Source of the DNA: Henriciella sp.
Lineage (GTDB): Bacteria; Pseudomonadota; Alphaproteobacteria; Caulobacterales; Hyphomonadaceae
Length of the DNA stretch: 64,000 bases
Direction of reading: 5' to 3'
Assembly: GCF_029937755.1 (NCBI RefSeq)
Contig: NZ_JAPYPG010000004.1
Span: 186,001-250,000 of the forward strand
This document shows, piece after piece, positions 1 to 64,000 of this stretch (position 1 is its first letter; each line of letters opens with the position of its first letter). The notes beneath the pieces were generated by a model. That model ran no database searches and was not told the origin of the DNA. It was given only the letters and a program-made list of their open reading frames with translations. A program made the position numbers and the translations under genes.

Positions 1-1517
1 CAGCCCCCGATGACCAGGCCACCCCTCCAACGGCGGTATCGAGCCAGCTGAAGCCAGTCTTCAAAGAGCTCAAGACCGACCTGCCTTCCGAAGTCTGCTT
101 CGAGATTCTCTATGGCAAATCGACGGACGCCTACTGGCTGGATTCCAGTTCACACGCCAAGCAGCAGGGCCGCTACTCCTTCATGGGCGACGATACCGGC
201 CCGCACGCAGAACGGATCAGCTATGACGTCACCTCCGGGTCCGTCGAGGTCACCTCAAAAGCCGGTGCACAGAGCTTCCAGGAAAGCGTTTTTGATTATG
301 TCGAGAGGCGTATGCGCTCCATCGTCTTCCTCGACCACATGGACATGCCGGTCCCGTTCAAGGGCGGCTATGTCGGCTATCTCGGCTATGAGCTTAAAGC
401 CGATTGCGGCGGGCGTAATGCACATAAGAGCCGTCAGGCCGACTCCAAGATGATCTTTGCCGACCGGTTCATCGCCTATGACCACCAGTTCAAACAGGCA
501 TGGATGGTCTGTCTGGTGGAACCGGGCAAGGAAGAACAGGCCCGCAGCTGGTTTGCCTCCGTGGAGATACGACTCAGGGACTCCTATCTCAGCTCCAAGC
601 CTGTGCGTGACACCGTCATGCGCGACGAAGCAACGGCGACGGACCCATGGGTTATGCGTCACAGCCGCGAAACTTACCTGGATCACATCAACCGGTCGCT
701 GGAGGAAATCACCGACGGGGAAACCTATGAGGTCTGCCTGACCAATGAGTGGACCAAGTCCTACGACAAGAGCCCGCTCGGCACCTACAAGATGCTGCGT
801 TCGATGAACCCGGCGCCCTATTCCGCTTTCCTGCGCTTTGATGACCTCAGCGTACTGAGCTGCTCGCCCGAGCGCATGGTTCGCATCTCGAAGGAAGGTC
901 TCGTCAACTGCAAGCCGATCAAGGGAACCATCGCCCGCGGCAAGACGGAAGCCGAAGATACGGCACTCAAGGAAACGCTCTATACGAGCGAGAAGGACAG
1001 GGCCGAGAACCTGATGATCGTTGACCTGATCCGCAACGATCTCAACCGCGTCTGCCGGACCGGCACTGTCGCGGTTCCAAAGCTTTGCGCGATCGAGAGC
1101 TTCGCGACTGTGCACCAGATGGTCTCGACCGTGACTGGCGAGCTTCGCCAGAACGAGTCATCGGTGTCCTGCGTGCGGTCGCTCTTCCCGGGCGGTTCGA
1201 TGACGGGCGCCCCGAAGATTCGCACCATGGAGATCATCGACGAGCTGGAAGCCGGCCCGCGCGGCATCTACTCCGGGGCCATCGGCTTCTTCTCGCTGGA
1301 TGGGTCGGTCGACCTCAATATCGTCATCCGCACGATCGTGCTCAATGGAGACCACGCCTCTCTGGGCGCAGGCGGTGCGATCATCGCTCTGTCTGATCCG
1401 GTCGGCGAGTTCGACGAAACCATGCTGAAGGGCGAACTGTTGCGCAATGCGTTGCTCACGCTCGCCCCGGCGGACATTGAAGTGGTTACCCATGAAGAAC
1501 CGGCTGACGCGAAATGA
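1..1517 (+). CDS. Aminodeoxychorismate synthase component I, PapA/PabB-like (5' partial)
   Basis: Chorismate-binding enzyme that should convert chorismate plus ammonia to 4-amino-4-deoxychorismate. The frame is open from the left edge, so the start and any N-terminal glutaminase domain are outside the window; about 504 residues are visible. The first 25 or so residues look like a linker, as in PabA-PabB fusions. The strongest evidence is the PIKGT motif, with its Lys at nt 921-923: aminodeoxychorismate synthases carry this lysine, whereas anthranilate synthases usually have PIAGT. Other family blocks are visible, including DLIRNDLNRVC and GGSMTGAPK near the C-terminus. The stop overlaps the next start (ATGA at 1514), so the gene is translationally coupled to a chorismate mutase and then a TyrA-type dehydrogenase. 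That order favours a PapA role in p-aminophenylalanine synthesis over folate synthesis. Fusion to a glutaminase is inferred and cannot be seen. Confidence 0.85.
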   Translation, partial: APDDQATPPTAVSSQLKPVFKELKTDLPSEVCFEILYGKSTDAYWLDSSSHAKQQGRYSFMGDDTGPHAERISYDVTSGSVEVTSKAGAQSFQESVFDYVERRMRSIVFLDHMDMPVPFKGGYVGYLGYELKADCGGRNAHKSRQADSKMIFADRFIAYDHQFKQAWMVCLVEPGKEEQARSWFASVEIRLRDSYLSSKPVRDTVMRDEATATDPWVMRHSRETYLDHINRSLEEITDGETYEVCLTNEWTKSYDKSPLGTYKMLRSMNPAPYSAFLRFDDLSVLSCSPERMVRISKEGLVNCKPIKGTIARGKTEAEDTALKETLYTSEKDRAENLMIVDLIRNDLNRVCRTGTVAVPKLCAIESFATVHQMVSTVTGELRQNESSVSCVRSLFPGGSMTGAPKIRTMEIIDELEAGPRGIYSGAIGFFSLDGSVDLNIVIRTIVLNGDHASLGAGGAIIALSDPVGEFDETMLKGELLRNALLTLAPADIEVVTHEEPADAK

Positions 1518-2272
1518 CGGAAGCCGAGGCGATTGACCATCTCGAAGCGCTGAGAGCCCGACTGGACCAGATCGATTCCGACCTGATCGAGCTGCTCGGC
1601 CTGCGGTTTCAGACCATCCGTGACGTGGCCGCACACAAGCGCGCAACAGGGATTGCCGTCATGCAGCCCTCGCGCGTCGGCAATGTCTTCGAGACCCGTA
1701 TGGAACGTGCCCGCGAAGCCGGGCTGGACCCGAAGCTGATTGAACGCCTCTGGACGACGATCATCACCCATGCCTGCCAGATCGAGAATGAGGTCGGGCA
1801 GATTGAAGGCGGCGACCTGCTCTTTCAGGGCGTCAGCCTGGATCATGCGCTCATCGAGGTCGATAATCTCAAGGCGGCCTGCGAGATGATCTGCACGCGG
1901 CTCTCCTTTGATCTCATCTCCCAGTCCGGAAGCGATACCCCAGGCGAGCGGGTGGCGGTTCTGAAGGGCGGAGATGTCAGCCTCATCGTCCGCGAACGGG
2001 CGCTTCCTGCCGGCAAGAATTGCGATCCCGCGACTGTTGCCATCCAGGTCCACAGACTTGCACCCACGGTCAGTGAACTAAGACAGCGCGGCAACACGGT
2101 CGACCTGACACCCGGCTCCATGTCCGGAGCCAGGATGGCGATCGTCCACCTGCCTGCGCCCGCCAATCTCACAGTGCGGTATGTCGAGCGTTCGCTGCGC
2201 GCCGGACTGAGCCCAGCGGATTTCGAGACCGGAATGACGCTTGCCAGCGAGGAGTCCTGCGGGGCAACATAA
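1514..2272 (+). CDS. Chorismate mutase (AroQ) fused to a VOC/HPPD-N-like domain; PapB-like
   Basis: Predicted 4-amino-4-deoxychorismate mutase of 252 residues. Residues about 8-95 form an all-helical AroQ mutase domain, with LRARLDQID, LGLRFQTIRDVAAHK and a C-terminal helix ending HACQIENE; arginines and a lysine sit where AroQ enzymes bind the substrate. Residues about 105-235 are not part of a normal mutase. They read as one vicinal-oxygen-chelate module resembling the N-terminal half of 4-hydroxyphenylpyruvate dioxygenase (LDHALIEVDNLKAA, then a lone strand pair and VAIQVHRLAPTVSELRQRG). AroQ monofunctional mutases are usually near 90-110 residues, so this is a genuine extension. The ATG overlaps the upstream stop, and the downstream gene begins 5 bases after this one ends. 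Mutase identity is secure. Preference for the amino substrate and any role of the VOC domain are inferred from neighbours. Confidence 0.8.
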   Translation: MTEAEAIDHLEALRARLDQIDSDLIELLGLRFQTIRDVAAHKRATGIAVMQPSRVGNVFETRMERAREAGLDPKLIERLWTTIITHACQIENEVGQIEGGDLLFQGVSLDHALIEVDNLKAACEMICTRLSFDLISQSGSDTPGERVAVLKGGDVSLIVRERALPAGKNCDPATVAIQVHRLAPTVSELRQRGNTVDLTPGSMSGARMAIVHLPAPANLTVRYVERSLRAGLSPADFETGMTLASEESCGAT

Positions 2273-2277
2273 CCACC

Positions 2278-3123
2278 ATGGCAAACACCAAACGCGCAAT
2301 CGTCTTCGGTGCAGCCGGCGGCATGGGCCGCATGTTCCTTGATCGCCTCGAGTCCGCCGGGTTCGAGACTCTCGGCGCTGATCTGAATGGCGGTGAAGGG
2401 ATCGTTGCAACCGATCTTACGGCGCTTGACCAGGAGATGCGCCAGGCCCTCAAGGCAGCGGATCTGGTCATTCTTTCAGTTCCGGATGCCATTGCCTGCA
2501 AGACGGCTGCGAGTGTTGCCCGCGCGATGTCCCCTCAGGCCATGCTGGTCGACTGCACATCGGTGAAGGCGCCCTATGTCGAGGCCGTCGGACAGGCTGC
2601 CCGCTGCGGCCTTGTCTCGATCAACCCGCTCTTCGGACCGGGGCTCGACTGGACGGGGAATTCCATCGTCATCACCGTATTGCGGACGCCTGATTACCCG
2701 GAAGACCTGACGGGCTTTCTCGAACGGTCCGGCCTCAACATCATCCCGCTGGATGCCGAGCGCCACGACAGGCTGGCCGCCGAAGCCCAGGCCCAGTTGC
2801 ACGCGACCATTCTCGGCTTCATCGCATCGGTCTCCGCAGATGGTGCCCTGTTCAACACACCACCCAACCGCGTGATGCGGATGCTCGCGGCGCGCATCCT
2901 GTCCGGCGAAGCGCACGTCTACTGGAAGATACAGGCCTCCAACCCGTTCGCCGGTGAAGCCCGCCGCAAACTGATCGCATCCCTGCAAGCGTTCGACGAG
3001 GTGTGTGAGGCAGGCGACGCCAAGGCGTTTGCCGACATGCTGGCTGGCGCCCGGGGCAATCTCGGCGCGCCACTACCCGACTTGTCTGCCCAGTGCGTGA
3101 AGGTGTTCGGCTCACTCGACTGA
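2278..3123 (+). CDS. TyrA-family dehydrogenase, probable 4-amino-4-deoxyprephenate dehydrogenase (PapC-like)
   Basis: NAD(P)-dependent oxidative decarboxylase of 281 residues. The N-terminal Rossmann motif is VFGAAGGMGRMF at residues 9-20, followed by an acidic residue at the end of strand 2 (LGADLN). The prephenate dehydrogenase block HPMFGP appears here as NPLFGP, with Asn116 replacing the conserved catalytic histidine (His197 in E. coli TyrA, which contacts the substrate 4-hydroxyl). In an operon whose first two enzymes make 4-amino-4-deoxyprephenate, this change fits a 4-amino substrate; that link is my inference. The C-terminal half is helical, as in TyrA dimerisation domains. It is last in the visible pap-like operon, with no terminator seen before the sulfatase gene at 3210. 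The alternative is an ordinary arogenate/prephenate dehydrogenase. Confidence 0.75.
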   Translation: MANTKRAIVFGAAGGMGRMFLDRLESAGFETLGADLNGGEGIVATDLTALDQEMRQALKAADLVILSVPDAIACKTAASVARAMSPQAMLVDCTSVKAPYVEAVGQAARCGLVSINPLFGPGLDWTGNSIVITVLRTPDYPEDLTGFLERSGLNIIPLDAERHDRLAAEAQAQLHATILGFIASVSADGALFNTPPNRVMRMLAARILSGEAHVYWKIQASNPFAGEARRKLIASLQAFDEVCEAGDAKAFADMLAGARGNLGAPLPDLSAQCVKVFGSLD

Positions 3124-3209
3124 ACGCCCTTAACGATCCTTCCAATTCTCTGCTTTCTATCCTCGCAAACTTATGGCACTTTTTGTGTCAAAAGTCCGGG
3201 GAGGGACAC

Positions 3210-4982
3210 ATGCGCGCAATTCGACGACTCCTGGCCTGCATGGCCGGGGCGCTTGCGATAGTTGCACCGAGTGCTGTCACGCAGGAGACAGCCGGCAAGC
3301 CGAACTTCGTCATCCTGCTGATCGACGACGCCGCCTTCATGGATCTCGGCATTTATGGCGGCGAGGCGGCCACAGCGAACATCGATGCGCTGGCCCGGCA
3401 GGGTATGATGTTCACGCGCTACTATACCTCACCGCTGTGCGCGCCCTCGCGTGCAATGCTTCTGACCGGCATCGACAACCATCGCACCGGCGTCGCGACC
3501 ATCCCGGAAGTTCTTCCCAAGGAGCATATCGGCCAGCCGGGCTATACCATGCGGCTCGAGCCCGGCGTGGAGACGGTGGCCACACGGCTGCAGCCGCTCG
3601 GCTATCGCACGCTGATGACCGGCAAGTGGCACCTTGGCAGCGACGAAGGAGCCTTGCCCTCTGACCATGGCTTCGACCGCTCCTTTGCGCTCGATGCCTC
3701 CGGAGCCGACAACTGGGAAGACAAGTCGTACATGCCGTACTACCAGGATGCGCCCTGGTATGAGGACGGTGCGCCGGCCGACCTGCCCGAGGATTTCTAT
3801 TCCTCCGAATTCATCGTCGACAAGATGATCGATTATCTCGGCGAGACCGACGCTTCGAAGCCATTCCTGGCCTATCTCGGCTTTCAGGCTGTGCATATTC
3901 CGGTTCAGGCCCCTGCCGAGATAACCGCGAAGTATCGCGACACCTACTCCGATGGCTGGCAAGCGCTGCGCGAACGCCGATGGCTAAAGGCCAAGGAACT
4001 GGGCCTGATTCCTCACGATGCCAATCTGGAAAGCTTCCGCCCCGAGATGCGCGCATGGGAGTCGCTTGGCGAAGAAGAGCAGCAGCTTTATGCGGCCCGC
4101 ATGGCGGTAAACGCCGCCATGCTCGAAGCCATGGACCAGCATGTCGGGCGGTTAGTCGAACACCTGAAGGCGCAGGGGCTCTACGACAATACCGTCTTCG
4201 TCGTCACGTCCGATAACGGGCCCGAGCCGACACGGGGCGACAATGACTGGCGGCTAAAACTCTGGATGAAGTTCCACGGTTATAACCTCGATATTGAGGG
4301 GATCGGCGAGAAAGGAAGCTGGGGCTTTATCGGACCCGAATTCGCCATGGCGGCCGCAGCCCCCGGTGACCTGTTCAAGTTCTTCGGTTCGGAAGGCGGC
4401 ATACACGTGCCGATGATCATGTCTGGGCCGGGCGTGCCTCAAGGCGTACGACAGGATGCGAGAGCGCAGGTCACCGATATCACGCCAACCCTGCTCGAGA
4501 TGGCTGGCGCGCCGGCTGAAAGCGAGGGTGTCGCGATGACCGGACGCAGCCTGGTGCCACTTCTCTCTGGATCCACCAACGCCGTGTACGGCCCCGACGA
4601 GCCGATCGCGATTGAAGTCTCGGGCAATTCCGCGCTTATCCGCGATGACTACAAGATCACCCGCAACCAGAAGCCGTGGGGCGATGCCAGCTGGCGGCTA
4701 TATGACATCGCAAACGATCCCGGCGAGACCACCGACCTCTCGGCCACCCGGCCCGAGGTGATGGAATCAATGCTCGCCGCCTATGACGATTATGCCGGGC
4801 GCATGGGCGTCCTCGCCGTGCCCGAGGGGTATGACAGCCACAAGGTCCTGACCCGCAACACGCAGATGCGCCAGCTGAAGGCTTATTGGTGGATTTTTGC
4901 CAGCGCGATCATCATTCTGATCGCTTTGATCTGGGGCTTGTGGCGGCTCGTCCGCCTGGCGCTCAGGCCGCGAGGAGGCTGA
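3210..4982 (+). CDS. Arylsulfatase-type sulfatase, secreted and C-terminally anchored
   Basis: Type I sulfatase of 590 residues, hydrolysing sulfate esters outside the cytoplasm. I chose the ATG at 3210 because a GGGGAGGG ribosome site lies just upstream and the protein then begins with a clean signal peptide (MRAIRRLLACMAGALAIVAPSA). The core shows FVILLIDDAAFMDLG (metal-binding Asp pair), the CxPSR activation motif with Cys77 (CAPSR, the residue converted to formylglycine), GKWHLG and SDNGPEP. The C-terminus has a membrane helix (about residues 558-580, WWIFASAIIILIALIWGLW) followed by a basic tail, so the enzyme should be tethered to the inner membrane facing the periplasm. The next gene starts 2 bases after this stop. 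The natural substrate cannot be told from the sequence. No formylglycine-generating enzyme is in the window. Confidence 0.85.
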   Translation: MRAIRRLLACMAGALAIVAPSAVTQETAGKPNFVILLIDDAAFMDLGIYGGEAATANIDALARQGMMFTRYYTSPLCAPSRAMLLTGIDNHRTGVATIPEVLPKEHIGQPGYTMRLEPGVETVATRLQPLGYRTLMTGKWHLGSDEGALPSDHGFDRSFALDASGADNWEDKSYMPYYQDAPWYEDGAPADLPEDFYSSEFIVDKMIDYLGETDASKPFLAYLGFQAVHIPVQAPAEITAKYRDTYSDGWQALRERRWLKAKELGLIPHDANLESFRPEMRAWESLGEEEQQLYAARMAVNAAMLEAMDQHVGRLVEHLKAQGLYDNTVFVVTSDNGPEPTRGDNDWRLKLWMKFHGYNLDIEGIGEKGSWGFIGPEFAMAAAAPGDLFKFFGSEGGIHVPMIMSGPGVPQGVRQDARAQVTDITPTLLEMAGAPAESEGVAMTGRSLVPLLSGSTNAVYGPDEPIAIEVSGNSALIRDDYKITRNQKPWGDASWRLYDIANDPGETTDLSATRPEVMESMLAAYDDYAGRMGVLAVPEGYDSHKVLTRNTQMRQLKAYWWIFASAIIILIALIWGLWRLVRLALRPRGG

Positions 4983-4983
4983 T

Positions 4984-6018
4984 ATGGACCGATTGAAACT
5001 GCTGGGCGCACCGGGCTCGCCCTACACCCGCAAGATGCTCGCCGTTCTGCGCTACAGGCAGATTCCCTACGAGATGATCTGGGGTGGCCATCAAAACCCG
5101 CCACCCGGCCTGCCGCAGCCGAAAGTGAAATTGCTGCCAACCTTCTATTTCCCGGCGGATGGCGGCGGTGTTGAAGCGATGATCGACTCCACCCCCATCA
5201 TACGGCGCCTCGAGCAGGACTATTCAGGCCGGTCCGTGCTCCCCTCCGATCCGGCGCTCGCCTTCCTCGATGCGTTGATTGAAGACTATGCCGATGAGTG
5301 GCTGACCAAGGCAATGTTTCATTATCGCTGGGCACGCAAGGTCGATTGCGACAATGCCGGCCCGCTGCTCGTCTACTGGTCCATGCCGACGATTCCGGCC
5401 GACCAGGCGAAAGCGGCCGCGGATGCCTTCACGAAGCGCCAGGTCGACCGGCTCTACGTCGTCGGCTCCAACGAGACCACCGCCGAGACCATTGAAGACA
5501 GTTACAAGCGCTTCGTCGGCATACTGGACGGCCTGATCTCGCAGGAGGGCTATGTGATGGGGAGCAGGCCCGGCGCGGCAGACTTCGCCATTTATGGCCA
5601 GCTCACCCAGCTTGGCATTATCGAGCCGACATCGGCGGCGGTGACGAACGGGATTTCACAGCGGGTGCGCGCATGGATCGACCGGATGGAGGACCTCTCA
5701 GGCCTGGATCCAGAAGACAGCGACTGGCTCGATCCGGGCGAGGCCGGCACCCGTCTCAAGCCGCTACTCGCCGAGATCGGACGGGTTTATGCGCCCTTCC
5801 TCATAGCCAATGCGAAAGCCGCCATGGAAGGCGCCGACGAGGTCTCCGGGGAGATCGATGGACGGCCATGGGTCCAGCCCACCTTTCCCTATCAGGCCAA
5901 GTGCTTCGAGACGCTACGAGACGCCCACAGCGCGCTGCCGGCAGACGCCCGAAAGACCGTAGACGCAGCGCTTTCGGGCACAGGCTGTGACGCGATTTTC
6001 GGGGCCAGCGGGACTTAG
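4984..6018 (+). CDS. Glutathione S-transferase-like protein, long form
   Basis: 344 residues. The N-terminus is a thioredoxin-fold GST domain (LKLLGAPGSPYTRKMLAVLRYRQIPYE, then a TPIIRRLEQDY block corresponding to the glutathione gamma-glutamyl contact region). A helical C-terminal domain follows, with RPGAADFAIYGQL matching the GST_C N-capping motif. It is longer than typical GSTs (200-230) because of an extended C-terminal region. It resembles the gene at 36550 through several shared blocks (DEWL..AM.HYRW, ETT..IE.SY..F, G.RP..ADFA.YG), so the two are paralogues of one subfamily. It sits between two sulfatases, 2 bases after one and 3 bases before the next, and is almost certainly co-transcribed with them. 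A role with the sulfatases is unproven; I can support the fold but not the substrate. Confidence 0.75.
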   Translation: MDRLKLLGAPGSPYTRKMLAVLRYRQIPYEMIWGGHQNPPPGLPQPKVKLLPTFYFPADGGGVEAMIDSTPIIRRLEQDYSGRSVLPSDPALAFLDALIEDYADEWLTKAMFHYRWARKVDCDNAGPLLVYWSMPTIPADQAKAAADAFTKRQVDRLYVVGSNETTAETIEDSYKRFVGILDGLISQEGYVMGSRPGAADFAIYGQLTQLGIIEPTSAAVTNGISQRVRAWIDRMEDLSGLDPEDSDWLDPGEAGTRLKPLLAEIGRVYAPFLIANAKAAMEGADEVSGEIDGRPWVQPTFPYQAKCFETLRDAHSALPADARKTVDAALSGTGCDAIFGASGT

Positions 6019-6021
6019 GCG

Positions 6022-7680
6022 ATGTGGAAGAAAATCATCCTCGGCATTCTCATTCTTGCGGTCAGCGCCGCGATGCTGGCCTATCTCAATCGCAAGTCGA
6101 TCATCCTTTTCATTGCCTCCAACACCGGCAAGCAGGACGTGGCCGCGCATCGTGACATCGACTGGCGACAGGGCCCGGAGACGGCCGAGGTGCCTTCAGA
6201 GGATCGCCCGCCCAATGTCGTCTTCATCCTGGCCGATGACCTTGGCTTCAACGATATTTCGACCTTTGGGGGCGGGGTCGCGAATAGAGCCGTACAGACT
6301 CCCAACATCGACCGGCTGGCCCGTCAGGGTGTCATCTTCACCAATGCCTATTCCGGAACCGCCAGCTGCGCCCCCTCGCGCGCCATGCTGATGACCGGGC
6401 GATACCCGACACGGACCGGATTCGAGTTCACCCCGACCCCTGACGGCATGGGCCGCATTATCTCCATGTTCGCCGAAGACCAGCCGAACGGCATGCCCCC
6501 GATCGACTGGAACAGGGAGGCCTCCGAGGCGTCTCCGCCGTTCCAGGAGCAAGGCCTGCCCGGCGCCGAGGTAACCATGGCGGAAGTGCTGAAGGAGGCG
6601 GGCTATCATACTGTCCACATCGGCAAGTGGCATCTCGGTCGTGGCGAGGAATTCGGGCCCAATGCACAGGGCTTCGATGAGAGCCTGCTGATGGCGAGCG
6701 GGCTATACCTGCCAGAGGACGATCCGGACGTCGTCAATGCGAAGGTGGACTTCGATCCAGTCGACAAGTTCCTTTGGGCGCGCATGCAGTTCGCCGCGAG
6801 CTACAATGAAAGCGAATGGTTCAAACCGGGTGGCTACCTAACCGATTACTGGACTGAGGAGGCGCAGGACGTCATCCGCGCCAATCGCAATCAGCCTTTC
6901 TTCCTCTACCTCGCTCACTGGGGTGTGCACACGCCGCTGCAAGCCACGAAAGAGGACTTTGAGGCGGTCGGTGACATCGAGCCACACCGCCTGCGCGTCT
7001 ACGCAGCCATGGTGCGCGCGCTGGACCGGAGCGTCGGCGACATCCTCGACACGCTGGACGAGGAAGGGCTGGCAGAGAATACCATCGTGATCTTCTCGAG
7101 CGACAATGGCGGACCCGGCTATATCGGCCTTCCGGACATCAACGACCCTTATCGCGGATGGAAACTGACCCTGTTCGAAGGCGGCATCCGGGTACCGCTA
7201 TTCATGCGCTGGCCAGCACAACTCCCAGGCGGCCGGGCAATCTCTGCACCGGCTGCGCATATTGACCTCCTGCCGACACTTGCCGCGGCCTGCGGCGCCT
7301 CAATGCCACCAGGCGTCGAGATTGATGGGCGAAACCTTCTGCCACTGGCGACGGGCGAAACGGACAGGCTGGCTGAGGACACGATCTTCTGGCAGAGCGC
7401 CTACAATCAGGTCGTGCGGCAAGGAGACTGGAAGCTTCAGGTCAGCGATCGGCCCGACAAGGCCTGGCTCTACAATCTCGCCGAGGACCCGACCGAGCAG
7501 GTCAATCTGGCCGAGGACCGTCCCGACAAGCTTGCGGAAATGAAAGCGCTTCTGTCCGCTCATCAGGAAGGCGCACGCGAACCGCTCTATCCGTACACAC
7601 TCGAAGGGCCGGTGGCCGTGGACAAGACGCTGGCTGACCGGATCGAACCCGGCGACGAGATCATCTACTGGCCGAACTAG
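6022..7680 (+). CDS. Sulfatase, N-terminally membrane-anchored
   Basis: Second type I sulfatase, 552 residues. An N-terminal membrane helix (WKKIILGILILAVSAAMLAYL, residues 2-22) lacks an obvious cleavage site, so the enzyme is probably anchored at its N-terminus, unlike the C-terminally anchored sulfatase upstream. Visible core motifs are VVFILADDLGFNDIS (metal ligands), SCAPSRAMLMTGRYPTRTG with Cys116 as the formylglycine precursor, IGKWHLGRG, and SSDNGGPG. It is the last gene of the three-gene plus-strand group and ends 6 bases before the convergent TetR-family gene, with no hairpin between them. Closest in general architecture to arylsulfatase A/B-like bacterial enzymes; substrate unknown. 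Maturation would depend on a formylglycine-generating enzyme elsewhere in the genome. Confidence 0.85.
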   Translation: MWKKIILGILILAVSAAMLAYLNRKSIILFIASNTGKQDVAAHRDIDWRQGPETAEVPSEDRPPNVVFILADDLGFNDISTFGGGVANRAVQTPNIDRLARQGVIFTNAYSGTASCAPSRAMLMTGRYPTRTGFEFTPTPDGMGRIISMFAEDQPNGMPPIDWNREASEASPPFQEQGLPGAEVTMAEVLKEAGYHTVHIGKWHLGRGEEFGPNAQGFDESLLMASGLYLPEDDPDVVNAKVDFDPVDKFLWARMQFAASYNESEWFKPGGYLTDYWTEEAQDVIRANRNQPFFLYLAHWGVHTPLQATKEDFEAVGDIEPHRLRVYAAMVRALDRSVGDILDTLDEEGLAENTIVIFSSDNGGPGYIGLPDINDPYRGWKLTLFEGGIRVPLFMRWPAQLPGGRAISAPAAHIDLLPTLAAACGASMPPGVEIDGRNLLPLATGETDRLAEDTIFWQSAYNQVVRQGDWKLQVSDRPDKAWLYNLAEDPTEQVNLAEDRPDKLAEMKALLSAHQEGAREPLYPYTLEGPVAVDKTLADRIEPGDEIIYWPN

Positions 7681-7686
7681 ACGGGT

Positions 7687-8301
7687 TCACTCGACCCCGG
7701 CGATCAACGCTTCAACGGTCCGCGACATGACTGCTTCCGCCTGCGCGGGATCGAGCCCCTGATCCTGCCGCATGCGCCGCCAGGTCTGGAAGGCAGTCAC
7801 CATTTCCAGCGCGGCGAACAGGTTTTCATCTTCCCGGACCTGCTCCGACAGCAGGCCATAGAGGCCCCCACGCTCCATGGTGAGGAAGCGTTTGTAATCA
7901 TGCATGAGCCAGTCAGACTGGAAACGGCGGAGATTGGCGGCGACCTTGATCGGCATGATCCGCTCATAGATGCCTGCCCGGCGGGAGACGAGTTCGCGAA
8001 GGCGTCCGCGCCAATCCGGGGACTCCCAAGGGGTCATGACGACAGGCAGGATTTCTGCCTCCAGGCGGGACGTCATTTCTCGGTAGAGGCCGTCCATATC
8101 CTCGAAATGGCGGAAGACGGTGCGCAGGCCGACGCCGGCTTCCCCGGCGACGCTGGCGGCACTTGGGTCCATATTGCCGCCGGAGACCAAGCTCAGCATA
8201 GCATCGACGATCTGCGCGCGGCTGCGCTCGGAGCGCGCGCGTCGACCGTCGCCGTCGGGACTGCCAGGCGGGACGATGCTGAGATCCGGTTTTTCGCTCA
8301 T
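7687..8301 (-). CDS. TetR/AcrR-family transcriptional regulator
   Basis: 204 residues. The N-terminal helix-turn-helix lies at about residues 25-70 (RAQIVDAMLSLVSG..., ASVAGEAGVGLRTVFRHFEDMDGLYREM), typical of TetR proteins, with the conserved TVFRHF/TVYRHF recognition helix region. The C-terminal ligand domain is not diagnostic. The gene lies 30 bases downstream of the metallo-beta-lactamase-fold gene on the same strand and is probably co-transcribed with it. It converges on the sulfatase operon. A 21-base palindrome at 10929-10949, before the DsbA-like gene of the same strand group, is a candidate operator for some TetR-type dimer, but nothing proves it belongs to this protein. Confidence 0.85.
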   Translation of the reverse strand: MSEKPDLSIVPPGSPDGDGRRARSERSRAQIVDAMLSLVSGGNMDPSAASVAGEAGVGLRTVFRHFEDMDGLYREMTSRLEAEILPVVMTPWESPDWRGRLRELVSRRAGIYERIMPIKVAANLRRFQSDWLMHDYKRFLTMERGGLYGLLSEQVREDENLFAALEMVTAFQTWRRMRQDQGLDPAQAEAVMSRTVEALIAGVE

Positions 8302-8331
8302 ACGGCCACCTTGCCCGATCCCGGCACTTCG

Positions 8332-9417
8332 TCAATCAAGCAGGTGCGTGACGGAAATCTGTCCCTCGCCGGCAGGCAGGCTGACCAGCATGCCATCGCG
8401 GCCCACCGACAGCCGGCCGGAGAAGTGGCTGCGGGCATCGCCGAGGAAGGCCGCGTTCAGGAACGTATTGGGCAGAGGCGGCACGATATGGGTCAGCACG
8501 AGCATGTCCGCACCGGCCCGCTCGGCAATCTCGGCGGCCTCTTCCGGATGGGTATGATAATCCAGTATATCGGCGAAAATCGTCGACAAAGCATTGTTTG
8601 TATTATGTTTTGCCGCCTGAGACATCATCTGCACCATCTCCCGGTTCAGGGCTTCATGGACAAGTATGTCGGTGTCCTTCGCCATCAGCACGACGGTTTC
8701 GCTGGCCACTGTGTCACCGCTGATTGTGACCGAGCGCCCGCCATAGTCGACGCGGTAGCCGAGCGCAGGCGCGACCGGGGAATGGTCGACGAGGAAGGCG
8801 GCAATGGTCACACCGCCGGACTCGTACACCACTTTCTGACGGCTGCCGGGGGCAAACCCGACCTCCTCCACACGCGCACCAAAGCCTTGAGGATTAGCGA
8901 TTTTTTCACCGTGATGGGCGGTCCTGTAGGTTGCATCAATTCTGTAGGCGGAGGTAAATCCGTCCACCACCTCCTGCGTCCCGACAGGACCGCCAACAGG
9001 GAGCGGTGTGGACCGCGACCCGCCCACCCAGGCCTGCAGAAGAAGTTCGCCGAAACCGTCAATATGGTCGGAATGGAGATGCGTCAGGAAGACCTTGTCC
9101 GTACCGCCGACAGGGAAACCCATCCGCGCCAGTTTCCTCATGCTTCCTGAGCCGGTATCGAAGATAAAGGCGGACTGTCCCGCCAGAATCCCGAGACATG
9201 GGCCGGCCCGCGCCGGATCGGGAAGGGGTGATCCGGTTCCGCAGAAATAGACGTGCAGGCCATCGTCGAGGGATGCGCTCGGATCGGTCCCGACGATCTC
9301 CGACACCTGGCGTTCGAAAAGCGCCATGCCGATCTCGGCCCGAAACCGGCCAAGCACAAGCCACATCGCAATAACAACAATGGCAACCGCCCCGAGCCCC
9401 CACCACAGCCAGCGCAT
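8332..9417 (-). CDS. Membrane-anchored metallo-beta-lactamase-fold hydrolase
   Basis: 361 residues with an N-terminal membrane helix (LWWGLGAVAIVVIAMWLVLG, residues about 4-23), so the catalytic domain should face the periplasm. The dinuclear zinc motif HxHxDH is present as THLHSDHIDGFGE (around residues 115-125). Later ligands include the HSPVAPALGYRVDYGGRSVTISGDT block, where GDT carries the bridging Asp, and a C-terminal LTHIVPP His. The layout (CGTGSPLPDPARAG at the N-terminus and ALGYR...SGDT) resembles ribonuclease Z/arylsulfatase-type members of the superfamily. The arylsulfatase-like resemblance is worth noting next to two sulfatases, but hydrolytic specificity cannot be assigned. It is probably followed by the TetR gene in one transcript. 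Confidence 0.8.
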   Translation of the reverse strand: MRWLWWGLGAVAIVVIAMWLVLGRFRAEIGMALFERQVSEIVGTDPSASLDDGLHVYFCGTGSPLPDPARAGPCLGILAGQSAFIFDTGSGSMRKLARMGFPVGGTDKVFLTHLHSDHIDGFGELLLQAWVGGSRSTPLPVGGPVGTQEVVDGFTSAYRIDATYRTAHHGEKIANPQGFGARVEEVGFAPGSRQKVVYESGGVTIAAFLVDHSPVAPALGYRVDYGGRSVTISGDTVASETVVLMAKDTDILVHEALNREMVQMMSQAAKHNTNNALSTIFADILDYHTHPEEAAEIAERAGADMLVLTHIVPPLPNTFLNAAFLGDARSHFSGRLSVGRDGMLVSLPAGEGQISVTHLLD

Positions 9418-9614
9418 CAGTTTTGTACCTCAGGGAGACGGTTAGCCCCTGTCTCGTCCCATTGAGAAAGCAGGATGACCGGTCCGGCCCTGAGGATCAT
9501 CGCTTCATTCATGGTGCCCATTACATCCTCCCTCTGATCCATCAGACCCCCACCTTCCATCCCCCAAGAATCGCGTTCCAGAACCGTTCCAGTTTCAGCC
9601 CAATTCCAGCCCAG

Positions 9615-10892
9615 TTATGACGCGCCCTTCAGCGCGTCCTCGATCAGCCAGAGCCGGTCCTGGCCCCAAGCCGAAAAATCGCCGACGCGGAAGCTCGGCA
9701 CACCCCAGAGACCGAGCCCCATCATCTCGTCCCGGTTGGCTTCGGCTTGTGGTTTCCAGTCTTCATTTCCGATGAGCGGCTTCGCGGTCTTCCAGTCGAG
9801 CCCGGCCCGCTCGACAATTGTCTTGAGACCGCTGTCTGAGCCGGCATCGATGCCCTCGGCCCAGACGCCTTTCATGAAGCTCAGCGCGAAATCATAGCCT
9901 CGCCCCTGCTCGATGGCCCAGGGCAGGATGGCGTAACCCCGTTCGACCGGCTCGCCGACCGGATCGGCGACCTTGCCGAAAGGGATGCCGAGGCGGTGGG
10001 CTTCGCGGGCCGTGTCTTTCAGGATGTAGAGGCCCTTGGTGCGGGGCACCTGCATGCCGCGCATCACCATGGGCAGGACGAAACGGAGCTTGAGACCCGC
10101 GCCATAAGCGTCTGCCAGCGCCTTCACCCGCTCGGCGGCGATATAGGTGTAGGGGCTGCGGAAGGAGAGATAGTAGTGGAGCTCAGGCGCGGGGCCCGGC
10201 TTAGACGGGGGATTGGTGAGCAGCGGCGGTGGCGGGAAGATCGCTGCTTCAGGCGCATTCGTCTTGCGCAGGCCGGCCTTTGCCAGCCGGTCTTCGAGAT
10301 AGTGAAGCCGGTCCAGCCCCCAGAACCATTCGCCATCGAGATGGAAGGTTCCGGCGAGGTAATGACCAGCCTCTTCTCGCCGGTCGGTTCCGGCCCGCTT
10401 TACGGTGGCAGCATCGCCACCCGCTTCCGGCGGCGTGCCTTCGCCAGACCAGAGCCAGTTGCCGATCCCGACCGCCTCTTCTGCAAACGAGCCGGCCTCC
10501 ATCGCGCGGGCGAGTGCGGCTTCGGCGAGCTTCATCCGGCCATCGCCCGGCTGCTGGCCGGGGTCGGTAAAGGAAAGCCCAGCCTTGCGGGCCAGACGCT
10601 CAGCATCAAGGCGGGAATAGGAGATCAGCTTCTCGCGGTCCGGCGCAGCCCAGTCGGGTGGCGGCGCCACGAGGTGTGGCACCAGTTCGATATCGTATCG
10701 CTCAAGGAGCGTAGGTAGAATCTGCGCGACAAGATGCGAATAAGGGTCCGAGGCATCGTGAAAATAGTCGACCATGCATGCGTCCCCCCGCATTGCGCGC
10801 CTGCGATCCGTCTTCTCGCGCCGGGCGGCCAGACGCTGCTGGTCCGTCAGGTGCTGGGTGACCCTTGATGCAAGAAATGTCTTGATCGACAT
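9615..10892 (-). CDS. Tandem DsbA/HCCA-isomerase-like (2-hydroxychromene-2-carboxylate isomerase family) protein
   Basis: 425 residues containing two copies of a DsbA-type thioredoxin-fold domain. The first begins near residue 40 (MVDYFHDASDPYSHLVAQILPTLLERY). The second begins near residue 220 (LHYYLSFRSPYTYIAAERVKALADAY) and ends with the cis-proline segment GLWGVPSFRVG. The SPYxY motif is that of glutathione-dependent HCCA isomerases rather than CxxC oxidoreductases; neither copy shows a CxxC active site. Usual family members are 200-220 residues, so this is a duplication or fusion. It follows the AidB-like gene on the minus strand across an 82-base gap containing a palindrome and AT-rich stretch (10921-10950), so it may have its own promoter. 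Function is probably glutathione-linked isomerisation or conjugation; the substrate is unknown. Confidence 0.75.
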   Translation of the reverse strand: MSIKTFLASRVTQHLTDQQRLAARREKTDRRRAMRGDACMVDYFHDASDPYSHLVAQILPTLLERYDIELVPHLVAPPPDWAAPDREKLISYSRLDAERLARKAGLSFTDPGQQPGDGRMKLAEAALARAMEAGSFAEEAVGIGNWLWSGEGTPPEAGGDAATVKRAGTDRREEAGHYLAGTFHLDGEWFWGLDRLHYLEDRLAKAGLRKTNAPEAAIFPPPPLLTNPPSKPGPAPELHYYLSFRSPYTYIAAERVKALADAYGAGLKLRFVLPMVMRGMQVPRTKGLYILKDTAREAHRLGIPFGKVADPVGEPVERGYAILPWAIEQGRGYDFALSFMKGVWAEGIDAGSDSGLKTIVERAGLDWKTAKPLIGNEDWKPQAEANRDEMMGLGLWGVPSFRVGDFSAWGQDRLWLIEDALKGAS

Positions 10893-10928
10893 GCGTCAGG
10901 GGCCCTCTCCTCTGCGGGAAGGGTATAT

Positions 10929-10949
10929 ATTGACATAAGTCGTGTCAAT
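10929..10949. promoter_or_regulatory. Palindromic operator candidate ATTGACA-N7-TGTCAAT
   Basis: Two perfect 7-base arms separated by 7 bases, in the only gap between the AidB-like gene and the DsbA-like gene (both minus strand). It lies 37-57 bases upstream of the DsbA-like start and next to an AT-rich TATATA stretch on that side. The arms themselves read as a consensus-like -35 box (TTGACA) on either strand. This looks like a dimeric repressor site overlapping a promoter for the downstream gene. Which regulator binds is unknown; the TetR-family protein at 7687-8301 is a candidate only by proximity. Confidence 0.4.
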
Positions 10950-10974
10950 TTAATCAGGCGAGGCTCTCGGCCGC

Positions 10975-12627
10975 TCAGGCCGGCATGGCGCGCTCGATGA
11001 TGGAGGCAAAGTCGACCGCCTCGGCCACATCGCCATAGACGAAGCCGCGGCCGCCCGGTGCGAGCCTTTGCTGGCAGAAGCCGTCGAACACGAAATCCGG
11101 GGCACACTGGGCGAGCGCCGCGCCCTGCAGCGCCAGTGCCATTTCCTGTGCGAAGGCCCGGGCGGTGCCCTCATGCAGGCTGCCGGGCTCCATGAAGTCT
11201 GCCAGCTTCTCACAGTGCCGGTCATAGAGGCCGTTCCTGCCCATGGCGGACTGGAATTCAGCCTGCACGGCCTTCAGGCTTTCGGGCTCTCTCGACAGGG
11301 CGCGCAGGATGTCGAGGGCAATGACATTGCCGGAGCCTTCCCAGATCGCGTTCAGCGGGGACTGCCGAAAGAGGCGCGGCATCGGGCCTTCTTCGACATA
11401 GCCCGCGCCGCCATGGCATTCGAGCGCTTCATAGACAAAGCCCGGCTGGCGCTTGCAGACCCAGTATTTCGCGAGCGGTGTGGCGAGCCGCATGAAGGCC
11501 GCTTCCTGCTCATCACCGCCGGCCCGGTCGAGGCTCGCTCCGATGCGCAGCGCGAGGGCTGTCGCTGCTTCGCTCTCGATGACCAGATCGGCGAGAACGG
11601 CGCGCATGGCCGGCTGGTCGATCAGCGACTTCTGGAAGGCCCGGCGCTGGGAGGTATGCCAGAGCGCCTGGGTGAGAGCCGCGCGCATTCCGCCAGCCGA
11701 GCCTAATGTGCAGTCATAGCGGGTATGCTGGACCATATCGATAATGGTGCGGATACCACGGCCCTCCTCGCCGAGCCGCTCAGCCCAGGCGCCGTGATAC
11801 TCGACTTCGGAGGAGGCGTTGGACTTGTCGCCCAGCTTGTCCTTCACGCGCATGACATGGATGCCATTGCGCGTGCCGTCCGGGCGCCAGCGCGGCACGA
11901 GGAAACAGGTCATGCCGCCCTCGGCATAGGCCAGCGTAAGGAAGGCGTCGGACATGGGCGCGGAACAGAACCATTTGTGCCCAGTCAGGATATAGCCGCC
12001 ATCGCCGGCCGGTTCAGCCTTTGTCGTATTGGCACGAACGTCAGACCCGCCCTGCTTTTCCGTCATCGCCATGCCGATGGTGACGCCGGTCTTCTCTGAC
12101 GCCGGGATGAAACGGGGATCATAGCTCTGCGCCGTGACACGCGGCGTCCACGTGGCGGCGATGTCGGGATCAGCCTTCAGCGCCGCCACACAGGCATAGG
12201 TCATCGACATTGGACAGGTCACACCCGCATCGGCCTGCATCATCAGCATCATCATCGCGCCATGCAGGACATGGCCGGCCTCACTGGCCTCCCAGGCGGC
12301 ACCGGAGATCCCGCTATCAAGGCCGAGCGCCATCAGCTCGTGATAGGCGGGATGGAATTCGACCTCGTCGAGGCGGTGGCCATAGCGGTCGAAGGATTTG
12401 AGCTTTGGCGGGTTCTCATTCGCCTGGCGCGCCCATCTCTGCGTTTCTGCCCGGCCGCATGTCTCGCCAAAGGCCGAAAGCTTGCCGACATGGAGCGCAC
12501 CGCCTAAAGCGGTAACCGCGTCGCGCATGGCGCGGTCGGTCTCATAGAGGTTCACATCCTCAAACGGAGCCGGCTGATTGGTGACAGTATGGGTCTCGAG
12601 ATCCGAGAGCGGCGCGTGATGGGTCAA
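10975..12627 (-). CDS. AidB-like acyl-CoA dehydrogenase-family flavoprotein
   Basis: Flavoprotein of the AidB branch of acyl-CoA dehydrogenases, about 550 residues; E. coli AidB is 541. I prefer the TTG start at 12627: a GGAGGA ribosome site lies 6 bases upstream and the protein then aligns from its first residues with AidB (ETHTVTNQPAPFEDVNLY). A longer open frame to 12690 lacks a ribosome site. Conserved blocks are CPMSMTYACVAAL, GMAMTEKQGGSDVRANTT (FAD region), GHKWFCSAPMSDAFL, KDKLGDKSNASSEVEY, TRYDCTLGSAGGMRAAL and NAIWEGSGNVIALDILRAL. AidB in E. coli belongs to the adaptive response to alkylation damage and binds DNA; no Ada-type gene is visible here, so the role may differ. The gene is divergent from the molybdenum hydroxylase operon. 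Confidence 0.85.
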   Translation of the reverse strand: MTHHAPLSDLETHTVTNQPAPFEDVNLYETDRAMRDAVTALGGALHVGKLSAFGETCGRAETQRWARQANENPPKLKSFDRYGHRLDEVEFHPAYHELMALGLDSGISGAAWEASEAGHVLHGAMMMLMMQADAGVTCPMSMTYACVAALKADPDIAATWTPRVTAQSYDPRFIPASEKTGVTIGMAMTEKQGGSDVRANTTKAEPAGDGGYILTGHKWFCSAPMSDAFLTLAYAEGGMTCFLVPRWRPDGTRNGIHVMRVKDKLGDKSNASSEVEYHGAWAERLGEEGRGIRTIIDMVQHTRYDCTLGSAGGMRAALTQALWHTSQRRAFQKSLIDQPAMRAVLADLVIESEAATALALRIGASLDRAGGDEQEAAFMRLATPLAKYWVCKRQPGFVYEALECHGGAGYVEEGPMPRLFRQSPLNAIWEGSGNVIALDILRALSREPESLKAVQAEFQSAMGRNGLYDRHCEKLADFMEPGSLHEGTARAFAQEMALALQGAALAQCAPDFVFDGFCQQRLAPGGRGFVYGDVAEAVDFASIIERAMPA

Positions 12628-12703
12628 GTCTTCCTCCGCTGGCGTCAGGGCCTGTCCTGTTTTGTGCAGGATAAGACCAGGCGTGAGCAAACCCTATCAT
12701 CAG

Positions 12704-12719
12704 GCGAAAAAATTTTCGC
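12704..12719. promoter_or_regulatory. AT-rich palindrome in the aidB/ior divergent region
   Basis: GCGAAAA-AA-TTTTCGC, a near-perfect short palindrome in the 256-base gap between the divergent AidB-like gene (start 12627) and the molybdenum hydroxylase operon (start 12884). This gap must contain promoters for both directions. I see no confident -35/-10 pair and no EcfG-type box there. The palindrome is the most conspicuous element and could be a regulator site or simply promoter-associated AT-rich DNA. Confidence 0.3.
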
Positions 12720-12883
12720 GCATGGCTGGTCGCGCTACCAAGCTCGCTCTAGACTTAATTTGGATCAGCCGGCGATGAGCGACCGCCGTCTGGGACGCGA
12801 AGGCGGGGCCTCATGGAGCCCGCGCCTGCCGGCCCTGCCCTTGCGGCATTGGCTGGCCGCCAGCACCGAGGAGGAAGAGGGCG

Positions 12884-13342
12884 ATGGCAGAACTCAAGGT
12901 CAATGGGAAGACGGTGACGGTAGAGGTCGAGGACGAGACCAAACCGCTGCTCTGGGTCATCCGCGAGGAACTGGGGCTGACCGGCACGAAATATGGCTGC
13001 GGCATCGCCCAGTGCGGCACCTGCACCGTCCATATCGACGGCCAGCCGGTGCGCTCCTGCACCTATCCGGTCGGCGCGCTGTCCGGCGCAGAAGAGATCA
13101 CGACGATCGAGGGCCTGTCGGAAGATGGTTCCCACCCCGTCCAGCAGGCCTGGGTGGAAATGGACATTCCGCAGTGCGGTTACTGCCAGCCCGGCATGAT
13201 CATGGCGGTGGCAGGCCTGCTCAACAACACACCGGACCCGACGGATGAGGATATCGACCAGCAGGTCACGAATATCTGCCGCTGCGGGACGCTGGCGCGG
13301 GTGCGCAAGGGCATCCATCTCGCCAAGACGAAGAAGGCGTAA
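12884..13342 (+). CDS. iorA: IorA-type [2Fe-2S] subunit of a xanthine oxidase-family molybdenum hydroxylase
   Basis: 152-residue iron-sulfur subunit, passing electrons from the molybdenum subunit to an acceptor. The N-terminal plant-ferredoxin-like domain has [10 protein letters not shown] plus a following Cys (RSC) for the first [2Fe-2S] centre. The C-terminal domain has CGYCQPGM and CRCG for the second. Length and order match the small subunit of isoquinoline 1-oxidoreductase and related two-subunit hydroxylases. A GAGGAGGAAGAGGG ribosome site precedes the ATG. It heads the long operon, with the large subunit starting 12 bases downstream. The name follows family usage; isoquinoline need not be the substrate. 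Confidence 0.9.
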
Positions 13343-13353
13343 GGGGACAGACA

Positions 13354-15555
13354 ATGGCTGACACAATCAATCTTTCCCGCCGCGGCTTCATTATCGGCAC
13401 CGGCGCGACCGGCCTGACCATCGGCATCCTGGCCGCCTGCTCTCCGGGCACCGGCGACAGCGAAGGCGATGCGGCAGCAACCGGCGAGCCCAATCCGGAA
13501 GTGAATGCCTGGGTGCATATCGGTGACGATGACGTCGTCACCATCCGCATTGCGCGGTCCGAAATGGGCCAGGGCACACTGACCGGCCTCGCCCAGCTTG
13601 TGGCCGAAGAACTCGAATGCGACTGGGACAAGGTCGTCACCGAATATCCGACACCGGGCGAAAACCTGAAGCGTGACCGCGTCTGGCGCGACTTCTCGAC
13701 CGGCGGCTCGCGCGGCATCCGCAACAGCCAGGACTATGTCCGCGAAGGCGGGGCAGCTGCGCGCATGATGCTGGTGCAGGCTGCAGCCAATCGCTGGGAC
13801 GTGCCCGTGGGCGAATGCTCGGTCGAGAAAGGCGTGATCACGCACGGACCGTCCGGCAACGAGCTGCGCTATGGCGAGGTGGCCGAGGACGCCGCGAGCG
13901 TCGAGCCGCCAGCCAACGTGCCGCTGAAGGATCCGTCGGAATGGAAAATCATCGGCCAGCCGGTGAAGCGCCTCGATACTGCCGACAAGGTGACCGGCAA
14001 GCAGCTCTATGGCGCCGACATCCAGCTCGATGGCATGGTCAACGCCGCCATCAAGGCCGCGCCAATGCGGGGCGGAACGGTGCGGTCCTTCGATGCGAGT
14101 TCCGCCGAAGGCATGCCGGGCGTGCAGAAGGCCATGCAGGTCGGCGATACCGCCGTCGCTGTCGTGGCCGACAAGTGGTGGAACGCCCAGAAGGCGCTCG
14201 ATGCGGTGCAGATCGAATGGGCGCCGGGCGAAGGCTCGGACTTCTCGAGCGCGGCTTTCGAGGCCGATCTCGATGAGGGCCTGACCGCCGAGGAAGCCTA
14301 TGTCGGCAACCAGGTCGGCGATGTCGATGCAGCGTTCGAGAATGCTGCGCAGGTCATAGAAGCGAGCTACAACGCCCCGCACCAGAACCATGCCTGCATG
14401 GAGCCGATGAATGCCACGGCCGTCTGGACCGAGGAGAAGTGCGAAGTCTGGTGCCCGACCCAGAACGGTGAAGCGGCCCTCGCCGCCACTGCCGAAGCGG
14501 CTGGCCTGCCGATCGAACAGTGCGACGTCTACAAGCTGCTGCTTGGCGGCGGTTTCGGCCGGCGCGGCATGAGCGACTATGTCACCCAGGCGGTGACCAT
14601 CGCCAAGGAGATGCCCGGCACGCCGGTCAAGCTGCTCTGGACGCGTGAAGAGGATATGGAGCAGGGCTTCTATCACCCGACGACGAAGGCCCGTTGCCAG
14701 GGCGCGCTCGATGCCGATGGCAAGCTGACCGGCATCAAGATCCGCCTGTCGGGCCAGTCCATCCTGGCCGGGCTCATGCCTCAGGCCCTGACCGACGGCA
14801 TGGATCCCTATGCCTTCCAGGGTCTGCTGCCCAGCGGCTTCGATGAACGGGCCGAAGACCAGACGCTGAAATACACCTATCCAGCGGCACTCTTCGACCA
14901 TGCCATGCGCAACCCGCCGGTACGGCCGGGCTTCTGGCGCGGGGTGAACGCCAACCAGAATGCGATCTACCTCGAATGCTTCATGGACGAACTCGCCCAT
15001 GCCGCCGGTCGCGATCCGCTGGAATTCCGGCTGGAATACATGACCGACAGCCCGAAACTCGCCGCCGTTCTCGAGGCGGCCGCGGAGAAATCCGGCTGGG
15101 GCAATGATGATGGCAAGGCCCGCGGGCTGTGCGCCTTCTACTCGTTCGGCAGCTACACCGCCGCCTGCGCGGAGGTGACGGTCAGCGATGAAGGCGAACT
15201 CAAGATCCACCGCATCGTGGCGGCAACCGACCCCGGCTATGGGGTCAATCCGCAGCAGATCGATGCGCAGGTCGCCGGCTCGTTCGTCTACGGCCTGTCA
15301 GCCGCCCTTTATGGCGAGATCACCTTCGAGAATGGCGAAACGGTGCAGAAGAATTTCGACTCCTATCCGTCGATGCGCCTGGCCGCGATGCCCGAAGTGG
15401 AAACGATCGTGATGCCGTCCGGCGGCTTCTGGGGCGGGGTCGGCGAGCCGACCATCGCCGTGGCAGCCCCCGCCGTGCTGAACGCCATCTATGCGGCCAC
15501 CGGCAAGCGCATCCGCAAACTGCCGATCAAGGACCAGCCGCTGAGGGACGCTTGA
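13354..15555 (+). CDS. iorB: IorB-type molybdopterin subunit, Tat-exported molybdenum hydroxylase
   Basis: 733-residue catalytic subunit of an IorAB-type hydroxylase of the xanthine oxidase family. The N-terminus carries a twin-arginine signal (LSRRGFIIG) followed by a lipobox-like LAAC, so the folded Mo enzyme should be exported, possibly lipid-anchored. Cofactor-binding stretches include ARSEMGQGTLTGLAQLVAEEL, GGGFGRRG and WRGVNANQNAI. The catalytic glutamate of this family is Glu698 in GGVGEP. Enzymes of this subgroup use molybdopterin cytosine dinucleotide, matching the MocA-like domain encoded later in the operon. Its periplasmic location puts it with the Sox proteins and cytochromes encoded downstream. 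Substrate unknown: N-heterocycles or aldehydes are typical of the family, but the neighbourhood suggests a sulfur-containing substrate (inference). Confidence 0.9.
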   Translation: MADTINLSRRGFIIGTGATGLTIGILAACSPGTGDSEGDAAATGEPNPEVNAWVHIGDDDVVTIRIARSEMGQGTLTGLAQLVAEELECDWDKVVTEYPTPGENLKRDRVWRDFSTGGSRGIRNSQDYVREGGAAARMMLVQAAANRWDVPVGECSVEKGVITHGPSGNELRYGEVAEDAASVEPPANVPLKDPSEWKIIGQPVKRLDTADKVTGKQLYGADIQLDGMVNAAIKAAPMRGGTVRSFDASSAEGMPGVQKAMQVGDTAVAVVADKWWNAQKALDAVQIEWAPGEGSDFSSAAFEADLDEGLTAEEAYVGNQVGDVDAAFENAAQVIEASYNAPHQNHACMEPMNATAVWTEEKCEVWCPTQNGEAALAATAEAAGLPIEQCDVYKLLLGGGFGRRGMSDYVTQAVTIAKEMPGTPVKLLWTREEDMEQGFYHPTTKARCQGALDADGKLTGIKIRLSGQSILAGLMPQALTDGMDPYAFQGLLPSGFDERAEDQTLKYTYPAALFDHAMRNPPVRPGFWRGVNANQNAIYLECFMDELAHAAGRDPLEFRLEYMTDSPKLAAVLEAAAEKSGWGNDDGKARGLCAFYSFGSYTAACAEVTVSDEGELKIHRIVAATDPGYGVNPQQIDAQVAGSFVYGLSAALYGEITFENGETVQKNFDSYPSMRLAAMPEVETIVMPSGGFWGGVGEPTIAVAAPAVLNAIYAATGKRIRKLPIKDQPLRDA

Positions 15556-15917
15556 GCGCCCTGAAGACCAGACAACTGATGGCCGCAGCCCTGCTCGGGG
15601 CTGCGGCCAGCCTCTCCGCCTGCAATCCGGCCAACGGCACCGACGACGCCGGAATGGACGGCCTGAAACAGGCCGAACAGGTCTCCGTGCCAGACAGGAC
15701 CAGCATGCTCGCCATGAGCTGTTCAGGCTGCCATAGCGAGGCCGGGCAGGCGATCGTCAGCCTTGAGGGCTATTCCCGGGAAGAGCTTATGACCGCCCTT
15801 ATGCGCTATCATGATGAGGCCGACGGTACGACGGTTATGCACCGGCTGATGCGGGGCTATAGCGAGGCCGATATGGCCAGCATCAGCGTCTATCTCGCCG
15901 GGGACAAGCCTCTATGA
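15552..15917 (+). CDS. Monohaem c-type cytochrome lipoprotein (FccA/SoxE-like)
   Basis: 121 residues starting at a TTG that overlaps the iorB stop (TTGA). Signal peptide with lipobox (AAASLSAC), then one haem-binding motif CSGCH at residues 57-61 and a methionine-containing C-terminal region (MHRLMRGYSEADMASISVYLAG) typical of small class I cytochromes. It lies between the Mo hydroxylase and a flavocytochrome c sulfide dehydrogenase flavoprotein, overlapping both. It may be the cytochrome partner of either: FccA for the flavoprotein, or the electron acceptor of IorAB, since such hydroxylases often have cytochrome subunits. Sequence alone does not settle which. Confidence 0.8.
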   Translation: MSALKTRQLMAAALLGAAASLSACNPANGTDDAGMDGLKQAEQVSVPDRTSMLAMSCSGCHSEAGQAIVSLEGYSREELMTALMRYHDEADGTTVMHRLMRGYSEADMASISVYLAGDKPL

Positions 15918-17191
15918 GCCGTTTCCCCCTCAGTCGCCGCAGCGTGCTGACCGGACTGGCCGGCACGGCTGCACTCGCCGGGCTTTCCCCCGCCGCCATG
16001 AGCCAGACGAAGGCAAAGCTGGTCGTAATCGGCGGCGGCTTTGGCGGGGCAACGGCGGCGAAGTATCTCAAACAGCTGATGCCAGGTGCATCGGTCACCC
16101 TGATCGAGCCGAAGAGCACCTACTATGCCTGCCCGTTCAGCAATCTGGTAATCGGCGGCGGGCGTGAACTGTCCGCACAGGCGTTCGGCTATGACGGCCT
16201 TAAGGCGCTTGGTATCGAAATCGTCCAGCAGGCTGCAGACGCCGTCGATGCAGACGCGCGCACCGTGACGCTGGCTGACGGCGCGAGCCTGTCCTGGGAC
16301 CGGCTTGTCATGTCGCCCGGCATCGATTTTCGCTGGGGCGCGCTGGAAGGCTATGACGAGGGCGCGGTCGACGCCATGCCGCACGCCTGGAAGGCTGGGC
16401 AACAGACCACGCTGCTGCGCCGGCAGCTGGAAGAGATGGAGGATGGCGGGCTAGTCGTGATGTCTGCGCCTGCCGCCCCGTTCCGCTGTCCGCCGGGCCC
16501 TTATGAGCGCGCGAGCCTGATCGCAAACTATCTCAAGACACAGAAGCCGAAATCGAAGCTTCTGGTGCTGGACGCGAAGGACAGCTTCTCCAAGCAGTCC
16601 TTGTTCGAGGAAGCCTGGGCCGCCCGCTATCCCGACCATCTCGAATGGCGCGGCGCGAGCGACTTTGGGCGCGTCGTCGCCGTCAATCCGGAGACGATGA
16701 CGCTTTCGACCGAGTTCGACGAGATCGAAGCCACCGTCGCCAATGTCATCCCGCCGCAACAGGCCGGGCGCATTGCCCACGCCGCCGGTGTCGCTGACCA
16801 GACCGGCTGGTGCCCGATCAACGGCCTCACCTTTGAATCGACACTCGTGCCCGGCATACACGTCCTCGGCGATGCGACGATTGCCGCTCCGATGCCGAAG
16901 TCGGCCTTCTCGGCTAACCTTCAGGCCAAGGTTTGCGCGGCCCAGATCACACGGCTGCTGGCCGGGCAGGACCCGGAAGCGACGGTGCTGGCCAATACCT
17001 GCTATTCCTATGTGGCCGATGATGCGGCGGTCTCGATAACCGGCGTCTATACCAATGATGACGGCAAGCTGATGAGCGTTGACGGTGCCGGCGGGGTCTC
17101 ACCCCTCGCAGCGGCACCATCGGTCCGCGAGGCCGAAGCAGCGCAGGCCCTGGCCTGGTTCAGGACCATTACATCAGAGGCGTTCGGATGA
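15914..17191 (+). CDS. fccB: Flavocytochrome c sulfide dehydrogenase, flavoprotein subunit (FccB/SoxF-like)
   Basis: 425-residue FAD protein oxidising sulfide or a related sulfane group in the periplasm. A Tat signal (LSRRSVLTG) precedes the FAD-binding motif VVIGGGFGGATAAKYL at residues 38-53. All functional cysteines of the family appear conserved: YYACPFSN (the cysteine binding flavin covalently in Allochromatium), RCPPGPYER, and NTCYSYV (the redox pair). GDATIAAPMPKSAFSAN contacts the flavin near the C-terminus. The gene overlaps both neighbours by 4 bases (cytochrome upstream, soxX downstream). SoxF in Paracoccus belongs to the same family and can reactivate the Sox system, consistent with this position. 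Confidence 0.9.
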   Translation: MSRFPLSRRSVLTGLAGTAALAGLSPAAMSQTKAKLVVIGGGFGGATAAKYLKQLMPGASVTLIEPKSTYYACPFSNLVIGGGRELSAQAFGYDGLKALGIEIVQQAADAVDADARTVTLADGASLSWDRLVMSPGIDFRWGALEGYDEGAVDAMPHAWKAGQQTTLLRRQLEEMEDGGLVVMSAPAAPFRCPPGPYERASLIANYLKTQKPKSKLLVLDAKDSFSKQSLFEEAWAARYPDHLEWRGASDFGRVVAVNPETMTLSTEFDEIEATVANVIPPQQAGRIAHAAGVADQTGWCPINGLTFESTLVPGIHVLGDATIAAPMPKSAFSANLQAKVCAAQITRLLAGQDPEATVLANTCYSYVADDAAVSITGVYTNDDGKLMSVDGAGGVSPLAAAPSVREAEAAQALAWFRTITSEAFG

Positions 17192-17664
17192 GGGCTTGCC
17201 TCGCCGCGCTTGCCGGCGGCCTTCTCCTGACCGGTGGCTGCACTGAGGCGGAGACCGAGCAGCGCCTCGCCGAACCGGTGACGGTAGAGGGTGATGCTAT
17301 CCCGGCCCCACTTGGCGGCGAGACAGGCGATGCAGCACGCGGACGCGTCGTCTTCGTCGATCGTGAGCAGGGTCATTGCGTCCTTTGCCATCAGGTGGAC
17401 GGGCTGGACGCAGAATTTCAGGGCAATGTCGGCCCGGCGCTGACGGGGCTCGGCGACCGGCTGGACCCGGCGCAGATCCGCCTGCGGGTGGCCGACGCGC
17501 AAAGGATTTGGCCGGATACGGTCATGCCCTCATATTACAGGGTGTACGGCCTCAATCAGGTCGGCGAAGAGTATCGCGGCGAACCCGCTCTCACCGCGCG
17601 CCAGATCGAGGATCTGGTCGCCTGGCTCGCAGCGCTGAAGACGGAAGGCAATGAAGATGGCTGA
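17188..17664 (+). CDS. soxX: SoxX, sulfur-oxidation c-type cytochrome subunit
   Basis: 158-residue monohaem partner of SoxA. The SoxAX complex attaches a sulfur substrate oxidatively to the carrier SoxYZ. The signal peptide has a lipobox (LTGGC). The haem site is CVLCH at residues 64-68, and Met113 in MPSYYR is the likely axial ligand, the hallmark of SoxX. FQGNVGPALTGLGDRL and RQIEDLVAWLAALK complete the family pattern. It overlaps fccB by 4 bases and soxY by 14 bases, so the sox genes are tightly coupled to the Mo hydroxylase and flavoprotein genes. Confidence 0.9.
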   Translation: MRACLAALAGGLLLTGGCTEAETEQRLAEPVTVEGDAIPAPLGGETGDAARGRVVFVDREQGHCVLCHQVDGLDAEFQGNVGPALTGLGDRLDPAQIRLRVADAQRIWPDTVMPSYYRVYGLNQVGEEYRGEPALTARQIEDLVAWLAALKTEGNEDG

Positions 17665-18121
17665 GAATTCTTTCACGCTGACACGGCGCCTGATGCTGAC
17701 CGGTCTCGGGGCCGGTGTGCTGTCGAGCGCCCTGCCCTTTTCGGCCCTTGGCGAACCGGAAGATGCCGACAAGGCGATCCGGGACCTGTTTGGTGACGGA
17801 GAGATCAGGGAAGGCAAGGTCACGGTGAAGCTGCCGCCCATTGCCGAGAACGGCAATTCGGTCGCGATCACGGTGTCTGTCGACAGCCCGATGAGCGAAG
17901 CCGACCATGTCAGACGCATTGGCCTGTTTTCGCCGCGCAACCCGATCCCGGAACTGGCCGTCTTCGAACTCGGCCCGCGCGCCGGAAAGGCGGAAGTCTC
18001 GACCCGTATCCGCATGGCGGGCACGCAGCGCATCCGCGCGGTTGCGGAGATGAGTGACGGGTCACTCTGGATGGGCAGTGCCAGCACCGTCGTGACGCTC
18101 GCAGCCTGTGTGATCGGATAG
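17651..18121 (+). CDS. soxY: SoxY, sulfur carrier subunit with a non-canonical tail
   Basis: 156-residue carrier that, with SoxZ, holds the sulfur substrate on a C-terminal cysteine. Tat signal LTRRLMLTG at the N-terminus; family blocks VTVKLPPIAENGNSVAI, VDSPMSEADHVRRI, TRIRMAGTQ and AVAEMSDGSLWMG. SoxY normally ends in GGCGG on a flexible arm; here the end is LAACVIG, with Cys153 kept but its glycines replaced. This may change access of the arm to partner enzymes. The start could also be ATG 17657 (two codons later). It overlaps soxX by 14 bases and is followed by soxZ after 9 bases. Identity is secure; the tail is the notable oddity. Confidence 0.9.
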   Translation: MKMAENSFTLTRRLMLTGLGAGVLSSALPFSALGEPEDADKAIRDLFGDGEIREGKVTVKLPPIAENGNSVAITVSVDSPMSEADHVRRIGLFSPRNPIPELAVFELGPRAGKAEVSTRIRMAGTQRIRAVAEMSDGSLWMGSASTVVTLAACVIG

Positions 18122-18130
18122 GAGGCACCC

Positions 18131-18448
18131 ATGACCATCCGGATTTCTGCTCCCGACACCGCCAGCAAAGGTGACATCATCGAACTCAAGGCGATGATCC
18201 AGCACCCGATGGAAACCGGCTATCGCAGCGGCTCGCGCGGCGAGAACATTCCGCGCGACATCATCACCCGGTTTGAATGCCGCTATAATGGCGAGACGGT
18301 GTTTGCCGCCGACTTCCATCCGGGCATCGCGGCCAATCCTTTCCTGACGTTCTATACCAAGGCCACGGAGTCCGGCACACTCGCATTCGAGTGGACTGAC
18401 CAGGATGGCGAAAGCTGGTCCGAGAGCCACGAGATTACTGTGGAATGA
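18131..18448 (+). CDS. soxZ: SoxZ, sulfur carrier complex subunit
   Basis: 105 residues, the usual SoxZ size, forming the heterodimer with SoxY. Characteristic sequence: STASKGDIIELKAMIQHPMETGYR-type N-terminus (here SAPDTASKGDIIELKAMI), NIPRDIITRFECRYNGETVF, HPGIAANPFLTFYTKATESG and a final immunoglobulin-like strand. No signal peptide: SoxZ is normally exported together with SoxY through the SoxY Tat signal. A good ribosome site (TAGGAGG) precedes the ATG, and the stop overlaps the soxA start by 4 bases. Confidence 0.95.
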   Translation: MTIRISAPDTASKGDIIELKAMIQHPMETGYRSGSRGENIPRDIITRFECRYNGETVFAADFHPGIAANPFLTFYTKATESGTLAFEWTDQDGESWSESHEITVE

Positions 18449-19239
18449 GAAGCCTGGGCGCCGCCGCGCTCCTGCTGCTGGCAGCCTGCTCTGGCAGTCG
18501 CGGAGAGGGCCCTGCCCCCGAGCGCACAACCCTGCCCGATGAGGTAAAGCAGACCGGCACCGCCTTCCTGCAGCCCGAGACCCGTGCCCTGCAGGAAGAT
18601 GATTTCGCCAATCCCGGCATGCTCTGGGTCGACCGGGGCCGCTCACTCTTCCGCGAGACGATCGGCCAGTCCAAATCCTGCGCGGCCTGTCACGGCGAGG
18701 ATGGCAGCGAGCTGGACGCCGCCGCCTCGCACTATCCGCAGGTGGACGAGGAGTCCGGCGAGCTGGTCAATCTCGAAGGCCGCATCAATCTCTGCCGCAC
18801 GCGCCATCAGGGGCTTGAGCCGCTCGACTATGAAAGCGACCCGCTGCTCGCCCTGACGACCTATGTCGCGCACCTCTCGGAAGGTGCGCCCATGTCGGTC
18901 GATGTCAGCGGGGCGGCAGCGCCGTACTACGAGCAAGGTCAGGATTATTTCTTCACGAAACGCGGTCAGTTCAATCTCGCCTGCAGCCAGTGCCACAATG
19001 AACATTGGGGCGAGAAACTGCGCGGCGACACGATCAGCCAGGGCCATGGCAACAGCTTCCCGGCCTACCGGCTCGAATGGCAGACGCTCGGCTCGCTTCA
19101 CCGGCGGCTGAGCGACTGCGATGCGGGCGTGCGGGCCGAGCCTTATCCGCTTGGGTCTGATATCTATACCGCTGTCGAACTCTATCTCGCCAAACGGGCC
19201 GAGGGGCTGCCTGTCGAAACCCCAGGGATCAGACGATGA
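18445..19239 (+). CDS. soxA: SoxA, dihaem cytochrome of the SoxAX complex
   Basis: 264-residue catalytic partner of SoxX, exported via a lipoprotein-type signal (LLLAAC). Two haem motifs: CAACH at residues 79-83 and CSQCH at 180-184. The active-site cysteine that carries the persulfide and ligates haem is Cys225 in LSDCDAGVRAEPY, the signature of SoxA. Both haems are kept, whereas some SoxA proteins have lost the N-terminal one. The gene overlaps soxZ and the ModE-like gene by 4 bases each. It is the last Sox protein gene: no soxB, soxC or soxD follows. Confidence 0.92.
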   Translation: MRSLGAAALLLLAACSGSRGEGPAPERTTLPDEVKQTGTAFLQPETRALQEDDFANPGMLWVDRGRSLFRETIGQSKSCAACHGEDGSELDAAASHYPQVDEESGELVNLEGRINLCRTRHQGLEPLDYESDPLLALTTYVAHLSEGAPMSVDVSGAAAPYYEQGQDYFFTKRGQFNLACSQCHNEHWGEKLRGDTISQGHGNSFPAYRLEWQTLGSLHRRLSDCDAGVRAEPYPLGSDIYTAVELYLAKRAEGLPVETPGIRR

Positions 19240-19598
19240 GCGACCACGAAGAAGCCAGCCTCAGCATTCGCATCAACCTCGCCAATGGCGGGCGGTTCGG
19301 GCCGGGCAAGGCCGCGCTTCTCCGCGCCATCGCAGAGGCCGGATCGATCAGGGCCGCCGCGCAGGCGCTGTCCATGTCCTATCCGCGCGCGTTGAAGCTG
19401 ATTGAGGAAATGAATGCCGACTTCGCCGATCCGCTGGTCCAATCGAGTGTGGGCGGGTCCGAGCGTGGCGGCTCGGCGCTTTCGGACACCGGCAAGGCCG
19501 TGCTTGCGGCTTATGATGATGTCTGCGCCGAGGCAGGCAACTCGACCGGCGTCATTCTTGAACGCCTCTCATCGCTGCAATCCCTGGATCAGGGCTAG
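19236..19598 (+). CDS. ModE-like winged helix-turn-helix protein (DNA-binding domain only)
   Basis: 120 residues corresponding to the N-terminal LysR-like winged helix domain of the molybdate regulator ModE (LANGGRFGPGKAALLRAIAEAGSIRAAAQALSMSY, then PRALKLIEEMNADF and GGSERGGSALSDTGKAVLAAY). The C-terminal Mop/TOBE molybdate-binding domains of full ModE are missing, so direct molybdate sensing is doubtful. It overlaps the soxA stop and precedes the cofactor genes by 36 bases, placing it as the likely autoregulator linking the enzyme half to the molybdenum-cofactor half of this operon. Confidence 0.8.
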   Translation: MSDHEEASLSIRINLANGGRFGPGKAALLRAIAEAGSIRAAAQALSMSYPRALKLIEEMNADFADPLVQSSVGGSERGGSALSDTGKAVLAAYDDVCAEAGNSTGVILERLSSLQSLDQG

Positions 19599-19633
19599 CC
19601 TCGCTCTAAATCACCGTTTACAACGGACATCTG

Positions 19634-21124
19634 ATGAGCCCGATGCAGCGCTATCTCGAACACCCGGAAGACGTTCTCGGCCAGTGGCTCGACTGGCGGC
19701 GCGATGGTGCTGTGGCGCTTATTATGGTCACCACCACAGAAGGCGGCGCCGTGCGGGAAGCCGGCGCGCTCATGGCTGTCACCGATGAAAGCCAGGCGGC
19801 GGGCTACATTTCCGGCGGATGTATCGACGCCGATGTCATCCTGCAGGCTGAGGCCGCGTTGAAGAGCGGCGAGACGATGTCGCTGCGCTATGGCGCCGGC
19901 TCACCCTTTGTCGATCTCCCCCTGCCCTGCGGCGGCGCAATCGAGGTCACCATCCTTCCAGATGCGGATGAAGCGACGCTGCGCAAATGCCATGATGCGC
20001 TGGCAGCACGGCGCCCGGCGCGGCTGGCGCTTGGCGGGTTTGACGCGCGCTACACGCCGAAGCTCCGCCTGCGGATTGCCGGGCGCGGGGCGGACCCGCT
20101 GGCGCTTGCCCGGCTAGCCAGGGCGAGCGGCGTGGATGCAGCACTGCAACTGCGCGACGGCGAAGATGTGCAGGCTGCCCTGTTGGAAGGCTTCGACACG
20201 GTAAATGCGCTCGACACGCCAACCGACCTGCCACCCCTGGACGATGATCCGTGGACGGCCTTCATCCTGATGTTCCATGACGGCGACTGGGAAGCCCCGC
20301 TGCTGAGGCAGGCGCTTGAGGGCCCGGCCTTCTATGTCGGCGCTGTCGGGTCCCGCCGCACCCATGCCCGGCGCTGCGATGCGCTGCGGGAGCAGGGCGT
20401 GGCCGAGACAGACATTGCCCGCATCCACGGGCCGGTCGGGCTGATCCCGTCCATGCGCGATGCCTCCATGCTGGCGGTTTCGACACTGGGCGAGATCGTT
20501 GCCACCTACCATCAGACCGCCAAAACCCCCTTTGCCCACACGGCCCTCATGATGCTCGCGGCTGGCGCATCGGCCCGCTTCGAGGAAGGCGACAAACTGC
20601 TCGCGCCGTATGAAGGTGAGCCCGTCATCTCGCACGCCGCTAGCCTTCTGGAAGCGGAAGACGCTGCCTCGCGCCTCGCGGTCATCCGTCCGGAGGCGAT
20701 GAAGCGGGCGAGCCTGCTCGGCCAGAGCTGGCACATCGTCGAAAATGCGGAGGCGGCCAGCGGTCAGGCCAGTTCGCTGCGCGCCGGGGTCGAAGCTGCG
20801 CGCCAGGACGGCCGCGTTCAGCAAGTCCTTGTCCTGCTTGCCGACATGCCGGCCGTGCCGGAGCATCACTTGCGCAAGCTCCAGCGCGCCATCAACACGG
20901 GCGCCACAGCCGCCATGACCGAGTGCGGCGGCAAGCTGATGCCACCCGCCATCTTCACCCGTAAGACCTTCGATGCGCTGATGCAGGTCGAGGGCGACCG
21001 GGGCGCGAAAGGCGTCTTCACAACACTCACCAACACCGCAACCATTGTGCTCGATCCCGCGTTGGGGATCGACATCGACACGATGGATGATCTCGCAAAA
21101 CACCAGGAGGCGCTTCATGCCTGA
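19634..21124 (+). CDS. XdhC-MocA fusion: Mo-hydroxylase maturation factor and molybdopterin cytidylyltransferase
   Basis: 496 residues with two domains. Residues 1 to about 300 are an XdhC/CoxF-type chaperone ([69 protein letters not shown]), which binds and sulfurates or inserts the Mo cofactor into xanthine-oxidase-family enzymes. Residues about 305-496 are a nucleotidyltransferase ([43 protein letters not shown]) of the MocA type, which makes molybdopterin cytosine dinucleotide. These are usually separate proteins, although such fusions occur. It matches the needs of the IorB enzyme at the operon's start. The stop overlaps the moaA start by 8 bases. Confidence 0.85.
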
Positions 21125-22139
21125 CGGCCAGAGCCCCCCGCCGCTGACGGATGTCTTCGGGCGCACCGTCTCGTACCTCCGCTTGTCGGTGACGGATCGC
21201 TGCGACCTGCGCTGCACCTACTGTATGGCCGAACACATGACCTTCCTTCCGAAGAAGGACCTGCTCAGCCTGGAAGAACTCGAGACCGTGGCTGCGGCCT
21301 TTATCCGCCGCGGCGTGCGCAAAATCCGGATCACGGGCGGCGAGCCCCTCGTGCGCAAGGATATCGGAGACCTGTTCGACCGGCTCGGTCGCCACATGGG
21401 CGAAGGTCTCGACGAACTGACATTGACGACAAATGCGACCCTGCTGGCCCAGCATGCCGAGCGGCTTTATGCGGCGGGTGTGCGGCGGGTGAATGTGTCG
21501 CTCGATACGCTCGACCCCGTCATGTTCAAGACGATCACGCGGCTTGGCGACCTGCAGAAGTCGCTCGACGGGATAGAGGCGGCCAGACAGGCAGGCCTGA
21601 AGGTGAAGATCAACACGGTCGCACTGAAGCATCAGAATGCTGCCGAGATCCCCGCCATGGTCGAATGGGCGCACGCGCAAGGCTTCGACATGACGCTGAT
21701 CGAGGTGATGCCGCTCGGCCTGACGGGCGAGGATCGCGTCGACCAGTATGTGCCGCTGTTTGAAATTCGCGACCAGCTTGCCGATCGCTGGAACCTCACC
21801 GATGAGGAAGGCCGCGACGCGCAGGCCGGCCCGTCGCGTTATGTGCGTATTGCCGAGACCGGCGGGCGGCTCGGTTTCATCACGCCGCTGACCAATAATT
21901 TCTGTGCCGGCTGCAACCGGGTTCGCGTTACCTGTACGGGGCGTATCTATATGTGCCTCGGACAGGACGATCATGTCGACCTGCGCGCCGCGCTGCGGGA
22001 CGCCGAGCATCCGGCCCTTGCGCTCGATGAGGCGCTCGATACCGCGCTTATGCGCAAGCCAGAGAAGCATGAATTCGCCATCCGCGAGCGTGGCGAGGCC
22101 CCGGCCCTGCCCCGCCACATGTCGATGACGGGGGGCTGA
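21117..22139 (+). CDS. moaA: MoaA, GTP 3',8-cyclase
   Basis: Radical SAM enzyme of 340 residues that starts molybdopterin synthesis from GTP, together with MoaC. I chose ATG 21117, which has an AGGAGG site 6 bases upstream and gives the usual MoaA start ([22 protein letters not shown]). The SAM cluster motif is CDLRCTYC; the C-terminal GTP-side cluster uses [11 protein letters not shown] plus a later Cys (MCLG); and the protein ends in the conserved GG (MSMTGG). The start overlaps the XdhC-MocA fusion gene, so cofactor synthesis is translationally coupled to the maturation factor. Confidence 0.95.
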
Positions 22140-22143
22140 GGAA

Positions 22144-22392
22144 ATGGCGCAGATCCTGTTCTTTGGCCGGCTGATGGATGTCACCGGCAAAGCGGAAGAA
22201 ACCATCACCCTGCCCGACACGGTACGCGATACCTCGGCCCTGCGCCGCTGGCTGGATCAGGATCGTGGCCTTCAGGGCGCGCTGCTGGAAAAGACTGTAC
22301 GGCTCGCGATCAATAACGAAATCGTCGCCGATCCCCATCCGGTCAATGACAATGACGAGATCGCCTTCATGCCCCCGGTCGGAGGCGGCTGA
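22144..22392 (+). CDS. moaD: MoaD, molybdopterin synthase small (sulfur carrier) subunit
   Basis: 82-residue ubiquitin-like protein, the thiocarboxylate sulfur donor of molybdopterin synthase. The fold pattern ILFFGRLMDVTGKAEETI...DTSALRRWLDQ and the sequence NDNDEIAFMPPVGGG match MoaD. The extreme C-terminal Gly-Gly, activated as thiocarboxylate, is present. Located 4 bases after moaA and 3 bases before moaE, its enzymatic partner. Confidence 0.93.
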   Translation: MAQILFFGRLMDVTGKAEETITLPDTVRDTSALRRWLDQDRGLQGALLEKTVRLAINNEIVADPHPVNDNDEIAFMPPVGGG

Positions 22393-22395
22393 GCG

Positions 22396-22842
22396 ATGCT
22401 GCGGGTCAGCAGTGAGCCCTTCAATGCGGGCGAGGAGCTCTCCGCCTTCGAGCGCGATGCGGCAGGCGCTGGCGCGGTCGTCAGTTTTACCGGACTGGTG
22501 CGTGACCATGCCTCCAGCGGTGACGTGAAATCACTCTTCCTGCAGGCCTATTCGCCGATGACCGAACGCGGGATCGAGGAAGCTATTACGGCAGCCACGG
22601 AGCGCTGGCCGCTCACCGCGCTGAAGGTCATTCACCGCGTCGGTGAGATGGCGCCGGGCGAGGCGATCGTCTTCGTCGCAACCGCCTCGGCTCATCGCCG
22701 CGCGGCTTTCGAGGCGGCCGATTTCCTGATGGACTATCTCAAGACCGAGGCTGTCTTCTGGAAAAAGGAAGCAACCGAGACAGGTGAACACTGGATCGAC
22801 CCCCGCAGTGAGGATTATCAAGACCGCGCCCGCTGGGCGTAG
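22396..22842 (+). CDS. moaE: MoaE, molybdopterin synthase catalytic subunit
   Basis: 148 residues; inserts two sulfurs into cyclic pyranopterin monophosphate using MoaD thiocarboxylate. Conserved blocks are GAVVSFTGLVRD near residues 25-36, IHRVGEMAPGEAIVFVATASAHRRAAFEAADFLMDYLKTEAVFWKKE, and a C-terminal conserved lysine/tryptophan region. Normal length. It follows moaD directly and lies 15 bases before moaB. Confidence 0.94.
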   Translation: MLRVSSEPFNAGEELSAFERDAAGAGAVVSFTGLVRDHASSGDVKSLFLQAYSPMTERGIEEAITAATERWPLTALKVIHRVGEMAPGEAIVFVATASAHRRAAFEAADFLMDYLKTEAVFWKKEATETGEHWIDPRSEDYQDRARWA

Positions 22843-22857
22843 GTGTGAGGGAGAAAC

Positions 22858-23403
22858 ATGCAAGGCATCAATGAAAGCCTGGACTTCCAGCAGGTGCGTA
22901 TCGCCATCCTGGTGATGAGCGACACGCGGACACTGGACACAGACACCTCTGGCAAAGTGCTGGCCGACAGGATCGAGGACGCCGGCCACTTGGTCGCTGA
23001 CCGCAAGATCGTTCCGGACGACAAGGCGGCCATCCGCACGCAGGTTTCCACATGGATTGCGGATCCGGACGTGGACGTCGTCATCACGTCAGGCGGCACC
23101 GGCCTGACCGGCCGGGACGTGACGCCGGAAGCCATCACCCCGCTCTTCGACAAGGTCATCGACGGTTTCTCGGTGATCTTTCACCAGGTGAGCTATCAGA
23201 GCGTCGGCCTGTCCACGCTGCAGTCACGCGCCATTGCCGGCGTGGCGAGCGGGACGTTCGTCTTCTGCCTGCCGGGCTCGAACGGCGCGGTGAAGGATGG
23301 CTGGGACAAGGTCATCTCGCTGCAGCTCGACAGCCGCCACAAGCCCTGCAATCTGGTCGAGCTGATGCCCCGCCTGATGGAGCATATGGAGCACGATCAT
23401 TGA
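22858..23403 (+). CDS. moaB: MoaB/MogA-type molybdopterin adenylyltransferase
   Basis: 181 residues; adenylates molybdopterin so that MoeA can insert molybdate. Motifs [31 protein letters not shown] and [19 protein letters not shown], and a late [18 protein letters not shown] block are typical of MoaB/MogA. GAGGGAGAAAC precedes the ATG. The stop TGA overlaps a TTG start for moaC. No separate mogA is present in the operon, so this protein presumably supplies that step. Confidence 0.92.
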
Positions 23404-23885
23404 GCGGTGATCTGACACATATCGGGCCGGACGGCCGTGCGCGCATGGTCGATGTGTCCGACAAGGCCGTCACCGCGCGCGAAGCCGTCGCGCAAGGCGT
23501 GGTGCATATGAGCGCCGGGACGCTCAAGCTCGCCCTGTCGCGCGACACAAAGAAGGGCGATCCGCTCGCCGTGGCCGAACTCGCCGGCATAATGGCCGCG
23601 AAGAAGACATCCGACCTCATCCCGCTCTGCCATCCGCTGCCGCTGACCGGTGTGAAGGTGGAGATTTCCCAGCATACCAAAGAAACCGCGCTGGTCGTGA
23701 CCGCGCGGGCCAAGACATCCGGTCAAACGGGTGTCGAGATGGAAGCGCTGACGGCGGTTTCAGCCGCATGCCTGACGCTCTACGACATGTTGAAAGCCGT
23801 CGACAAGGCCATGGTCATCGGCGGGATCGAGCTTGTCGAGAAGACCGGCGGCAAGTCGGGCGATTACAGGAAGGCAGACATTTGA
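23400..23885 (+). CDS. moaC: MoaC, cyclic pyranopterin monophosphate synthase
   Basis: 161 residues completing cyclic pyranopterin formation after MoaA. I place the start at the TTG of 23400, overlapping the moaB stop, because the protein then begins with the canonical [25 protein letters not shown] and a GGAG site lies 7-10 bases upstream; no ATG fits. Family motifs: [37 protein letters not shown], and [18 protein letters not shown]. It overlaps moeA in the same TTGA manner. Confidence 0.92.
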
Positions 23886-25084
23886 GCGGACTGATTTCCG
23901 TCGACGAGGCCCACCGGCTGCTCGCCGGACAGAGGCCAGATACGGCCTCTGAAACGGTGGGCATCACCGATGCTGAAGGCCGGGTGCTCGCCACCGAGGT
24001 GATCGCAAATGTTTCACGGCCGCCCGCGGCTGTCTCCGCCATGGATGGCTATGCCGTTCGGCTTGCGGATGTTGGCGAGGCTGGGGCCCGGCTGAGCGTA
24101 ATCGGTGAAGCCCCGGCAGGCGCGCCTTTTGCGGGGACGGTCGGGGCAAGCAAAGCGGTCCGTATCTTCACCGGAGCACCGCTGCCTGACGGCGCCGATC
24201 ATATCGTCATCCAGGAAGAGACCGAGCGCGAGGGCGACACCGTCACCTGCCAGGCGTCATATGAAACGCCGGAATATGTGCGGCCCGCGGGCATGGATTT
24301 TCTTGAGGGCGATACGGTTCTGGAGGCGGGCACACGGCTTGGCGCTGGCGAGCTCGCCCTCATCGCTGCCGCCAATCATGGCCAGGTTTCGGTGAGGCGG
24401 AAGCTTCGCGTCGGCATTCTCGCCAATGGCAATGAGCTGAAAGCGCCGGGCGCCACGCTGGCACCGGGCGAGATCGTCAATTCCAATCCGGTGGGCCTTG
24501 CCGCGCTGATCCGGAACTGGGGCGGCGAGCCGGTCGATCTCGGCATTGCTGCCGACACGATGGAAGCCATCCGCAGCGCGATCGCATCAGCCCCCGGCAT
24601 CGACATCTTCCTGCCCGTTGGCGGGGCGTCCGTTGGCGATCATGACCTGATGCGTCCGGCCTTCGCAGCTGAAGGGTTCGAACCGCTGTTCGAGCGGGTG
24701 GCTGTGCGTCCCGGCAAACCGACCTGGTTCTCAATGCATGGCAAGCAGCGCGTCCTCGGCCTGCCGGGCAATCCGGCCTCAGCCATGGTTTGCGCGCATC
24801 TGTTCCTGCAACCGCTGCTGACGGGTGAGGCCCTACCCGTCATCAAGGCGAGACTGGCCTCAGCGGTGCCGCCAAATGGCCCGCGGGAACACTATATGCG
24901 TGCGAGCCTCGCGATCTCGGATGGCGGCGTCGTGACAGCGCGGGCGGCCTCCAATCAGGACAGCTCGCTTATCTCGCCCTTCATCGCGTCCGGCGGTCTC
25001 ATAAGAAGACTGCCCGGCGCTCCTGAAATGGAGGCCGGGCAGATCGTCGATGTTCTGCTGATGCGCCCGCTGGCGGGCGGCTGA
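23882..25084 (+). CDS. moeA: MoeA, molybdopterin molybdenumtransferase
   Basis: 400 residues, the standard length once the TTG at 23882 (overlapping the moaC stop) is taken as start. Inserts molybdenum into adenylated molybdopterin. Visible motifs: [28 protein letters not shown], the substrate-binding [11 protein letters not shown] loop, VRPGKPTWF and [12 protein letters not shown]. It is the last gene of the long operon and its stop abuts the convergent cytochrome gene at 25085 with no intervening terminator. Confidence 0.94.
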
Positions 25085-25648
25085 TCAGGACGGCTCGTAG
25101 CCGGATTCAGCCATGATGTAGGCAATGACCGCATGACGGTCGTCCGGGCGTTTCACACCGGCAAAGCTCATCTTGTTGCCCGGCAGGAAGCTGCGCGGGT
25201 TCTCGAGCCATTTTTCCAGCTGCTCCGGCGTCCAGGTAAACTCGGCCTCCTGCAGGGCGCTGGAATAGTCAAAACCCTCTTTGGTGCCAACCTCGCGGCC
25301 GAACAGGCCATGGAGGTTCGGGCCGAGCACAGCCGGGCCACCCTCATCGAGCGTGTGGCAGGACTGGCACTGAAGGAAGACACGCCGGCCGCGATCATAG
25401 TCGGCAGAGGCGTAGGGCTCCGGAAAGCCTGCAAACTGGGACGGGACCGCTTCCTCGGCAGCCACGGTTTCGGCTTCCGGCTCTGCCGGTGTTCCGGCAT
25501 CGGTATCTGTATCGGCAGGCGCCGTTTCACTTTCCACCGGCGGGGTCGGCGCTTCCTCGGTGGGCTCGTCGCCACCGCTTCCACCACACGCGGTGACAAG
25601 CGCAAGGCTGAGGGCGAGGGCAGCGGGTGTTGCAAATCTCAAAGTCAT
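25085..25648 (-). CDS. Cytochrome c lipoprotein with Ala/Pro/Glu-rich linker
   Basis: 187 residues. Lipoprotein signal (LALVTAC), then a low-complexity acidic, Pro/Ala/Thr-rich linker (about residues 25-75), then a class I cytochrome c domain with CQSCH, the LGPNLHGLFGREVGTKEGF block typical of cytochrome c2/c-552 types, and Met ligand in NKMSFAGVKRPDDRHAVIAYI. The layout is a membrane-tethered electron shuttle. It converges on moeA and may serve the upstream oxidases as acceptor, though it is on the opposite strand and is a common respiratory protein. Confidence 0.88.
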   Translation of the reverse strand: MTLRFATPAALALSLALVTACGGSGGDEPTEEAPTPPVESETAPADTDTDAGTPAEPEAETVAAEEAVPSQFAGFPEPYASADYDRGRRVFLQCQSCHTLDEGGPAVLGPNLHGLFGREVGTKEGFDYSSALQEAEFTWTPEQLEKWLENPRSFLPGNKMSFAGVKRPDDRHAVIAYIMAESGYEPS

Positions 25649-25779
25649 TCCGGTCTCCTGACTGGCATTCGAATCCTGACGAAGGCAAACTTATCCCGTC
25701 CCGCAGGGCGATCAAACGCAAATTGGGGATTCACTGGGAGTTTCCGGCCAATGGCCAGGGCAGAGGCGGCCCAGGCGGC

Positions 25780-27288
25780 CTATTCCGGCGCAACCTCCAG
25801 CCCGGCGAGTACGCGGGCATCGCGTTCATAGATGTCATCAAGATAGCGCACGCCGCCCGATCCATCGCTGACCGCCGTGTAGTAGAGGACATGGACAGGC
25901 ACGCTTGCCGCCAGGTCCACGCGCGTTTCCTTGCCTGAAGCAACCGCCTTGTCGATCCTCTTGCGGTCCCAGCCGGGTGTATTTTCCAGCAGCCACTCCG
26001 ACAGGTCGATCGGGTCCTGCGCGCGCAGGCAGCCAGAAGAGAAGGCGCGCTGCGACCGGGCGAAGAGGTCGCGCGTGGGCGTGTCGTGCAGATACACATT
26101 ATACTTGTTCGGGAAGATGATCTTGACCTGACCCAGTGCGTTCTGCGGGCCCGGCGCCTGACGCAGGCGGTAGGGAAAGCTTGCAGACGACACCGTGTTC
26201 CAGTCGATGGTCGAGGGGTCGACAATGTTTCCGGACCGGTCGAGCACCTGGAAGCCGAGCCGCTGGACCGCCCCCGGATCCCGGCGGAACAGCGGGAGCT
26301 TGTCGGCCCGCGCAAGACTGTAAGGGGTCTCCCACCACGGATTGAAGATGATGTACTCAATTTTGTCGGAGAAGACCGGCGTCTGGCGATAGGTCTTGCC
26401 GACAATGATCAGATGGGTGCGCTGGGGTTCGCCATTCTCGAAGGCGGTCACCTCAAAGCCCGCAATATTGGCCCGCAGGTGCCGCTGGCCGAGATCGCCC
26501 GGCAGCCAGCGCCAGCGCTCCATATTGACCCGGACCTGTGCAATGTGTTCGGCGGTGCCCTGATTGAGCACACGAATGGTGGAGGCCCCCGCGATGCCGT
26601 CCGTCTCAAGGGCGTGCCCCGTCTGAAAAACCTCGACGGCGGCGACCGTCGCTTCATCCATCGTGCCCGAAAGCGCCGCGTTTTCCAGCAGGCCCAGCTC
26701 GGCGAGCCGCACCTGAAGCTCTTCAACGCGTGGCCCGGTCATGCCCGGCTTCAGCGGCGGTCCTTCAGAGACGCTCGAAACCGGCTCGTCAGCGTTCACC
26801 CGGAGCCGGGCGAGTTCCTGCTTGAGCAGGCCATAGGCCGACTGCACAGGCGCAAGCTGCTCAAGACTTGTCGCGACGGTTCCACTGTCGAGAGCGTAAT
26901 CGAGAACGGCGGCGAGGTCGGCCTCACGGCCTGCAGCCGTCCAGTCGGGTTCGAAAGTGGCTCGGTCAAGCTTGCCATAGAGCATATGCGCGGCGGCCGA
27001 CATCCACGCGTCGGTGGCGACCCGGTCGCGTTCGGCCCGCTTGGGGCGCAGGGTTTCAAGGGCGTCGAGATGGTAGTGGCCGGGGTCCAGCCCATGTCCC
27101 TCAAGGGCCTGGAGTGCGGCGATCAGGGCGTCATAGGAATTATCATTCCAGACAAGGCTGGTATCCGCGGCCTCATGGAAGTCTTCGGTTGCCACCGGCG
27201 CCAGCATCTCGCTGTCGCCCGGGCCAGCTTGGGCTGTCCCCTGCAACACACACGCGAGGAGCGCGCCGGCAATCAGTCGTGACATCAT
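25780..27288 (-). CDS. L,D-transpeptidase (YcbB/LdtD-like) with peptidoglycan-binding domain
   Basis: 502 residues, exported by a signal peptide (LIAGALLACVLQGTAQA). The N-terminal half is a helical YcbB-type region. The middle (about residues 180-250) is a PG_binding_1 domain (PGMTGPRVEELQVRLAELGLL, DGIAGASTIRVLNQ). The C-terminal half is the YkuD catalytic domain, with MERWRWLPGDLG, NPWWETPYSLA and the active-site cysteine in SSGCLRAQDPIDL; the HDTPTRDLF histidine precedes it. It would form 3-3 cross-links in peptidoglycan. Start could be the first or second of two adjacent ATGs (27288/27285). It is monocistronic as far as I can see. Confidence 0.9.
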   Translation of the reverse strand: MMSRLIAGALLACVLQGTAQAGPGDSEMLAPVATEDFHEAADTSLVWNDNSYDALIAALQALEGHGLDPGHYHLDALETLRPKRAERDRVATDAWMSAAAHMLYGKLDRATFEPDWTAAGREADLAAVLDYALDSGTVATSLEQLAPVQSAYGLLKQELARLRVNADEPVSSVSEGPPLKPGMTGPRVEELQVRLAELGLLENAALSGTMDEATVAAVEVFQTGHALETDGIAGASTIRVLNQGTAEHIAQVRVNMERWRWLPGDLGQRHLRANIAGFEVTAFENGEPQRTHLIIVGKTYRQTPVFSDKIEYIIFNPWWETPYSLARADKLPLFRRDPGAVQRLGFQVLDRSGNIVDPSTIDWNTVSSASFPYRLRQAPGPQNALGQVKIIFPNKYNVYLHDTPTRDLFARSQRAFSSGCLRAQDPIDLSEWLLENTPGWDRKRIDKAVASGKETRVDLAASVPVHVLYYTAVSDGSGGVRYLDDIYERDARVLAGLEVAPE

Positions 27289-27359
27289 CGAATGGCATCC
27301 CGTCTTTTACCGCCCTTGAGCATAGGGGGCAGGAGGCGATGGGAGCAAGTGATCAGGCG

Positions 27360-27929
27360 CTAACGGTTGCCGCTACTCGTAGGCAGATCGTTGATGCCGC
27401 CGACATCAAGCAGCGGCGAAGCCTCAATCTCCTCGGCGTCGAGCAGTGACACGACCCGCAGCAGCGCGGCAACAAGGCTTGCCTGTTCCCAGTCAGCCAG
27501 GCTGCGGAAGCGGGACCGGAACGTCTCCTGCAGCAGGTCCGGCGCATCCTCCAGGACCTTTTTTCCTGTATCGGTAATGCACACCCAGACGCGGCGGCGG
27601 TCGCTTTCTCCGCGTTTGCGCGACACCAGGCCACGCTCCTGCAACTTGTCGAGCAGGATGGAAATCGTCGCCTGTTTGAGATCGACGGCGCGTGCGAGAT
27701 CGCCGGTCAGGGTTTCCCCGCGCGTCTTGAGAACCTGAAGGACGAGCAGCTGGGACGCGGTGAGGCCGGTCTTGTGAGCGACGGTGCGAACATTGTTCGC
27801 CGTCGCTTTCAGGATGCGGCGCAAGGCGACCAGTGCGGTCTCGGTCTGATCCTGCATGTGCTCGCTCCACATATCAGCGTTCACCGATGACAGGCGAACC
27901 GCTTCGAAACCCTCTGATAACTGAGCCAT
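27360..27929 (-). CDS. MarR-family regulator, probable EctR
   Basis: 189 residues with a winged helix domain (LRRILKATANNVRTVAHKTGLTASQLLVLQVLK, VDLKQATISILLDKLQERGLVSRKRGESDRRRVWVCIT), the DRR wing being typical of MarR proteins. It is divergent from ectA. In methylotrophs and other ectoine producers a MarR protein of similar size, EctR, sits upstream of ectABC-ask and represses it; position and family match, so this is probably EctR, though the binding site here is not proven. A TTGATA -35-like box at 27976-27981 (minus strand) may drive it. Confidence 0.8.
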   Translation of the reverse strand: MAQLSEGFEAVRLSSVNADMWSEHMQDQTETALVALRRILKATANNVRTVAHKTGLTASQLLVLQVLKTRGETLTGDLARAVDLKQATISILLDKLQERGLVSRKRGESDRRRVWVCITDTGKKVLEDAPDLLQETFRSRFRSLADWEQASLVAALLRVVSLLDAEEIEASPLLDVGGINDLPTSSGNR

Positions 27930-27979
27930 CTTCTAGGCTATTTCCTTTGCGCACAAAATTATTTTTTTATCTAAGTATC

Positions 27980-28011
27980 AAGGAACAGATATGCCGTTCC
28001 GCACGTTCCTT
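27980..28011 (+). promoter_or_regulatory. EcfG (general stress sigma) type promoter for ectABC, inside an inverted repeat
   Basis: GGAAC at 27982-27986, 17 bases, then CGTT at 28004-28007: an exact match to the alphaproteobacterial EcfG/SigT promoter (GGAAC-N16/17-CGTT). Transcription would begin near 28014, about 100 bases before the ectA ATG. The same stretch forms an inverted repeat, AAGGAAC (27980-27986) with GTTCCTT (28005-28011), which could also be a dimeric repressor site, for example for the divergent MarR protein. A weaker housekeeping-like pair (TTGAAC 28056-28061, AAATAG 28079-28084) lies closer to ectA. Confidence 0.7.
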
Positions 28012-28115
28012 CAATAGAAGGAAGAGGGGCGGCTGCACTATCCATGAAGAAGCGGTTGAACCGACCGCGATTCCAATTAAATAGATCGTCTAACAAAATA
28101 CCGACCGAGAGAGCT

Positions 28116-28682
28116 ATGGAAACGGCACAGTCAGACAGACCTGCAAAAGGCGGCGGCCTGCCTCAGAAGGATGCAGGCGAGCCCTCAAGTTTGCACATCG
28201 GACCGCCTCTGAGCGAGGACGGGGCCGCAGTGCATGACCTGATTGCTGCCTGTCCGCCGCTGGACACCAACTCTCTCTATATGAATCTGATCCAGACGAC
28301 GCACTTTGCCGACACCTGCGCACTCGCAAAGGAAGATGGCGAAGTGATCGGCTGGGTCTCGGGCCATATCCCGCCAAATGAGCCGGATGTGTTCTTCCTC
28401 TGGCAGGTTGCCGTTGGCGAAAAAGCCCGCGGCAAGCGCATTCCGAAGCGGCTTGTTGCCGATATCTTCTCGCGCGAGGCCTGCCGGAACGTGAAGTATC
28501 TCAAGACCACCATCACGCCCGATAACGAGGCCTCGTGGGGCCTCTTCAAGAGCATTGCGCGCTGGCTCGACGCACCGCTCAACGAAAGCGAGTTTTTCGA
28601 CAAGGAGCGCCACTTCAAGGGGCGCCATGACAGCGAGATCCTCGTGACCATCGGGCCGTTCGAGCGGCCGGCCAGCCTTTAG
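28116..28682 (+). CDS. ectA: EctA, L-2,4-diaminobutyrate N-gamma-acetyltransferase
   Basis: 188 residues from the ATG at 28116; GNAT-fold enzyme for the second step of ectoine synthesis. Family sequence: LHIGPPLSEDGAAVHDLIAACPPLDTNSLYMNLIQTTHF, then the acetyl-CoA loop VAVGEKARGKRIPKRLV and TTITPDNEASWGLFKSIAR. An open frame extends upstream to 28044 but that stretch overlaps a likely promoter and does not look like EctA. First gene of ectABC-ask, 60 bases before ectB. Confidence 0.93.
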   Translation: METAQSDRPAKGGGLPQKDAGEPSSLHIGPPLSEDGAAVHDLIAACPPLDTNSLYMNLIQTTHFADTCALAKEDGEVIGWVSGHIPPNEPDVFFLWQVAVGEKARGKRIPKRLVADIFSREACRNVKYLKTTITPDNEASWGLFKSIARWLDAPLNESEFFDKERHFKGRHDSEILVTIGPFERPASL

Positions 28683-28742
28683 CACACCTGGCCACCGCTT
28701 ACCCTGACACTAACCAGACCAGACCACCTAAGGAGCGAACGC

Positions 28743-30041
28743 ATGCCGTTCACAGATATCAAAGAAGACATTTTCGAGAGGCGTGAATCGATTGTGCGCA
28801 GCTATTGCCGCAACTTCGACGCGCTGTTCGTGAAAGCCAAAGGGTCGGAAATGACCGACGCCGATGGCAAGACCTATATCGACTTTCTCGCCGGCTGTTC
28901 GACGCTGAACTACGGCCATAATGACGACGACATGAAGAAGGCGCTGATTGAGCATATCGAGCGTGACGGCATTGCCCATGGCCTCGACATGTATACCGAC
29001 GCCAAGGCCGAATGGCTGAAAGCCTTCGAGGACTATATCCTCAAGCCGCGCGGCATGGACGACTACAAGATCATGATGACCGGTCCGACCGGCACCAATG
29101 CTGTCGAGGCGGCTGTAAAGCTTGCCCGCAAGGTGACCGGCCGCACCAATGTCATCTCTTTCACCAATGGCTTCCACGGCATGACGATGGGCGCGCTCGC
29201 GCTGACCGGTAATGCCGGCAAGCGCAAGGGCGCGGGCACTGGCAGCGTCGGCCTGACGGGTGTTTCGCACCTGCCTTATGACGGCGCCTTCGGCGACGAT
29301 GTCGATACGCTGGAACAGATCGAGATGATGATCGAGAACCCGTCTTCGGGCATCGATGCCCCGGCCGCGTTCATCTTCGAGCCCATCCAGGGCGAAGGTG
29401 GTCTTAATGCCGCGTCCAAGGAATGGATGAAGGGCATCGCAGATCTCGCCAAGAAACATGGCGCACTGCTGATCGTCGACGATATCCAGTCCGGCTGTGG
29501 CCGTTCGGGCGACTATTTCGGCTTCGATATTGCCGGCATCAAGCCGGACATCATCACCCAGGCGAAGTCGCTTTCCGGCATGGGCCTGCCCTTTGCCTGT
29601 GTCCTGCTCAAGAAGGAGCACGACATCTGGAAGCCGGCCGAGCACAACGGCACCTTCCGCGGTAACAACCACGCTTTCGTCACCGGCAAGGTGACGCTGG
29701 AGAAGTTCTGGAAGGATGATGCTTTCCAGAAAGAGGTCCAGGCGAAGTCGAAGATCCTGACCGAAGGCCTGCAGAAGATTGCCAAGCTGATCCCGGGCGC
29801 AAAGCTCAAGGGCCGCGGCATGATGCAGGGCGTCGATGTTGGCTCCGGCGAGATGGCTTCGGAGATTACCAGCCGCTCGTTCGAAAAGGGACTCATCATT
29901 GAGACATCGGGGGCCGACGACGAAGTCGTGAAGGTACTCGTTGCCCTCACCGTTCCGGAAGAAACGCTCCGCAAGGGTCTCGACATCCTGCTCGAGGCCG
30001 CACGCGAAGCGTCGGACACTGTCAAAGTCGCAGCGGAGTAA
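28743..30041 (+). CDS. ectB: EctB, L-2,4-diaminobutyrate transaminase
   Basis: 432 residues; PLP-dependent class III aminotransferase making diaminobutyrate from aspartate semialdehyde and glutamate. Motifs: FLAGCSTLNYGHNDDDM, MMTGPTGTNAVEAAVKLARKVTGR, FTNGFHGMTMGALALTGN, IFEPIQGEGGLNAAS, VDDIQSGCGRSGDYFGFD, and the PLP lysine in ITQAKSLSGMGLP. A strong AAGGAG site lies upstream. ectC begins 6 bases after the stop. Confidence 0.96.
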   Translation: MPFTDIKEDIFERRESIVRSYCRNFDALFVKAKGSEMTDADGKTYIDFLAGCSTLNYGHNDDDMKKALIEHIERDGIAHGLDMYTDAKAEWLKAFEDYILKPRGMDDYKIMMTGPTGTNAVEAAVKLARKVTGRTNVISFTNGFHGMTMGALALTGNAGKRKGAGTGSVGLTGVSHLPYDGAFGDDVDTLEQIEMMIENPSSGIDAPAAFIFEPIQGEGGLNAASKEWMKGIADLAKKHGALLIVDDIQSGCGRSGDYFGFDIAGIKPDIITQAKSLSGMGLPFACVLLKKEHDIWKPAEHNGTFRGNNHAFVTGKVTLEKFWKDDAFQKEVQAKSKILTEGLQKIAKLIPGAKLKGRGMMQGVDVGSGEMASEITSRSFEKGLIIETSGADDEVVKVLVALTVPEETLRKGLDILLEAAREASDTVKVAAE

Positions 30042-30047
30042 GAAAGT

Positions 30048-30431
30048 ATGATTGTACGCGACCTGAAAGATCTCGAAGGCACCGAACGCGCCGTGTCCGA
30101 TGCTGAGTGGACGTCCTACCGGATGCTGCTCGCAGACGACAAGATGGGCTTCAGCTTCCATATCACGGTACTGAAGGCCGGATCCGAGCACACCTTTCAT
30201 TACAAGAACCACTTCGAGAGTGTGTATTGCATGAAGGGCAAGGGCTCGATCACCGACCTTGGCACCGGCGAGACCCATGAGATCAAGCCGGGTGTGATGT
30301 ATGCGCTGAACCTGCATGACAAGCACACGCTGCGCGCGGAAGAAGAGCTGCACATGGCGTGCTGCTTCAATCCGCCGGTAACCGGCACCGAAGTCCACCT
30401 GCCGGACGGCTCCTACGCCGCGGCCGACTAG
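30048..30431 (+). CDS. ectC: EctC, L-ectoine synthase
   Basis: 127-residue cupin that cyclises N-gamma-acetyldiaminobutyrate to ectoine. Recognisable EctC sequence: MIVRDLKDLEGTERAV, SFHITVLKAGSEHTFHYKNHFESVYCMKGKGSI, HEIKPGVMYALNLHDKHTLRAEEELHMACCFNPPVTG. No ectD hydroxylase gene follows, so this strain's local cluster would make ectoine rather than 5-hydroxyectoine. Confidence 0.96.
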   Translation: MIVRDLKDLEGTERAVSDAEWTSYRMLLADDKMGFSFHITVLKAGSEHTFHYKNHFESVYCMKGKGSITDLGTGETHEIKPGVMYALNLHDKHTLRAEEELHMACCFNPPVTGTEVHLPDGSYAAAD

Positions 30432-30442
30432 ACACGTCTTCA

Positions 30443-30484
30443 GCCGCAGCCTGTCCCCGGAAAGCACGCCGGCCAGGCTGCGGC
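30443..30484 (+). other. Intercistronic hairpin between ectC and ask
   Basis: Perfect 11-base arms GCCGCAGCCTG (30443-30453) and CAGGCTGCGGC (30474-30484), with a nested CCGG/CCGG stem in the loop. No T-run follows, so it is not a classical intrinsic terminator. It may stabilise the upstream ectABC message or lower readthrough into the aspartokinase gene, which has its own good ribosome site (AAGGAAGGG). Confidence 0.5.
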
Positions 30485-30521
30485 CCTTAAACCAGACCAT
30501 TCAAGGAAGGGTTCTGATATC

Positions 30522-31973
30522 ATGGCCCATACTGTTGAGAAGATCGGCGGCACTTCGATCGCCAATACCCCTGTCATCCTCGACAATGTCCTGATCGGAG
30601 ACAGAAAACCCGAAGACATGTACAATCGCATCGTCGTGGTGTCGGCCTATGCCGGCATGACGAACATGCTGCTTGAGCACAAGAAATCCGGCAAGCCGGG
30701 GGTCTACTCCCTGTTCGCCAGCGCCGAGAACAAGTGGCAGTGGAGCGAAGCGCTCACCGAGCTGTCGCAGGCGATGCGCGAAAAGAATGAAGAGATCTTC
30801 GGCGACCATCCCGACCGGAAGGTTGCCGACAATTTCGTCCTCGAACGCATCGAGGGCGTGCGCAACTGCCTGATCGACCTGCACCGCCTGTGTTCCTACG
30901 GCCAGTTCCGGCTGGACGAGCACCTGATGACGGTCCGTGAGATGCTGGCCGCGCTTGGCGAGGCGCATTCCGCTCACAATACCTCGCTGCTTCTGCGCCA
31001 GAAGGACATCAACTCGGTCTTCGTCGACCTCACCGGCTGGCGGGACGAAGACAAGCTGACCCTCGACGAGCGTATCGAAACCTCGTTCCGAGGCGTCGAT
31101 TTCTCCAAGGAGCTGCCCATTGTGACGGGCTATGCCTCGTGCATGGAAGGCATGGTGAAGCTCTATGACCGGGGCTACACGGAGGTGACCTTCTCGCGCA
31201 TCGGCGCAATGACCGGCGCGTCGGAAGCGATCATCCACAAGGAGTTCCACCTTTCCTCTGCGGACCCGAAACTCGTCGGCGACGACAAGGTGCGCAAGAT
31301 CGGCAAGACCAATTACGATGTGGCCGACCAGCTCTCGAACATGGGCATGGAAGCGGTTCACCCGAAAGCCGCGAAAGGCCTGCGCCAGGCGGGCATTCCG
31401 CTGCGCGTGAAGAACACGTTCGATCCGACCGATGCCGGCACGATCATCACCGATGACTTCATGCCGGAGACCCCGCGCGCGGAGATCGTCACGGGTATCC
31501 AGAGCCTCTATGCCTTCGAACTGTTCGAACAGGACATGGTCGGTGTGAAGGGCTATGATGCCGAGGCGCTGAAAGCGCTGACGCGCCACAATGTGTGGAT
31601 CGTGACCAAGTGCTCCAACGCCAACACGATCACCCACTATGTCAGCGCCAATCGCAAGGCGCTGAAACGCGCTGCTGCTGACATTGAGGCGGTCTTTGAA
31701 AATGCCTCGGTTTCGATGCGCAAACTCGCCATCGTGTCTGTCATCGGTGCGAACCTCGACGTCCCGGGCATGACGGCGCGCGCAACGACGGCACTTCACG
31801 AAGGTGGCGTCAAACTGCTCGGCCTACACAAGCTGACCCGCGAAACAGACCTCCAGGCTTTCGTCGCCGAGGAAGATTATGACAAGGCAGTCAAGCTCCT
31901 GCACAGGGCGCTTGTGGAAGAGAATGAAGACACTGCCGACAAGGCAGGCACGGATATCGCTGCCGCTGCCTAA
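30522..31973 (+). CDS. ask: Ectoine-specific aspartokinase (Ask_Ect)
   Basis: 483 residues; phosphorylates aspartate to feed ectoine synthesis, typically escaping feedback by lysine and threonine. Kinase domain begins EKIGGTSIANTPVILDN (KFGGTS-like), with VVVSAYAGMTNML and the FSRIGAMTGASEAIIHKEF region; two ACT domains lie in the last 150 residues (VKGYDAEALKALTRHNVWIVTKCSNANTITHYV and KLAIVSVIGANLDVPGMTARATTALHEGGV). Length and the ect context match the Ask_Ect class. Its TAA overlaps the next ATG (TAATG), coupling it to the MFS gene. Confidence 0.93.
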   Translation: MAHTVEKIGGTSIANTPVILDNVLIGDRKPEDMYNRIVVVSAYAGMTNMLLEHKKSGKPGVYSLFASAENKWQWSEALTELSQAMREKNEEIFGDHPDRKVADNFVLERIEGVRNCLIDLHRLCSYGQFRLDEHLMTVREMLAALGEAHSAHNTSLLLRQKDINSVFVDLTGWRDEDKLTLDERIETSFRGVDFSKELPIVTGYASCMEGMVKLYDRGYTEVTFSRIGAMTGASEAIIHKEFHLSSADPKLVGDDKVRKIGKTNYDVADQLSNMGMEAVHPKAAKGLRQAGIPLRVKNTFDPTDAGTIITDDFMPETPRAEIVTGIQSLYAFELFEQDMVGVKGYDAEALKALTRHNVWIVTKCSNANTITHYVSANRKALKRAAADIEAVFENASVSMRKLAIVSVIGANLDVPGMTARATTALHEGGVKLLGLHKLTRETDLQAFVAEEDYDKAVKLLHRALVEENEDTADKAGTDIAAAA

Positions 31974-33313
31974 TGCCCTATTCGGCGCCTGTAGAAGAGA
32001 CTTCGTCGGACTGGCGGGTAACCCTCGGCCTGTACCGCAATGTCCTCGCCATCGTCAGCGCCCTGACCGTGCTTCAGGGCGCAACGGCGGCCCTATCCGT
32101 GATGATCGCGCTGAGCTTGCAGGCAGCCGGCGCATCGAACGCCGCGCTTGGTCTGGTGGCGGCGTTCTATGCCGGCGGCTTCCTCACGGGAGCCATCGCC
32201 TCGCCGAAGCAGATCACACGGATAGGGCACATCCGGTCCTTTTCCTTTTTCGCGGCCCTCGCGATCATTGCGTCGCTCAGCTTCTCGCTGGGCGTCAATA
32301 TCATTGGCTGGTCGGTGCTGCAGGCCGTGATCGGTGCCAGCACCTCAGCCCTGCTGACAGCCGGTGATGGCTGGATAACCGACAGCGCGCCCGCCAACCG
32401 GCGCGGCGCCATTCTCGGTTTCTACCATGTCGTCGCCAAGCTCGGTGCGATTGCCGGCCCCTTCGCCATCGTGGCTGGCGCCAGTGGCCCGGCAGGCTTC
32501 ATGATGGTCGCAGCCCTTTTCGCGCTGACCATCATGCCGATCTCCGCGACGCGGAAGGCCCAGCCGGAAATCTCCACCGGCACGCCCTTCGGGCCGACCA
32601 AGATCCTGAAATATGCTCCGGCTGCGGCCTTTGCGGCCCTGTGCGCGGGCGCCGTCAATAATGCCGTTGCCCAGCTCTACCCGGTCTATGCCCAGTCGGT
32701 CATGCCGGACGGAGCAGCAGGCTTCTCGGCCAATTTCAACGCCGCGCTGCTTGTTGGCGCCATGGTTGGCCTGTGGCCGGCCGGCATGATTTCCGACCGC
32801 ATCGACCGGCGCATGGTGATTGCGGGGACGGGGATCCTCGCCGCAGGGGCCGCACTTGGCCTCAGCCTGTTCAGCCATACCGTTGCCCCCGCGCTGATCC
32901 TGGTGCTCGCTTTCGTCTACGGCGTCGGCGCGCTGGCCTATTATGCCGTAGCTGTCGCCCATGCCGCAGACCGCGCCCGGCCAGACCAGGCGACTTCGAT
33001 GATGGCGGGCATTCTGGTTATCTGGGGCATCGGCTCGATCATGGGCCCGATTGTCGCCGGCCTGGTCATGTCGACCCCGCTCGGCGCGCCCGGCCTGTTT
33101 GCCTTCGCAAGCGCAAGCCTTGCACTGCTGGCTGCAACCATGTTTACCCGTACTGTCAACAAGGCGCCTGTTCCGGATGAGGAAAAGGAGCCGTTCAACG
33201 CCACCCAGACGACCAGTCTTGCGCTGTCGGAACTCGACCCGCGCGGCGAACATGAAAACGAGCAGTTCGACCTGTTCCTCGCCTGGATGGCCTCCGCAGA
33301 GGCTGACGAATGA
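31973..33313 (+). CDS. Major facilitator superfamily transporter
   Basis: 446 residues with about 12 hydrophobic segments and MFS-type loop sequences (GLVAAFYAGGFLTGAIASPKQITRIGHIRSF between helices 2 and 3; GLWPAGMISDRIDRRMVIAGTG at the equivalent position of the second half). The charged tail (last 45 residues) is cytoplasmic. Coupled to ask by a TAATG overlap and to the symporter gene by ATGA. Its presence in the ectoine operon suggests movement of ectoine, a precursor or another compatible solute, but MFS sequence alone does not give the substrate. Confidence 0.85.
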   Translation: MPYSAPVEETSSDWRVTLGLYRNVLAIVSALTVLQGATAALSVMIALSLQAAGASNAALGLVAAFYAGGFLTGAIASPKQITRIGHIRSFSFFAALAIIASLSFSLGVNIIGWSVLQAVIGASTSALLTAGDGWITDSAPANRRGAILGFYHVVAKLGAIAGPFAIVAGASGPAGFMMVAALFALTIMPISATRKAQPEISTGTPFGPTKILKYAPAAAFAALCAGAVNNAVAQLYPVYAQSVMPDGAAGFSANFNAALLVGAMVGLWPAGMISDRIDRRMVIAGTGILAAGAALGLSLFSHTVAPALILVLAFVYGVGALAYYAVAVAHAADRARPDQATSMMAGILVIWGIGSIMGPIVAGLVMSTPLGAPGLFAFASASLALLAATMFTRTVNKAPVPDEEKEPFNATQTTSLALSELDPRGEHENEQFDLFLAWMASAEADE

Positions 33314-34761
33314 TCATTGCAAGTTTTCTCGTAATTCTCGCCATCTTCCTGATTGTCGGGCTCGCCTCGGCCAGGGTCGCGACCGGCGAGCGCAAGGACT
33401 ATTATATCGCGGGACAAACCGTCTCGCCCTGGCTGACCGGGCTTTCCGCGGTTGCCACAAACAATTCCGGTTATCTCTTCATCGGCGTGATCGGCTACAC
33501 TTATGCCACGGGCCTTTCGGCCATCTGGCTGATGTTCGGCTGGATCATCGGTGACTATCTCGGCTCGCTGTTCATTCACCGCAAACTGCGCAATGCGACA
33601 GGCGTGACCGGAGAGGCGTCCTTCGCATCAGTGATGTCGCGCTGGCATGGCGAGGAGTTCGCCTATTGGCGCCGGATAGCTGCTGTCGTCATGGTGATTT
33701 TCCTTGGCGCCTATGCGGCTGCCCAGATCTCCGCAGGCGGCAAGGCGCTTGAAGGCGTCCTCAATATCGATCCGCGTATCGGCGCAACTGCCGTGGCCGC
33801 GATGATCGTCGCCTATTCGATTGCCGGTGGTATCCGCGCCTCGATCTGGACCGACGCCGTCCAGTCGCTCTCCATGCTGGTGGCACTGAGCATTCTTTGC
33901 GTTGTCGCCTTTGCCGCCGAGGGCGGGATCGGTGCGGCCTTCGCCTCCATGATGCCGCTGGATGACGGGCGCTATATGAACCTATGGCCTGAAGCCGACG
34001 AACTGATCGGGACGGGCGGCCTAGCCATCGGGGCATTCATACTGGGCTGGCTTTTTGCAGGCTTTTCCGTCGTCGGCCAGCCGCACATCATGGTGCGGTT
34101 CATGGCGCTCGACGACGAGAAAAACATGCAGCGCACGCGCGCCTGGTATTACGGCTTCTTCGTCCTGTTCTATATTCTTGCGGCTGGTCTCGGCCTGCTC
34201 TCGCGGCTCTACCTGCCCGAGCTTGCATCCGGTGATACGGAGCTTGCCCTGCCGCGCATGGCGCTGCAGCTGCTGCCCGATATCCTTGTCGGGCTGATCC
34301 TCGCGGGCATCTTTGCAGCGACCATGTCGACAGCGGACTCCGTTGTGCTGTCCTGCTCGGCGGCGATCACGCATGACCTGACGCCGCAACGCATGGAACA
34401 CCCGCTTCTGCTCAAGGCGGCAACGGCCGGGACAACGCTCGTCGCGCTCATCCTTGCCCTTTCGGGCAGCCAGAGCGTGTTCAACCTGGTCATTCTCGCC
34501 TGGTCGACACTTGCCGCCGCCTTCGCGCCGCTTCTGACGCTCTATGCGCTGAACCGCAAGACAAGCGAGCCTGCGGCCATCTTCCTGATGTTCCTCGGCG
34601 TCGGCATCGCCCTGTTCTGGCGCTACGGCCTGGGCTGGCAGAGCGGCATCTATGAAGGGCTGCCGGGCATTGCCGTGCCCTTGATCATCGGCTGGTTCCT
34701 GTCGCGGCCTGCGACCCATGCCGAGATCGAGGCCAGTCCGGCGGAAACACCAGCCGAATAG
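33310..34761 (+). CDS. Sodium:solute symporter (SSS family)
   Basis: 483 residues with about 13 hydrophobic helices. Family signatures: ERKDYYIAGQTVSPWLTGLSAVATNNSGYLFIGVIGYTYATG after helix 1 (sodium-binding region), AYSIAGGIRASIWTDAVQS, and GLILAGIFAATMSTADSVVLSCSAAITHDL, the classical SSS motif as in PutP. It overlaps the MFS gene by 4 bases and ends the ect operon 25 bases before a strong terminator. Uptake of a compatible solute (ectoine, proline or similar) is a reasonable inference from context. Confidence 0.88.
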   Translation: MIIASFLVILAIFLIVGLASARVATGERKDYYIAGQTVSPWLTGLSAVATNNSGYLFIGVIGYTYATGLSAIWLMFGWIIGDYLGSLFIHRKLRNATGVTGEASFASVMSRWHGEEFAYWRRIAAVVMVIFLGAYAAAQISAGGKALEGVLNIDPRIGATAVAAMIVAYSIAGGIRASIWTDAVQSLSMLVALSILCVVAFAAEGGIGAAFASMMPLDDGRYMNLWPEADELIGTGGLAIGAFILGWLFAGFSVVGQPHIMVRFMALDDEKNMQRTRAWYYGFFVLFYILAAGLGLLSRLYLPELASGDTELALPRMALQLLPDILVGLILAGIFAATMSTADSVVLSCSAAITHDLTPQRMEHPLLLKAATAGTTLVALILALSGSQSVFNLVILAWSTLAAAFAPLLTLYALNRKTSEPAAIFLMFLGVGIALFWRYGLGWQSGIYEGLPGIAVPLIIGWFLSRPATHAEIEASPAETPAE

Positions 34762-34785
34762 GCCGGCCTTACAACCCAAAAGAAA

Positions 34786-34809
34786 AGCGCCCCGGCCGGG
34801 GCGCTTTTT
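34786..34809. terminator. Bidirectional intrinsic terminator after the ect operon
   Basis: Ten-base perfect arms AGCGCCCCGG / CCGGGGCGCT (34786-34805), followed by T5 on the plus strand and preceded by A4 (T-run on the minus strand). It separates the convergent symporter gene (end 34761) and S-formylglutathione hydrolase gene (end 34832) and should stop transcription from both. Confidence 0.9.
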
Positions 34810-34831
34810 GTTTGTGGCATCTGCGACGAGC

Positions 34832-35665
34832 CTAGGCGTAAAGCGCTTTGGCGTGGTGCATGATGTGATCGTCCATGAAGGTCGAGATGAAATAATAGGA
34901 ATGGTCGTAGCCGGGCCGCATGCGGATGGCGAGCGGCTGCCCGGCTTCGCGGCAGGCTTCCTCGAACAGGCGCGGCTTCAGCTGCTCCTCCAGGAACTGG
35001 TCGTCCTCGCCCTGATCGATCAGGATGGTGGTCTCCAGCTGCTGCTGCTTGACGAGCTCACAGGCGTCATACGCCTTCCAGGCGGCTTCGTCGTCGCCGA
35101 GATAGGCCTTGAACGCCTTCTCGCCCCACGGCACCTGGCTCGGCGCAGCGATCGGCGCGAAGGCCGACACACTGCGGAAGTGGCCCGGGTTCTTCAGCGC
35201 CAGTGTCAGCGCGCCATGGCCGCCCATGGAGTGGCCGAAAATGGACTGACGGCGCATGTCGGCGGCGAAGTTGGACCGGATGATGGAGGGCAGTTCCTCC
35301 ATCACATACTGGTCCATCTTATAGTGCTTGGCCCACGGATCCTCGGTGGCCGTGAGATAGAAGCCGGCGCCCTGACCAAGGTCATAGGCCTCGTCGTCGG
35401 CCACCTTGTCGCCGCGCGGGCTTGTATCCGGCGCAACGATCATGACGCCAAGTTCAGACGCCTTGCGCTGCAGGCCCGACTTTTCCATGACATTGGCCCA
35501 GGTGCAGGTCAGGCCCGACAGGTACCACAGCACCGGGACGGGTTCTTCGGCGGCCTGCGGCGGCTCGAAGACGGCGAAACGCATGGAGCAGTCCAGGGTC
35601 TCGCTGTCATGGTCGTGTACGCTCAGGTCCCCGCCGAAGCAGGTCCATTCCGATACAGTTTGCAA
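34832..35665 (-). CDS. fghA: S-formylglutathione hydrolase
   Basis: 277-residue esterase hydrolysing S-formylglutathione to formate and glutathione, the second step of formaldehyde detoxification; the matching dehydrogenase is at 38271. Motifs: WYLSGLTCTWANVMEKSG, APDTSPRG, FGHSMGGHGALTLALKNPGHFRSVSAFAPI (nucleophile Ser) and GYDHSYYFISTFMDDHI (catalytic His). The start is TTG 35665, with GGAAG 5 bases upstream; the next in-frame ATG would remove conserved N-terminal sequence. Length is typical. Confidence 0.93.
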   Translation of the reverse strand: MQTVSEWTCFGGDLSVHDHDSETLDCSMRFAVFEPPQAAEEPVPVLWYLSGLTCTWANVMEKSGLQRKASELGVMIVAPDTSPRGDKVADDEAYDLGQGAGFYLTATEDPWAKHYKMDQYVMEELPSIIRSNFAADMRRQSIFGHSMGGHGALTLALKNPGHFRSVSAFAPIAAPSQVPWGEKAFKAYLGDDEAAWKAYDACELVKQQQLETTILIDQGEDDQFLEEQLKPRLFEEACREAGQPLAIRMRPGYDHSYYFISTFMDDHIMHHAKALYA

Positions 35666-35754
35666 GTCACTTCCTTTCTTTCGTCAGATCCGTCAGATGC
35701 GGGTCTAACATAGGTGGATGGTGTTTGGCACATCGGCCTTTTCAAGGCCGAAGG

Positions 35755-36093
35755 CTAACGGCTGCGAGGCTCGCCATTGCGCCAGTAGCTGTCGCCGGTG
35801 CGCTCATCGATATAGAAATACCGCTGCGCGCGCTCGTCGAAGTAGAGTTCACTCTGGTAGCGGCCATTGTGATAGGCGGTATCGGCATAGCGGCCATCAT
35901 TGTAGCGCCCATCATTATAAGGGCCCTCATTATGGCGGCCGTCGCGATACGGGTCGTTGGCGTAGCGGCCATCCTGCTGATAAGGCGCATCACCATAGCC
36001 GGCTTGGGTGCGCTGCTGGACAGGTGGCTGCACGGCGCAGCCGGCAAGCGTAAGTGTTGTCGCCGCAGCGAGGCAGATTGTTGCGAGTTTCAT
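35755..36093 (-). CDS. Small lipoprotein with DGRY repeats
   Basis: 112 residues from ATG 36093, preceded by GGAAGGAAG. Lipoprotein signal MKLATICLAAATTLTLAGC. The middle is a degenerate tandem repeat of a 5-10-residue unit (YANDPYRDGRHNEGPYNDGRY, NDGRYADTAYHNGRY); the C-terminus (SELYFDERAQRYFYIDERTGDSYWRNGE) resembles tyrosine-rich envelope stress proteins. A perfect EcfG-type promoter lies upstream at 36131-36156. I do not recognise the family. It is probably an envelope protein made under general stress. Confidence 0.7.
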   Translation of the reverse strand: MKLATICLAAATTLTLAGCAVQPPVQQRTQAGYGDAPYQQDGRYANDPYRDGRHNEGPYNDGRYNDGRYADTAYHNGRYQSELYFDERAQRYFYIDERTGDSYWRNGEPRSR

Positions 36094-36130
36094 CTCAGGC
36101 GCTTCCTTCCGTTCTGGGTGGCACCAGAGA

Positions 36131-36156
36131 AACGGAGAAACGCCGTTAACTGTTCC
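36131..36156 (-). promoter_or_regulatory. EcfG-type promoter for the DGRY-repeat lipoprotein
   Basis: On the minus strand: GGAAC (36156-36152), 17 bases, CGTT (36134-36131), an exact GGAAC-N17-CGTT match. The predicted transcript begins near 36124, about 30 bases before the lipoprotein ATG, leaving room for its GGAAGG ribosome site. Orientation and distance are as expected for a functional promoter. Confidence 0.65.
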
Positions 36157-36172
36157 GCGAGGGGTGGGACCC

Positions 36173-36493
36173 CTACTCGTTGCGCAGATTGTCGGCCTCG
36201 ACCTGCACGGCCTCGTCGCGATTGTGATCGGCGCACGGGATGACGCGCACATCATAGGCAAAAGGCTCATCCTTCTTGCCCTGTTTGGCGGGCGTGAGGT
36301 GAACCTCGACATTTTCCTCGATCTTGAAGCCGATCTGGTTGCCGACCTCGCACAGCACATCGACAGCCTGTTCCACCGATTCCCCCCAGACCTTCATCGA
36401 CATGACGGCAGGCCCCACAACGCCGTCCGGTATCTGGTGATCCTCGACGGTATCGCCACCGGCGACGAGTGAAAAATGCTTGAAGTCGGCCAT
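36173..36493 (-). CDS. Conserved hypothetical protein
   Basis: 106 residues with normal coding character and no signal peptide or membrane helix. Alternates beta-like and charged segments (MADFKHFSLVAGGDTVEDHQIPDGVVGPAVMSMKVWGESV, VEVHLTPAKQGKKDEPFAYDVRVIPC). I do not recognise the family. It is oriented divergently from the GST gene at 36550 across a 56-base gap and lies upstream of the DGRY lipoprotein gene, which has its own promoter. Likely a small cytosolic protein. Confidence 0.6.
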   Translation of the reverse strand: MADFKHFSLVAGGDTVEDHQIPDGVVGPAVMSMKVWGESVEQAVDVLCEVGNQIGFKIEENVEVHLTPAKQGKKDEPFAYDVRVIPCADHNRDEAVQVEADNLRNE

Positions 36494-36549
36494 GAAATCC
36501 CTTTCGTGCTCGCCAAGACATAAGGACGCAAAAGGGAGAGTCCAAGCGG

Positions 36550-37644
36550 ATGACTGGTTACACGCTCTATGGCGCGGAAGTGAGCTATTTCACCGGCAAG
36601 GCCCGGGCCTATCTCGACTGGCGCGGCGTCGATTATGAGGAAAAGACCGCGACGCAGGATGTCTACAAGCAGATCATCCTGCCCAATGTCGGCTGGCCGG
36701 TCATTCCGGTCGCGACGATGCCGGATGGGACCGTGGTGCAGGACACCGCCGACATCATGGCCGAGGTGGAGCGCCGCGAACCGAACGACCCACCGGCCTG
36801 GCCGGAGGCCCCGCTGCAGCGCTTTGTGGCCGAGCTGCTGCACCTCTATGGCGATGAGTGGCTGGTTATCCCCGCCATGCACTATCGCTGGACCTATAAT
36901 GAGGACTGGGCCTACGCGGAGTTCGGCGCGCTGTCTGCGCCCGATCTGTCACCGGAAGAACAGTACCAGCTCGGCAAGAAGAATGGCGCGCGCTTCAAGG
37001 GCGCGCTGCCGGTACTCGGCGTGAGCGAGACGACGATCCCGGGGATCGAGCGCAGCTATGAGGCCTTCCTCACGGACGTCTCCCGCCATCTTGAGGAATA
37101 TCCCTATCTCCTCGGCGGGCGGCCCTGTCTGGCGGATTTTGCCTTTTACGGCCCGCTCTACGCCCACCTCTACCGCGATCCGACCTCCGGCGAGCTGATG
37201 AAGCGTGTGGCACCGAAGGTCGCCCAATGGGTCGAGCGGATGCAGGCCGGCGGCAAGGAGGGCGACGGTAGGCTGCTAGCCGATGATACCATTCCGGAAA
37301 CGCTGAAGCCCATCCTGTCGCGTCTGATGCGCGAAGCCCTGCCAGCCCTGGCGCAGATCAATGACCTGTTCGCCAGCTGGGCCGCACAGGCTGGCCCCGG
37401 CGCGCGCGTACCGCGGGCACTGGGCGACATCACCATCGAGATCGAAGGGCATGAGGGCCCGGCCAAGGCGCGCAGCTTCCCGCTCTGGCGCCTGCAGGCC
37501 GCGCTCGATGTCTATGAGGCCATGGACGCCGACACAAAGGCACGCGCTGACGCGTTGCTTGAGCGGGTCGGCGGGCAGGCGCTGAAGGATTTCCGGCTTC
37601 CGGCACGGTTGAAGCGCGAAAACTGTCAGGTCGTTCTGGCCTGA
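36550..37644 (+). CDS. Glutathione S-transferase-like protein, long form (paralogue of 4984-6018)
   Basis: 364 residues. GST N-terminal domain (YTLYGAEVSYFTGKARAYLDWRGVDYEEKT, VPVATMPDGTVVQDTADIMAEVE) and helical C-terminal domain with YLLGGRPCLADFAFYGPLYAHLY. Shares its extended length and several blocks (GDEWLVIPAMHYRW, GVSETTIPGIERSYEAF) with the GST between the two sulfatases. Both carry an extra C-terminal region of about 120 residues beyond a normal GST. Lies near formaldehyde-glutathione genes, so a glutathione-dependent role fits; the substrate is unknown. Confidence 0.8.
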   Translation: MTGYTLYGAEVSYFTGKARAYLDWRGVDYEEKTATQDVYKQIILPNVGWPVIPVATMPDGTVVQDTADIMAEVERREPNDPPAWPEAPLQRFVAELLHLYGDEWLVIPAMHYRWTYNEDWAYAEFGALSAPDLSPEEQYQLGKKNGARFKGALPVLGVSETTIPGIERSYEAFLTDVSRHLEEYPYLLGGRPCLADFAFYGPLYAHLYRDPTSGELMKRVAPKVAQWVERMQAGGKEGDGRLLADDTIPETLKPILSRLMREALPALAQINDLFASWAAQAGPGARVPRALGDITIEIEGHEGPAKARSFPLWRLQAALDVYEAMDADTKARADALLERVGGQALKDFRLPARLKRENCQVVLA

Positions 37645-37706
37645 TCACCGGCTCGTGATTGAACGGCCAGAGGCGTGCGGCGTTCGTAAGCGAAAGGAGC
37701 TTGCGA

Positions 37707-37871
37707 ATGTCAGACCTCATCAATGCCCGAAAGAAATCTGTCGTCTTCTACGCCATGATCCTGCTGGGTGCGATCATGATCGCGCTCGGCGTGGCGCCTG
37801 CGCCAAACATTCTGCCGCCGCCCATCGTGACGGGACTCGGCTTCTGGGTGCTGGCCTGGGGCGTAAAATAA
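37707..37871 (+). CDS. Small membrane protein
   Basis: 54 residues from ATG 37707, preceded by AAAGGAGC. One or two hydrophobic segments (KKSVVFYAMILLGAIMIALGVAPAP, PPPIVTGLGFWVLAWGVK) with a short charged N-terminus (SDLINARKK). No family recognised. Good ribosome site and clean two-helix pattern argue that it is expressed. It converges on the VOC-family gene at 37878. Confidence 0.6.
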   Translation: MSDLINARKKSVVFYAMILLGAIMIALGVAPAPNILPPPIVTGLGFWVLAWGVK

Positions 37872-37877
37872 GCGGCA

Positions 37878-38255
37878 CTAGGACCGGCAGAGCGCACAGA
37901 GCTTGTTGCCGTCCGGATCGCGCAGATAGGCGAGGTAGAGCTTCTGGCCGCCGCCTTCGCGCCAACCCGGTGGGTCTTCGATCGGTTTACCGCCCGCCGC
38001 GGCTCCCGCCTTATGCCAGGCATCGGCTTCTTCGGGGGATTTCATCGCGAACCCGATCGTCATGCCATTGCCGTGCGTCGCCGGCTCGCCGTCAATCGGC
38101 TTGGTGACCAGGAACACGGCGCCATTGTGAATGTAGACGACCCGCCCCTTGGGATCCACGACCCCAGGCTTGCCGCCCACCGCGCCAAACAACGCGTCAT
38201 AAAACGTCCTGGCTTTGTCGAGGTCGTTCGAGCCGACCATCATGTGACTGAACAT
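37878..38255 (-). CDS. VOC/glyoxalase-family protein
   Basis: 125 residues, one glyoxalase-like domain pair: MFSHMMVGSNDLDKARTFYDALFGAVGGKPGVVDPKGRVVYIHNGAVFLVTKP and the second half MTIGFAMKSPEEADAWHKAGAAAGGKPIEDPPG...YLAYLRDPDGNKLCALCR. His4 (in FSHMMVG) and later acidic residues could bind metal. It follows the formaldehyde dehydrogenase gene by 15 bases on the same strand, so a detoxification role is plausible. Exact reaction unknown. Confidence 0.82.
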   Translation of the reverse strand: MFSHMMVGSNDLDKARTFYDALFGAVGGKPGVVDPKGRVVYIHNGAVFLVTKPIDGEPATHGNGMTIGFAMKSPEEADAWHKAGAAAGGKPIEDPPGWREGGGQKLYLAYLRDPDGNKLCALCRS

Positions 38256-38270
38256 CTTCAGGTCTTCCTC

Positions 38271-39380
38271 CTAGTAAACCACCACGCTCCGGATGCTTTC
38301 CCCCGCATGCATCAGGTCGAAGCCCTTGTTGATGTCTTCGAGCTTGAGGACGTGGGTGATCATCGGGTCGATCTCGATCTTGCCCTTCATGTACCACTCG
38401 ACGATCTTCGGCACATCCGTGCGGCCCCTTGCGCCGCCGAAGGCCGAGCCCTTCCAGACACGGCCCGTCACAAGCTGGAAGGGGCGCGTCGAGATTTCCT
38501 TGCCGGCTTCGGCCACGCCGATGATGATGCTCTCGCCCCAGCCGCGATGGCAGCATTCGAGCGCCTGGCGCATCACCTCGGTATTGCCGGTGCAGTCAAA
38601 GGAATAGTCCGCGCCGCCGCCGGTCAGCTCGACCAGGTGGGAGACGATATCCCCGGAGATCTCCTTCGGATTGACGAAATGGGTCATGCCGAACCGGCGG
38701 CCCCATTCTTCCTTGTCCGGGTTGATGTCGACACCGACAATCATGTCCGCACCGACCATCTTTGCGCCCTGGATCACGTTGAGACCAATACCGCCAAGGC
38801 CGAAGACGACCACGTTCGAGCCGGGCGTGACTTTCGCCGTGTTCACCACCGCGCCGACACCCGTCGTCACGCCGCAGCCGACATAGCAGGTCTTGTCGAA
38901 AGGCGCTTCCGGGTCGATTTTCGCAACCGCGATCTCCGGCAGGACGGTGAAGTTCGAGAAGGTCGAGCAGCCCATATAGTGGTGGATGGGCTTGCCCTTG
39001 TAGGAGAAGCGGGTTGTGCCATCGGGCATCAGGCCCTTGCCCTGCGTGGCGCGGATCGCGGTGCAGAGATTGGTCTTGCCCGACAGGCAGCTTTTGCACT
39101 GGCGGCATTCCGGCGTGTAGAGCGGGATGACATGGTCGCCCGGCTTCACGCTGGTGACACCCGCACCAACCTCGCGCACGACACCTGCGCCCTCATGGCC
39201 GAGCACGGACGGGAAGATGCCTTCGCTGTCGAGCCCATCGAGGGTGTAGGCATCCGTGTGACAGATGCCGGTCGCCATGATTTCAACCAGCACCTCGCCC
39301 GCTTTCGGGCCCTCAAGATCCAGTTCAACGATCTCCAGCGGTTTCTTGGCTTCAAAGGCGACAGCGGCACGGGTTTTCAT
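38271..39380 (-). CDS. frmA: S-(hydroxymethyl)glutathione dehydrogenase / class III alcohol dehydrogenase
   Basis: 369 residues from ATG 39380 ([34 protein letters not shown]), the exact family start; the open frame extends upstream without similarity. Oxidises the formaldehyde-glutathione adduct with NAD. Catalytic zinc: [11 protein letters not shown] and GHEGAGVV; structural zinc: [15 protein letters not shown]; coenzyme site: [21 protein letters not shown]. Pairs functionally with the S-formylglutathione hydrolase at 34832. Likely co-transcribed with the VOC gene. Confidence 0.95.
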
Positions 39381-39525
39381 CGGGAGGGTCCTTCCTGCAT
39401 GGGCATGTTTGGCGGAACATGTCGCGCGCCTCGCGCGGGGGCAAGGGGGCGCTGAAAAAACTGCACACTGCCCGCCAAGACCCACGGAGATGAAAAGAAT
39501 TTAAGGTCTGCATGTGAGGCCATTC

Positions 39526-39551
39526 GGAACGTCGAGGCGGTGCAAACCGTT
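39526..39551 (+). promoter_or_regulatory. EcfG-type promoter for the PRC-barrel lipoprotein
   Basis: GGAAC (39526-39530), 17-base spacer, CGTT (39548-39551), exact match to the alphaproteobacterial general-stress promoter. Start of transcription would be near 39558, leaving a leader of about 27 bases with an AAGGAG ribosome site before ATG 39585. Confidence 0.7.
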
Positions 39552-39584
39552 TAGTGTGTCGGAATGATCCAGAAGGAGACCGAC

Positions 39585-40445
39585 ATGAAGAATCTCATGA
39601 TGACTGCTGCCGCGTCTGCCCTGATGTTCGGCATGGCCGCCTGTTCGCAGGCGTCTGACGATATCGAGATGGGCGACGCCAATTACGGCGAAACGCAAAC
39701 CGCCCAGAACACTCAGGGCGACATGGCCGATGACAATGAATTGGTCGAGGACACCGAAGCCCTCGGCGACGTCAGCGACCATCCGGGTGCCACTGATGGT
39801 GCCGAGAATATGGGCGCTGTCTTTCTTGCCGAGAATGAACTGAGCGCCGAAGAAATGATGGGCGCCAAGGTTATTGGTTCGACGGGCGAAGACATCGCCA
39901 CTGTCGATGACCTGCTCATCAATGCCGATGGTGAAGTCGAATCCTTCATCTTCAAGAGCGGCGACTTTCTCGACGTGACCGGCGAAAAGGTTCATCTGCC
40001 CTATGACGAAGTCGACATCATGATGGCTGCCGACCAGGAACCGCGCTTCAGCGTTTCCATGACGGAAGAAGCCATTCAGAATGTTGCTGAATTCGAGCAG
40101 GACGGTCTGAATGATTACCGCCTCGCCTCGGAGATGATCGGCACGACCGCTTCGTTCATGAACTCCGATCAGGATGCCCGCATCCGCGACATCGTGGTCG
40201 ACGACGGTGGCACCGTTCAGTACGCCGTCATTTCCGACCCGCTGGGTGACGACCTTCGTCAGCTGAAGTTTGACCGTATCGAGGTCGAACAAGGTGACGG
40301 TGGTGGCATCGTGATCAATGCCTCAAAGGCCGATATGGAGACGATGCCGATGTTCTCCTACGAGCAGGAAACCGAGACCAGCTATGACAGCGACTCGATG
40401 GATAGCGACGTGGAAGACGACTCTGACATGACCACGCCGCAATAA
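39585..40445 (+). CDS. Acidic lipoprotein with two PRC-barrel-like domains
   Basis: 286 residues from ATG 39585 (ribosome site AAGGAG). Lipoprotein-type signal MKNLMMTAAASALMFGMAAC. After an acidic linker there are two PRC-barrel-like modules: about residues 90-150 (ELSAEEMMGAKVIGSTGEDIATVDDLLINADGEVESFIF) and about 180-245 (YRLASEMIGTTASFMNSDQDARIRDIVVDDGGTVQYAVI). The tail is strongly acidic with Asp/Ser repeats. PRC-barrel stress proteins are common in halotolerant and stress-responsive alphaproteobacteria, and the EcfG-type promoter supports a stress role. An intrinsic terminator follows at 40473. Confidence 0.8.
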   Translation: MKNLMMTAAASALMFGMAACSQASDDIEMGDANYGETQTAQNTQGDMADDNELVEDTEALGDVSDHPGATDGAENMGAVFLAENELSAEEMMGAKVIGSTGEDIATVDDLLINADGEVESFIFKSGDFLDVTGEKVHLPYDEVDIMMAADQEPRFSVSMTEEAIQNVAEFEQDGLNDYRLASEMIGTTASFMNSDQDARIRDIVVDDGGTVQYAVISDPLGDDLRQLKFDRIEVEQGDGGGIVINASKADMETMPMFSYEQETETSYDSDSMDSDVEDDSDMTTPQ

Positions 40446-40472
40446 GGCAAGCTCGCCTTGCGATACCGGGAG

Positions 40473-40500
40473 AGCCGGCCCCACCGTGGGCCGGCTTTCT
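40473..40500 (+). terminator. Intrinsic terminator after the PRC-barrel gene
   Basis: Nine-base perfect arms AGCCGGCCC (40473-40481) and GGGCCGGCT (40488-40496) with a 6-base loop, followed by TTCTT. It lies 28 bases past the PRC-barrel stop. Confidence 0.75.
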
Positions 40501-40534
40501 TGTGCGTGGCATCCTCGGTATCAGGCCGCAAAGA

Positions 40535-40566
40535 AAAAGCCCTCCCGTTGACGCGGGAGGGCTTTT
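40535..40566. terminator. Bidirectional intrinsic terminator before mlaC
   Basis: Thirteen-base perfect arms AAAAGCCCTCCCG (40535-40547) and CGGGAGGGCTTTT (40554-40566), A/T-flanked on both sides. It would terminate the minus-strand mlaA-mlaC operon (ending 40590) and any readthrough from the PRC-barrel gene. Confidence 0.9.
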
Positions 40567-40589
40567 CACATGTTGTCTAGGGTCGCGCC

Positions 40590-41210
40590 CTAGCGGCGCT
40601 CGGACTTCAGCTTCCGGGTCATGCTGTTGATCTTGTCAATCAGGGCATCGGCCGAACCATTGGTCCGGTCCAGAAGCGCCAGGAACTGGGCCCGCTGCTC
40701 GATGGCCAGCCAGATCAGGTTGCCCTCGATGTCGAGCGCCACATCGACGACCTGATATTCGCCGTTGCGGTGCAGGACCCGCCAGCGGACATTCATGTCG
40801 CGCCCGTCGGTGCGCGCGATCTTGGTGTCGACGATGGAATCGCTGGGCGAGCGGTCGGTGGAGCCTTCCACGACGACCTCATTGCCCCGATAGGCATCAA
40901 GCTCGGACTGATAAACGGCCAGCGCATAGGTGCGGAATGCATCCTGATAACGCTTGAGTTCCTCAGGCGAGAAGCGGTTCGCATATTTGCCGATCACGAA
41001 TTTCGAGACGGCATTGATATTGGCAAACTGCTCCATGTACCCGCTGAACAGCGAGGTTCTCTCCGCGCTGGAAAGGTCGGGATTGTTGAGCGAGTTGAGC
41101 ACTTCATTCGCATTTTGCTTCACGAAGCTCTCGGTCCGTTCATCGGCGTAAGCAGACGCAGGTACGACAGCAGCCGCCAATGCGGAAATAAGGAGGGTAC
41201 GCATTTTCAT
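40590..41210 (-). CDS. mlaC: MlaC-like periplasmic phospholipid-binding protein
   Basis: 206 residues from ATG 41210 (AGGA upstream, 4 bases after the mlaA stop). Signal peptide MKMRTLLISALAAAVVPASAYA. MlaC/Ttg2D family sequence: ESFVKQNANEVLNSLNN, NINAVSKFVIGKYANRFSPEELKRYQDAFRTYALAVYQSELDAYRG, and VRWRVLHRNGEYQVVDVALDIEGNLIWLAIEQRAQFLALLDR. Shuttles phospholipid between the outer-membrane MlaA complex and the inner-membrane Mla transporter; mlaA lies just upstream. Confidence 0.9.
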   Translation of the reverse strand: MKMRTLLISALAAAVVPASAYADERTESFVKQNANEVLNSLNNPDLSSAERTSLFSGYMEQFANINAVSKFVIGKYANRFSPEELKRYQDAFRTYALAVYQSELDAYRGNEVVVEGSTDRSPSDSIVDTKIARTDGRDMNVRWRVLHRNGEYQVVDVALDIEGNLIWLAIEQRAQFLALLDRTNGSADALIDKINSMTRKLKSERR

Positions 41211-41214
41211 CGTT

Positions 41215-42006
41215 TTATTCCTGTGGCTGGTCAGGCCCTGACTCTTCTTCTTCAAAGGCATCAAAATCATCGAAATCTGGCAAATCTTTGTAGGGATCGT
41301 CCTCAATTTCGCCATTTCTGATCGCGGCCTCCCGCTGTGAGGTGTAGGTGCGGCGCAGGGCGATATAGGGTTCGGGCTGGTCACGCAGCGTCTCGATCGT
41401 CTCGATCAGGCGCTCGCGCGTGGATATGGCACCGACGACCGCGCGTGTGACGCGAAATTCGTCATCGGTGATCGGTTCGTCGAATTCCGCATAGTTCAGC
41501 GGATCAAAGGCATTGTCGACGCCGCGACCGAAAGCATCCCGAAGGTTGCTCGGACCCATAAGCGGCAGCATCAGGAACGGGCCTTCATCGACACCCCAGA
41601 CACCAAGCGTCTGGCCGAAATCCTCGTCATGCTTGCTGACACCCAGGGTTGAGGCGACATCGAAGATCCCGACAACACCGACCGTCGTGTTGATGAGGAA
41701 CCGGCCGAATGTCTCACCGGACGCATCCGGGTTGCCCTGCAATATCGTGTTCGCAAAGACGACAGGCTGGCGCAGATTGGTGAGCACATTGCGCACGCCT
41801 TCGCGGAAAAGGCCCGGCGTGGCTACACGATAGGCCCGTGCGGCCGGCTCGATGGCTGCCTTGTCGACAACCTCGTTGAATTGATAGACGCCGCGATTCC
41901 ACCCTTCGAAAGGATCATAGACTTCCGTAGAGGCTGCGGACTGTTCTGTCGTTGCGCAGGCTGTCAGGGAGATCGCCGCAAGCGCGGCTGAAGCTGCAAA
42001 TTTCAT
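41215..42006 (-). CDS. mlaA: MlaA (VacJ) outer-membrane lipoprotein
   Basis: 263 residues from ATG 42006. Lipoprotein signal ending SLTAC. VacJ signature: YDPFEGWNRGVYQFNEVVDKAAIEPAARAYR, LTNLRQPVVFANTILQGNPDASGETFGRFLINTTVGVVGIFDVASTLG, and DFGQTLGVWGVDEGPFLMLPLMGPSNLRDAFGRGVD. Removes mislocalised phospholipids from the outer leaflet. The C-terminal 30 residues are acidic. An open frame upstream to 42060 lacks the signal peptide and is unlikely to be used. Operonic with mlaC. Confidence 0.93.
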   Translation of the reverse strand: MKFAASAALAAISLTACATTEQSAASTEVYDPFEGWNRGVYQFNEVVDKAAIEPAARAYRVATPGLFREGVRNVLTNLRQPVVFANTILQGNPDASGETFGRFLINTTVGVVGIFDVASTLGVSKHDEDFGQTLGVWGVDEGPFLMLPLMGPSNLRDAFGRGVDNAFDPLNYAEFDEPITDDEFRVTRAVVGAISTRERLIETIETLRDQPEPYIALRRTYTSQREAAIRNGEIEDDPYKDLPDFDDFDAFEEEESGPDQPQE

Positions 42007-42140
42007 AGTAAGGTCCGGTTTCTGGTAGGGCGATATGAGCAAACGGTAGGGCGCTTTCAATACTTAGCAATTTCGAATGACCGTTCTAATTTTTTGAAAG
42101 TGCTTTGCGTGCAACAGTCGCTCAAGACATGTTGCAAGAG

Positions 42141-42160
42141 ATATAAATGAATGTTTATAT
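42141..42160. promoter_or_regulatory. Perfect palindrome at the ArsR-methyltransferase gene start
   Basis: ATATAAA (42141-42147), six bases, TTTATAT (42154-42160). It overlaps a likely -10 region and ends 7 bases before the ATG at 42167. A second short palindrome, TGAACGTTCA, spans the start codon. Such AT-rich dyads are typical ArsR-family operators, so this is probably the autoregulatory site. No Shine-Dalgarno sequence is visible before the ATG. Confidence 0.5.
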
Positions 42161-42166
42161 GATAAT

Positions 42167-43144
42167 ATGAACGTTCACGCCGATACGATCATTGAAGCGT
42201 TGCGCGCCGCAGGCGAGCCGACCCGGCTTCGTATCCTGGCGTTGTTACGCCATGGTGAGCTTGCAGTCGGCGAACTCGTCACCGTGCTGGGGCAGAGCCA
42301 GCCGCGCCTCTCACACCATCTGAAAGCCCTGACATCGGCCGGGCTCACAGAGCGTTTACCGGAAGGTGCGCGCGTTTTTTACCGCCTGCCCGCGACAGGC
42401 TGGGCGAAGACCCTGCTCGACAGCCTGTTTGACCAGATTGATGCGGAACAGGGCGACTTCCCGTCCGATCTCGACCGTCTCGAAGCGGTTCGCCGGAGCC
42501 GTCAGGCCTCGGCAGAAAATTATTTCAGCTCGATCGCCCCCGACTGGGACCGGATCCGGGCAATGCACTATCCCGAAAGCCTGATCGAGGCGGCCATCCT
42601 GAAGCTTGCCGGCCAGGGCCCGTTCCGCCGGGTTGTCGATCTCGGCACCGGGACCGGCCGCATGCTGACCCTGCTCGGCCAGCGCGCGCAGGATGCCGAG
42701 GGGCTCGACCTCTCCCACCAGATGCTGGCGCTTGCCCGTGCCAATCTCGCCGAAGCGGGGCTGACCAGCGCGCGCGTGCGCCAGGGCGACGCCACCGCCA
42801 CCCCCTTCCCTGCCGGGTGCTCCGACATGGTCATCGTCCACCAGGTCCTGCACTATCTGGAAGAGCCCGAGCGCGTGCTGCACGAGGCTGCGCGCATCCT
42901 TGAGCCGGGCGGGCAACTGATCGTCGTCGATTTCGCCCAGCACGACCATGAATTCATGCGCGAGGAGTTCGGTCATCACCGCCTCGGCATCCGCCACGAC
43001 AATATGAAAACCTGGGCCACTAGCGCCGGGCTCGATCTCGACGAGCCGACCCGTTTTGATCCGCCCAGGGATCTGCAAACCGGCGTTGCGGTGCTCCTCT
43101 GGAGTGCCCGCAAGCCCGCCAAGAAAGAGGAAGTTGCTGCATGA
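42167..43144 (+). CDS. ArsR-family regulator fused to a SAM-dependent methyltransferase
   Basis: 325 residues. Residues 1-95 form an ArsR-type winged helix (ALRAAGEPTRLRILALLRHGELAVGELVTVLGQSQPRLSHHLKALTSAGL). From about 135 there is a class I methyltransferase: VVDLGTGTGRMLTLLGQRAQDAEGLDLSHQMLALARANLAEAG, then GDATATPFPAGCSDMVIVHQVLHYLEEPERVL. Its stop overlaps metF by 4 bases. The combination of DNA-binding and SAM-binding domains in front of metF-metH suggests a regulator that senses SAM or S-adenosylhomocysteine status; that is inference. There is no recognisable ribosome site. Confidence 0.85.
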   Translation: MNVHADTIIEALRAAGEPTRLRILALLRHGELAVGELVTVLGQSQPRLSHHLKALTSAGLTERLPEGARVFYRLPATGWAKTLLDSLFDQIDAEQGDFPSDLDRLEAVRRSRQASAENYFSSIAPDWDRIRAMHYPESLIEAAILKLAGQGPFRRVVDLGTGTGRMLTLLGQRAQDAEGLDLSHQMLALARANLAEAGLTSARVRQGDATATPFPAGCSDMVIVHQVLHYLEEPERVLHEAARILEPGGQLIVVDFAQHDHEFMREEFGHHRLGIRHDNMKTWATSAGLDLDEPTRFDPPRDLQTGVAVLLWSARKPAKKEEVAA

Positions 43145-44052
43145 GCGACCTGTCCATTGCTGCACGCCAGGCAGAAAAGACAACGCCATCTGTCTCCTTC
43201 GAATTCTTCCCGCCGAAGAATGAGAAGATGAATGACAAGCTCTGGGAATGCGTGAAGCGCCTCGAGCCGATGTCGCCGCACTTTGTATCGGTGACCTATG
43301 GCGCTGGCGGTTCCACGCGCACACGCACCTACGAAACGGTCAGCCGCATCGCCAGGGAAACAACGCTGACCCCGGCAGCCCACCTGACCTGTGTTGGCGC
43401 GCCACGCGAGGAAGTGCTGCAAACGGCGGAAGACTATTACGAGGCTGGCGTGCGCCACATTGTGGCCCTGCGCGGCGATGCCTCGCAGGATGAGGATTTC
43501 GAGCAGCCTGAAGGCCGCTATACCAGCGTCATCGACCTGGTGAGCGACCTGCGGGCCCACCGCCCGGATCTCGGCAAGGTGTTCGAGATTTCGGTCGCCT
43601 GCTACCCGGAACCCCACCCGGACTCGCGCGGCTGGGAAGCCGACCTTGCCCACCTCAAGGCCAAGCAGGATGCCGGCGCCGACCGGGCGATCACGCAGTT
43701 CTTCTTCGAGCCGGACGTGTATTTCCAGTTTGTCGAGAGGGCGCGCGCTGCCGGTATCACCATTCCACTGGTGCCGGGCATCATGCTGCAGTCGAACTTC
43801 AACGGGCTGAAGAATTTCGCCAAGATGTGCGGGGCCTCGCTGCCGGACTGGCTGCACCAGCTCTATGAGGGCCTGGATGACGACCCGGCCACACGTGACC
43901 TTATCACTGCCAATGTCGCGGCCGAGCTCTGCCACAAGCTCGCCGAAGGCGGCGTCGACCAGTTCCACTTCTACACGCTCAACAAGGCGAACCTCGCCTT
44001 GTCCACCTGTCACCTGCTGGGCCTGAAGCCTGCACATGCGGAGGCTGCCTGA
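43141..44052 (+). CDS. metF: MetF, 5,10-methylenetetrahydrofolate reductase
   Basis: 303 residues; FAD enzyme making 5-methyltetrahydrofolate for MetH. Motifs: [115 protein letters not shown]. Standard length. Overlaps the ArsR-methyltransferase gene and precedes metH part 1 by one base. Confidence 0.95.
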
Positions 44053-44053
44053 T

Positions 44054-45100
44054 ATGTCGAGACAAGACCTGATTTCCAAGCTCGAAGCCAAGGCGAAGGA
44101 AGAGATCCTCATCCTCGATGGCGCCATGGGGACGATGCTCCAGAAGTATGACTTCTCCGAGGAGCAATTCCGCGGCGAGCGCTTCTCCGACTGGGAGAGC
44201 GCGGTAAAGGGCAATAATGACCTGCTCAATCTCACCCAGCCGGACGCTGTGCGGACAATACACAGCCAGTTCATCGAAGCCGGCGCCGACATCATCGAGA
44301 CGAACACGTTCAGCGCGACGACGATCGCGCAGGGCGACTACAATATGCAGGATATCGCCGCCGAAATCGCCGAAGCGGGCGCGAAGCTCGGGCGTGAAGC
44401 CGCTGATGCGGCTGACAAGCCGGTCGGCGTCCTAGGCGCAATCGGGCCGACCAACAAGACGCTGTCGCTGTCGCCGGACGTCAATAATCCGGGCTACCGG
44501 GAAGTGACTTTCGACGATGTCCGCGAGGCCTATCTCGAACAGGCGCGCGCCATGGCACCGCATGTCGACTTCTTCCTGATCGAGACAATCTTCGACACGC
44601 TGAACGCCAAGGCGGCAATCAAGGCTGTCATGGATTTCCGGGAAGAGAGCGGCGAGGACATCCCTGTCATCATTTCCGGCACGATCACCGACGCCTCGGG
44701 CCGTACGCTGTCTGGCCAGACAGCCGAAGCCTTCTGGCACTCGGTCCGCCACGCGAAGCCGTGGGCGGTTGGCCTCAACTGCGCGCTCGGCGCAAAGCTG
44801 ATGCGCCCGCACATCGCCGCGATTTCCAAGGTCGCTGATACGCGCGTCATCTCCTATCCGAATGCCGGTCTGCCGAACGAGTTCGGCGAGTATGACGAGA
44901 CACCGGACCAGACGGCGGCCCAGCTTGAAGAGTGGGCCAAGAGCGGGCTTGTGAATGTGCTCGGCGGTTGCTGCGGGACGACCCCGCCGCACATCGAAGC
45001 CATCGCCAAGGCGGTGAAAGGCAAGGCGCCGCGCGAGATCCCCCACCCGCCGCGCGCCATGCGCTTGTCAGGGCTTGAACCGTTCCAGCTCGCAAGCTGA
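44054..45100 (+). CDS. metH: MetH part 1: homocysteine-binding domain of B12-dependent methionine synthase
   Basis: 348 residues from ATG 44054, corresponding to the first of the modules of full-length MetH (about 1,200 residues). Zinc and homocysteine ligands are present: GLNCALGAK and [11 protein letters not shown]. Start of the domain: [24 protein letters not shown]. In several alphaproteobacteria MetH is split after this module, and the remaining modules are encoded separately; here the rest begins at 46096. The two halves must assemble to form a working enzyme. Confidence 0.92.
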
Positions 45101-45113
45101 GGAGAGGGCTTCC

Positions 45114-45671
45114 ATGGGCAAAACGTATGAAAAGCTCGATGACAAGCTCATCGATTTCATCAAGGCACAGAAGATGTTCTTCGTTGCGACAGCCCCGCTG
45201 TCGGAAGAGGGGCATGTGAATGTCTCGCCCAAGGGCTATGACAGTTTCATCGTGATCGATGAGACTACGGTCGCTTATGCCGACCTTGGCGGGTCCGGCA
45301 TCGAGACACTCGCGCATGTCAACGAGAATGCGCGGATCACGATCATGTTCTGCGCCTTCGAAGGACCGGCAAACATTGTCCGCATCTATGGCAAGGGGCG
45401 GACCCTGCAATTCAACCACCCCGACTTCGAAGCCGAGATCGGTCGCTTCCCGCCCGGCCATGAGCGCGCCCGCAACATCATCTATGTCGATATCACCAGC
45501 GTGAGCGACAGCTGCGGCTGGGGCGTGCCCTTCTATGAATTCAAGGGCCAGCGCGATCAGCTCCAGCGCTATGTCGCGAACAAGCCGCTCGACCAATGGC
45601 ATGAAAGCCGGCTCGCCAAGAACGCCGAAAGCATCGACGGCCTGCCCGGAATGGCCCGCGAGACGTCATGA
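45114..45671 (+). CDS. Pyridoxamine 5'-phosphate oxidase-family protein
   Basis: 185 residues from ATG 45114 (GGAGAG site). Split-barrel flavin-binding fold of the PNPOx-like superfamily: KLIDFIKAQKMFFVATAPLSEEGHVNVSPKGYDSFIVIDETTVAYADLGGSGIETLAHVNENARITIMFC, then FNHPDFEAEIGRFPPGHERARNIIYVDITSVSDSCGWGVP. Related proteins bind FMN, F420 or haem. It sits between the two metH halves and overlaps the next gene; no known role in methionine synthesis. Confidence 0.82.
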   Translation: MGKTYEKLDDKLIDFIKAQKMFFVATAPLSEEGHVNVSPKGYDSFIVIDETTVAYADLGGSGIETLAHVNENARITIMFCAFEGPANIVRIYGKGRTLQFNHPDFEAEIGRFPPGHERARNIIYVDITSVSDSCGWGVPFYEFKGQRDQLQRYVANKPLDQWHESRLAKNAESIDGLPGMARETS

Positions 45672-46095
45672 TCGCACCGCCTGTCTCCTCCGGCGACCAG
45701 TTCATCTTTTACGGCCTCCTGAAACAGGGGGCCGCGAGTGCGCCTGCGCATCTGGATTTCCCGCGCCATGGGGAGTTTCTCGGGCCCTGCCGGTTCCGCG
45801 GCCGCATGATTGATCTTGGCGGCTTTCCGGGCGTCGTGCCGGGCGAGGAGACATGTCATGGCGTGCTCTACCGGCTCGATACAGCCCGGCTGGCCCGCCA
45901 GATGGACGAATTCGAAGGCATCCGCGCCGGCAATCCGGACGGATCGCTCTACCGGCGCGAAAAGACAGACATCCTCGACGATTCAGACCGCCCCAGCGGG
46001 GAGCGGGCCTGGATCTACACCTACAACCAATCCACTGACGGCTACCCTGTCCTCGAAGACGGCAACTGGCCCCTTGAGAAAGGACGCCCACGCAC

Positions 46096-46099
<4 letters not shown>
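45668..46099 (+). CDS. Gamma-glutamylcyclotransferase (GGCT/AIG2)-family protein
   Basis: 143 residues with the GGCT/AIG2 fold: [75 protein letters not shown]. The usual YGTL/YGSL loop is YGLL, and the catalytic-type Glu of MDEFEG is kept. Could act on gamma-glutamyl peptides such as glutathione. Overlaps the PNPOx-like gene and metH part 2 by 4 bases each, so it is tightly coupled into the methionine operon. Confidence 0.8.
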
Positions 46100-48731
<2,632 letters not shown>

Positions 48732-48735
<4 letters not shown>

Positions 48736-49469
48736 ACAGTATCGAAGAAGTCAACGAAGCCGGTATCGAGGTGGTAGTAGGCCCCGACGACCTTCACCCG
48801 GCCGGCGTTCTGCGGCTCCAGCAGGATCGGATCTGAGTCCTCACGCAAGCTGCGCACGACGCGACGGACATTCTGTTTGACCGCATTTTCGGTTTTGTCT
48901 CCGTCGGTCTCGCGTGCTTCGAGAACGGCAGGAATGATCGGCTCGACCATAGCGCCGATCGACCCGGGAAAGCGTGTATTGGCCTCCACGACCGACATCG
49001 CCGCCTTCACCGCCCCACAGCTTTCGTGCCCCATCACAACGACCAGCGGCACAGCAAGCTCCGCCACGGCATATTCGATGGATCCCATCGCGACCGTATC
49101 CACCGTGTTGCCGGCATTGCGGATGATAAAAAGCTCGCCCAGGCCACGCCCGAACAACAGCTCCGGCGGGACACGGCTGTCAGAGCACGTCACATAGGCG
49201 CAGAAAGGGGCCTGCCCCTTTGCAAGCTGCAGCTTTCGCTCCGCGCTGATATCGGGATTGACCACGCGTCCTTCGAGAAAGGCCTTGTTTCCCTCCTTCA
49301 ACAGGGCGAGCGCACCATCGGCATCCAGCGTCGTCCGTCCATCCGTGGTAGGGGCTGGCGGTACGGCGGCTGCCGTCTGCGCCGATGCGGCCGTCGTGCC
49401 ACCTGCCAGGGCGAACCCTGCGGCGCCGCTTGAGGCTATCAGGCCGCGGCGAGAAATCTGATTTGTCAT
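48732..49469 (-). CDS. Beta-class carbonic anhydrase, Tat-exported
   Basis: 245 residues. Twin-arginine signal [20 protein letters not shown] with an AQ cleavage region, so the enzyme is periplasmic. Zinc ligands of beta-carbonic anhydrases are present: CSDSRVPPE (Cys and Asp/Arg dyad) and [11 protein letters not shown] (His and Cys). RNAGNTVD and ending [15 protein letters not shown] fit the family. The upstream region holds a large hairpin (49505-49554). Periplasmic CO2/bicarbonate conversion or pH control is likely. Confidence 0.92.
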
Positions 49470-49504
49470 ATGAGTGCTCCAGGCAAAGAAACGGGGAATC
49501 CTTG

Positions 49505-49554
49505 ACCGGATGCCTGACTGGGAGAGTGAGGGTCGAGACAGTCAGGCATCCGGT
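49505..49554. repeat. Large perfect inverted repeat upstream of the carbonic anhydrase gene
   Basis: Sixteen-base perfect arms, 49505-49520 (ACCGGATGCCTGACTG) and 49539-49554 (its reverse complement), with an 18-base loop. It begins 36 bases upstream of the carbonic anhydrase ATG, so would lie in its leader RNA or promoter. There is no T-run on either side. The stretch from 49470 to 49853 has no secure gene: it holds this hairpin, a short basic frame (49621-49758), a smaller dyad (49640-49659) and the OxyR-type half-site. Confidence 0.6.
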
Positions 49555-49620
49555 TGACTTGCGGCCTGCCCGGGATGGGAAGGGTGGCAGATGCCGTGGG
49601 CAAGGCCGCAAGCGAAAGCG

Positions 49621-49758
49621 TCATGCGGGATTGCGATCCAGCTGGCCGGTCGGCCAGCTCGCATCAGACGGGCGCAGGCCCGTGAGACGGTTTGCTAAAT
49701 CCTTCCGCATCTTTTGAAACCGCTTGCGGCGGCGAAGGATTTTGCGAGTTCTGATCAC
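49621..49758 (-). CDS. Possible small basic protein (GTG start)
   Basis: 45 codons from GTG 49758 to TGA 49621. A GGAGA site lies about 8 bases upstream of the GTG. The N-terminal half is very basic (IRTRKILRRRKRFQKMRKDLANRL), the rest is Pro/Asp-containing. No family recognised. The frame includes a 9-base dyad (AGCTGGCCG / CGGCCAGCT, 49640-49659) that might be a regulatory or terminator-like element instead. It is equally possible that this is non-coding. Confidence 0.3.
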   Translation of the reverse strand: MIRTRKILRRRKRFQKMRKDLANRLTGLRPSDASWPTGQLDRNPA

Positions 49759-49837
49759 TTTTTTTCTCCATCATTGCTGATGGACTGGATGTGGGCTGGC
49801 GTTATGATAACTCCAATCGAAAGTGATCTGTTTTTCA

Positions 49838-49852
49838 ATAGCTTCAAACTAT
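49838..49852. promoter_or_regulatory. OxyR-type half-site ATAG-N7-CTAT at the start of the OxyR-like gene
   Basis: The 15 bases match every fixed position of the OxyR half-site ATAGnTnnnAnCTAT. The site ends one base before the ATG at 49854, a position expected for autorepression. Only one half is perfect; the 15 bases that would form the second half-site (49816-49830) match poorly. Confidence 0.6.
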
Positions 49853-49853
49853 C

Positions 49854-50765
49854 ATGCGCCCTACACTTCGACAGCTTCAATACATCGTCGCCATCGCCGA
49901 TTGCGGTCGCTTTCATGAAGCCGCAAAGCGCCTCCATGTCAGCCAGCCCAGCCTTTCAGCCCAACTCGCCGAGGCCGAGGCCGATCTTGGTGTGATCGTC
50001 TTTGAACGCGGCCGAAAGGGGGCTTCTCCCACCCCTGTAGGCGAGGACATTATTCGGCAGGCCCGCCTCATCTTGAGTGAGGTCGAAGAACTCCGGACAC
50101 TGGCGCTGGGCGCCAAGAACACCGTGGCCGGTCGAATACGCCTGGGTGTGCTTCCGTCAATAGGCCCTTACCTTTTGCCGTCTGTGACACGACAGCTGCA
50201 TGACCGCTTTCCTGATTTGAGGCTCAACGTCCGTGAATGTGACACGGTCGAACTCGACCAGGGCCTTCGCGACGGTCGCTTCGACATCATCATTTCGACC
50301 CCGGATGATCACGCCGATCAGCGCGCGGAGACTCTCTTCGAGGAAAAGCTCTGGGTATGCGGTCCGCCAGAAGACCTGCTGGCGATCGATGGTGGACCGA
50401 TCCAGCTGGGCCAGCTGGCCTCGCGTCCGCTTCTTACACTCGGGGCCGGGCACAGGCTCAGCAAGCTGATCGCTGAAATCGCCCGGGAGGCGGGGACGAC
50501 CATCAGCGCGGAATACGAAGGCTCAAGTCTCGATGCGGCGAGACAAATGGCCGTTATGGGCGCCGGCTACGCGATCCTGCCCAGCCTGTATGCACTCTCG
50601 GAAGCCAAGCGCGACCCGGACTTTGTCGTCAGGGAGATCGATAACACTCTATGCCAGCGCACGATTGCATTGGTCTGGCGACCAACCTCACCTCTTGAAA
50701 AGGAGTTCGGCGTCCTGGCGGACCTCATGAAATCAGTGGCCGCAGATTTTCTGGGACGCCATTAG
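49854..50765 (+). CDS. OxyR-like LysR-family regulator lacking the redox cysteines
   Basis: 303 residues. HTH: MRPTLRQLQYIVAIADCGRFHEAAKRLHVSQPSLSAQLAEAEADLGVIVFER. The effector domain aligns with OxyR along its length (DRFPDLRLNVRE, LLTLGAGHRLSKLIAEIAREAG, GSSLDAARQMAVMGAGYAILPSLYA, RTIALVWRPTSPLEKEF). The peroxide-sensing Cys199 and Cys208 of E. coli OxyR correspond here to Arg201 and Ala210, so disulfide-based sensing is not possible at these positions. It retains an OxyR-type operator at its start. It may sense another signal or act as a constitutive regulator. Confidence 0.85.
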   Translation: MRPTLRQLQYIVAIADCGRFHEAAKRLHVSQPSLSAQLAEAEADLGVIVFERGRKGASPTPVGEDIIRQARLILSEVEELRTLALGAKNTVAGRIRLGVLPSIGPYLLPSVTRQLHDRFPDLRLNVRECDTVELDQGLRDGRFDIIISTPDDHADQRAETLFEEKLWVCGPPEDLLAIDGGPIQLGQLASRPLLTLGAGHRLSKLIAEIAREAGTTISAEYEGSSLDAARQMAVMGAGYAILPSLYALSEAKRDPDFVVREIDNTLCQRTIALVWRPTSPLEKEFGVLADLMKSVAADFLGRH

Positions 50766-50768
50766 TCC

Positions 50769-51653
50769 CTACTCCGCCGCTTCCACCTTGTCCTGCGTCT
50801 TCGTGTCGAAGTCGCTGGCGTCGTGGCGTTCGCGCAGCTGTGAGGACGGGTCGCCGAAGGTGCGGTTGACCATGCGGCCGCGTTTCACCGGCTCGCGTCC
50901 ACCGACCTGGTCGGTCCAGCGGATGACGTTGGTGTATTCATGGACCTGTAGGAACTCGCCCGCCTCATAGATGATGCCCTTGGCCATGGCGCCATACCAG
51001 GGCCAGATCGCCATGTCGGCGATGGAATACTCGTCGCCGGCCATGTACTCGTTCTCGGCGAGATGGCGGTCGAGCACGTCCATCTGGCGTTTCACTTCCA
51101 TGGCAAAGCGGTTGATCGGATACTCCATCTTGGTCGGCGCATAGGCGTAGAAGTGCCCGAAGCCGCCGCCGAGATAAGGCGCGGAGCCCATCTGCCAGAA
51201 CAGCCAGTTCAGCGCCTCGGTGCGCTTGACGTGATCGCTCGGCAGGAAAGCGCCGAACTTCTCGGCGAGATAAAGCAGGATCGAGCCACTCTCGAAGACG
51301 CGCGTCGGCGGATTGGTCGTATGATCGGCCAGCACCGGGATTTTTGAGTTCGGGTTGAGCGCGACATAGCCGGAAGAAAACTGGTCGCCCTCACCGATAT
51401 TGATCAGCCAGGCGTCATATTCCGCTCCCTTGTGGCCGGCCGCCAGCAGCTCCTCGAACATGACGGTGACTTTCACGCCATTGGGTGTGCCCAGCGAGTA
51501 GAGCTGGAAGGGATGCTTGCCGACAGGCAGTTCCTTGTCATGCGTCGCGCCGGCGACCGGACGGTTGATCTTGGCGAAACGGCCGCCGCTTTCAGCGTCC
51601 CAGGTCCAGACTTTCGGAGGTGTGTACTCGGTATCGCTCATGAGGGTGTCCAT
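50769..51653 (-). CDS. yghU: YghU-type glutathione S-transferase / disulfide-bond reductase
   Basis: 294 residues from ATG 51653; the MSD start at 51641 is a close alternative. Very close to E. coli YghU: YTPPKVWTWDAESGGRFAKINRPVAGATHDKELPVGKHPFQLYSLGTPNGVKVTVMFEELL, GDQFSSGYVALNPNSKIPVL, FESGSILLYLAEKFG, GGGFGHFYAYAPTKMEYPINRFAMEVKRQ and the C-terminal RHDASDFDTKTQDK. Such enzymes use two glutathiones to reduce disulfides and peroxides. It converges on the OxyR-like gene, ending 3 bases past its stop. Confidence 0.93.
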   Translation of the reverse strand: MDTLMSDTEYTPPKVWTWDAESGGRFAKINRPVAGATHDKELPVGKHPFQLYSLGTPNGVKVTVMFEELLAAGHKGAEYDAWLINIGEGDQFSSGYVALNPNSKIPVLADHTTNPPTRVFESGSILLYLAEKFGAFLPSDHVKRTEALNWLFWQMGSAPYLGGGFGHFYAYAPTKMEYPINRFAMEVKRQMDVLDRHLAENEYMAGDEYSIADMAIWPWYGAMAKGIIYEAGEFLQVHEYTNVIRWTDQVGGREPVKRGRMVNRTFGDPSSQLRERHDASDFDTKTQDKVEAAE

Positions 51654-51737
51654 TCTTGCTCGGTCTTGTCTCTGCACGAAGAGGTAGGACGGCGAAGCCA
51701 AGCGCGCAATCAGATCACCCGTTTGTGAGGCGAGCTT

Positions 51738-52595
51738 TCAGTTTTTCTCTTCCGCCTCGAGGATGGCCTTCAGCCCCTCACGATAGGTCGGGTAGCGGGG
51801 GCGCCAGCCAGTGGCAGCCTTCAGCCGTGCATTCGAAACGCGCTTGCACTCGGCATAGAAACTCCGCGCCATCGCACTGACATCGGCCTCGTCGAGATCC
51901 ACCGGCACGGGGGCTGCCATGCCGAGCAGGTCGGCCGCATAGGTCATGACATCCTGCGGCGGGGCGGCCTCCTCATCACAGAGATTGAAGGGTCCTGTCA
52001 GGTCCGGGCGCTGGATGAGCGCGAAGAGACCGCTGGCAATGTCATCGACATGAATGCGTGAGAAGACCTGACCGGGTTTCACCACCTGCTCTTCCTTGCC
52101 GCCGCGCACCCTTTCGAGCTGCGAGCGGCCCGGCCCGTAAATGCCCGGCAGGCGGACAAAGCGGGCATCGGGCCGTGCCTCTCGCCATTGCGCTTCAGCC
52201 TGTACGCGCCGTTTGCCACGCTTCGTGCCCGGATTGGACGAACTCCACTCAAAGGCCCAGCCGCCATTGAGATCGCCATAGATGCCCGTGGTCGAGAGAT
52301 AGGTGATAGAGGCGGCCTCGCCTGCCTGCGTGACGGCAAGCGCAAAGCCGGGACAGCCCTCATCATCAGGCGGTGTCGAGATGACCCAGTGGCTGCCCTT
52401 GCCGGCCTTGGCGACAGCATCGGCATCACTGGTCAGGACAGGCTCGATCCCTTTTTCCCGGAGCGCCTCGGCCTTCTCTTCGCTGCGAGCCGTGCCGAGG
52501 ACCTGCCAACCGCCGGTCTCAAGACATATCTCGGCCAGTCGCGAGGCGGAGTAGCCCGGCCCGATCAGGAAGAGGGTTGGTGACTGATCTGTCAT
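51738..52595 (-). CDS. NAD(P)-binding SDR/epimerase-like protein (YeeZ-type)
   Basis: 285 residues. Rossmann start LFLIGPGYSASRLAEICLETGGWQVLGTARSEEKAEAL, in which the usual GxxGxxG reads GPGYSASR. Middle: TYLSTTGIYGDLNGGWAFEWS, a serine-threonine plus YG motif in place of a full YxxxK. End: SNARLKAATGWRPRYPTYREGLKAIL, a phrase typical of extended SDR epimerases of the YeeZ group. Probably an oxidoreductase or nucleotide-sugar-type enzyme; substrate unknown. Confidence 0.75.
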   Translation of the reverse strand: MTDQSPTLFLIGPGYSASRLAEICLETGGWQVLGTARSEEKAEALREKGIEPVLTSDADAVAKAGKGSHWVISTPPDDEGCPGFALAVTQAGEAASITYLSTTGIYGDLNGGWAFEWSSSNPGTKRGKRRVQAEAQWREARPDARFVRLPGIYGPGRSQLERVRGGKEEQVVKPGQVFSRIHVDDIASGLFALIQRPDLTGPFNLCDEEAAPPQDVMTYAADLLGMAAPVPVDLDEADVSAMARSFYAECKRVSNARLKAATGWRPRYPTYREGLKAILEAEEKN

Positions 52596-52658
52596 TTGCG
52601 TCTGGCAAACCCACTCAGTAACGAAGGTTCAGTAGAGTTCCCGAGGGGGTATCAGACT

Positions 52659-53309
52659 ATGAGCTTGCTAGCCATGGCGCTTACCGTGCTGCCATTCAGC
52701 CAGTCGGCGATCGAGGAAATCGAGCGCGCCGAGCAGGAACGCCTCAACGCCTGTATCGAACTGGTCGGTAAAAACCCGGAAGACGCCTATGAGGAAGGCT
52801 TGCGCTGGCTCGGCGAAGGGGCAACGCCCGCCGCGCGCTATTGTACCGCCAATGCGCTGATCGGTCTCGGAAACTACAAGGAAGGCGCCGCGCGGCTCGA
52901 GGAACTGGCGAATGCCCCGGATGCGGGCGGGGAAGCCGACCGCGCGCTTTATCTCGCCCAGTCCGGCAATGCCTGGCTGACAGCCGGCTATCCCGAGGCG
53001 GCGGTAACGACGCTGACCAATGCGCTGAAGCTTGCCCCCAATGATGCCGACATTCGCGTCGACCGGGCAGCCGCCTATCTGATGAACGAGAAGTGGGAAC
53101 CGGCGATTGCCGATCTCGACCAGGCCCTGGCGCGCTATCCGAATGATATCGAAGCGCTCCGCCTGCGTTCACGCGCCCATCTGAACCTCGAAAATCTCGA
53201 CAAGGCCGAGACCGACATGAGCCGTGCCCTGTTCCTCGACGGGCGTAATGTCGATACGCTGGTGCTGCGCGGAGACATCCGCGAGGCCAAACGGCTTGCC
53301 GAGGAGTAG
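52659..53309 (+). CDS. Tetratricopeptide-repeat protein
   Basis: 216 residues from ATG 52659 (AGGGGG upstream). Short hydrophobic N-terminus (MSLLAMALTVLPFS) that may be a signal peptide, then TPR units across residues about 60-200 (YCTANALIGLGNYKEGAARLEELAN, YLAQSGNAWLTAGYPEAAVTTLTNALKLAPN, DRAAAYLMNEKWEPAIADLDQALARYPN, LRSRAHLNLENLDKAETDMSRALFLDG). A scaffolding or assembly role is likely. The following gene overlaps its 3' end. Confidence 0.85.
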   Translation: MSLLAMALTVLPFSQSAIEEIERAEQERLNACIELVGKNPEDAYEEGLRWLGEGATPAARYCTANALIGLGNYKEGAARLEELANAPDAGGEADRALYLAQSGNAWLTAGYPEAAVTTLTNALKLAPNDADIRVDRAAAYLMNEKWEPAIADLDQALARYPNDIEALRLRSRAHLNLENLDKAETDMSRALFLDGRNVDTLVLRGDIREAKRLAEE

Positions 53310-54033
53310 GCTCCAGACGGCCCTGGCCTTTCTGGGCCAGCGGGAACGCCCATGGTTCCTGCTCGCCTCGCTGGGTGTGAACCTTCCTCTCTTCTGGCTT
53401 CTGGCCAGTGTCGCAAGGTCCGGTCCAGCCCCGGGCAGCGAAATCATCATTCCTGTCTCGACGGTCGAAGTGATACCGGAGGCGGAACCACCTCCCCCGC
53501 CTCCCGAGCCAGTGGCTGAAACACCATCAGACGTCGAGCCCACGCAGGCTGACCCGCCACCTGCTGCCGAAGAAACACCCACACCCGCACCGGCTCCACA
53601 GATCCGCTCGCCCGTAACAGCGCGGCCGGGAGAGACAGCGGACGCCGCGCCCTCACCGTCCGGCGAAACAGAGGGCCCCGTGCTCGACCTGCCGGTGATT
53701 TCAGAGCAGGAGGTGAAGGCCGCCGACGCCTTGCGCGCCTTCCAGTGTAACAGGCTCGGTGCCGGGCGGCCCTCATGGTGCGATGAGCAACCCACAGAGA
53801 TGCTGGCGATGCCAGACCCGGCCAGGGAGCCCGACATGGCGCCGAAACGCTGGGCCGATTTCGAGATGCCGCGTATCAATCCGGCGATCAGGCGCATCTG
53901 GGCGGAAGGCTGCCCGCCCAAGGATGGGGTCATCAATGACGCCTTTACCCAGGACACGACCTATTACAGGCAAGGCGCGCATGCCGGGGTTGGCAGCCTG
54001 TCAAAGAACAGCGTGAACAAGCGCTGCCCGTAA
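53296..54033 (+). CDS. Pro-rich TonB-like membrane protein (hypothetical)
   Basis: About 245 residues if the TTG at 53296 is the start, overlapping the TPR gene by 14 bases; other alternative starts lie further inside that gene. One membrane helix (WFLLASLGVNLPLFWLLASVA), then a long Pro/Glu/Ala-rich stretch (EPPPPPPEPVAETPSDVEPTQ and following), then a C-terminal domain with two cysteines (FQCNRLGAGRPSWC) and a final Cys-Pro. The layout is that of TonB-like proteins spanning the periplasm, but the C-terminal domain is not one I recognise. Confidence 0.55.
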   Translation: MPRSRLQTALAFLGQRERPWFLLASLGVNLPLFWLLASVARSGPAPGSEIIIPVSTVEVIPEAEPPPPPPEPVAETPSDVEPTQADPPPAAEETPTPAPAPQIRSPVTARPGETADAAPSPSGETEGPVLDLPVISEQEVKAADALRAFQCNRLGAGRPSWCDEQPTEMLAMPDPAREPDMAPKRWADFEMPRINPAIRRIWAEGCPPKDGVINDAFTQDTTYYRQGAHAGVGSLSKNSVNKRCP

Positions 54034-54066
54034 AAAAGCAGAGTTGGTTTGGCTTATCTCCGCTTT

Positions 54067-54145
54067 CCCAGCGCACGCTGGGACCCATGGCGGTTGAGGA
54101 CACACCTGCCAGCCGCCATGGATCCCGGATCAAGTCCGGGAAGAC
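54067..54145. repeat. Composite palindromic intergenic element (DPGSSPG type)
   Basis: Three dyads in the gap between the Pro-rich protein and mtgA: CCCAGCG/CGCTGGG (54067-54082), CCATGGCGG/CCGCCATGG (54085-54121) and TCCCGGA/TCCGGGA (54123-54141). The last block, preceded by CCATGGA, when translated gives the MDPGSSPG-like peptides that recur in spurious frames across many alphaproteobacterial genomes, pointing to a dispersed repeat family. It may also act as a terminator-like structure between the convergent genes. Confidence 0.6.
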
Positions 54146-54182
54146 GGGAGACGGGGAGCGTGCAGGCCTTTTTTGGCCAGCT

Positions 54183-54953
54183 CTATTTTGCCGCGGCCTT
54201 CTGGCGCTCGGCCCATTTAGCAGGCTCCAGCACGCAATCATCAAGGCCTTCATTGGAAACCACGCGCATCCGCGCCTGCAGGGTGCTGGCCCGGCCGCGG
54301 ACATAAGGCCCGGGCGGATCGACCCGCCACTCATGCGGATTGGGCAGGACGGCGGCCAACAGGGCGGCTTCGTACTGTGTCAGGTCCTCAGCCCGCTTGC
54401 CGAAGCGGACCCGCGCGGCAGCTTCTGCACCGAAAATCCCGTCGCCCCACTCGATCGTGTTGAGATAGTTTTCCATCACCCGGCGCTTGCCCCACATGCC
54501 GTCAATGAAAAGCGCGAACCAGGCCTCGCCCGCCTTGCGGGCATACCCGCCACCATTCCAGAAGAAGACGTTCTTGGCCGTCTGCTGGGTGATGGTGGAC
54601 GCGCCGCGACGGCGTCCGCGCCGCTGGTTCTCGTCTATGGCTTTCTGGAGCGCCTCGAAGTCGATCCCGTCATGGGAGCAGAAGCGGGAATCCTCGGCCG
54701 CGATGACGGCCGTCACGAGGTGCGGCGATATCCGGTCCAGTGGCACCACGGCGCGGCGAAAGTCCTCTCCGCCCAGGGTCCGCTCCATCATCAGGATACT
54801 GCCCGGCACAGGCACCCATTTCAGGGCAATGGCGTAAAGATGGGCCAGCACGAAGAGGAGCGCGAGCAGCTTGGTAAGCCGGACAGCCCAGCGCAGCACG
54901 AGGCTTCGGGCAGACGGTTTTTCCTGTCGCTCTAGCGTGGTGTCAGCGCCCAT
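54183..54953 (-). CDS. mtgA: MtgA, monofunctional biosynthetic peptidoglycan transglycosylase
   Basis: 256 residues with a membrane helix (LTKLLALLFVLAHLYAIALKW). GT51 motifs: AVIAAEDSRFCSHDGIDFEAL (catalytic Glu), RRGASTITQQTAKNVFFW, RKAGEAWFALFIDGMWGKRRVMENYLNTIEWGDGIFGAEAAARVRFGK. Polymerises lipid II into glycan strands. Overlaps the upstream queG gene by 22 bases. Confidence 0.93.
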   Translation of the reverse strand: MGADTTLERQEKPSARSLVLRWAVRLTKLLALLFVLAHLYAIALKWVPVPGSILMMERTLGGEDFRRAVVPLDRISPHLVTAVIAAEDSRFCSHDGIDFEALQKAIDENQRRGRRRGASTITQQTAKNVFFWNGGGYARKAGEAWFALFIDGMWGKRRVMENYLNTIEWGDGIFGAEAAARVRFGKRAEDLTQYEAALLAAVLPNPHEWRVDPPGPYVRGRASTLQARMRVVSNEGLDDCVLEPAKWAERQKAAAK

Positions 54954-56062
54954 TCGGCCTTTACCCCCTCATCACTCTCATCGCCTGCTCGCCGGGCTCT
55001 TTCGCTTTCGAACCGGGCCATATCGAGGCGCGAGAGTGCCCAGACAGCGGCACCGCGCACGACCGGCGCCTCATCATCGAGATGCGGCAGCACAGACCCG
55101 CCGACAAGCCGGGGCTCACCGCTATTGCCTATCGCTATAAGCACATTGCGCAGCATGCGGTTCCGCCCGGTGCGCTTGATCGGTGAACCGGCGAACACTT
55201 CCCGGAAACCCTCATCATCCAGGGCGGCCAGGTCTTCCAGCTCGGGCAGCTTCAGCTCGGCGCGCGCCCAGAGCTTATGTTCGGCCGAGGTATGGGCAAA
55301 CTTGTTCCACGGGCAGATGGCGAGGCAGTCATCGCAGCCATAGATGCGGTTGCCCATCGGGGCGCGGAACTCCGCCGGGATCGGTTCGGCATGCTCGATG
55401 GTCAGGTAGGAAATGCAGCGGCGCGCATCGAGCTGATAGGGAGCGGGGAACGCATCTGTCGGACAGATGTCGAGGCAGGCCCGGCAGGATCCGCAATGGT
55501 CTTCCTCTGCCTCGTCAGGCTGGAGTTCGGCAGCTGTCAGGATCGCGCCGAGGAACAGCCAGCTACCATGCTCTCGGCTGACGAGGTTGGTGTGCTTGCC
55601 TTGCCAGCCGAGGCCGGCCTTCTCCGCCAGCGGTTTCTCCATGAGGGGCGCAGTGTCGACGAACACCTTCACCTCCTCGCCGGAGGCTTGGGCAAAGTCG
55701 CGGGCGAGCTGTTTCAGCTTCTTCTTGATCAGGTCGTGATAATCGGCGCCCCGCGCATAGACGGAAATGTTGCCATGCTCCCGCATTTCGAGCTGCGGCA
55801 GGGGGCTCGCCGGCGGGCCGTAATTCATGGCGAGTATGACGGCCGACTTCGCGTCGGCCCACATGGCGGTCGGAGCCTTGCGGCGCTCCAGCGTGGTTTC
55901 CATCCAGCCCATCTCGCCATGATGGCCGCGCTCGACAAAAGCCTGCAGGCGTTCACCAGCCGCCCACGGCTCATCAGCCCGGCAGATGCGGCAGTCGGCA
56001 AAGCCGAGATCGCCCGCCATCCGTTTCAGGCGGGCTTCCAGACTGTCTTCAGGCTCGTTCAT
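54932..56062 (-). CDS. queG: QueG, epoxyqueuosine reductase
   Basis: 376 residues; cobalamin-dependent, last step of queuosine tRNA modification. N-terminal domain with RAFVERGHHGEMGWM-type sequence (here LQAFVERGHHGEMGWM) and AVILAMNYG. Iron-sulfur clusters: CGSCRACLDICPTDAF and CDDCLAICPWNKF. A HEAT-like C-terminal segment (RNVLIAIGNSGEPRLVGGSVLPHL) follows. It begins right after the GST gene (TGA followed by ATG) and overlaps mtgA. Confidence 0.95.
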   Translation of the reverse strand: MNEPEDSLEARLKRMAGDLGFADCRICRADEPWAAGERLQAFVERGHHGEMGWMETTLERRKAPTAMWADAKSAVILAMNYGPPASPLPQLEMREHGNISVYARGADYHDLIKKKLKQLARDFAQASGEEVKVFVDTAPLMEKPLAEKAGLGWQGKHTNLVSREHGSWLFLGAILTAAELQPDEAEEDHCGSCRACLDICPTDAFPAPYQLDARRCISYLTIEHAEPIPAEFRAPMGNRIYGCDDCLAICPWNKFAHTSAEHKLWARAELKLPELEDLAALDDEGFREVFAGSPIKRTGRNRMLRNVLIAIGNSGEPRLVGGSVLPHLDDEAPVVRGAAVWALSRLDMARFESERARRAGDESDEGVKAEWALTPR

Positions 56063-56737
56063 TCAGAAATCGAGATCGGCATAATGCCGGGCGGGCCGCG
56101 TGCCTTCCACCTTGTCAGCGAGCAGCGGCCGGAAGCTCGGCCGGGATTTGATCCGAGAATACCACGCCTTGAGGTCCGGCGTCATGTCCCACGGCACATC
56201 ACCGAAATAGTCATAGGCCGACAGGTGCGCGGCGATCGAAAGATCGGCCAGCGTCAACATGCGCCCGGCCATATAGGTTCGCGTCTCGGCGAGGCCGTTG
56301 AGGAAAGTCATCTTCGATTTCAGCGCATGCACGCCCATGCGCAGTGTCGAACTGTCGGGCTCCCTGGCGCGGCGCACCCATTGATTGACGCGTTCGGTGA
56401 GCAGTGTCGCATTCACCTCCGCAAAGCTGTCCTCGCTATAGCGCCACAGGCGGCGGGCTTCGGCGCGTTCCTTTGCGACGAAGGGAAGCAGGCGTGGACT
56501 GGGGATCACCTCTTCGAGGTATTCGCAGATCGCATGGGTGCCGATGGCGCTGACCTTTTCCTCCGCGCCCGTATCGACCATGACCGGCGCGCGGGCACCG
56601 GGCGCCATGGCGGTCAGCTCCTCCGGCTGGGCCCATGGCAGCACCAGGGTCAGGTCGATCGGGCAGCGCTTTTCCCCCAGTGCGAGACGCACTGTGCGCG
56701 CAAGCGGATCGATCGGCCAATGCCACAACCTTTTCAT
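56063..56737 (-). CDS. Glutathione S-transferase
   Basis: 224 residues, standard GST size. N-terminal thioredoxin-like domain: LWHWPIDPLARTVRLALGEKRCPIDLTLVLPWAQPEELTAMAPGARAPVMVD, then GTHAICEYLEEV (glutathione-binding ESxAI-like block). C-terminal helical domain with MLTLADLSIAAHLSAYDYFGDVPWD. First gene of the GST-queG-mtgA group on this strand, followed immediately by queG. Substrate unknown. Confidence 0.88.
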   Translation of the reverse strand: MKRLWHWPIDPLARTVRLALGEKRCPIDLTLVLPWAQPEELTAMAPGARAPVMVDTGAEEKVSAIGTHAICEYLEEVIPSPRLLPFVAKERAEARRLWRYSEDSFAEVNATLLTERVNQWVRRAREPDSSTLRMGVHALKSKMTFLNGLAETRTYMAGRMLTLADLSIAAHLSAYDYFGDVPWDMTPDLKAWYSRIKSRPSFRPLLADKVEGTRPARHYADLDF

Positions 56738-56856
56738 AGTCCGGTCACTCCAGAGGCTGAACCAGCCTGTTTGTCAGTCATAAGCAGCAAGATTTTGCGC
56801 ATTACAGCATTCCATGCTTCATGCGGTCGCGAATTCAGTCTTCAGGAGAATCTCTC

Positions 56857-59592
56857 ATGACGCTTAACAGGGTCAAAACAAGCTTTCTTGCAAGCGTTGC
56901 CGGCCTCGCCCTCCTCGCAGGCTGTGGTCCCAATCCGAACGATGCCGCGGACAAGGGCAAAGAGGAAGCCGTCGAGCCTGTGAAGCTTGAAGAGCCGCCA
57001 GCCGGCCAGCTGCCGGATACGGTCGTGCCGACGGCCTACCGTCTCGACCTCGTCACCGACCCGGCCAAGGATGGCTTCACCGGCACCGCCGAGATCGATA
57101 TGCGCCTGAAAGCGCCGCATGCCCGAATCTGGCTGCACTCGCTCGACCAGACCATCCAGAGCGTGGTGGCCCGCACGCCGGACGGTACCGAGATCGAAGG
57201 CACGTTCGAGGGCAATCTCGCCGATGGCGGCGTCTCGAAGATCGACTTCGCAGAGCCGGTCCCTGCCGGCAATGCGACGCTGGTGATCGAGTATCGCGCG
57301 CCTTACAATTTCGGCCTCGCCGGCCTCTACAAGGCCGAGCAGAAGGACCGGCCCTATCTCGCCACGCAGATGGAGCCGATCGATGCGCGCCGCATGTTTC
57401 CGGGCTTCGACGATCCCCGCTTCAAGACCCCGTGGACGCTGACCGTCACCGCCCCGCAGGGCAACCAGGTGATCGCCAACGCCCCGCTCAAGGGCACGAG
57501 CCAGCTCGACAACGGCATGGTGGAACACACCTTTGCCGCGACACGCCCGATCCAGTCCTATCTCGTCGCCCTGGCTGTCGGCCCTTATGACATGCGCGAA
57601 GGCGACCCGATCCCGGCCAATACGCTGCGCGCGACGCCGGTGCCCTTCCGTGGCTTTGCCCCGGCCGGCAAGGGCGACCAGCTCGACGTAGCGATGCAGG
57701 TGACCGACGACATGGTCACCTTCCAGGAGAGCTACTTCAATTATCCCTATCCCTACGCCAAGCTCGACATCATCGCGGTGCCGGACTTTGCCTATGGCGC
57801 CATGGAGAATGCGGGCGCGATCATCTATCGCGAGAGCGCGCTGCTGATTAATGACCGCACGCCGCTCGGCCGCCGCCGTGGTGTGCTGACGACGCATGCT
57901 CACGAACTTGCCCACCAGTGGTTCGGCAATCTCGTCACCCCTGAATGGTGGAACGATATCTGGCTCAACGAGGCGTTCGCGACCTGGATGAGCTACAAGA
58001 CAATGGATGAGGTCTATCCCGACCAGGGCTATGACCGCGCTTCGCAGCGCCGCGGCCTCTATGCCATGGGCGAGGACAGCCTGATCAACGCCCGCCAGAT
58101 CCGTAATCCAATCGAGAGCAATGCCGACATCAACGACGCCTTCGATGGCATCACCTACTCCAAGGGCGCTGGCGTACTCTCAATGTTCGAGAATTATCTC
58201 GGCGAGGAGGATTTCCGCGCCGGTATCCGCCAGCACATGAAGCGCTTTGAGGACGATGCCGCGAACGTGGAGGACTTCATGCAGTCGGTGGCCGATGGCA
58301 GCGGCGATGCCGACGTCGTCGACAGCTTCCGGTCCTTCATCTTCCAGCCCGGCATTCCGTATCTGGATGTGAAGACCGAATGCGAGGCCGAGGATGCCGG
58401 CCTGATCACCATCACCCAGAAACGCTATGCCCCGCTCGGCTCTCACATCGACGCCGACGGCTCGACCTGGGAAGTGCCGCTCGCCATTCGTATTTCCGGT
58501 CCGGCCGGCGATATCGTCGAGCGCACCATGCTGACTGGCAAGACGACCGAGATCCCGCTCGATGGCCAGTGCGCCGACTGGGTGATGCCAAACGCATCTG
58601 GCGGCTATTGGCGCTTCAACCTGTCGGACGAGAACTGGACGGCGCTGACGGAGAATTTCGAGGCGCTCGACGCAACCGAACAGCTTTCCTTCATCGACAG
58701 TATCGCTGCGGCTTTCCGCGCCGGCGATGCACCGGCCAGCGCCGTGCTTGATGCCCTGCAGGCCTCCTCGACCGCTGAATGGGACGTCGCCATGCAGTCG
58801 GTGAACAAGGCAAAAGGGTATTATTCGGCCCTGCCGGAGGAAGAGCAGGACCTGATGACGCGTTTTGTTCGCGAGACCTACAGGCCGGTCTATGACGCGC
58901 TCAAGGCCCGCGAAGACAATCTCAGCCAGGGCGAAACGCTGCTGCTGCAGGACCTCTATGCCGGCCTGCTCGAAATGGGCGCCATGCCAGAGGAACGTGA
59001 GAAACTCGCCGACAAGGCCGCCGCCTATGTCGGTGTTGACGGTGACCCGGATCCGGACGCGCTTGATGCCGATACGGTCTTCACCGGCATCAAGTACGGG
59101 ACGAAGCTTGGCGGGCGCGACTTCTACGAAGCCGCCCTCGAATACGCCCGCAATTCGAGCAACCAGTATGAGCGCCGCCGTATGCTGCAGGTCATGGTGG
59201 CGAATGCCGACGAGTCCGAGCTGGCTGACCTGATGAAGGAAATGCAGGGCAGCGACTGGCAGGGCCAGGAAACCTGGTCGGTCATGCAGTCCGCCCTCGG
59301 CAACGAGGCCCATCAGGAGACCGCTTGGGGCCTCTACAAGGCAAGCTTCGACAATTTCATCTCGCGCACGCCGGAGATCCGCAAGGCGCAGACGGCAGGC
59401 GCCGTGGCCTCGTTCTGCGAAGCCGAGAAGGTTGCCGAAGCCCGGGACTTCTTCGTTTCCAAGGGCGACATCATCCCCGGCTATGAGCGCTCGCTCGCCC
59501 AGGCCGAGGAGTCCGGTAATCTCTGCGCGGCCTTCCGCGAGGAGAAAGTCGGCGAACTGGTCGAAACCCTTGGCGAGCGCCAGTCCGACTAG
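56857..59592 (+). CDS. M1-family zinc aminopeptidase, lipoprotein
   Basis: 911 residues from ATG 56857 (CAGGAGA site). Lipoprotein signal ending LALLAGC. M1 features: GAMENAGAII (exopeptidase motif), zinc site HELAH at residues 349-353 with Glu372 as third ligand (NEAF), and a long helical ERAP1-like C-terminal domain. Conserved Tyr of catalysis likely in GITYSKGAGVLSMFENYLG. Probably a periplasmic or outer-membrane-tethered aminopeptidase degrading peptides for uptake. Divergent from the GST-queG-mtgA group. Confidence 0.93.
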   Translation: MTLNRVKTSFLASVAGLALLAGCGPNPNDAADKGKEEAVEPVKLEEPPAGQLPDTVVPTAYRLDLVTDPAKDGFTGTAEIDMRLKAPHARIWLHSLDQTIQSVVARTPDGTEIEGTFEGNLADGGVSKIDFAEPVPAGNATLVIEYRAPYNFGLAGLYKAEQKDRPYLATQMEPIDARRMFPGFDDPRFKTPWTLTVTAPQGNQVIANAPLKGTSQLDNGMVEHTFAATRPIQSYLVALAVGPYDMREGDPIPANTLRATPVPFRGFAPAGKGDQLDVAMQVTDDMVTFQESYFNYPYPYAKLDIIAVPDFAYGAMENAGAIIYRESALLINDRTPLGRRRGVLTTHAHELAHQWFGNLVTPEWWNDIWLNEAFATWMSYKTMDEVYPDQGYDRASQRRGLYAMGEDSLINARQIRNPIESNADINDAFDGITYSKGAGVLSMFENYLGEEDFRAGIRQHMKRFEDDAANVEDFMQSVADGSGDADVVDSFRSFIFQPGIPYLDVKTECEAEDAGLITITQKRYAPLGSHIDADGSTWEVPLAIRISGPAGDIVERTMLTGKTTEIPLDGQCADWVMPNASGGYWRFNLSDENWTALTENFEALDATEQLSFIDSIAAAFRAGDAPASAVLDALQASSTAEWDVAMQSVNKAKGYYSALPEEEQDLMTRFVRETYRPVYDALKAREDNLSQGETLLLQDLYAGLLEMGAMPEEREKLADKAAAYVGVDGDPDPDALDADTVFTGIKYGTKLGGRDFYEAALEYARNSSNQYERRRMLQVMVANADESELADLMKEMQGSDWQGQETWSVMQSALGNEAHQETAWGLYKASFDNFISRTPEIRKAQTAGAVASFCEAEKVAEARDFFVSKGDIIPGYERSLAQAEESGNLCAAFREEKVGELVETLGERQSD

Positions 59593-59610
59593 GGCCTGAC
59601 CTCATGGCTT

Positions 59611-59639
59611 GCCCTTCGCATCTGCACAATGCGGAGGGC
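59611..59639 (+). terminator. Hairpin after the M1 aminopeptidase gene
   Basis: GCCCTTCGCAT (59611-59621) pairs with ATGCGGAGGGC (59629-59639) with one G-U wobble and a 7-base loop, 18 bases after the stop. Only a weak AATT follows, so termination is uncertain. Confidence 0.4.
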
Positions 59640-59707
59640 AATTGCCGCTGCGTCATTGAAAGGATAGAAGGCCGACTCGAAACGAGCCTCTAGCTCAGGA
59701 AGTCCCG

Positions 59708-62700
59708 ATGCCTGATCATGCGCCCAATCCTGCTGACTCTGCAGGCGAACTGCGCCTTGAAGATATCCGCAAGAGCTTCCATGAGGACGCCGACAACGAG
59801 AATGTAACCTCCCTGTCGTCCGGCGACATTGATGCGCTGGCCGATGGTATTGGCGCATTTGCACAAGGTTATGCCGGCGATGCATCCATCGTACGCGTTC
59901 GTGAAGCAACCGGCGAAGGCGACCGTCTGCTCGGCAGCTGCGTGCTGGAGGTCATCAGCCGCGACAAGCCCTTCCTGGTCGACTCCCTGCTCGGCCTCTG
60001 TGCCGAGCTTGGCTTCGAGGTACGCGCCCTCTTCCACCCGATCCTGGAGACCGACAAGGCCCTCAGGCTCTCGGTGATCCAGCTGCACATTCCGGCGCTG
60101 AGCTCCAATGAGTGCCGCATCCTCAAGGACGAGGCCGACGCCACGCTGCGCGATGTCGCCATGGCGGTGCGTGACTTCGAAGGCATGGAAGAGCGCATGC
60201 AGGACGCCATCGCCCGGGTCGAGGCTAACAAGACCTGCGGAGACGATTTGCGCCAGGAAGCCGTCGCCTTCCTCAACTGGCTTGCCGACGAACACTTCGT
60301 CTTTCTCGGTGTGCGCGACTACAAGTTCGAAACAGGCCCGGACGGCGCCGTCCTTCCGGAAGAGCCGATCATGGTCGAGGGCTCCAATCTCGGCCTGCTG
60401 CGAGACGAGGATCTCAACGTCCTCAACCGCGGTGCCGAGCCGCTGATGCTGACGCCGGAAATCAGCTCCTTCCTTGAAGAGCCGACGCCGCTCATTGTCG
60501 CCAAGTCCACGCTGCAGAGCCGTGTCCACCGGCGCTCGCTGTGTGACTATATCGGCATCAAGCATGTCGATGATGACGGCAATGTCGTGGGTGAAACCCG
60601 CTTCCTGGGGCTCTATACCGCCGAAGCCTACAATCAGAGTGTCCGCCAGATTCCGCTGGTACGCCGCCGCGTGGCTCGTGTCCTGGAGTCTGCCGGTGCC
60701 GTGGAAGGCAGCCACAACCACAAGGCCCTGTCCAATATTCTGGAGACCTGGCCGCGTGACGAGCTGCTGCAGGCGGACGCCGAGACGCTGATCCCGCTGA
60801 TGCGCGGTGCGCTTCATCTCGTGGGGCGACCGCGCACACGGCTCTTCGTGCGCCGCGACCGGTTCAACCGGTTCGTCTCGGTTCTCATCTTCGTGCCGCG
60901 TGAAGCCTATGACACATCCGTCCGCCTGCGCCTCAGTGAGCGACTGGTGGAGGCTTTCAAGGGCCGGCTGATCTCGTTCCAGCCCCGTTTCGACGCATCA
61001 CCGCTGGCCCGTGTCCACCTGATGATCGAGCTTGATGACGGAAGCGTCGATCCAGACCTCGCCCAGCTTGAACGCGATGCCGAAGCGATTGCCCGGACCT
61101 GGGACGATGCGTTCCGCACCGCCCTGATGGAAGCCGGCCTGCCGCATGACGAATTCGAGCGCGCAAGCGGTTTCCGTGGCGGCTTCAACGCTGCCTATCG
61201 CGAAGCTTTCGGCCCGGCCGAAGCGCTGACCGATGTCGAGACGATCGGCAGCCTCTCTCAGGACCGTCCCATCCGTTTGCGGGCCTTCCGGCGTGAACGC
61301 GATGACGGTCAGGGCGATGTTGTGCGCGCCAAGATCTATTCGCGCTCAGGCTCCATTGCCCTGTCGGACTGCGTGCTTGTCTTCGAAAATATGGGCCTCT
61401 TCGTTGAGTTCGAGACGGGGTATCCGGTCGATCCCGATCCCAAGCCGCTCGATGACGGGCCGGACACGTACTGGATCCACTCGCTCAAGATGCGCACGAC
61501 GAATGGCGAAACGCTCGACCTCGACGAGGTCGGTGAACGCTTCGAGGAAGCCTTTGTCGCCATCTGGCAGCACCGTGCGGAGAATGACCGCTTCAACGGG
61601 CTTGTCTTCTCGGTCGGCGCGACCTGGCGGGAGGCGGCACTTTGCCGGGCGCTCTGTGCCTATCGCCACCAGACCGGGCTCGATCCGGCCCGCAGCACCC
61701 AGATCGAAGCACTGAAGCGCCACCCCAAACTTACACGCGCGCTGATCGAGCTGTTCTATATCCGCTTCGATCCTGCAAGCGACGACGACCTCGCAGCCCG
61801 CCAGTCCGCCGCGCAAGACAAGCTCCGCAAGATCGAGGCACGGCTGAACGAGGTTTCCTCCCTTGATGAGGACCGCGTGATCCGCCGCGTTGCCCATCTC
61901 ATCATGGCGATCCAGCGCACCAATTTCTGGCAGCGCCAGCATGACGGCTCGGCCTATCCGTTCATCAGCTTCAAGATCGCCAGTCAGAAGATTTCCGACC
62001 TGCCGGCGCCGAAGCCCTTCCGCGAGATCTTTATGGCGAGTCCGGAAGTCGAGGGCGTGCATTGCCGCTTCGGCGCGGTCGCCCGCGGCGGGCTTCGCTG
62101 GTCGGACCGGCGCGACGATTTCCGCACCGAGGTGCTGGGCCTGGTGAAGGCGCAGCAGGTGAAGAATGCCGTGATTGTTCCGGTCGGTTCGAAAGGCGGC
62201 TTCTTCCCGAAGCAGATTCCGGCCAATGCCACGCGTGAAGAGCGCAACCAGGCAGGCATTTCGGCATATCGTACCTTCATCAATTCGCTTCTTGATCTCA
62301 CCGGCAATCTGATCGACGGCAAGGTCGAGCAGCCGAAGAATACGGTCGTCTGGGATGGGGATGACCCCTATCTGGTCGTCGCTGCCGACAAGGGCACGGC
62401 CACCTTCTCCGACATCGCGAACGAGATCAGCCTCGAACATGGCTTCTGGCTGGGCGATGCTTTCGCCTCGGGCGGCTCGGCCGGCTATGATCACAAGAAG
62501 ATGGGCATTACCGCCCGCGGGGCCTGGGAGGCGGTGAAGCGCCACTTCCGCGAAATGGGCAAGGACATCCAGTCCGAACCGTTCACGGTGATCGGCTGCG
62601 GTGACATGTCGGGCGACGTGTTCGGCAACGGCATGCTGCTGTCTAAGCAGATCCGGCTGAAGGCTGCCTTCAACCACATGCACATCTTCATCGACCCGGA

Positions 62701-64000
62701 CCCGCAGGACACTGAGCGCCTGTGGCAGGAACGCCAGCGCATGTTCGAGCTGCCGCGCTCCTCCTGGATGGATTACGACCAGTCGCTGATCTCCGAAGGC
62801 GGTGGCATTTTCGATCGGTCTGCCAAGTCCATCCCGCTGTCGGCGCAGATGAAGGAGCTGACGGGCCTGAAGCATGACGAGGCGACCCCCGACGAGGTGA
62901 TCCACGCCCTGCTCAAGGCCGATTGCGAGCTGCTCTGGTTCGGCGGCATCGGCACCTATATCAAGGCCGCTCACGAGACCCAGGGCGATGCGGGCGACCG
63001 CGCCAATGATGCGATCCGGGTAAATGGCCGCGACCTCAAGGCGAAGGTGATCGGCGAGGGCGCCAATCTTGGCCTGACACAGGCCGGCCGGATCGAGTTC
63101 GCCCTGAAGGGCGGGCGGCTGAATACCGATGCCATCGACAATTCCGCCGGCGTCGACAGTTCCGACCATGAGGTCAACATCAAGATCCTCTGCTCCGAGG
63201 CCATTCGCCGGGGTCATCTGCCGAGCGGCGAACGCAATATCCTGCTTGCCTCGATGACCGATGAGGTCGCCGAACATGTTCTGGCCCACAATTACGACCA
63301 GACCGGCGCCCTCACCCTGGCCAGCGCGACCGCCGGACGCGACCATGAGGCCAATGAACGGCTGATGTGCTATCTCGAAGGCCGCGACGTTCTCGACCGC
63401 GATGTCGAAGGGCTGCCGCATACGTCTGAAATGCGCGAGCGCGCCGAGAACCGCGACTGGCTGACCCGCCCGGAACTGGCGGTACTGATGGCCTGGTCGA
63501 AGATTACCCTGTTCGACGATCTTGTTGCGTCCGACGTGCCGGACGATCCATGGTTCGAGACGACGCTGCGCGACTATTTCCCGGAGCCGCTGCACAAGTA
63601 TGAAGACGCGATGCAGGCTCACCGCCTGAACCGGGAGATTATTGCCACGGTGCTTGCTAACCGGCTCATCGATGCCGGTGGCCCGCTCATGCTGCTGCGG
63701 CTGCGCGAACGGTCGCATGCGACCAATGCCGACATCTGTCACGCTTTCGAGACGGCCCGCCACCTGCTGAACCATGAGACCTACAGGGACTCGATCAACG
63801 CGCTGGACAATGTGGTCCGGGCAAATGTCCAGACAGAACTCCACCAGCTTGGCGCCGATGCCGTGATGGACACGGCGGCCGCCATCCTGCGCCAGAGCAG
63901 CGAAACGCCCGTGGGCGAGTGCGTCAAACAGTTCGAGCCGGCCTTCAAGGCCTTGTCGAAGCAGCTCACCCCGTCCCTGTCAGGCTTCGAGGCCACGCAG
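59708..64000 (+). CDS. gdhZ: NAD-dependent glutamate dehydrogenase, large form (3' partial)
   Basis: Frame open from ATG 59708 to the right edge, 1,431 residues visible of an expected roughly 1,600. This is the giant NAD-GDH class (as Caulobacter GdhZ), deaminating glutamate to 2-oxoglutarate. N-terminal ACT-like regulatory part ([59 protein letters not shown]), then the catalytic part with [61 protein letters not shown] and ERLWQERQ. In Caulobacter GdhZ also moderates FtsZ assembly; whether this does is unknown. Confidence 0.95.
   Translation, partial: [1431 protein letters not shown]

Follow-up and report, generated by a model that had tools for sequence, protein, structure and literature searches.

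An exported molybdenum dehydrogenase encoded beside a SoxB-free Sox carrier in Henriciella and other Alphaproteobacteria points to an undescribed periplasmic reaction

The window, a 64,000-nucleotide stretch of Henriciella sp. DNA, carries 16 co-directional genes on the + strand between positions 12884 and 25084 (Table 1), and family profile matches together with the list of open reading frames (ORFs) confirm the gene order and the single strand given in the preliminary description. By ORF coordinates, every junction is an overlap or a gap of at most 35 bases, as tight as had been claimed, and neither the gaps nor the terminator scans give any sign that the cluster is broken into independent transcripts, terminator-like sites being at chance level when both strands are scanned (7 found versus 7.2 expected). 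The intergenic region ahead of iorA, in which a sigma-70 consensus was not found, is bordered on its far side by a divergent AidB-like acyl-CoA dehydrogenase gene. Two starts were corrected: MoaA most likely begins at ATG 21117 instead of TTG 21045, and MoeA at TTG 23882, which overlaps the MoaC stop as read from the translation. The ModE-like gene scores 61.2 bits with TIGR00637, below the cut-off of 98.5.

Table 1. Features of the iorAB-sox locus and its borders, in window coordinates.
Feature	Position	Strand	Evidence
Intergenic region ahead of iorA	12691..12883	+	Gap between ORFs; probable promoter region
iorA, two-[2Fe-2S] subunit of Mo hydroxylase	12884..13342	+	PF00111, PF01799; no signal motif seen
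iorB, Mo-binding subunit, twin-arginine signal, Glu698	13354..15555	+	PF02738, PF20256; 8gy3_C match
Small monoheme cytochrome c, lipobox-like start, FccA-like position	15552..15917	+	CSGCH; no Pfam match
fccB/soxF-like flavoprotein of sulfide dehydrogenase, twin-arginine signal	15914..17191	+	PF21706, PF09242
soxX, monoheme, lipobox-like start	17188..17664	+	TIGR04485 over cut-off
soxY, 'AACIE arm' carrier, C-terminal LAACVIG, twin-arginine signal	17651..18121	+	TIGR04487 over cut-off
soxZ	18131..18448	+	TIGR04490 over cut-off
soxA, diheme, heme-ligating active-site Cys225, lipobox-like start	18445..19239	+	TIGR04484 over cut-off
ModE-like helix-turn-helix regulator, N-terminal domain only	19236..19598	+	PF00126 over cut-off; TIGR00637 below cut-off
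Fused XdhC-MocA (Mo-cofactor sulfuration/insertion and cytidylyltransferase domains)	19634..21124	+	PF02625, PF13478, PF12804
moaA, corrected start	21117..22139	+	PF04055, PF06463
moaD	22144..22392	+	PF02597
moaE	22396..22842	+	PF02391
moaB	22858..23403	+	PF00994
moaC	23400..23885	+	PF01967; genome's sole moaC
moeA, corrected start	23882..25084	+	PF03453, PF00994, PF03454
Class I c-type cytochrome	25085..25648	-	PF00034; 9msz, E = 1e-28

IorA and IorB together comprise Mo-cofactor domains, two 2Fe-2S domains and the catalytic Glu of the xanthine oxidase (XO) family of Mo hydroxylases, and their Pfam domains and the twin-arginine signal of IorB support the earlier assignment as an exported enzyme of this family. 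At position 698 of IorB, 102 of 103 relatives have Glu and one has a gap. No NCBIfam equivalog reaches its cut-off for IorA or IorB, which keep the isoquinoline 1-oxidoreductase names given by the earlier reader; as the large subunit of an aerobic CO dehydrogenase, IorB was rejected (TIGR02416, 61 bits versus 991). Among solved structures, IorB comes closest to the large subunit of an aldehyde dehydrogenase (8gy3_C; E = 2e-81 over residues 2-730, Tat-type start included), the membrane-bound enzyme of acetic acid bacteria, and for this reason aldehyde oxidation by IorAB is no less likely than hydroxylation of a heterocycle. The likeness comprises full-length homology and a window cluster devoid of an FAD subunit gene. 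IorB nevertheless represents a separate subfamily, and the acetic acid bacterial enzyme is not known to have Sox partners.

The four Sox proteins score over the cut-offs of their NCBIfam models, including (i) SoxX (TIGR04485, 75.2 versus 61), (ii) SoxY (TIGR04487, 175.6 versus 172 bits), (iii) SoxZ (TIGR04490, 100.6 versus 76), and (iv) SoxA (TIGR04484, 227.7 versus 110), the latter also matching the structure 1h31 (E = 4e-49). SoxY belongs by score to the 'SoxY-related AACIE arm protein' family (SoxY_para_1), whose name covers the arm and makes no mention of a pairing with IorAB; a soxY-type gene on a Methylobacterium plasmid bears the same TIGR04487 name, and the term 'AACIE arm' does not occur in the literature searched. 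The same protein falls below the model of true thiosulfate-type SoxY (TIGR04488, 104.9 bits, cut-off 125), its arm being LAACVIG and not GGCGG. Likewise, SoxY and SoxZ score 72.3 and 51.7 bits with the quinoprotein-associated carrier model TIGR04557 (cut-off 140), and this fused SoxYZ has no copy in the window genome nor in any of the 17 linked genomes searched. FccB matches 5n1t (E = 2e-132) and 1fcd (E = 3e-121), and displays the FCSD domains and redox Cys pair of flavocytochrome c sulfide dehydrogenase.

SoxXA, SoxY, FccB and IorB hardly vary at the catalytic residues tested: the SoxX heme and Met are kept in 102/102 relatives, SoxY Cys153 in 101/101, the SoxA heme ligands and active-site Cys225 in 102/102, and the two redox cysteines of FccB in 87/87 and 86/87. 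In addition, the small monoheme cytochrome (15552..15917) preserves CxxCH and Met in all 37 relatives that could be aligned.

On sequence comparison, the conserved unit is iorA-iorB-(cytochrome c-fccB)-soxX-soxY-soxZ-soxA, a single co-directional set that usually includes the cytochrome and FccB. Among the SoxY-retrieved loci, 68 have at least 5.6 kb upstream of soxY, and iorA and iorB lie beside soxXYZA in 67 of them (63 with fccB, 4 without), the one full locus that carries soxXYZA without iorAB being L105. The pairing is not confined to this strain, since the same eight-gene core occurs in all 16 other genomes with a TIGR04487 SoxY among 150 genomes of the order. The module extends across the Alphaproteobacteria (Henriciella, Hyphomonas, Methylobacterium, Mesorhizobium, Chelatococcus and others) and into one non-alphaproteobacterial genus, many of its hosts being soil and marine bacteria. 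Gene order varies while content stays, with cytochrome c-fccB after soxA in L124, fccB after soxA in L133, and a rearranged cluster with two iorAB pairs in L221; as far as the sequence at each place reaches, 9 of the 22 linked places have SoxXYZA but no FccB.

The flanking genes differ between lineages, the exceptions being a two-component system and a cytochrome (22 loci compared by eye, up to three ORFs per side, few of them annotated), so the reaction of the module looks self-contained. In 18-19 of the 80 loci a two-component system is encoded close by. Relatives of the 25085-25648 cytochrome stand beside iorAB in several other genera, which makes its product a probable electron acceptor of the system; among the 80 loci, 10 match the protein itself and 23 match the L082 member of its cluster, and such relatives also adjoin Sox-free iorAB. 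The preliminary description had united all 16 genes, including the Mo-cofactor pathway, in one system: the gene set and its conservation stand, whereas the Mo-cofactor genes are a local neighbour. Across the 80 loci, only the Hyphomonadaceae and a single unplaced alphaproteobacterial MAG have these genes close to the core, and because they adjoin it only in the window's own group they are left out of the conserved system. The window moaC is the single PF01967 match of the window genome.

Neither the SoxB nor the SoxC model has a match in the window genome at E <= 0.001, SoxCD being represented by SoxC alone, so that the earlier claim of Sox proteins without these partners, made for the locus, holds genome-wide for SoxB and SoxC. 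The lack of a SoxC match counts against the normal sulfur-to-sulfate route, a statement that does not extend to Dsr, sHdr, TsdA or SQR. SoxB exceeds its cut-off in none of the 150 genomes of the order, with weaker matches in four, and the SoxC model does so in 1 of 23 genomes. In a 289-genome survey of the class, the proposed check for soxB in genomes with linked iorAB and soxXYZA found SoxB absent from 18 of 22; in the other four it adjoins another SoxY, bearing a GGC arm. The same survey places IorAB within 6 kb of 22 of 26 SoxY genes with the xAC arm and of none of the 28 with the GGC arm. By these comparisons the module includes neither SoxB nor SoxC, and its SoxY carrier has its own arm type, which goes with IorAB. 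The IorAB-linked SoxY proteins fall largely on one side of the SoxY tree, and arm type and partner could both be following ancestry.

Compared to the Sox thiosulfate system (SoxXA, SoxYZ, SoxB and SoxCD), the module preserves the SoxXA heme ligands and active-site Cys and a SoxYZ with a C-terminal Cys, but lacks SoxB and SoxC and has an xAC arm in place of GGCGG and an XO-family Mo enzyme as partner. FccB has the domains and both redox cysteines in common with flavocytochrome c sulfide dehydrogenase/SoxF, whereas its cytochrome partner is a small monoheme protein and FccB itself is often absent from the module. PQQ alcohol dehydrogenases have a SoxYZ-like carrier (TIGR04557) that is likewise tied to a periplasmic dehydrogenase and not to SoxB (PMC12997753), although that carrier is fused and has a SoxH-like zinc hydrolase as partner. 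No description of an IorAB-SoxXYZA module was found in the literature searched.

IorAB also occurs apart from Sox. The IorB relatives of Rhizobium and Sinorhizobium are accompanied by a cytochrome and mostly by a two-component system, with no adjacent Sox genes, and since this clade departs from Sox-linked IorB at just one of the latter's conserved positions, SoxYZ may be dispensable for IorAB. A 69-row IorB tree has its Sox-free rows scattered over about six places and requires 10 changes of the label, some rows being Sox-free only by contig end; the deepest branches in the IorB trees include Sox-linked rows. A further iorAB, not accompanied by Sox, is present in two genomes of the non-alphaproteobacterial genus, no Sox genes lie within 5 kb of three more distant IorB relatives (L170-L172), and the complete genome G214 retains iorAB-soxX-soxA with no SoxY or SoxYZ anywhere. 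On the other hand, the distant IorB of L221 (36-37% identical) does have Sox genes. The scatter of Sox-free IorAB over the tree slightly lowers confidence in a substrate shared with SoxYZ.

IorAB and the Sox carrier very probably form one functional, SoxB-independent module, that is, a dedicated periplasmic redox module in which a Tat-exported, aldehyde-dehydrogenase-like IorAB would work with the carrier. The reading tentatively preferred here is that one sulfur-containing, thiol-bearing organic compound serves as the substrate for both IorAB and SoxYZ. More specifically, and slightly more doubtfully, small organic thiols might be tied to the specialised SoxYZ and have their carbon part oxidised, while tethered, by the XO-family enzyme and without SoxB. 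Against such a reading, enzymes of this family are known to act on carbon, and none is known to act on a carrier-bound substrate. SoxXA would oxidatively attach the thiol-bearing molecule to SoxY Cys153, and IorAB would oxidise its carbon part with oxygen from water, most likely at an aldehyde group or else at a C-H beside a heteroatom. FccB would take over sulfide, or sulfane sulfur bound to the carrier, that is set free during these steps, and electrons from SoxXA, FccB and IorAB would flow to c-type cytochromes of the periplasm, which probably include the product of 25085-25648. Product release would proceed without SoxB, hence sulfate would not be the expected end product.

It is possible, if doubtful, that two oxidations run in parallel under one control, with IorAB acting on an aldehyde, SoxXA, SoxYZ and FccB detoxifying or respiring sulfide or thiol that arises alongside, and no intermediate shared. 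Such an arrangement agrees with the aldehyde-dehydrogenase-like IorB and the sulfide-dehydrogenase-like FccB with both redox cysteines, has gained in probability from the Sox-free IorAB clusters in the same subfamily, and would account for the two-component systems near some loci as expected for substrate induction. However, the absence of FccB at 9 of 22 linked places where SoxXYZA is kept means that what the places share is something other than simply removing sulfide, the SoxY arm type closely tracks IorAB, and methanethiol oxidase as a source of both aldehyde and sulfide is not general, SBP56 occurring in 2 of 22 linked and 16 of 267 other genomes and not in the window genome. Members of the XO family depend on a terminal sulfido ligand that XdhC installs in the cytoplasm, to which an enzyme, once exported, has no way back for renewal of its Mo=S group. 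We consider it unlikely that Sox serves this need, SoxYZ delivering sulfane sulfur with which the labile Mo=S is rebuilt or shielding the cofactor from harmful sulfur species, even though SoxB and SoxCD would then be needless. A published parallel exists in the fused SoxYZ-like carriers that accompany PQQ alcohol dehydrogenases, discussed as maturation or protection factors in PMC12997753. Nevertheless, L170-L172 do without nearby Sox, though the distant L221 does not, closer Sox-free IorAB relatives exist, and a SoxXA without SoxYZ, as in G214, makes little sense for a repair carrier.

That SoxX, SoxZ and SoxA exceed the cut-offs of thiosulfate-oxidation families, and that L105 carries soxXYZA without iorAB, would suit an ordinary truncated Sox system that makes sulfur or tetrathionate from thiosulfate or sulfide and has IorAB as a passenger; this is improbable given a SoxY in its own family and below the true SoxY cut-off (104.9 versus 125), an iorAB-sox adjacency that holds across families and reordered clusters, and the deep position of Sox-linked rows in the IorB tree. 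Very improbable is a recruitment of SoxXA solely as cytochrome acceptor of IorAB, the carrier chemistry being vestigial: G214 has the corresponding gene set and the related aldehyde dehydrogenase employs a cytochrome subunit, but the SoxY Cys (101/101) and the SoxA active-site Cys (102/102), needless for a pure electron wire, are kept throughout.

Should small thiols indeed be tethered to SoxYZ while IorAB oxidises them, the XO family would acquire a carrier-bound substrate and Sox an organosulfur use. Sox genes are commonly taken as evidence of thiosulfate oxidation, and the module, though without SoxB, could be miscounted as such in metagenomes. Its occurrence suggests that at least two classes of periplasmic dehydrogenase, the published PQQ type and the Mo type described here, have taken on SoxYZ-type carriers. 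The C-terminal SoxY arm offers a simple sequence mark for SoxB-linked versus IorAB-linked use, and thereby makes the question of the carrier's cargo directly testable.

All 16 genes that the preliminary description had placed on the forward strand between positions 12884 and 25084 are found there in the order proposed, each backed by family models, with the starts of two of them corrected in the table below; the ModE-like gene encodes the N-terminal domain alone and scores under its NCBIfam cut-off. The junctions are mostly overlaps, the largest gap being 35 bases, and the number of terminator-like sites across the operon is at chance level. Twin-arginine motifs occur in IorB, FccB, and SoxY of the window, and lipobox-like starts in SoxX, SoxA, and the two small cytochromes; since neither signal is seen in IorA or SoxZ of the window, these two proteins would be exported together with their partners. 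The available portion of one report gives a Shewanella IorB as a Tat substrate, with SoxYZ appearing there only in a reference title (PMC3623810). A sulfatase-family gene (6022-7680), preceded by a GST-like gene, lies ca. 5 kb upstream of the operon.

Corrected (most likely) gene starts in the window operon
Gene	Corrected start	Strand	Basis
moaA	21117	+	start re-examined
moeA	23882	+	read from translation

The pairing of iorAB with soxXYZA, first noticed in this one genome, extends beyond a single strain. A SoxY of TIGR04487, the NCBIfam 'SoxY-related AACIE arm protein' family, is encoded in 17 of 150 genomes of the order, the window's included, and the arrangement iorA-iorB-cytc-fccB-soxX-soxY-soxZ-soxA is present in 16/16 of the others. 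A scan of public genomes by SoxY alignment yielded 343 relatives, the best 80 of which, with Henriciella mobilis as the closest named genome, form the locus set; iorAB is present in 67 of the 68 loci with at least 5.6 kb of DNA upstream of soxY (63 with fccB, four without), the sole exception (L105) carrying soxXYZA without iorAB, and iorB is still visible in seven of the 12 loci in which the upstream DNA is cut off. Because the 80 loci had been chosen by SoxY, a second search was run by IorB. The IorB subfamily (E ≤ 1e-250) occurs in 23 of 289 alphaproteobacterial genomes, with SoxY within 5 kb in 17 of these, and the remaining SoxY places of the survey add five linked genomes with a cut or more divergent IorB, giving a total of 22. 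Among 398 genomes drawn phylum-wide, 24 carry the subfamily (E ≤ 1e-200): (i) 20 have soxXYZA beside IorB, four of them from a non-alphaproteobacterial genus with genomes of 1.7-2.1 Mb; (ii) one, G214, has soxX-soxA only beside iorAB; and (iii) three have no Sox genes within the stretch fetched.

The same gene set occurs in rearranged order at three loci (L124, L133, and L221), and this shuffling of order with constant content speaks for selection acting on the set. The pair can also coexist unlinked, as in G239, a surveyed genome where iorAB sits within one contig and cytc-fccB-soxXYZA within another (L141 and L142). A second iorAB pair directly adjoins the operon at L040, L041, L094, and L221, and none is seen in the Henriciella loci L042, L046, L049, and L052; two of the four members of the small-genome genus (L194 and L196) have a second iorAB that is Sox-free. 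The cluster also occurs on a MAG contig (L114) whose title, Bordetella parapertussis, is made doubtful by the trees, which place L114 with an alphaproteobacterial MAG or the small-genome genus.

The preliminary description had noted Sox proteins without SoxB or SoxC, and this holds at the level of the window's genome, in which neither is matched. SoxB exceeds its cut-off in 26 of the 289 survey genomes and in four of the 22 linked ones, each time beside a second SoxY with a GGC arm, which is no significant departure from the number expected (Fisher p 0.12); SoxC does so in one of 23 genomes tested, itself one of the SoxB carriers. The carrier arm of SoxY was scored for 54 of the 55 SoxY places in the 289-genome survey (G185:C40 was left out): 26 are of the xAC type (LAACVIG in the window) and 28, counting L159, of the GGC type. 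IorAB lies within 6 kb of 22/26 xAC places versus 0/28 GGC places (Fisher p 2e-11, relatedness ignored), and the other four xAC places comprise G219, G241, and G275, in which the SoxY contig is short or ending, and G239, whose IorAB is on a separate contig. Among the 28 GGC places, 21 have SoxB in their vicinity. In the SoxY tree, a supported group unites every one of the 21 SoxB-linked rows with one further GGCGG row, and the IorAB-linked L114 and L124 adjoin it with weaker support; L121, which has a GGCGG arm, has no IorAB close by. In classical SoxY the swinging arm has to enter SoxB, and a bulkier arm with a tail past the cysteine probably would not fit. Another SoxYZ-FccB pairing is seen at L216, L220, and L222, where a GGC-arm SoxYZ stands beside a cytochrome and FccB with no SoxB or IorAB in the stretch; it resembles the flavocytochrome c reported together with SoxYZ in SAR324 (PMC4782131).

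The catalytic and redox residues examined are conserved almost without exception, including the SoxY cysteine (101/101 aligned relatives), the SoxA heme ligands and active-site cysteine and the SoxX heme and methionine (102/102 each), the FccB redox cysteines (87/87 and 86/87), and the IorB glutamate (102/103, the remaining row being a gap). The closest solved structures are (i) the large subunit of an aldehyde dehydrogenase for IorB, matching over the whole length, (ii) sulfide dehydrogenases for FccB, (iii) SoxXA structures for SoxA, and (iv) SoxY for SoxY. Identity as a CO dehydrogenase was rejected on an equivalog score far below the cut-off. IorB positions conserved in Sox-linked rows were counted where changed in Sox-free rows, giving one in the Rhizobium/Sinorhizobium clade and 3, 6, 14, 15, 32, and 48 in six other rows, against 0-11 in ten groups of Sox-linked rows used as controls; for single Sox-linked rows the median was 1 and the maximum 14. 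Tyr646 of IorB (15289-15291), which at least 97% of Sox-linked rows retain, is altered in L140, L194, L196, L206, and L208, which have no SoxYZ, and unaltered in seven other Sox-free rows, a pattern spotted post hoc that carries no weight and is a lead only.

In a first IorB tree (104 rows), a Sox-linked row branches first within the subfamily, and six Sox-free rows sit at two inner positions. In a second tree (69 rows, with later-fetched rows added), the Sox-linked L219, L221, and L127 are among the deepest branches, and Sox-free rows occupy about six places (L208; L194; L207; L196; L022 with L206; and the Rhizobium/Sinorhizobium clade), the Sox label requiring 10 changes, with L227, L143, and L141 scored Sox-free solely through a contig end or split genes. 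Both trees were rooted at the midpoint and contain three outgroup rows as well as some long branches. The IorB of L215, which is in two pieces, and cut IorB sequences were left out of the tree rows. We read these phylogenies as suggesting an old iorAB-sox linkage that was then lost repeatedly; the linkage may instead have been gained repeatedly.

The molybdenum-cofactor genes, which the preliminary description had joined to the pathway, are present in the window operon but lie outside the conserved core, their presence beside it among the 80 loci (up to 10 kb each side) being confined to Hyphomonadaceae and one unplaced alphaproteobacterial MAG, either upstream or downstream. The window set includes the sole moaC of its genome; moaC is single-copy in all 17 genomes checked, and it lies away from the core in G065 and in the nine genomes outside the family. 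The immediate neighbors vary by lineage (22 loci, up to three ORFs per side, judged by eye). Two elements recur: in 23/80 loci, a class I cytochrome c from the same cluster as the product of 25085-25648, and in 18-19/80, an OmpR-type two-component system. Both are also found repeatedly beside Sox-free iorAB, so the cytochrome is a likely electron acceptor and the reaction likely substrate-induced. At L194 (6400-9793), a ferric-reductase-like membrane protein (PF01794) follows the second, Sox-free iorAB, hinting that IorAB relatives may pass electrons along a further route. Next to the cluster at L140, a thioredoxin/ResA-like ORF (5381-6439) has an in-frame TGA exactly within WASW-U-GC and is likely a selenoprotein; its first half matches NF041054 ('WAxxUGC') under the cut-off, and a matching ORF pair is present at L139 (13321-14379), from the same family.

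As to function, we tentatively propose that IorAB and SoxYZ share one substrate, a possibility that falls short of an even chance, in which Cys153 of SoxY would carry a thiol-bearing compound with an oxidisable carbon. That IorAB and the Sox proteins instead perform parallel oxidations is a serious rival, albeit somewhat unlikely, and a further serious rival, less likely still in our estimate, is that the Sox proteins maintain or protect the molybdenum enzyme, a role with a published parallel in PQQ dehydrogenases (PMC12997753). Two other links were considered and rejected. A general connection to methanethiol oxidase, with IorAB acting on formaldehyde and Sox plus Fcc on sulfide, would call for SBP56, which is present in two of the 22 linked genomes, the window's not among them; for a PQQ-SoxYZ relay, TIGR04557, the fused SoxYZ carrier of PQQ alcohol dehydrogenases, is found in 0/17 linked genomes versus 4/59 others.

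Viral copies with IorB were looked for and none were found. The components are already known and the SoxY family has already been named by NCBI; what may be new is the system, no description of iorAB with soxXYZA having been found among the literature matches listed, with most subscription journals outside coverage. Taken at the level of sequence, the evidence speaks for a module that does without SoxB and is built around an exported molybdenum dehydrogenase, in which IorAB and SoxYZ may act on a common substrate.
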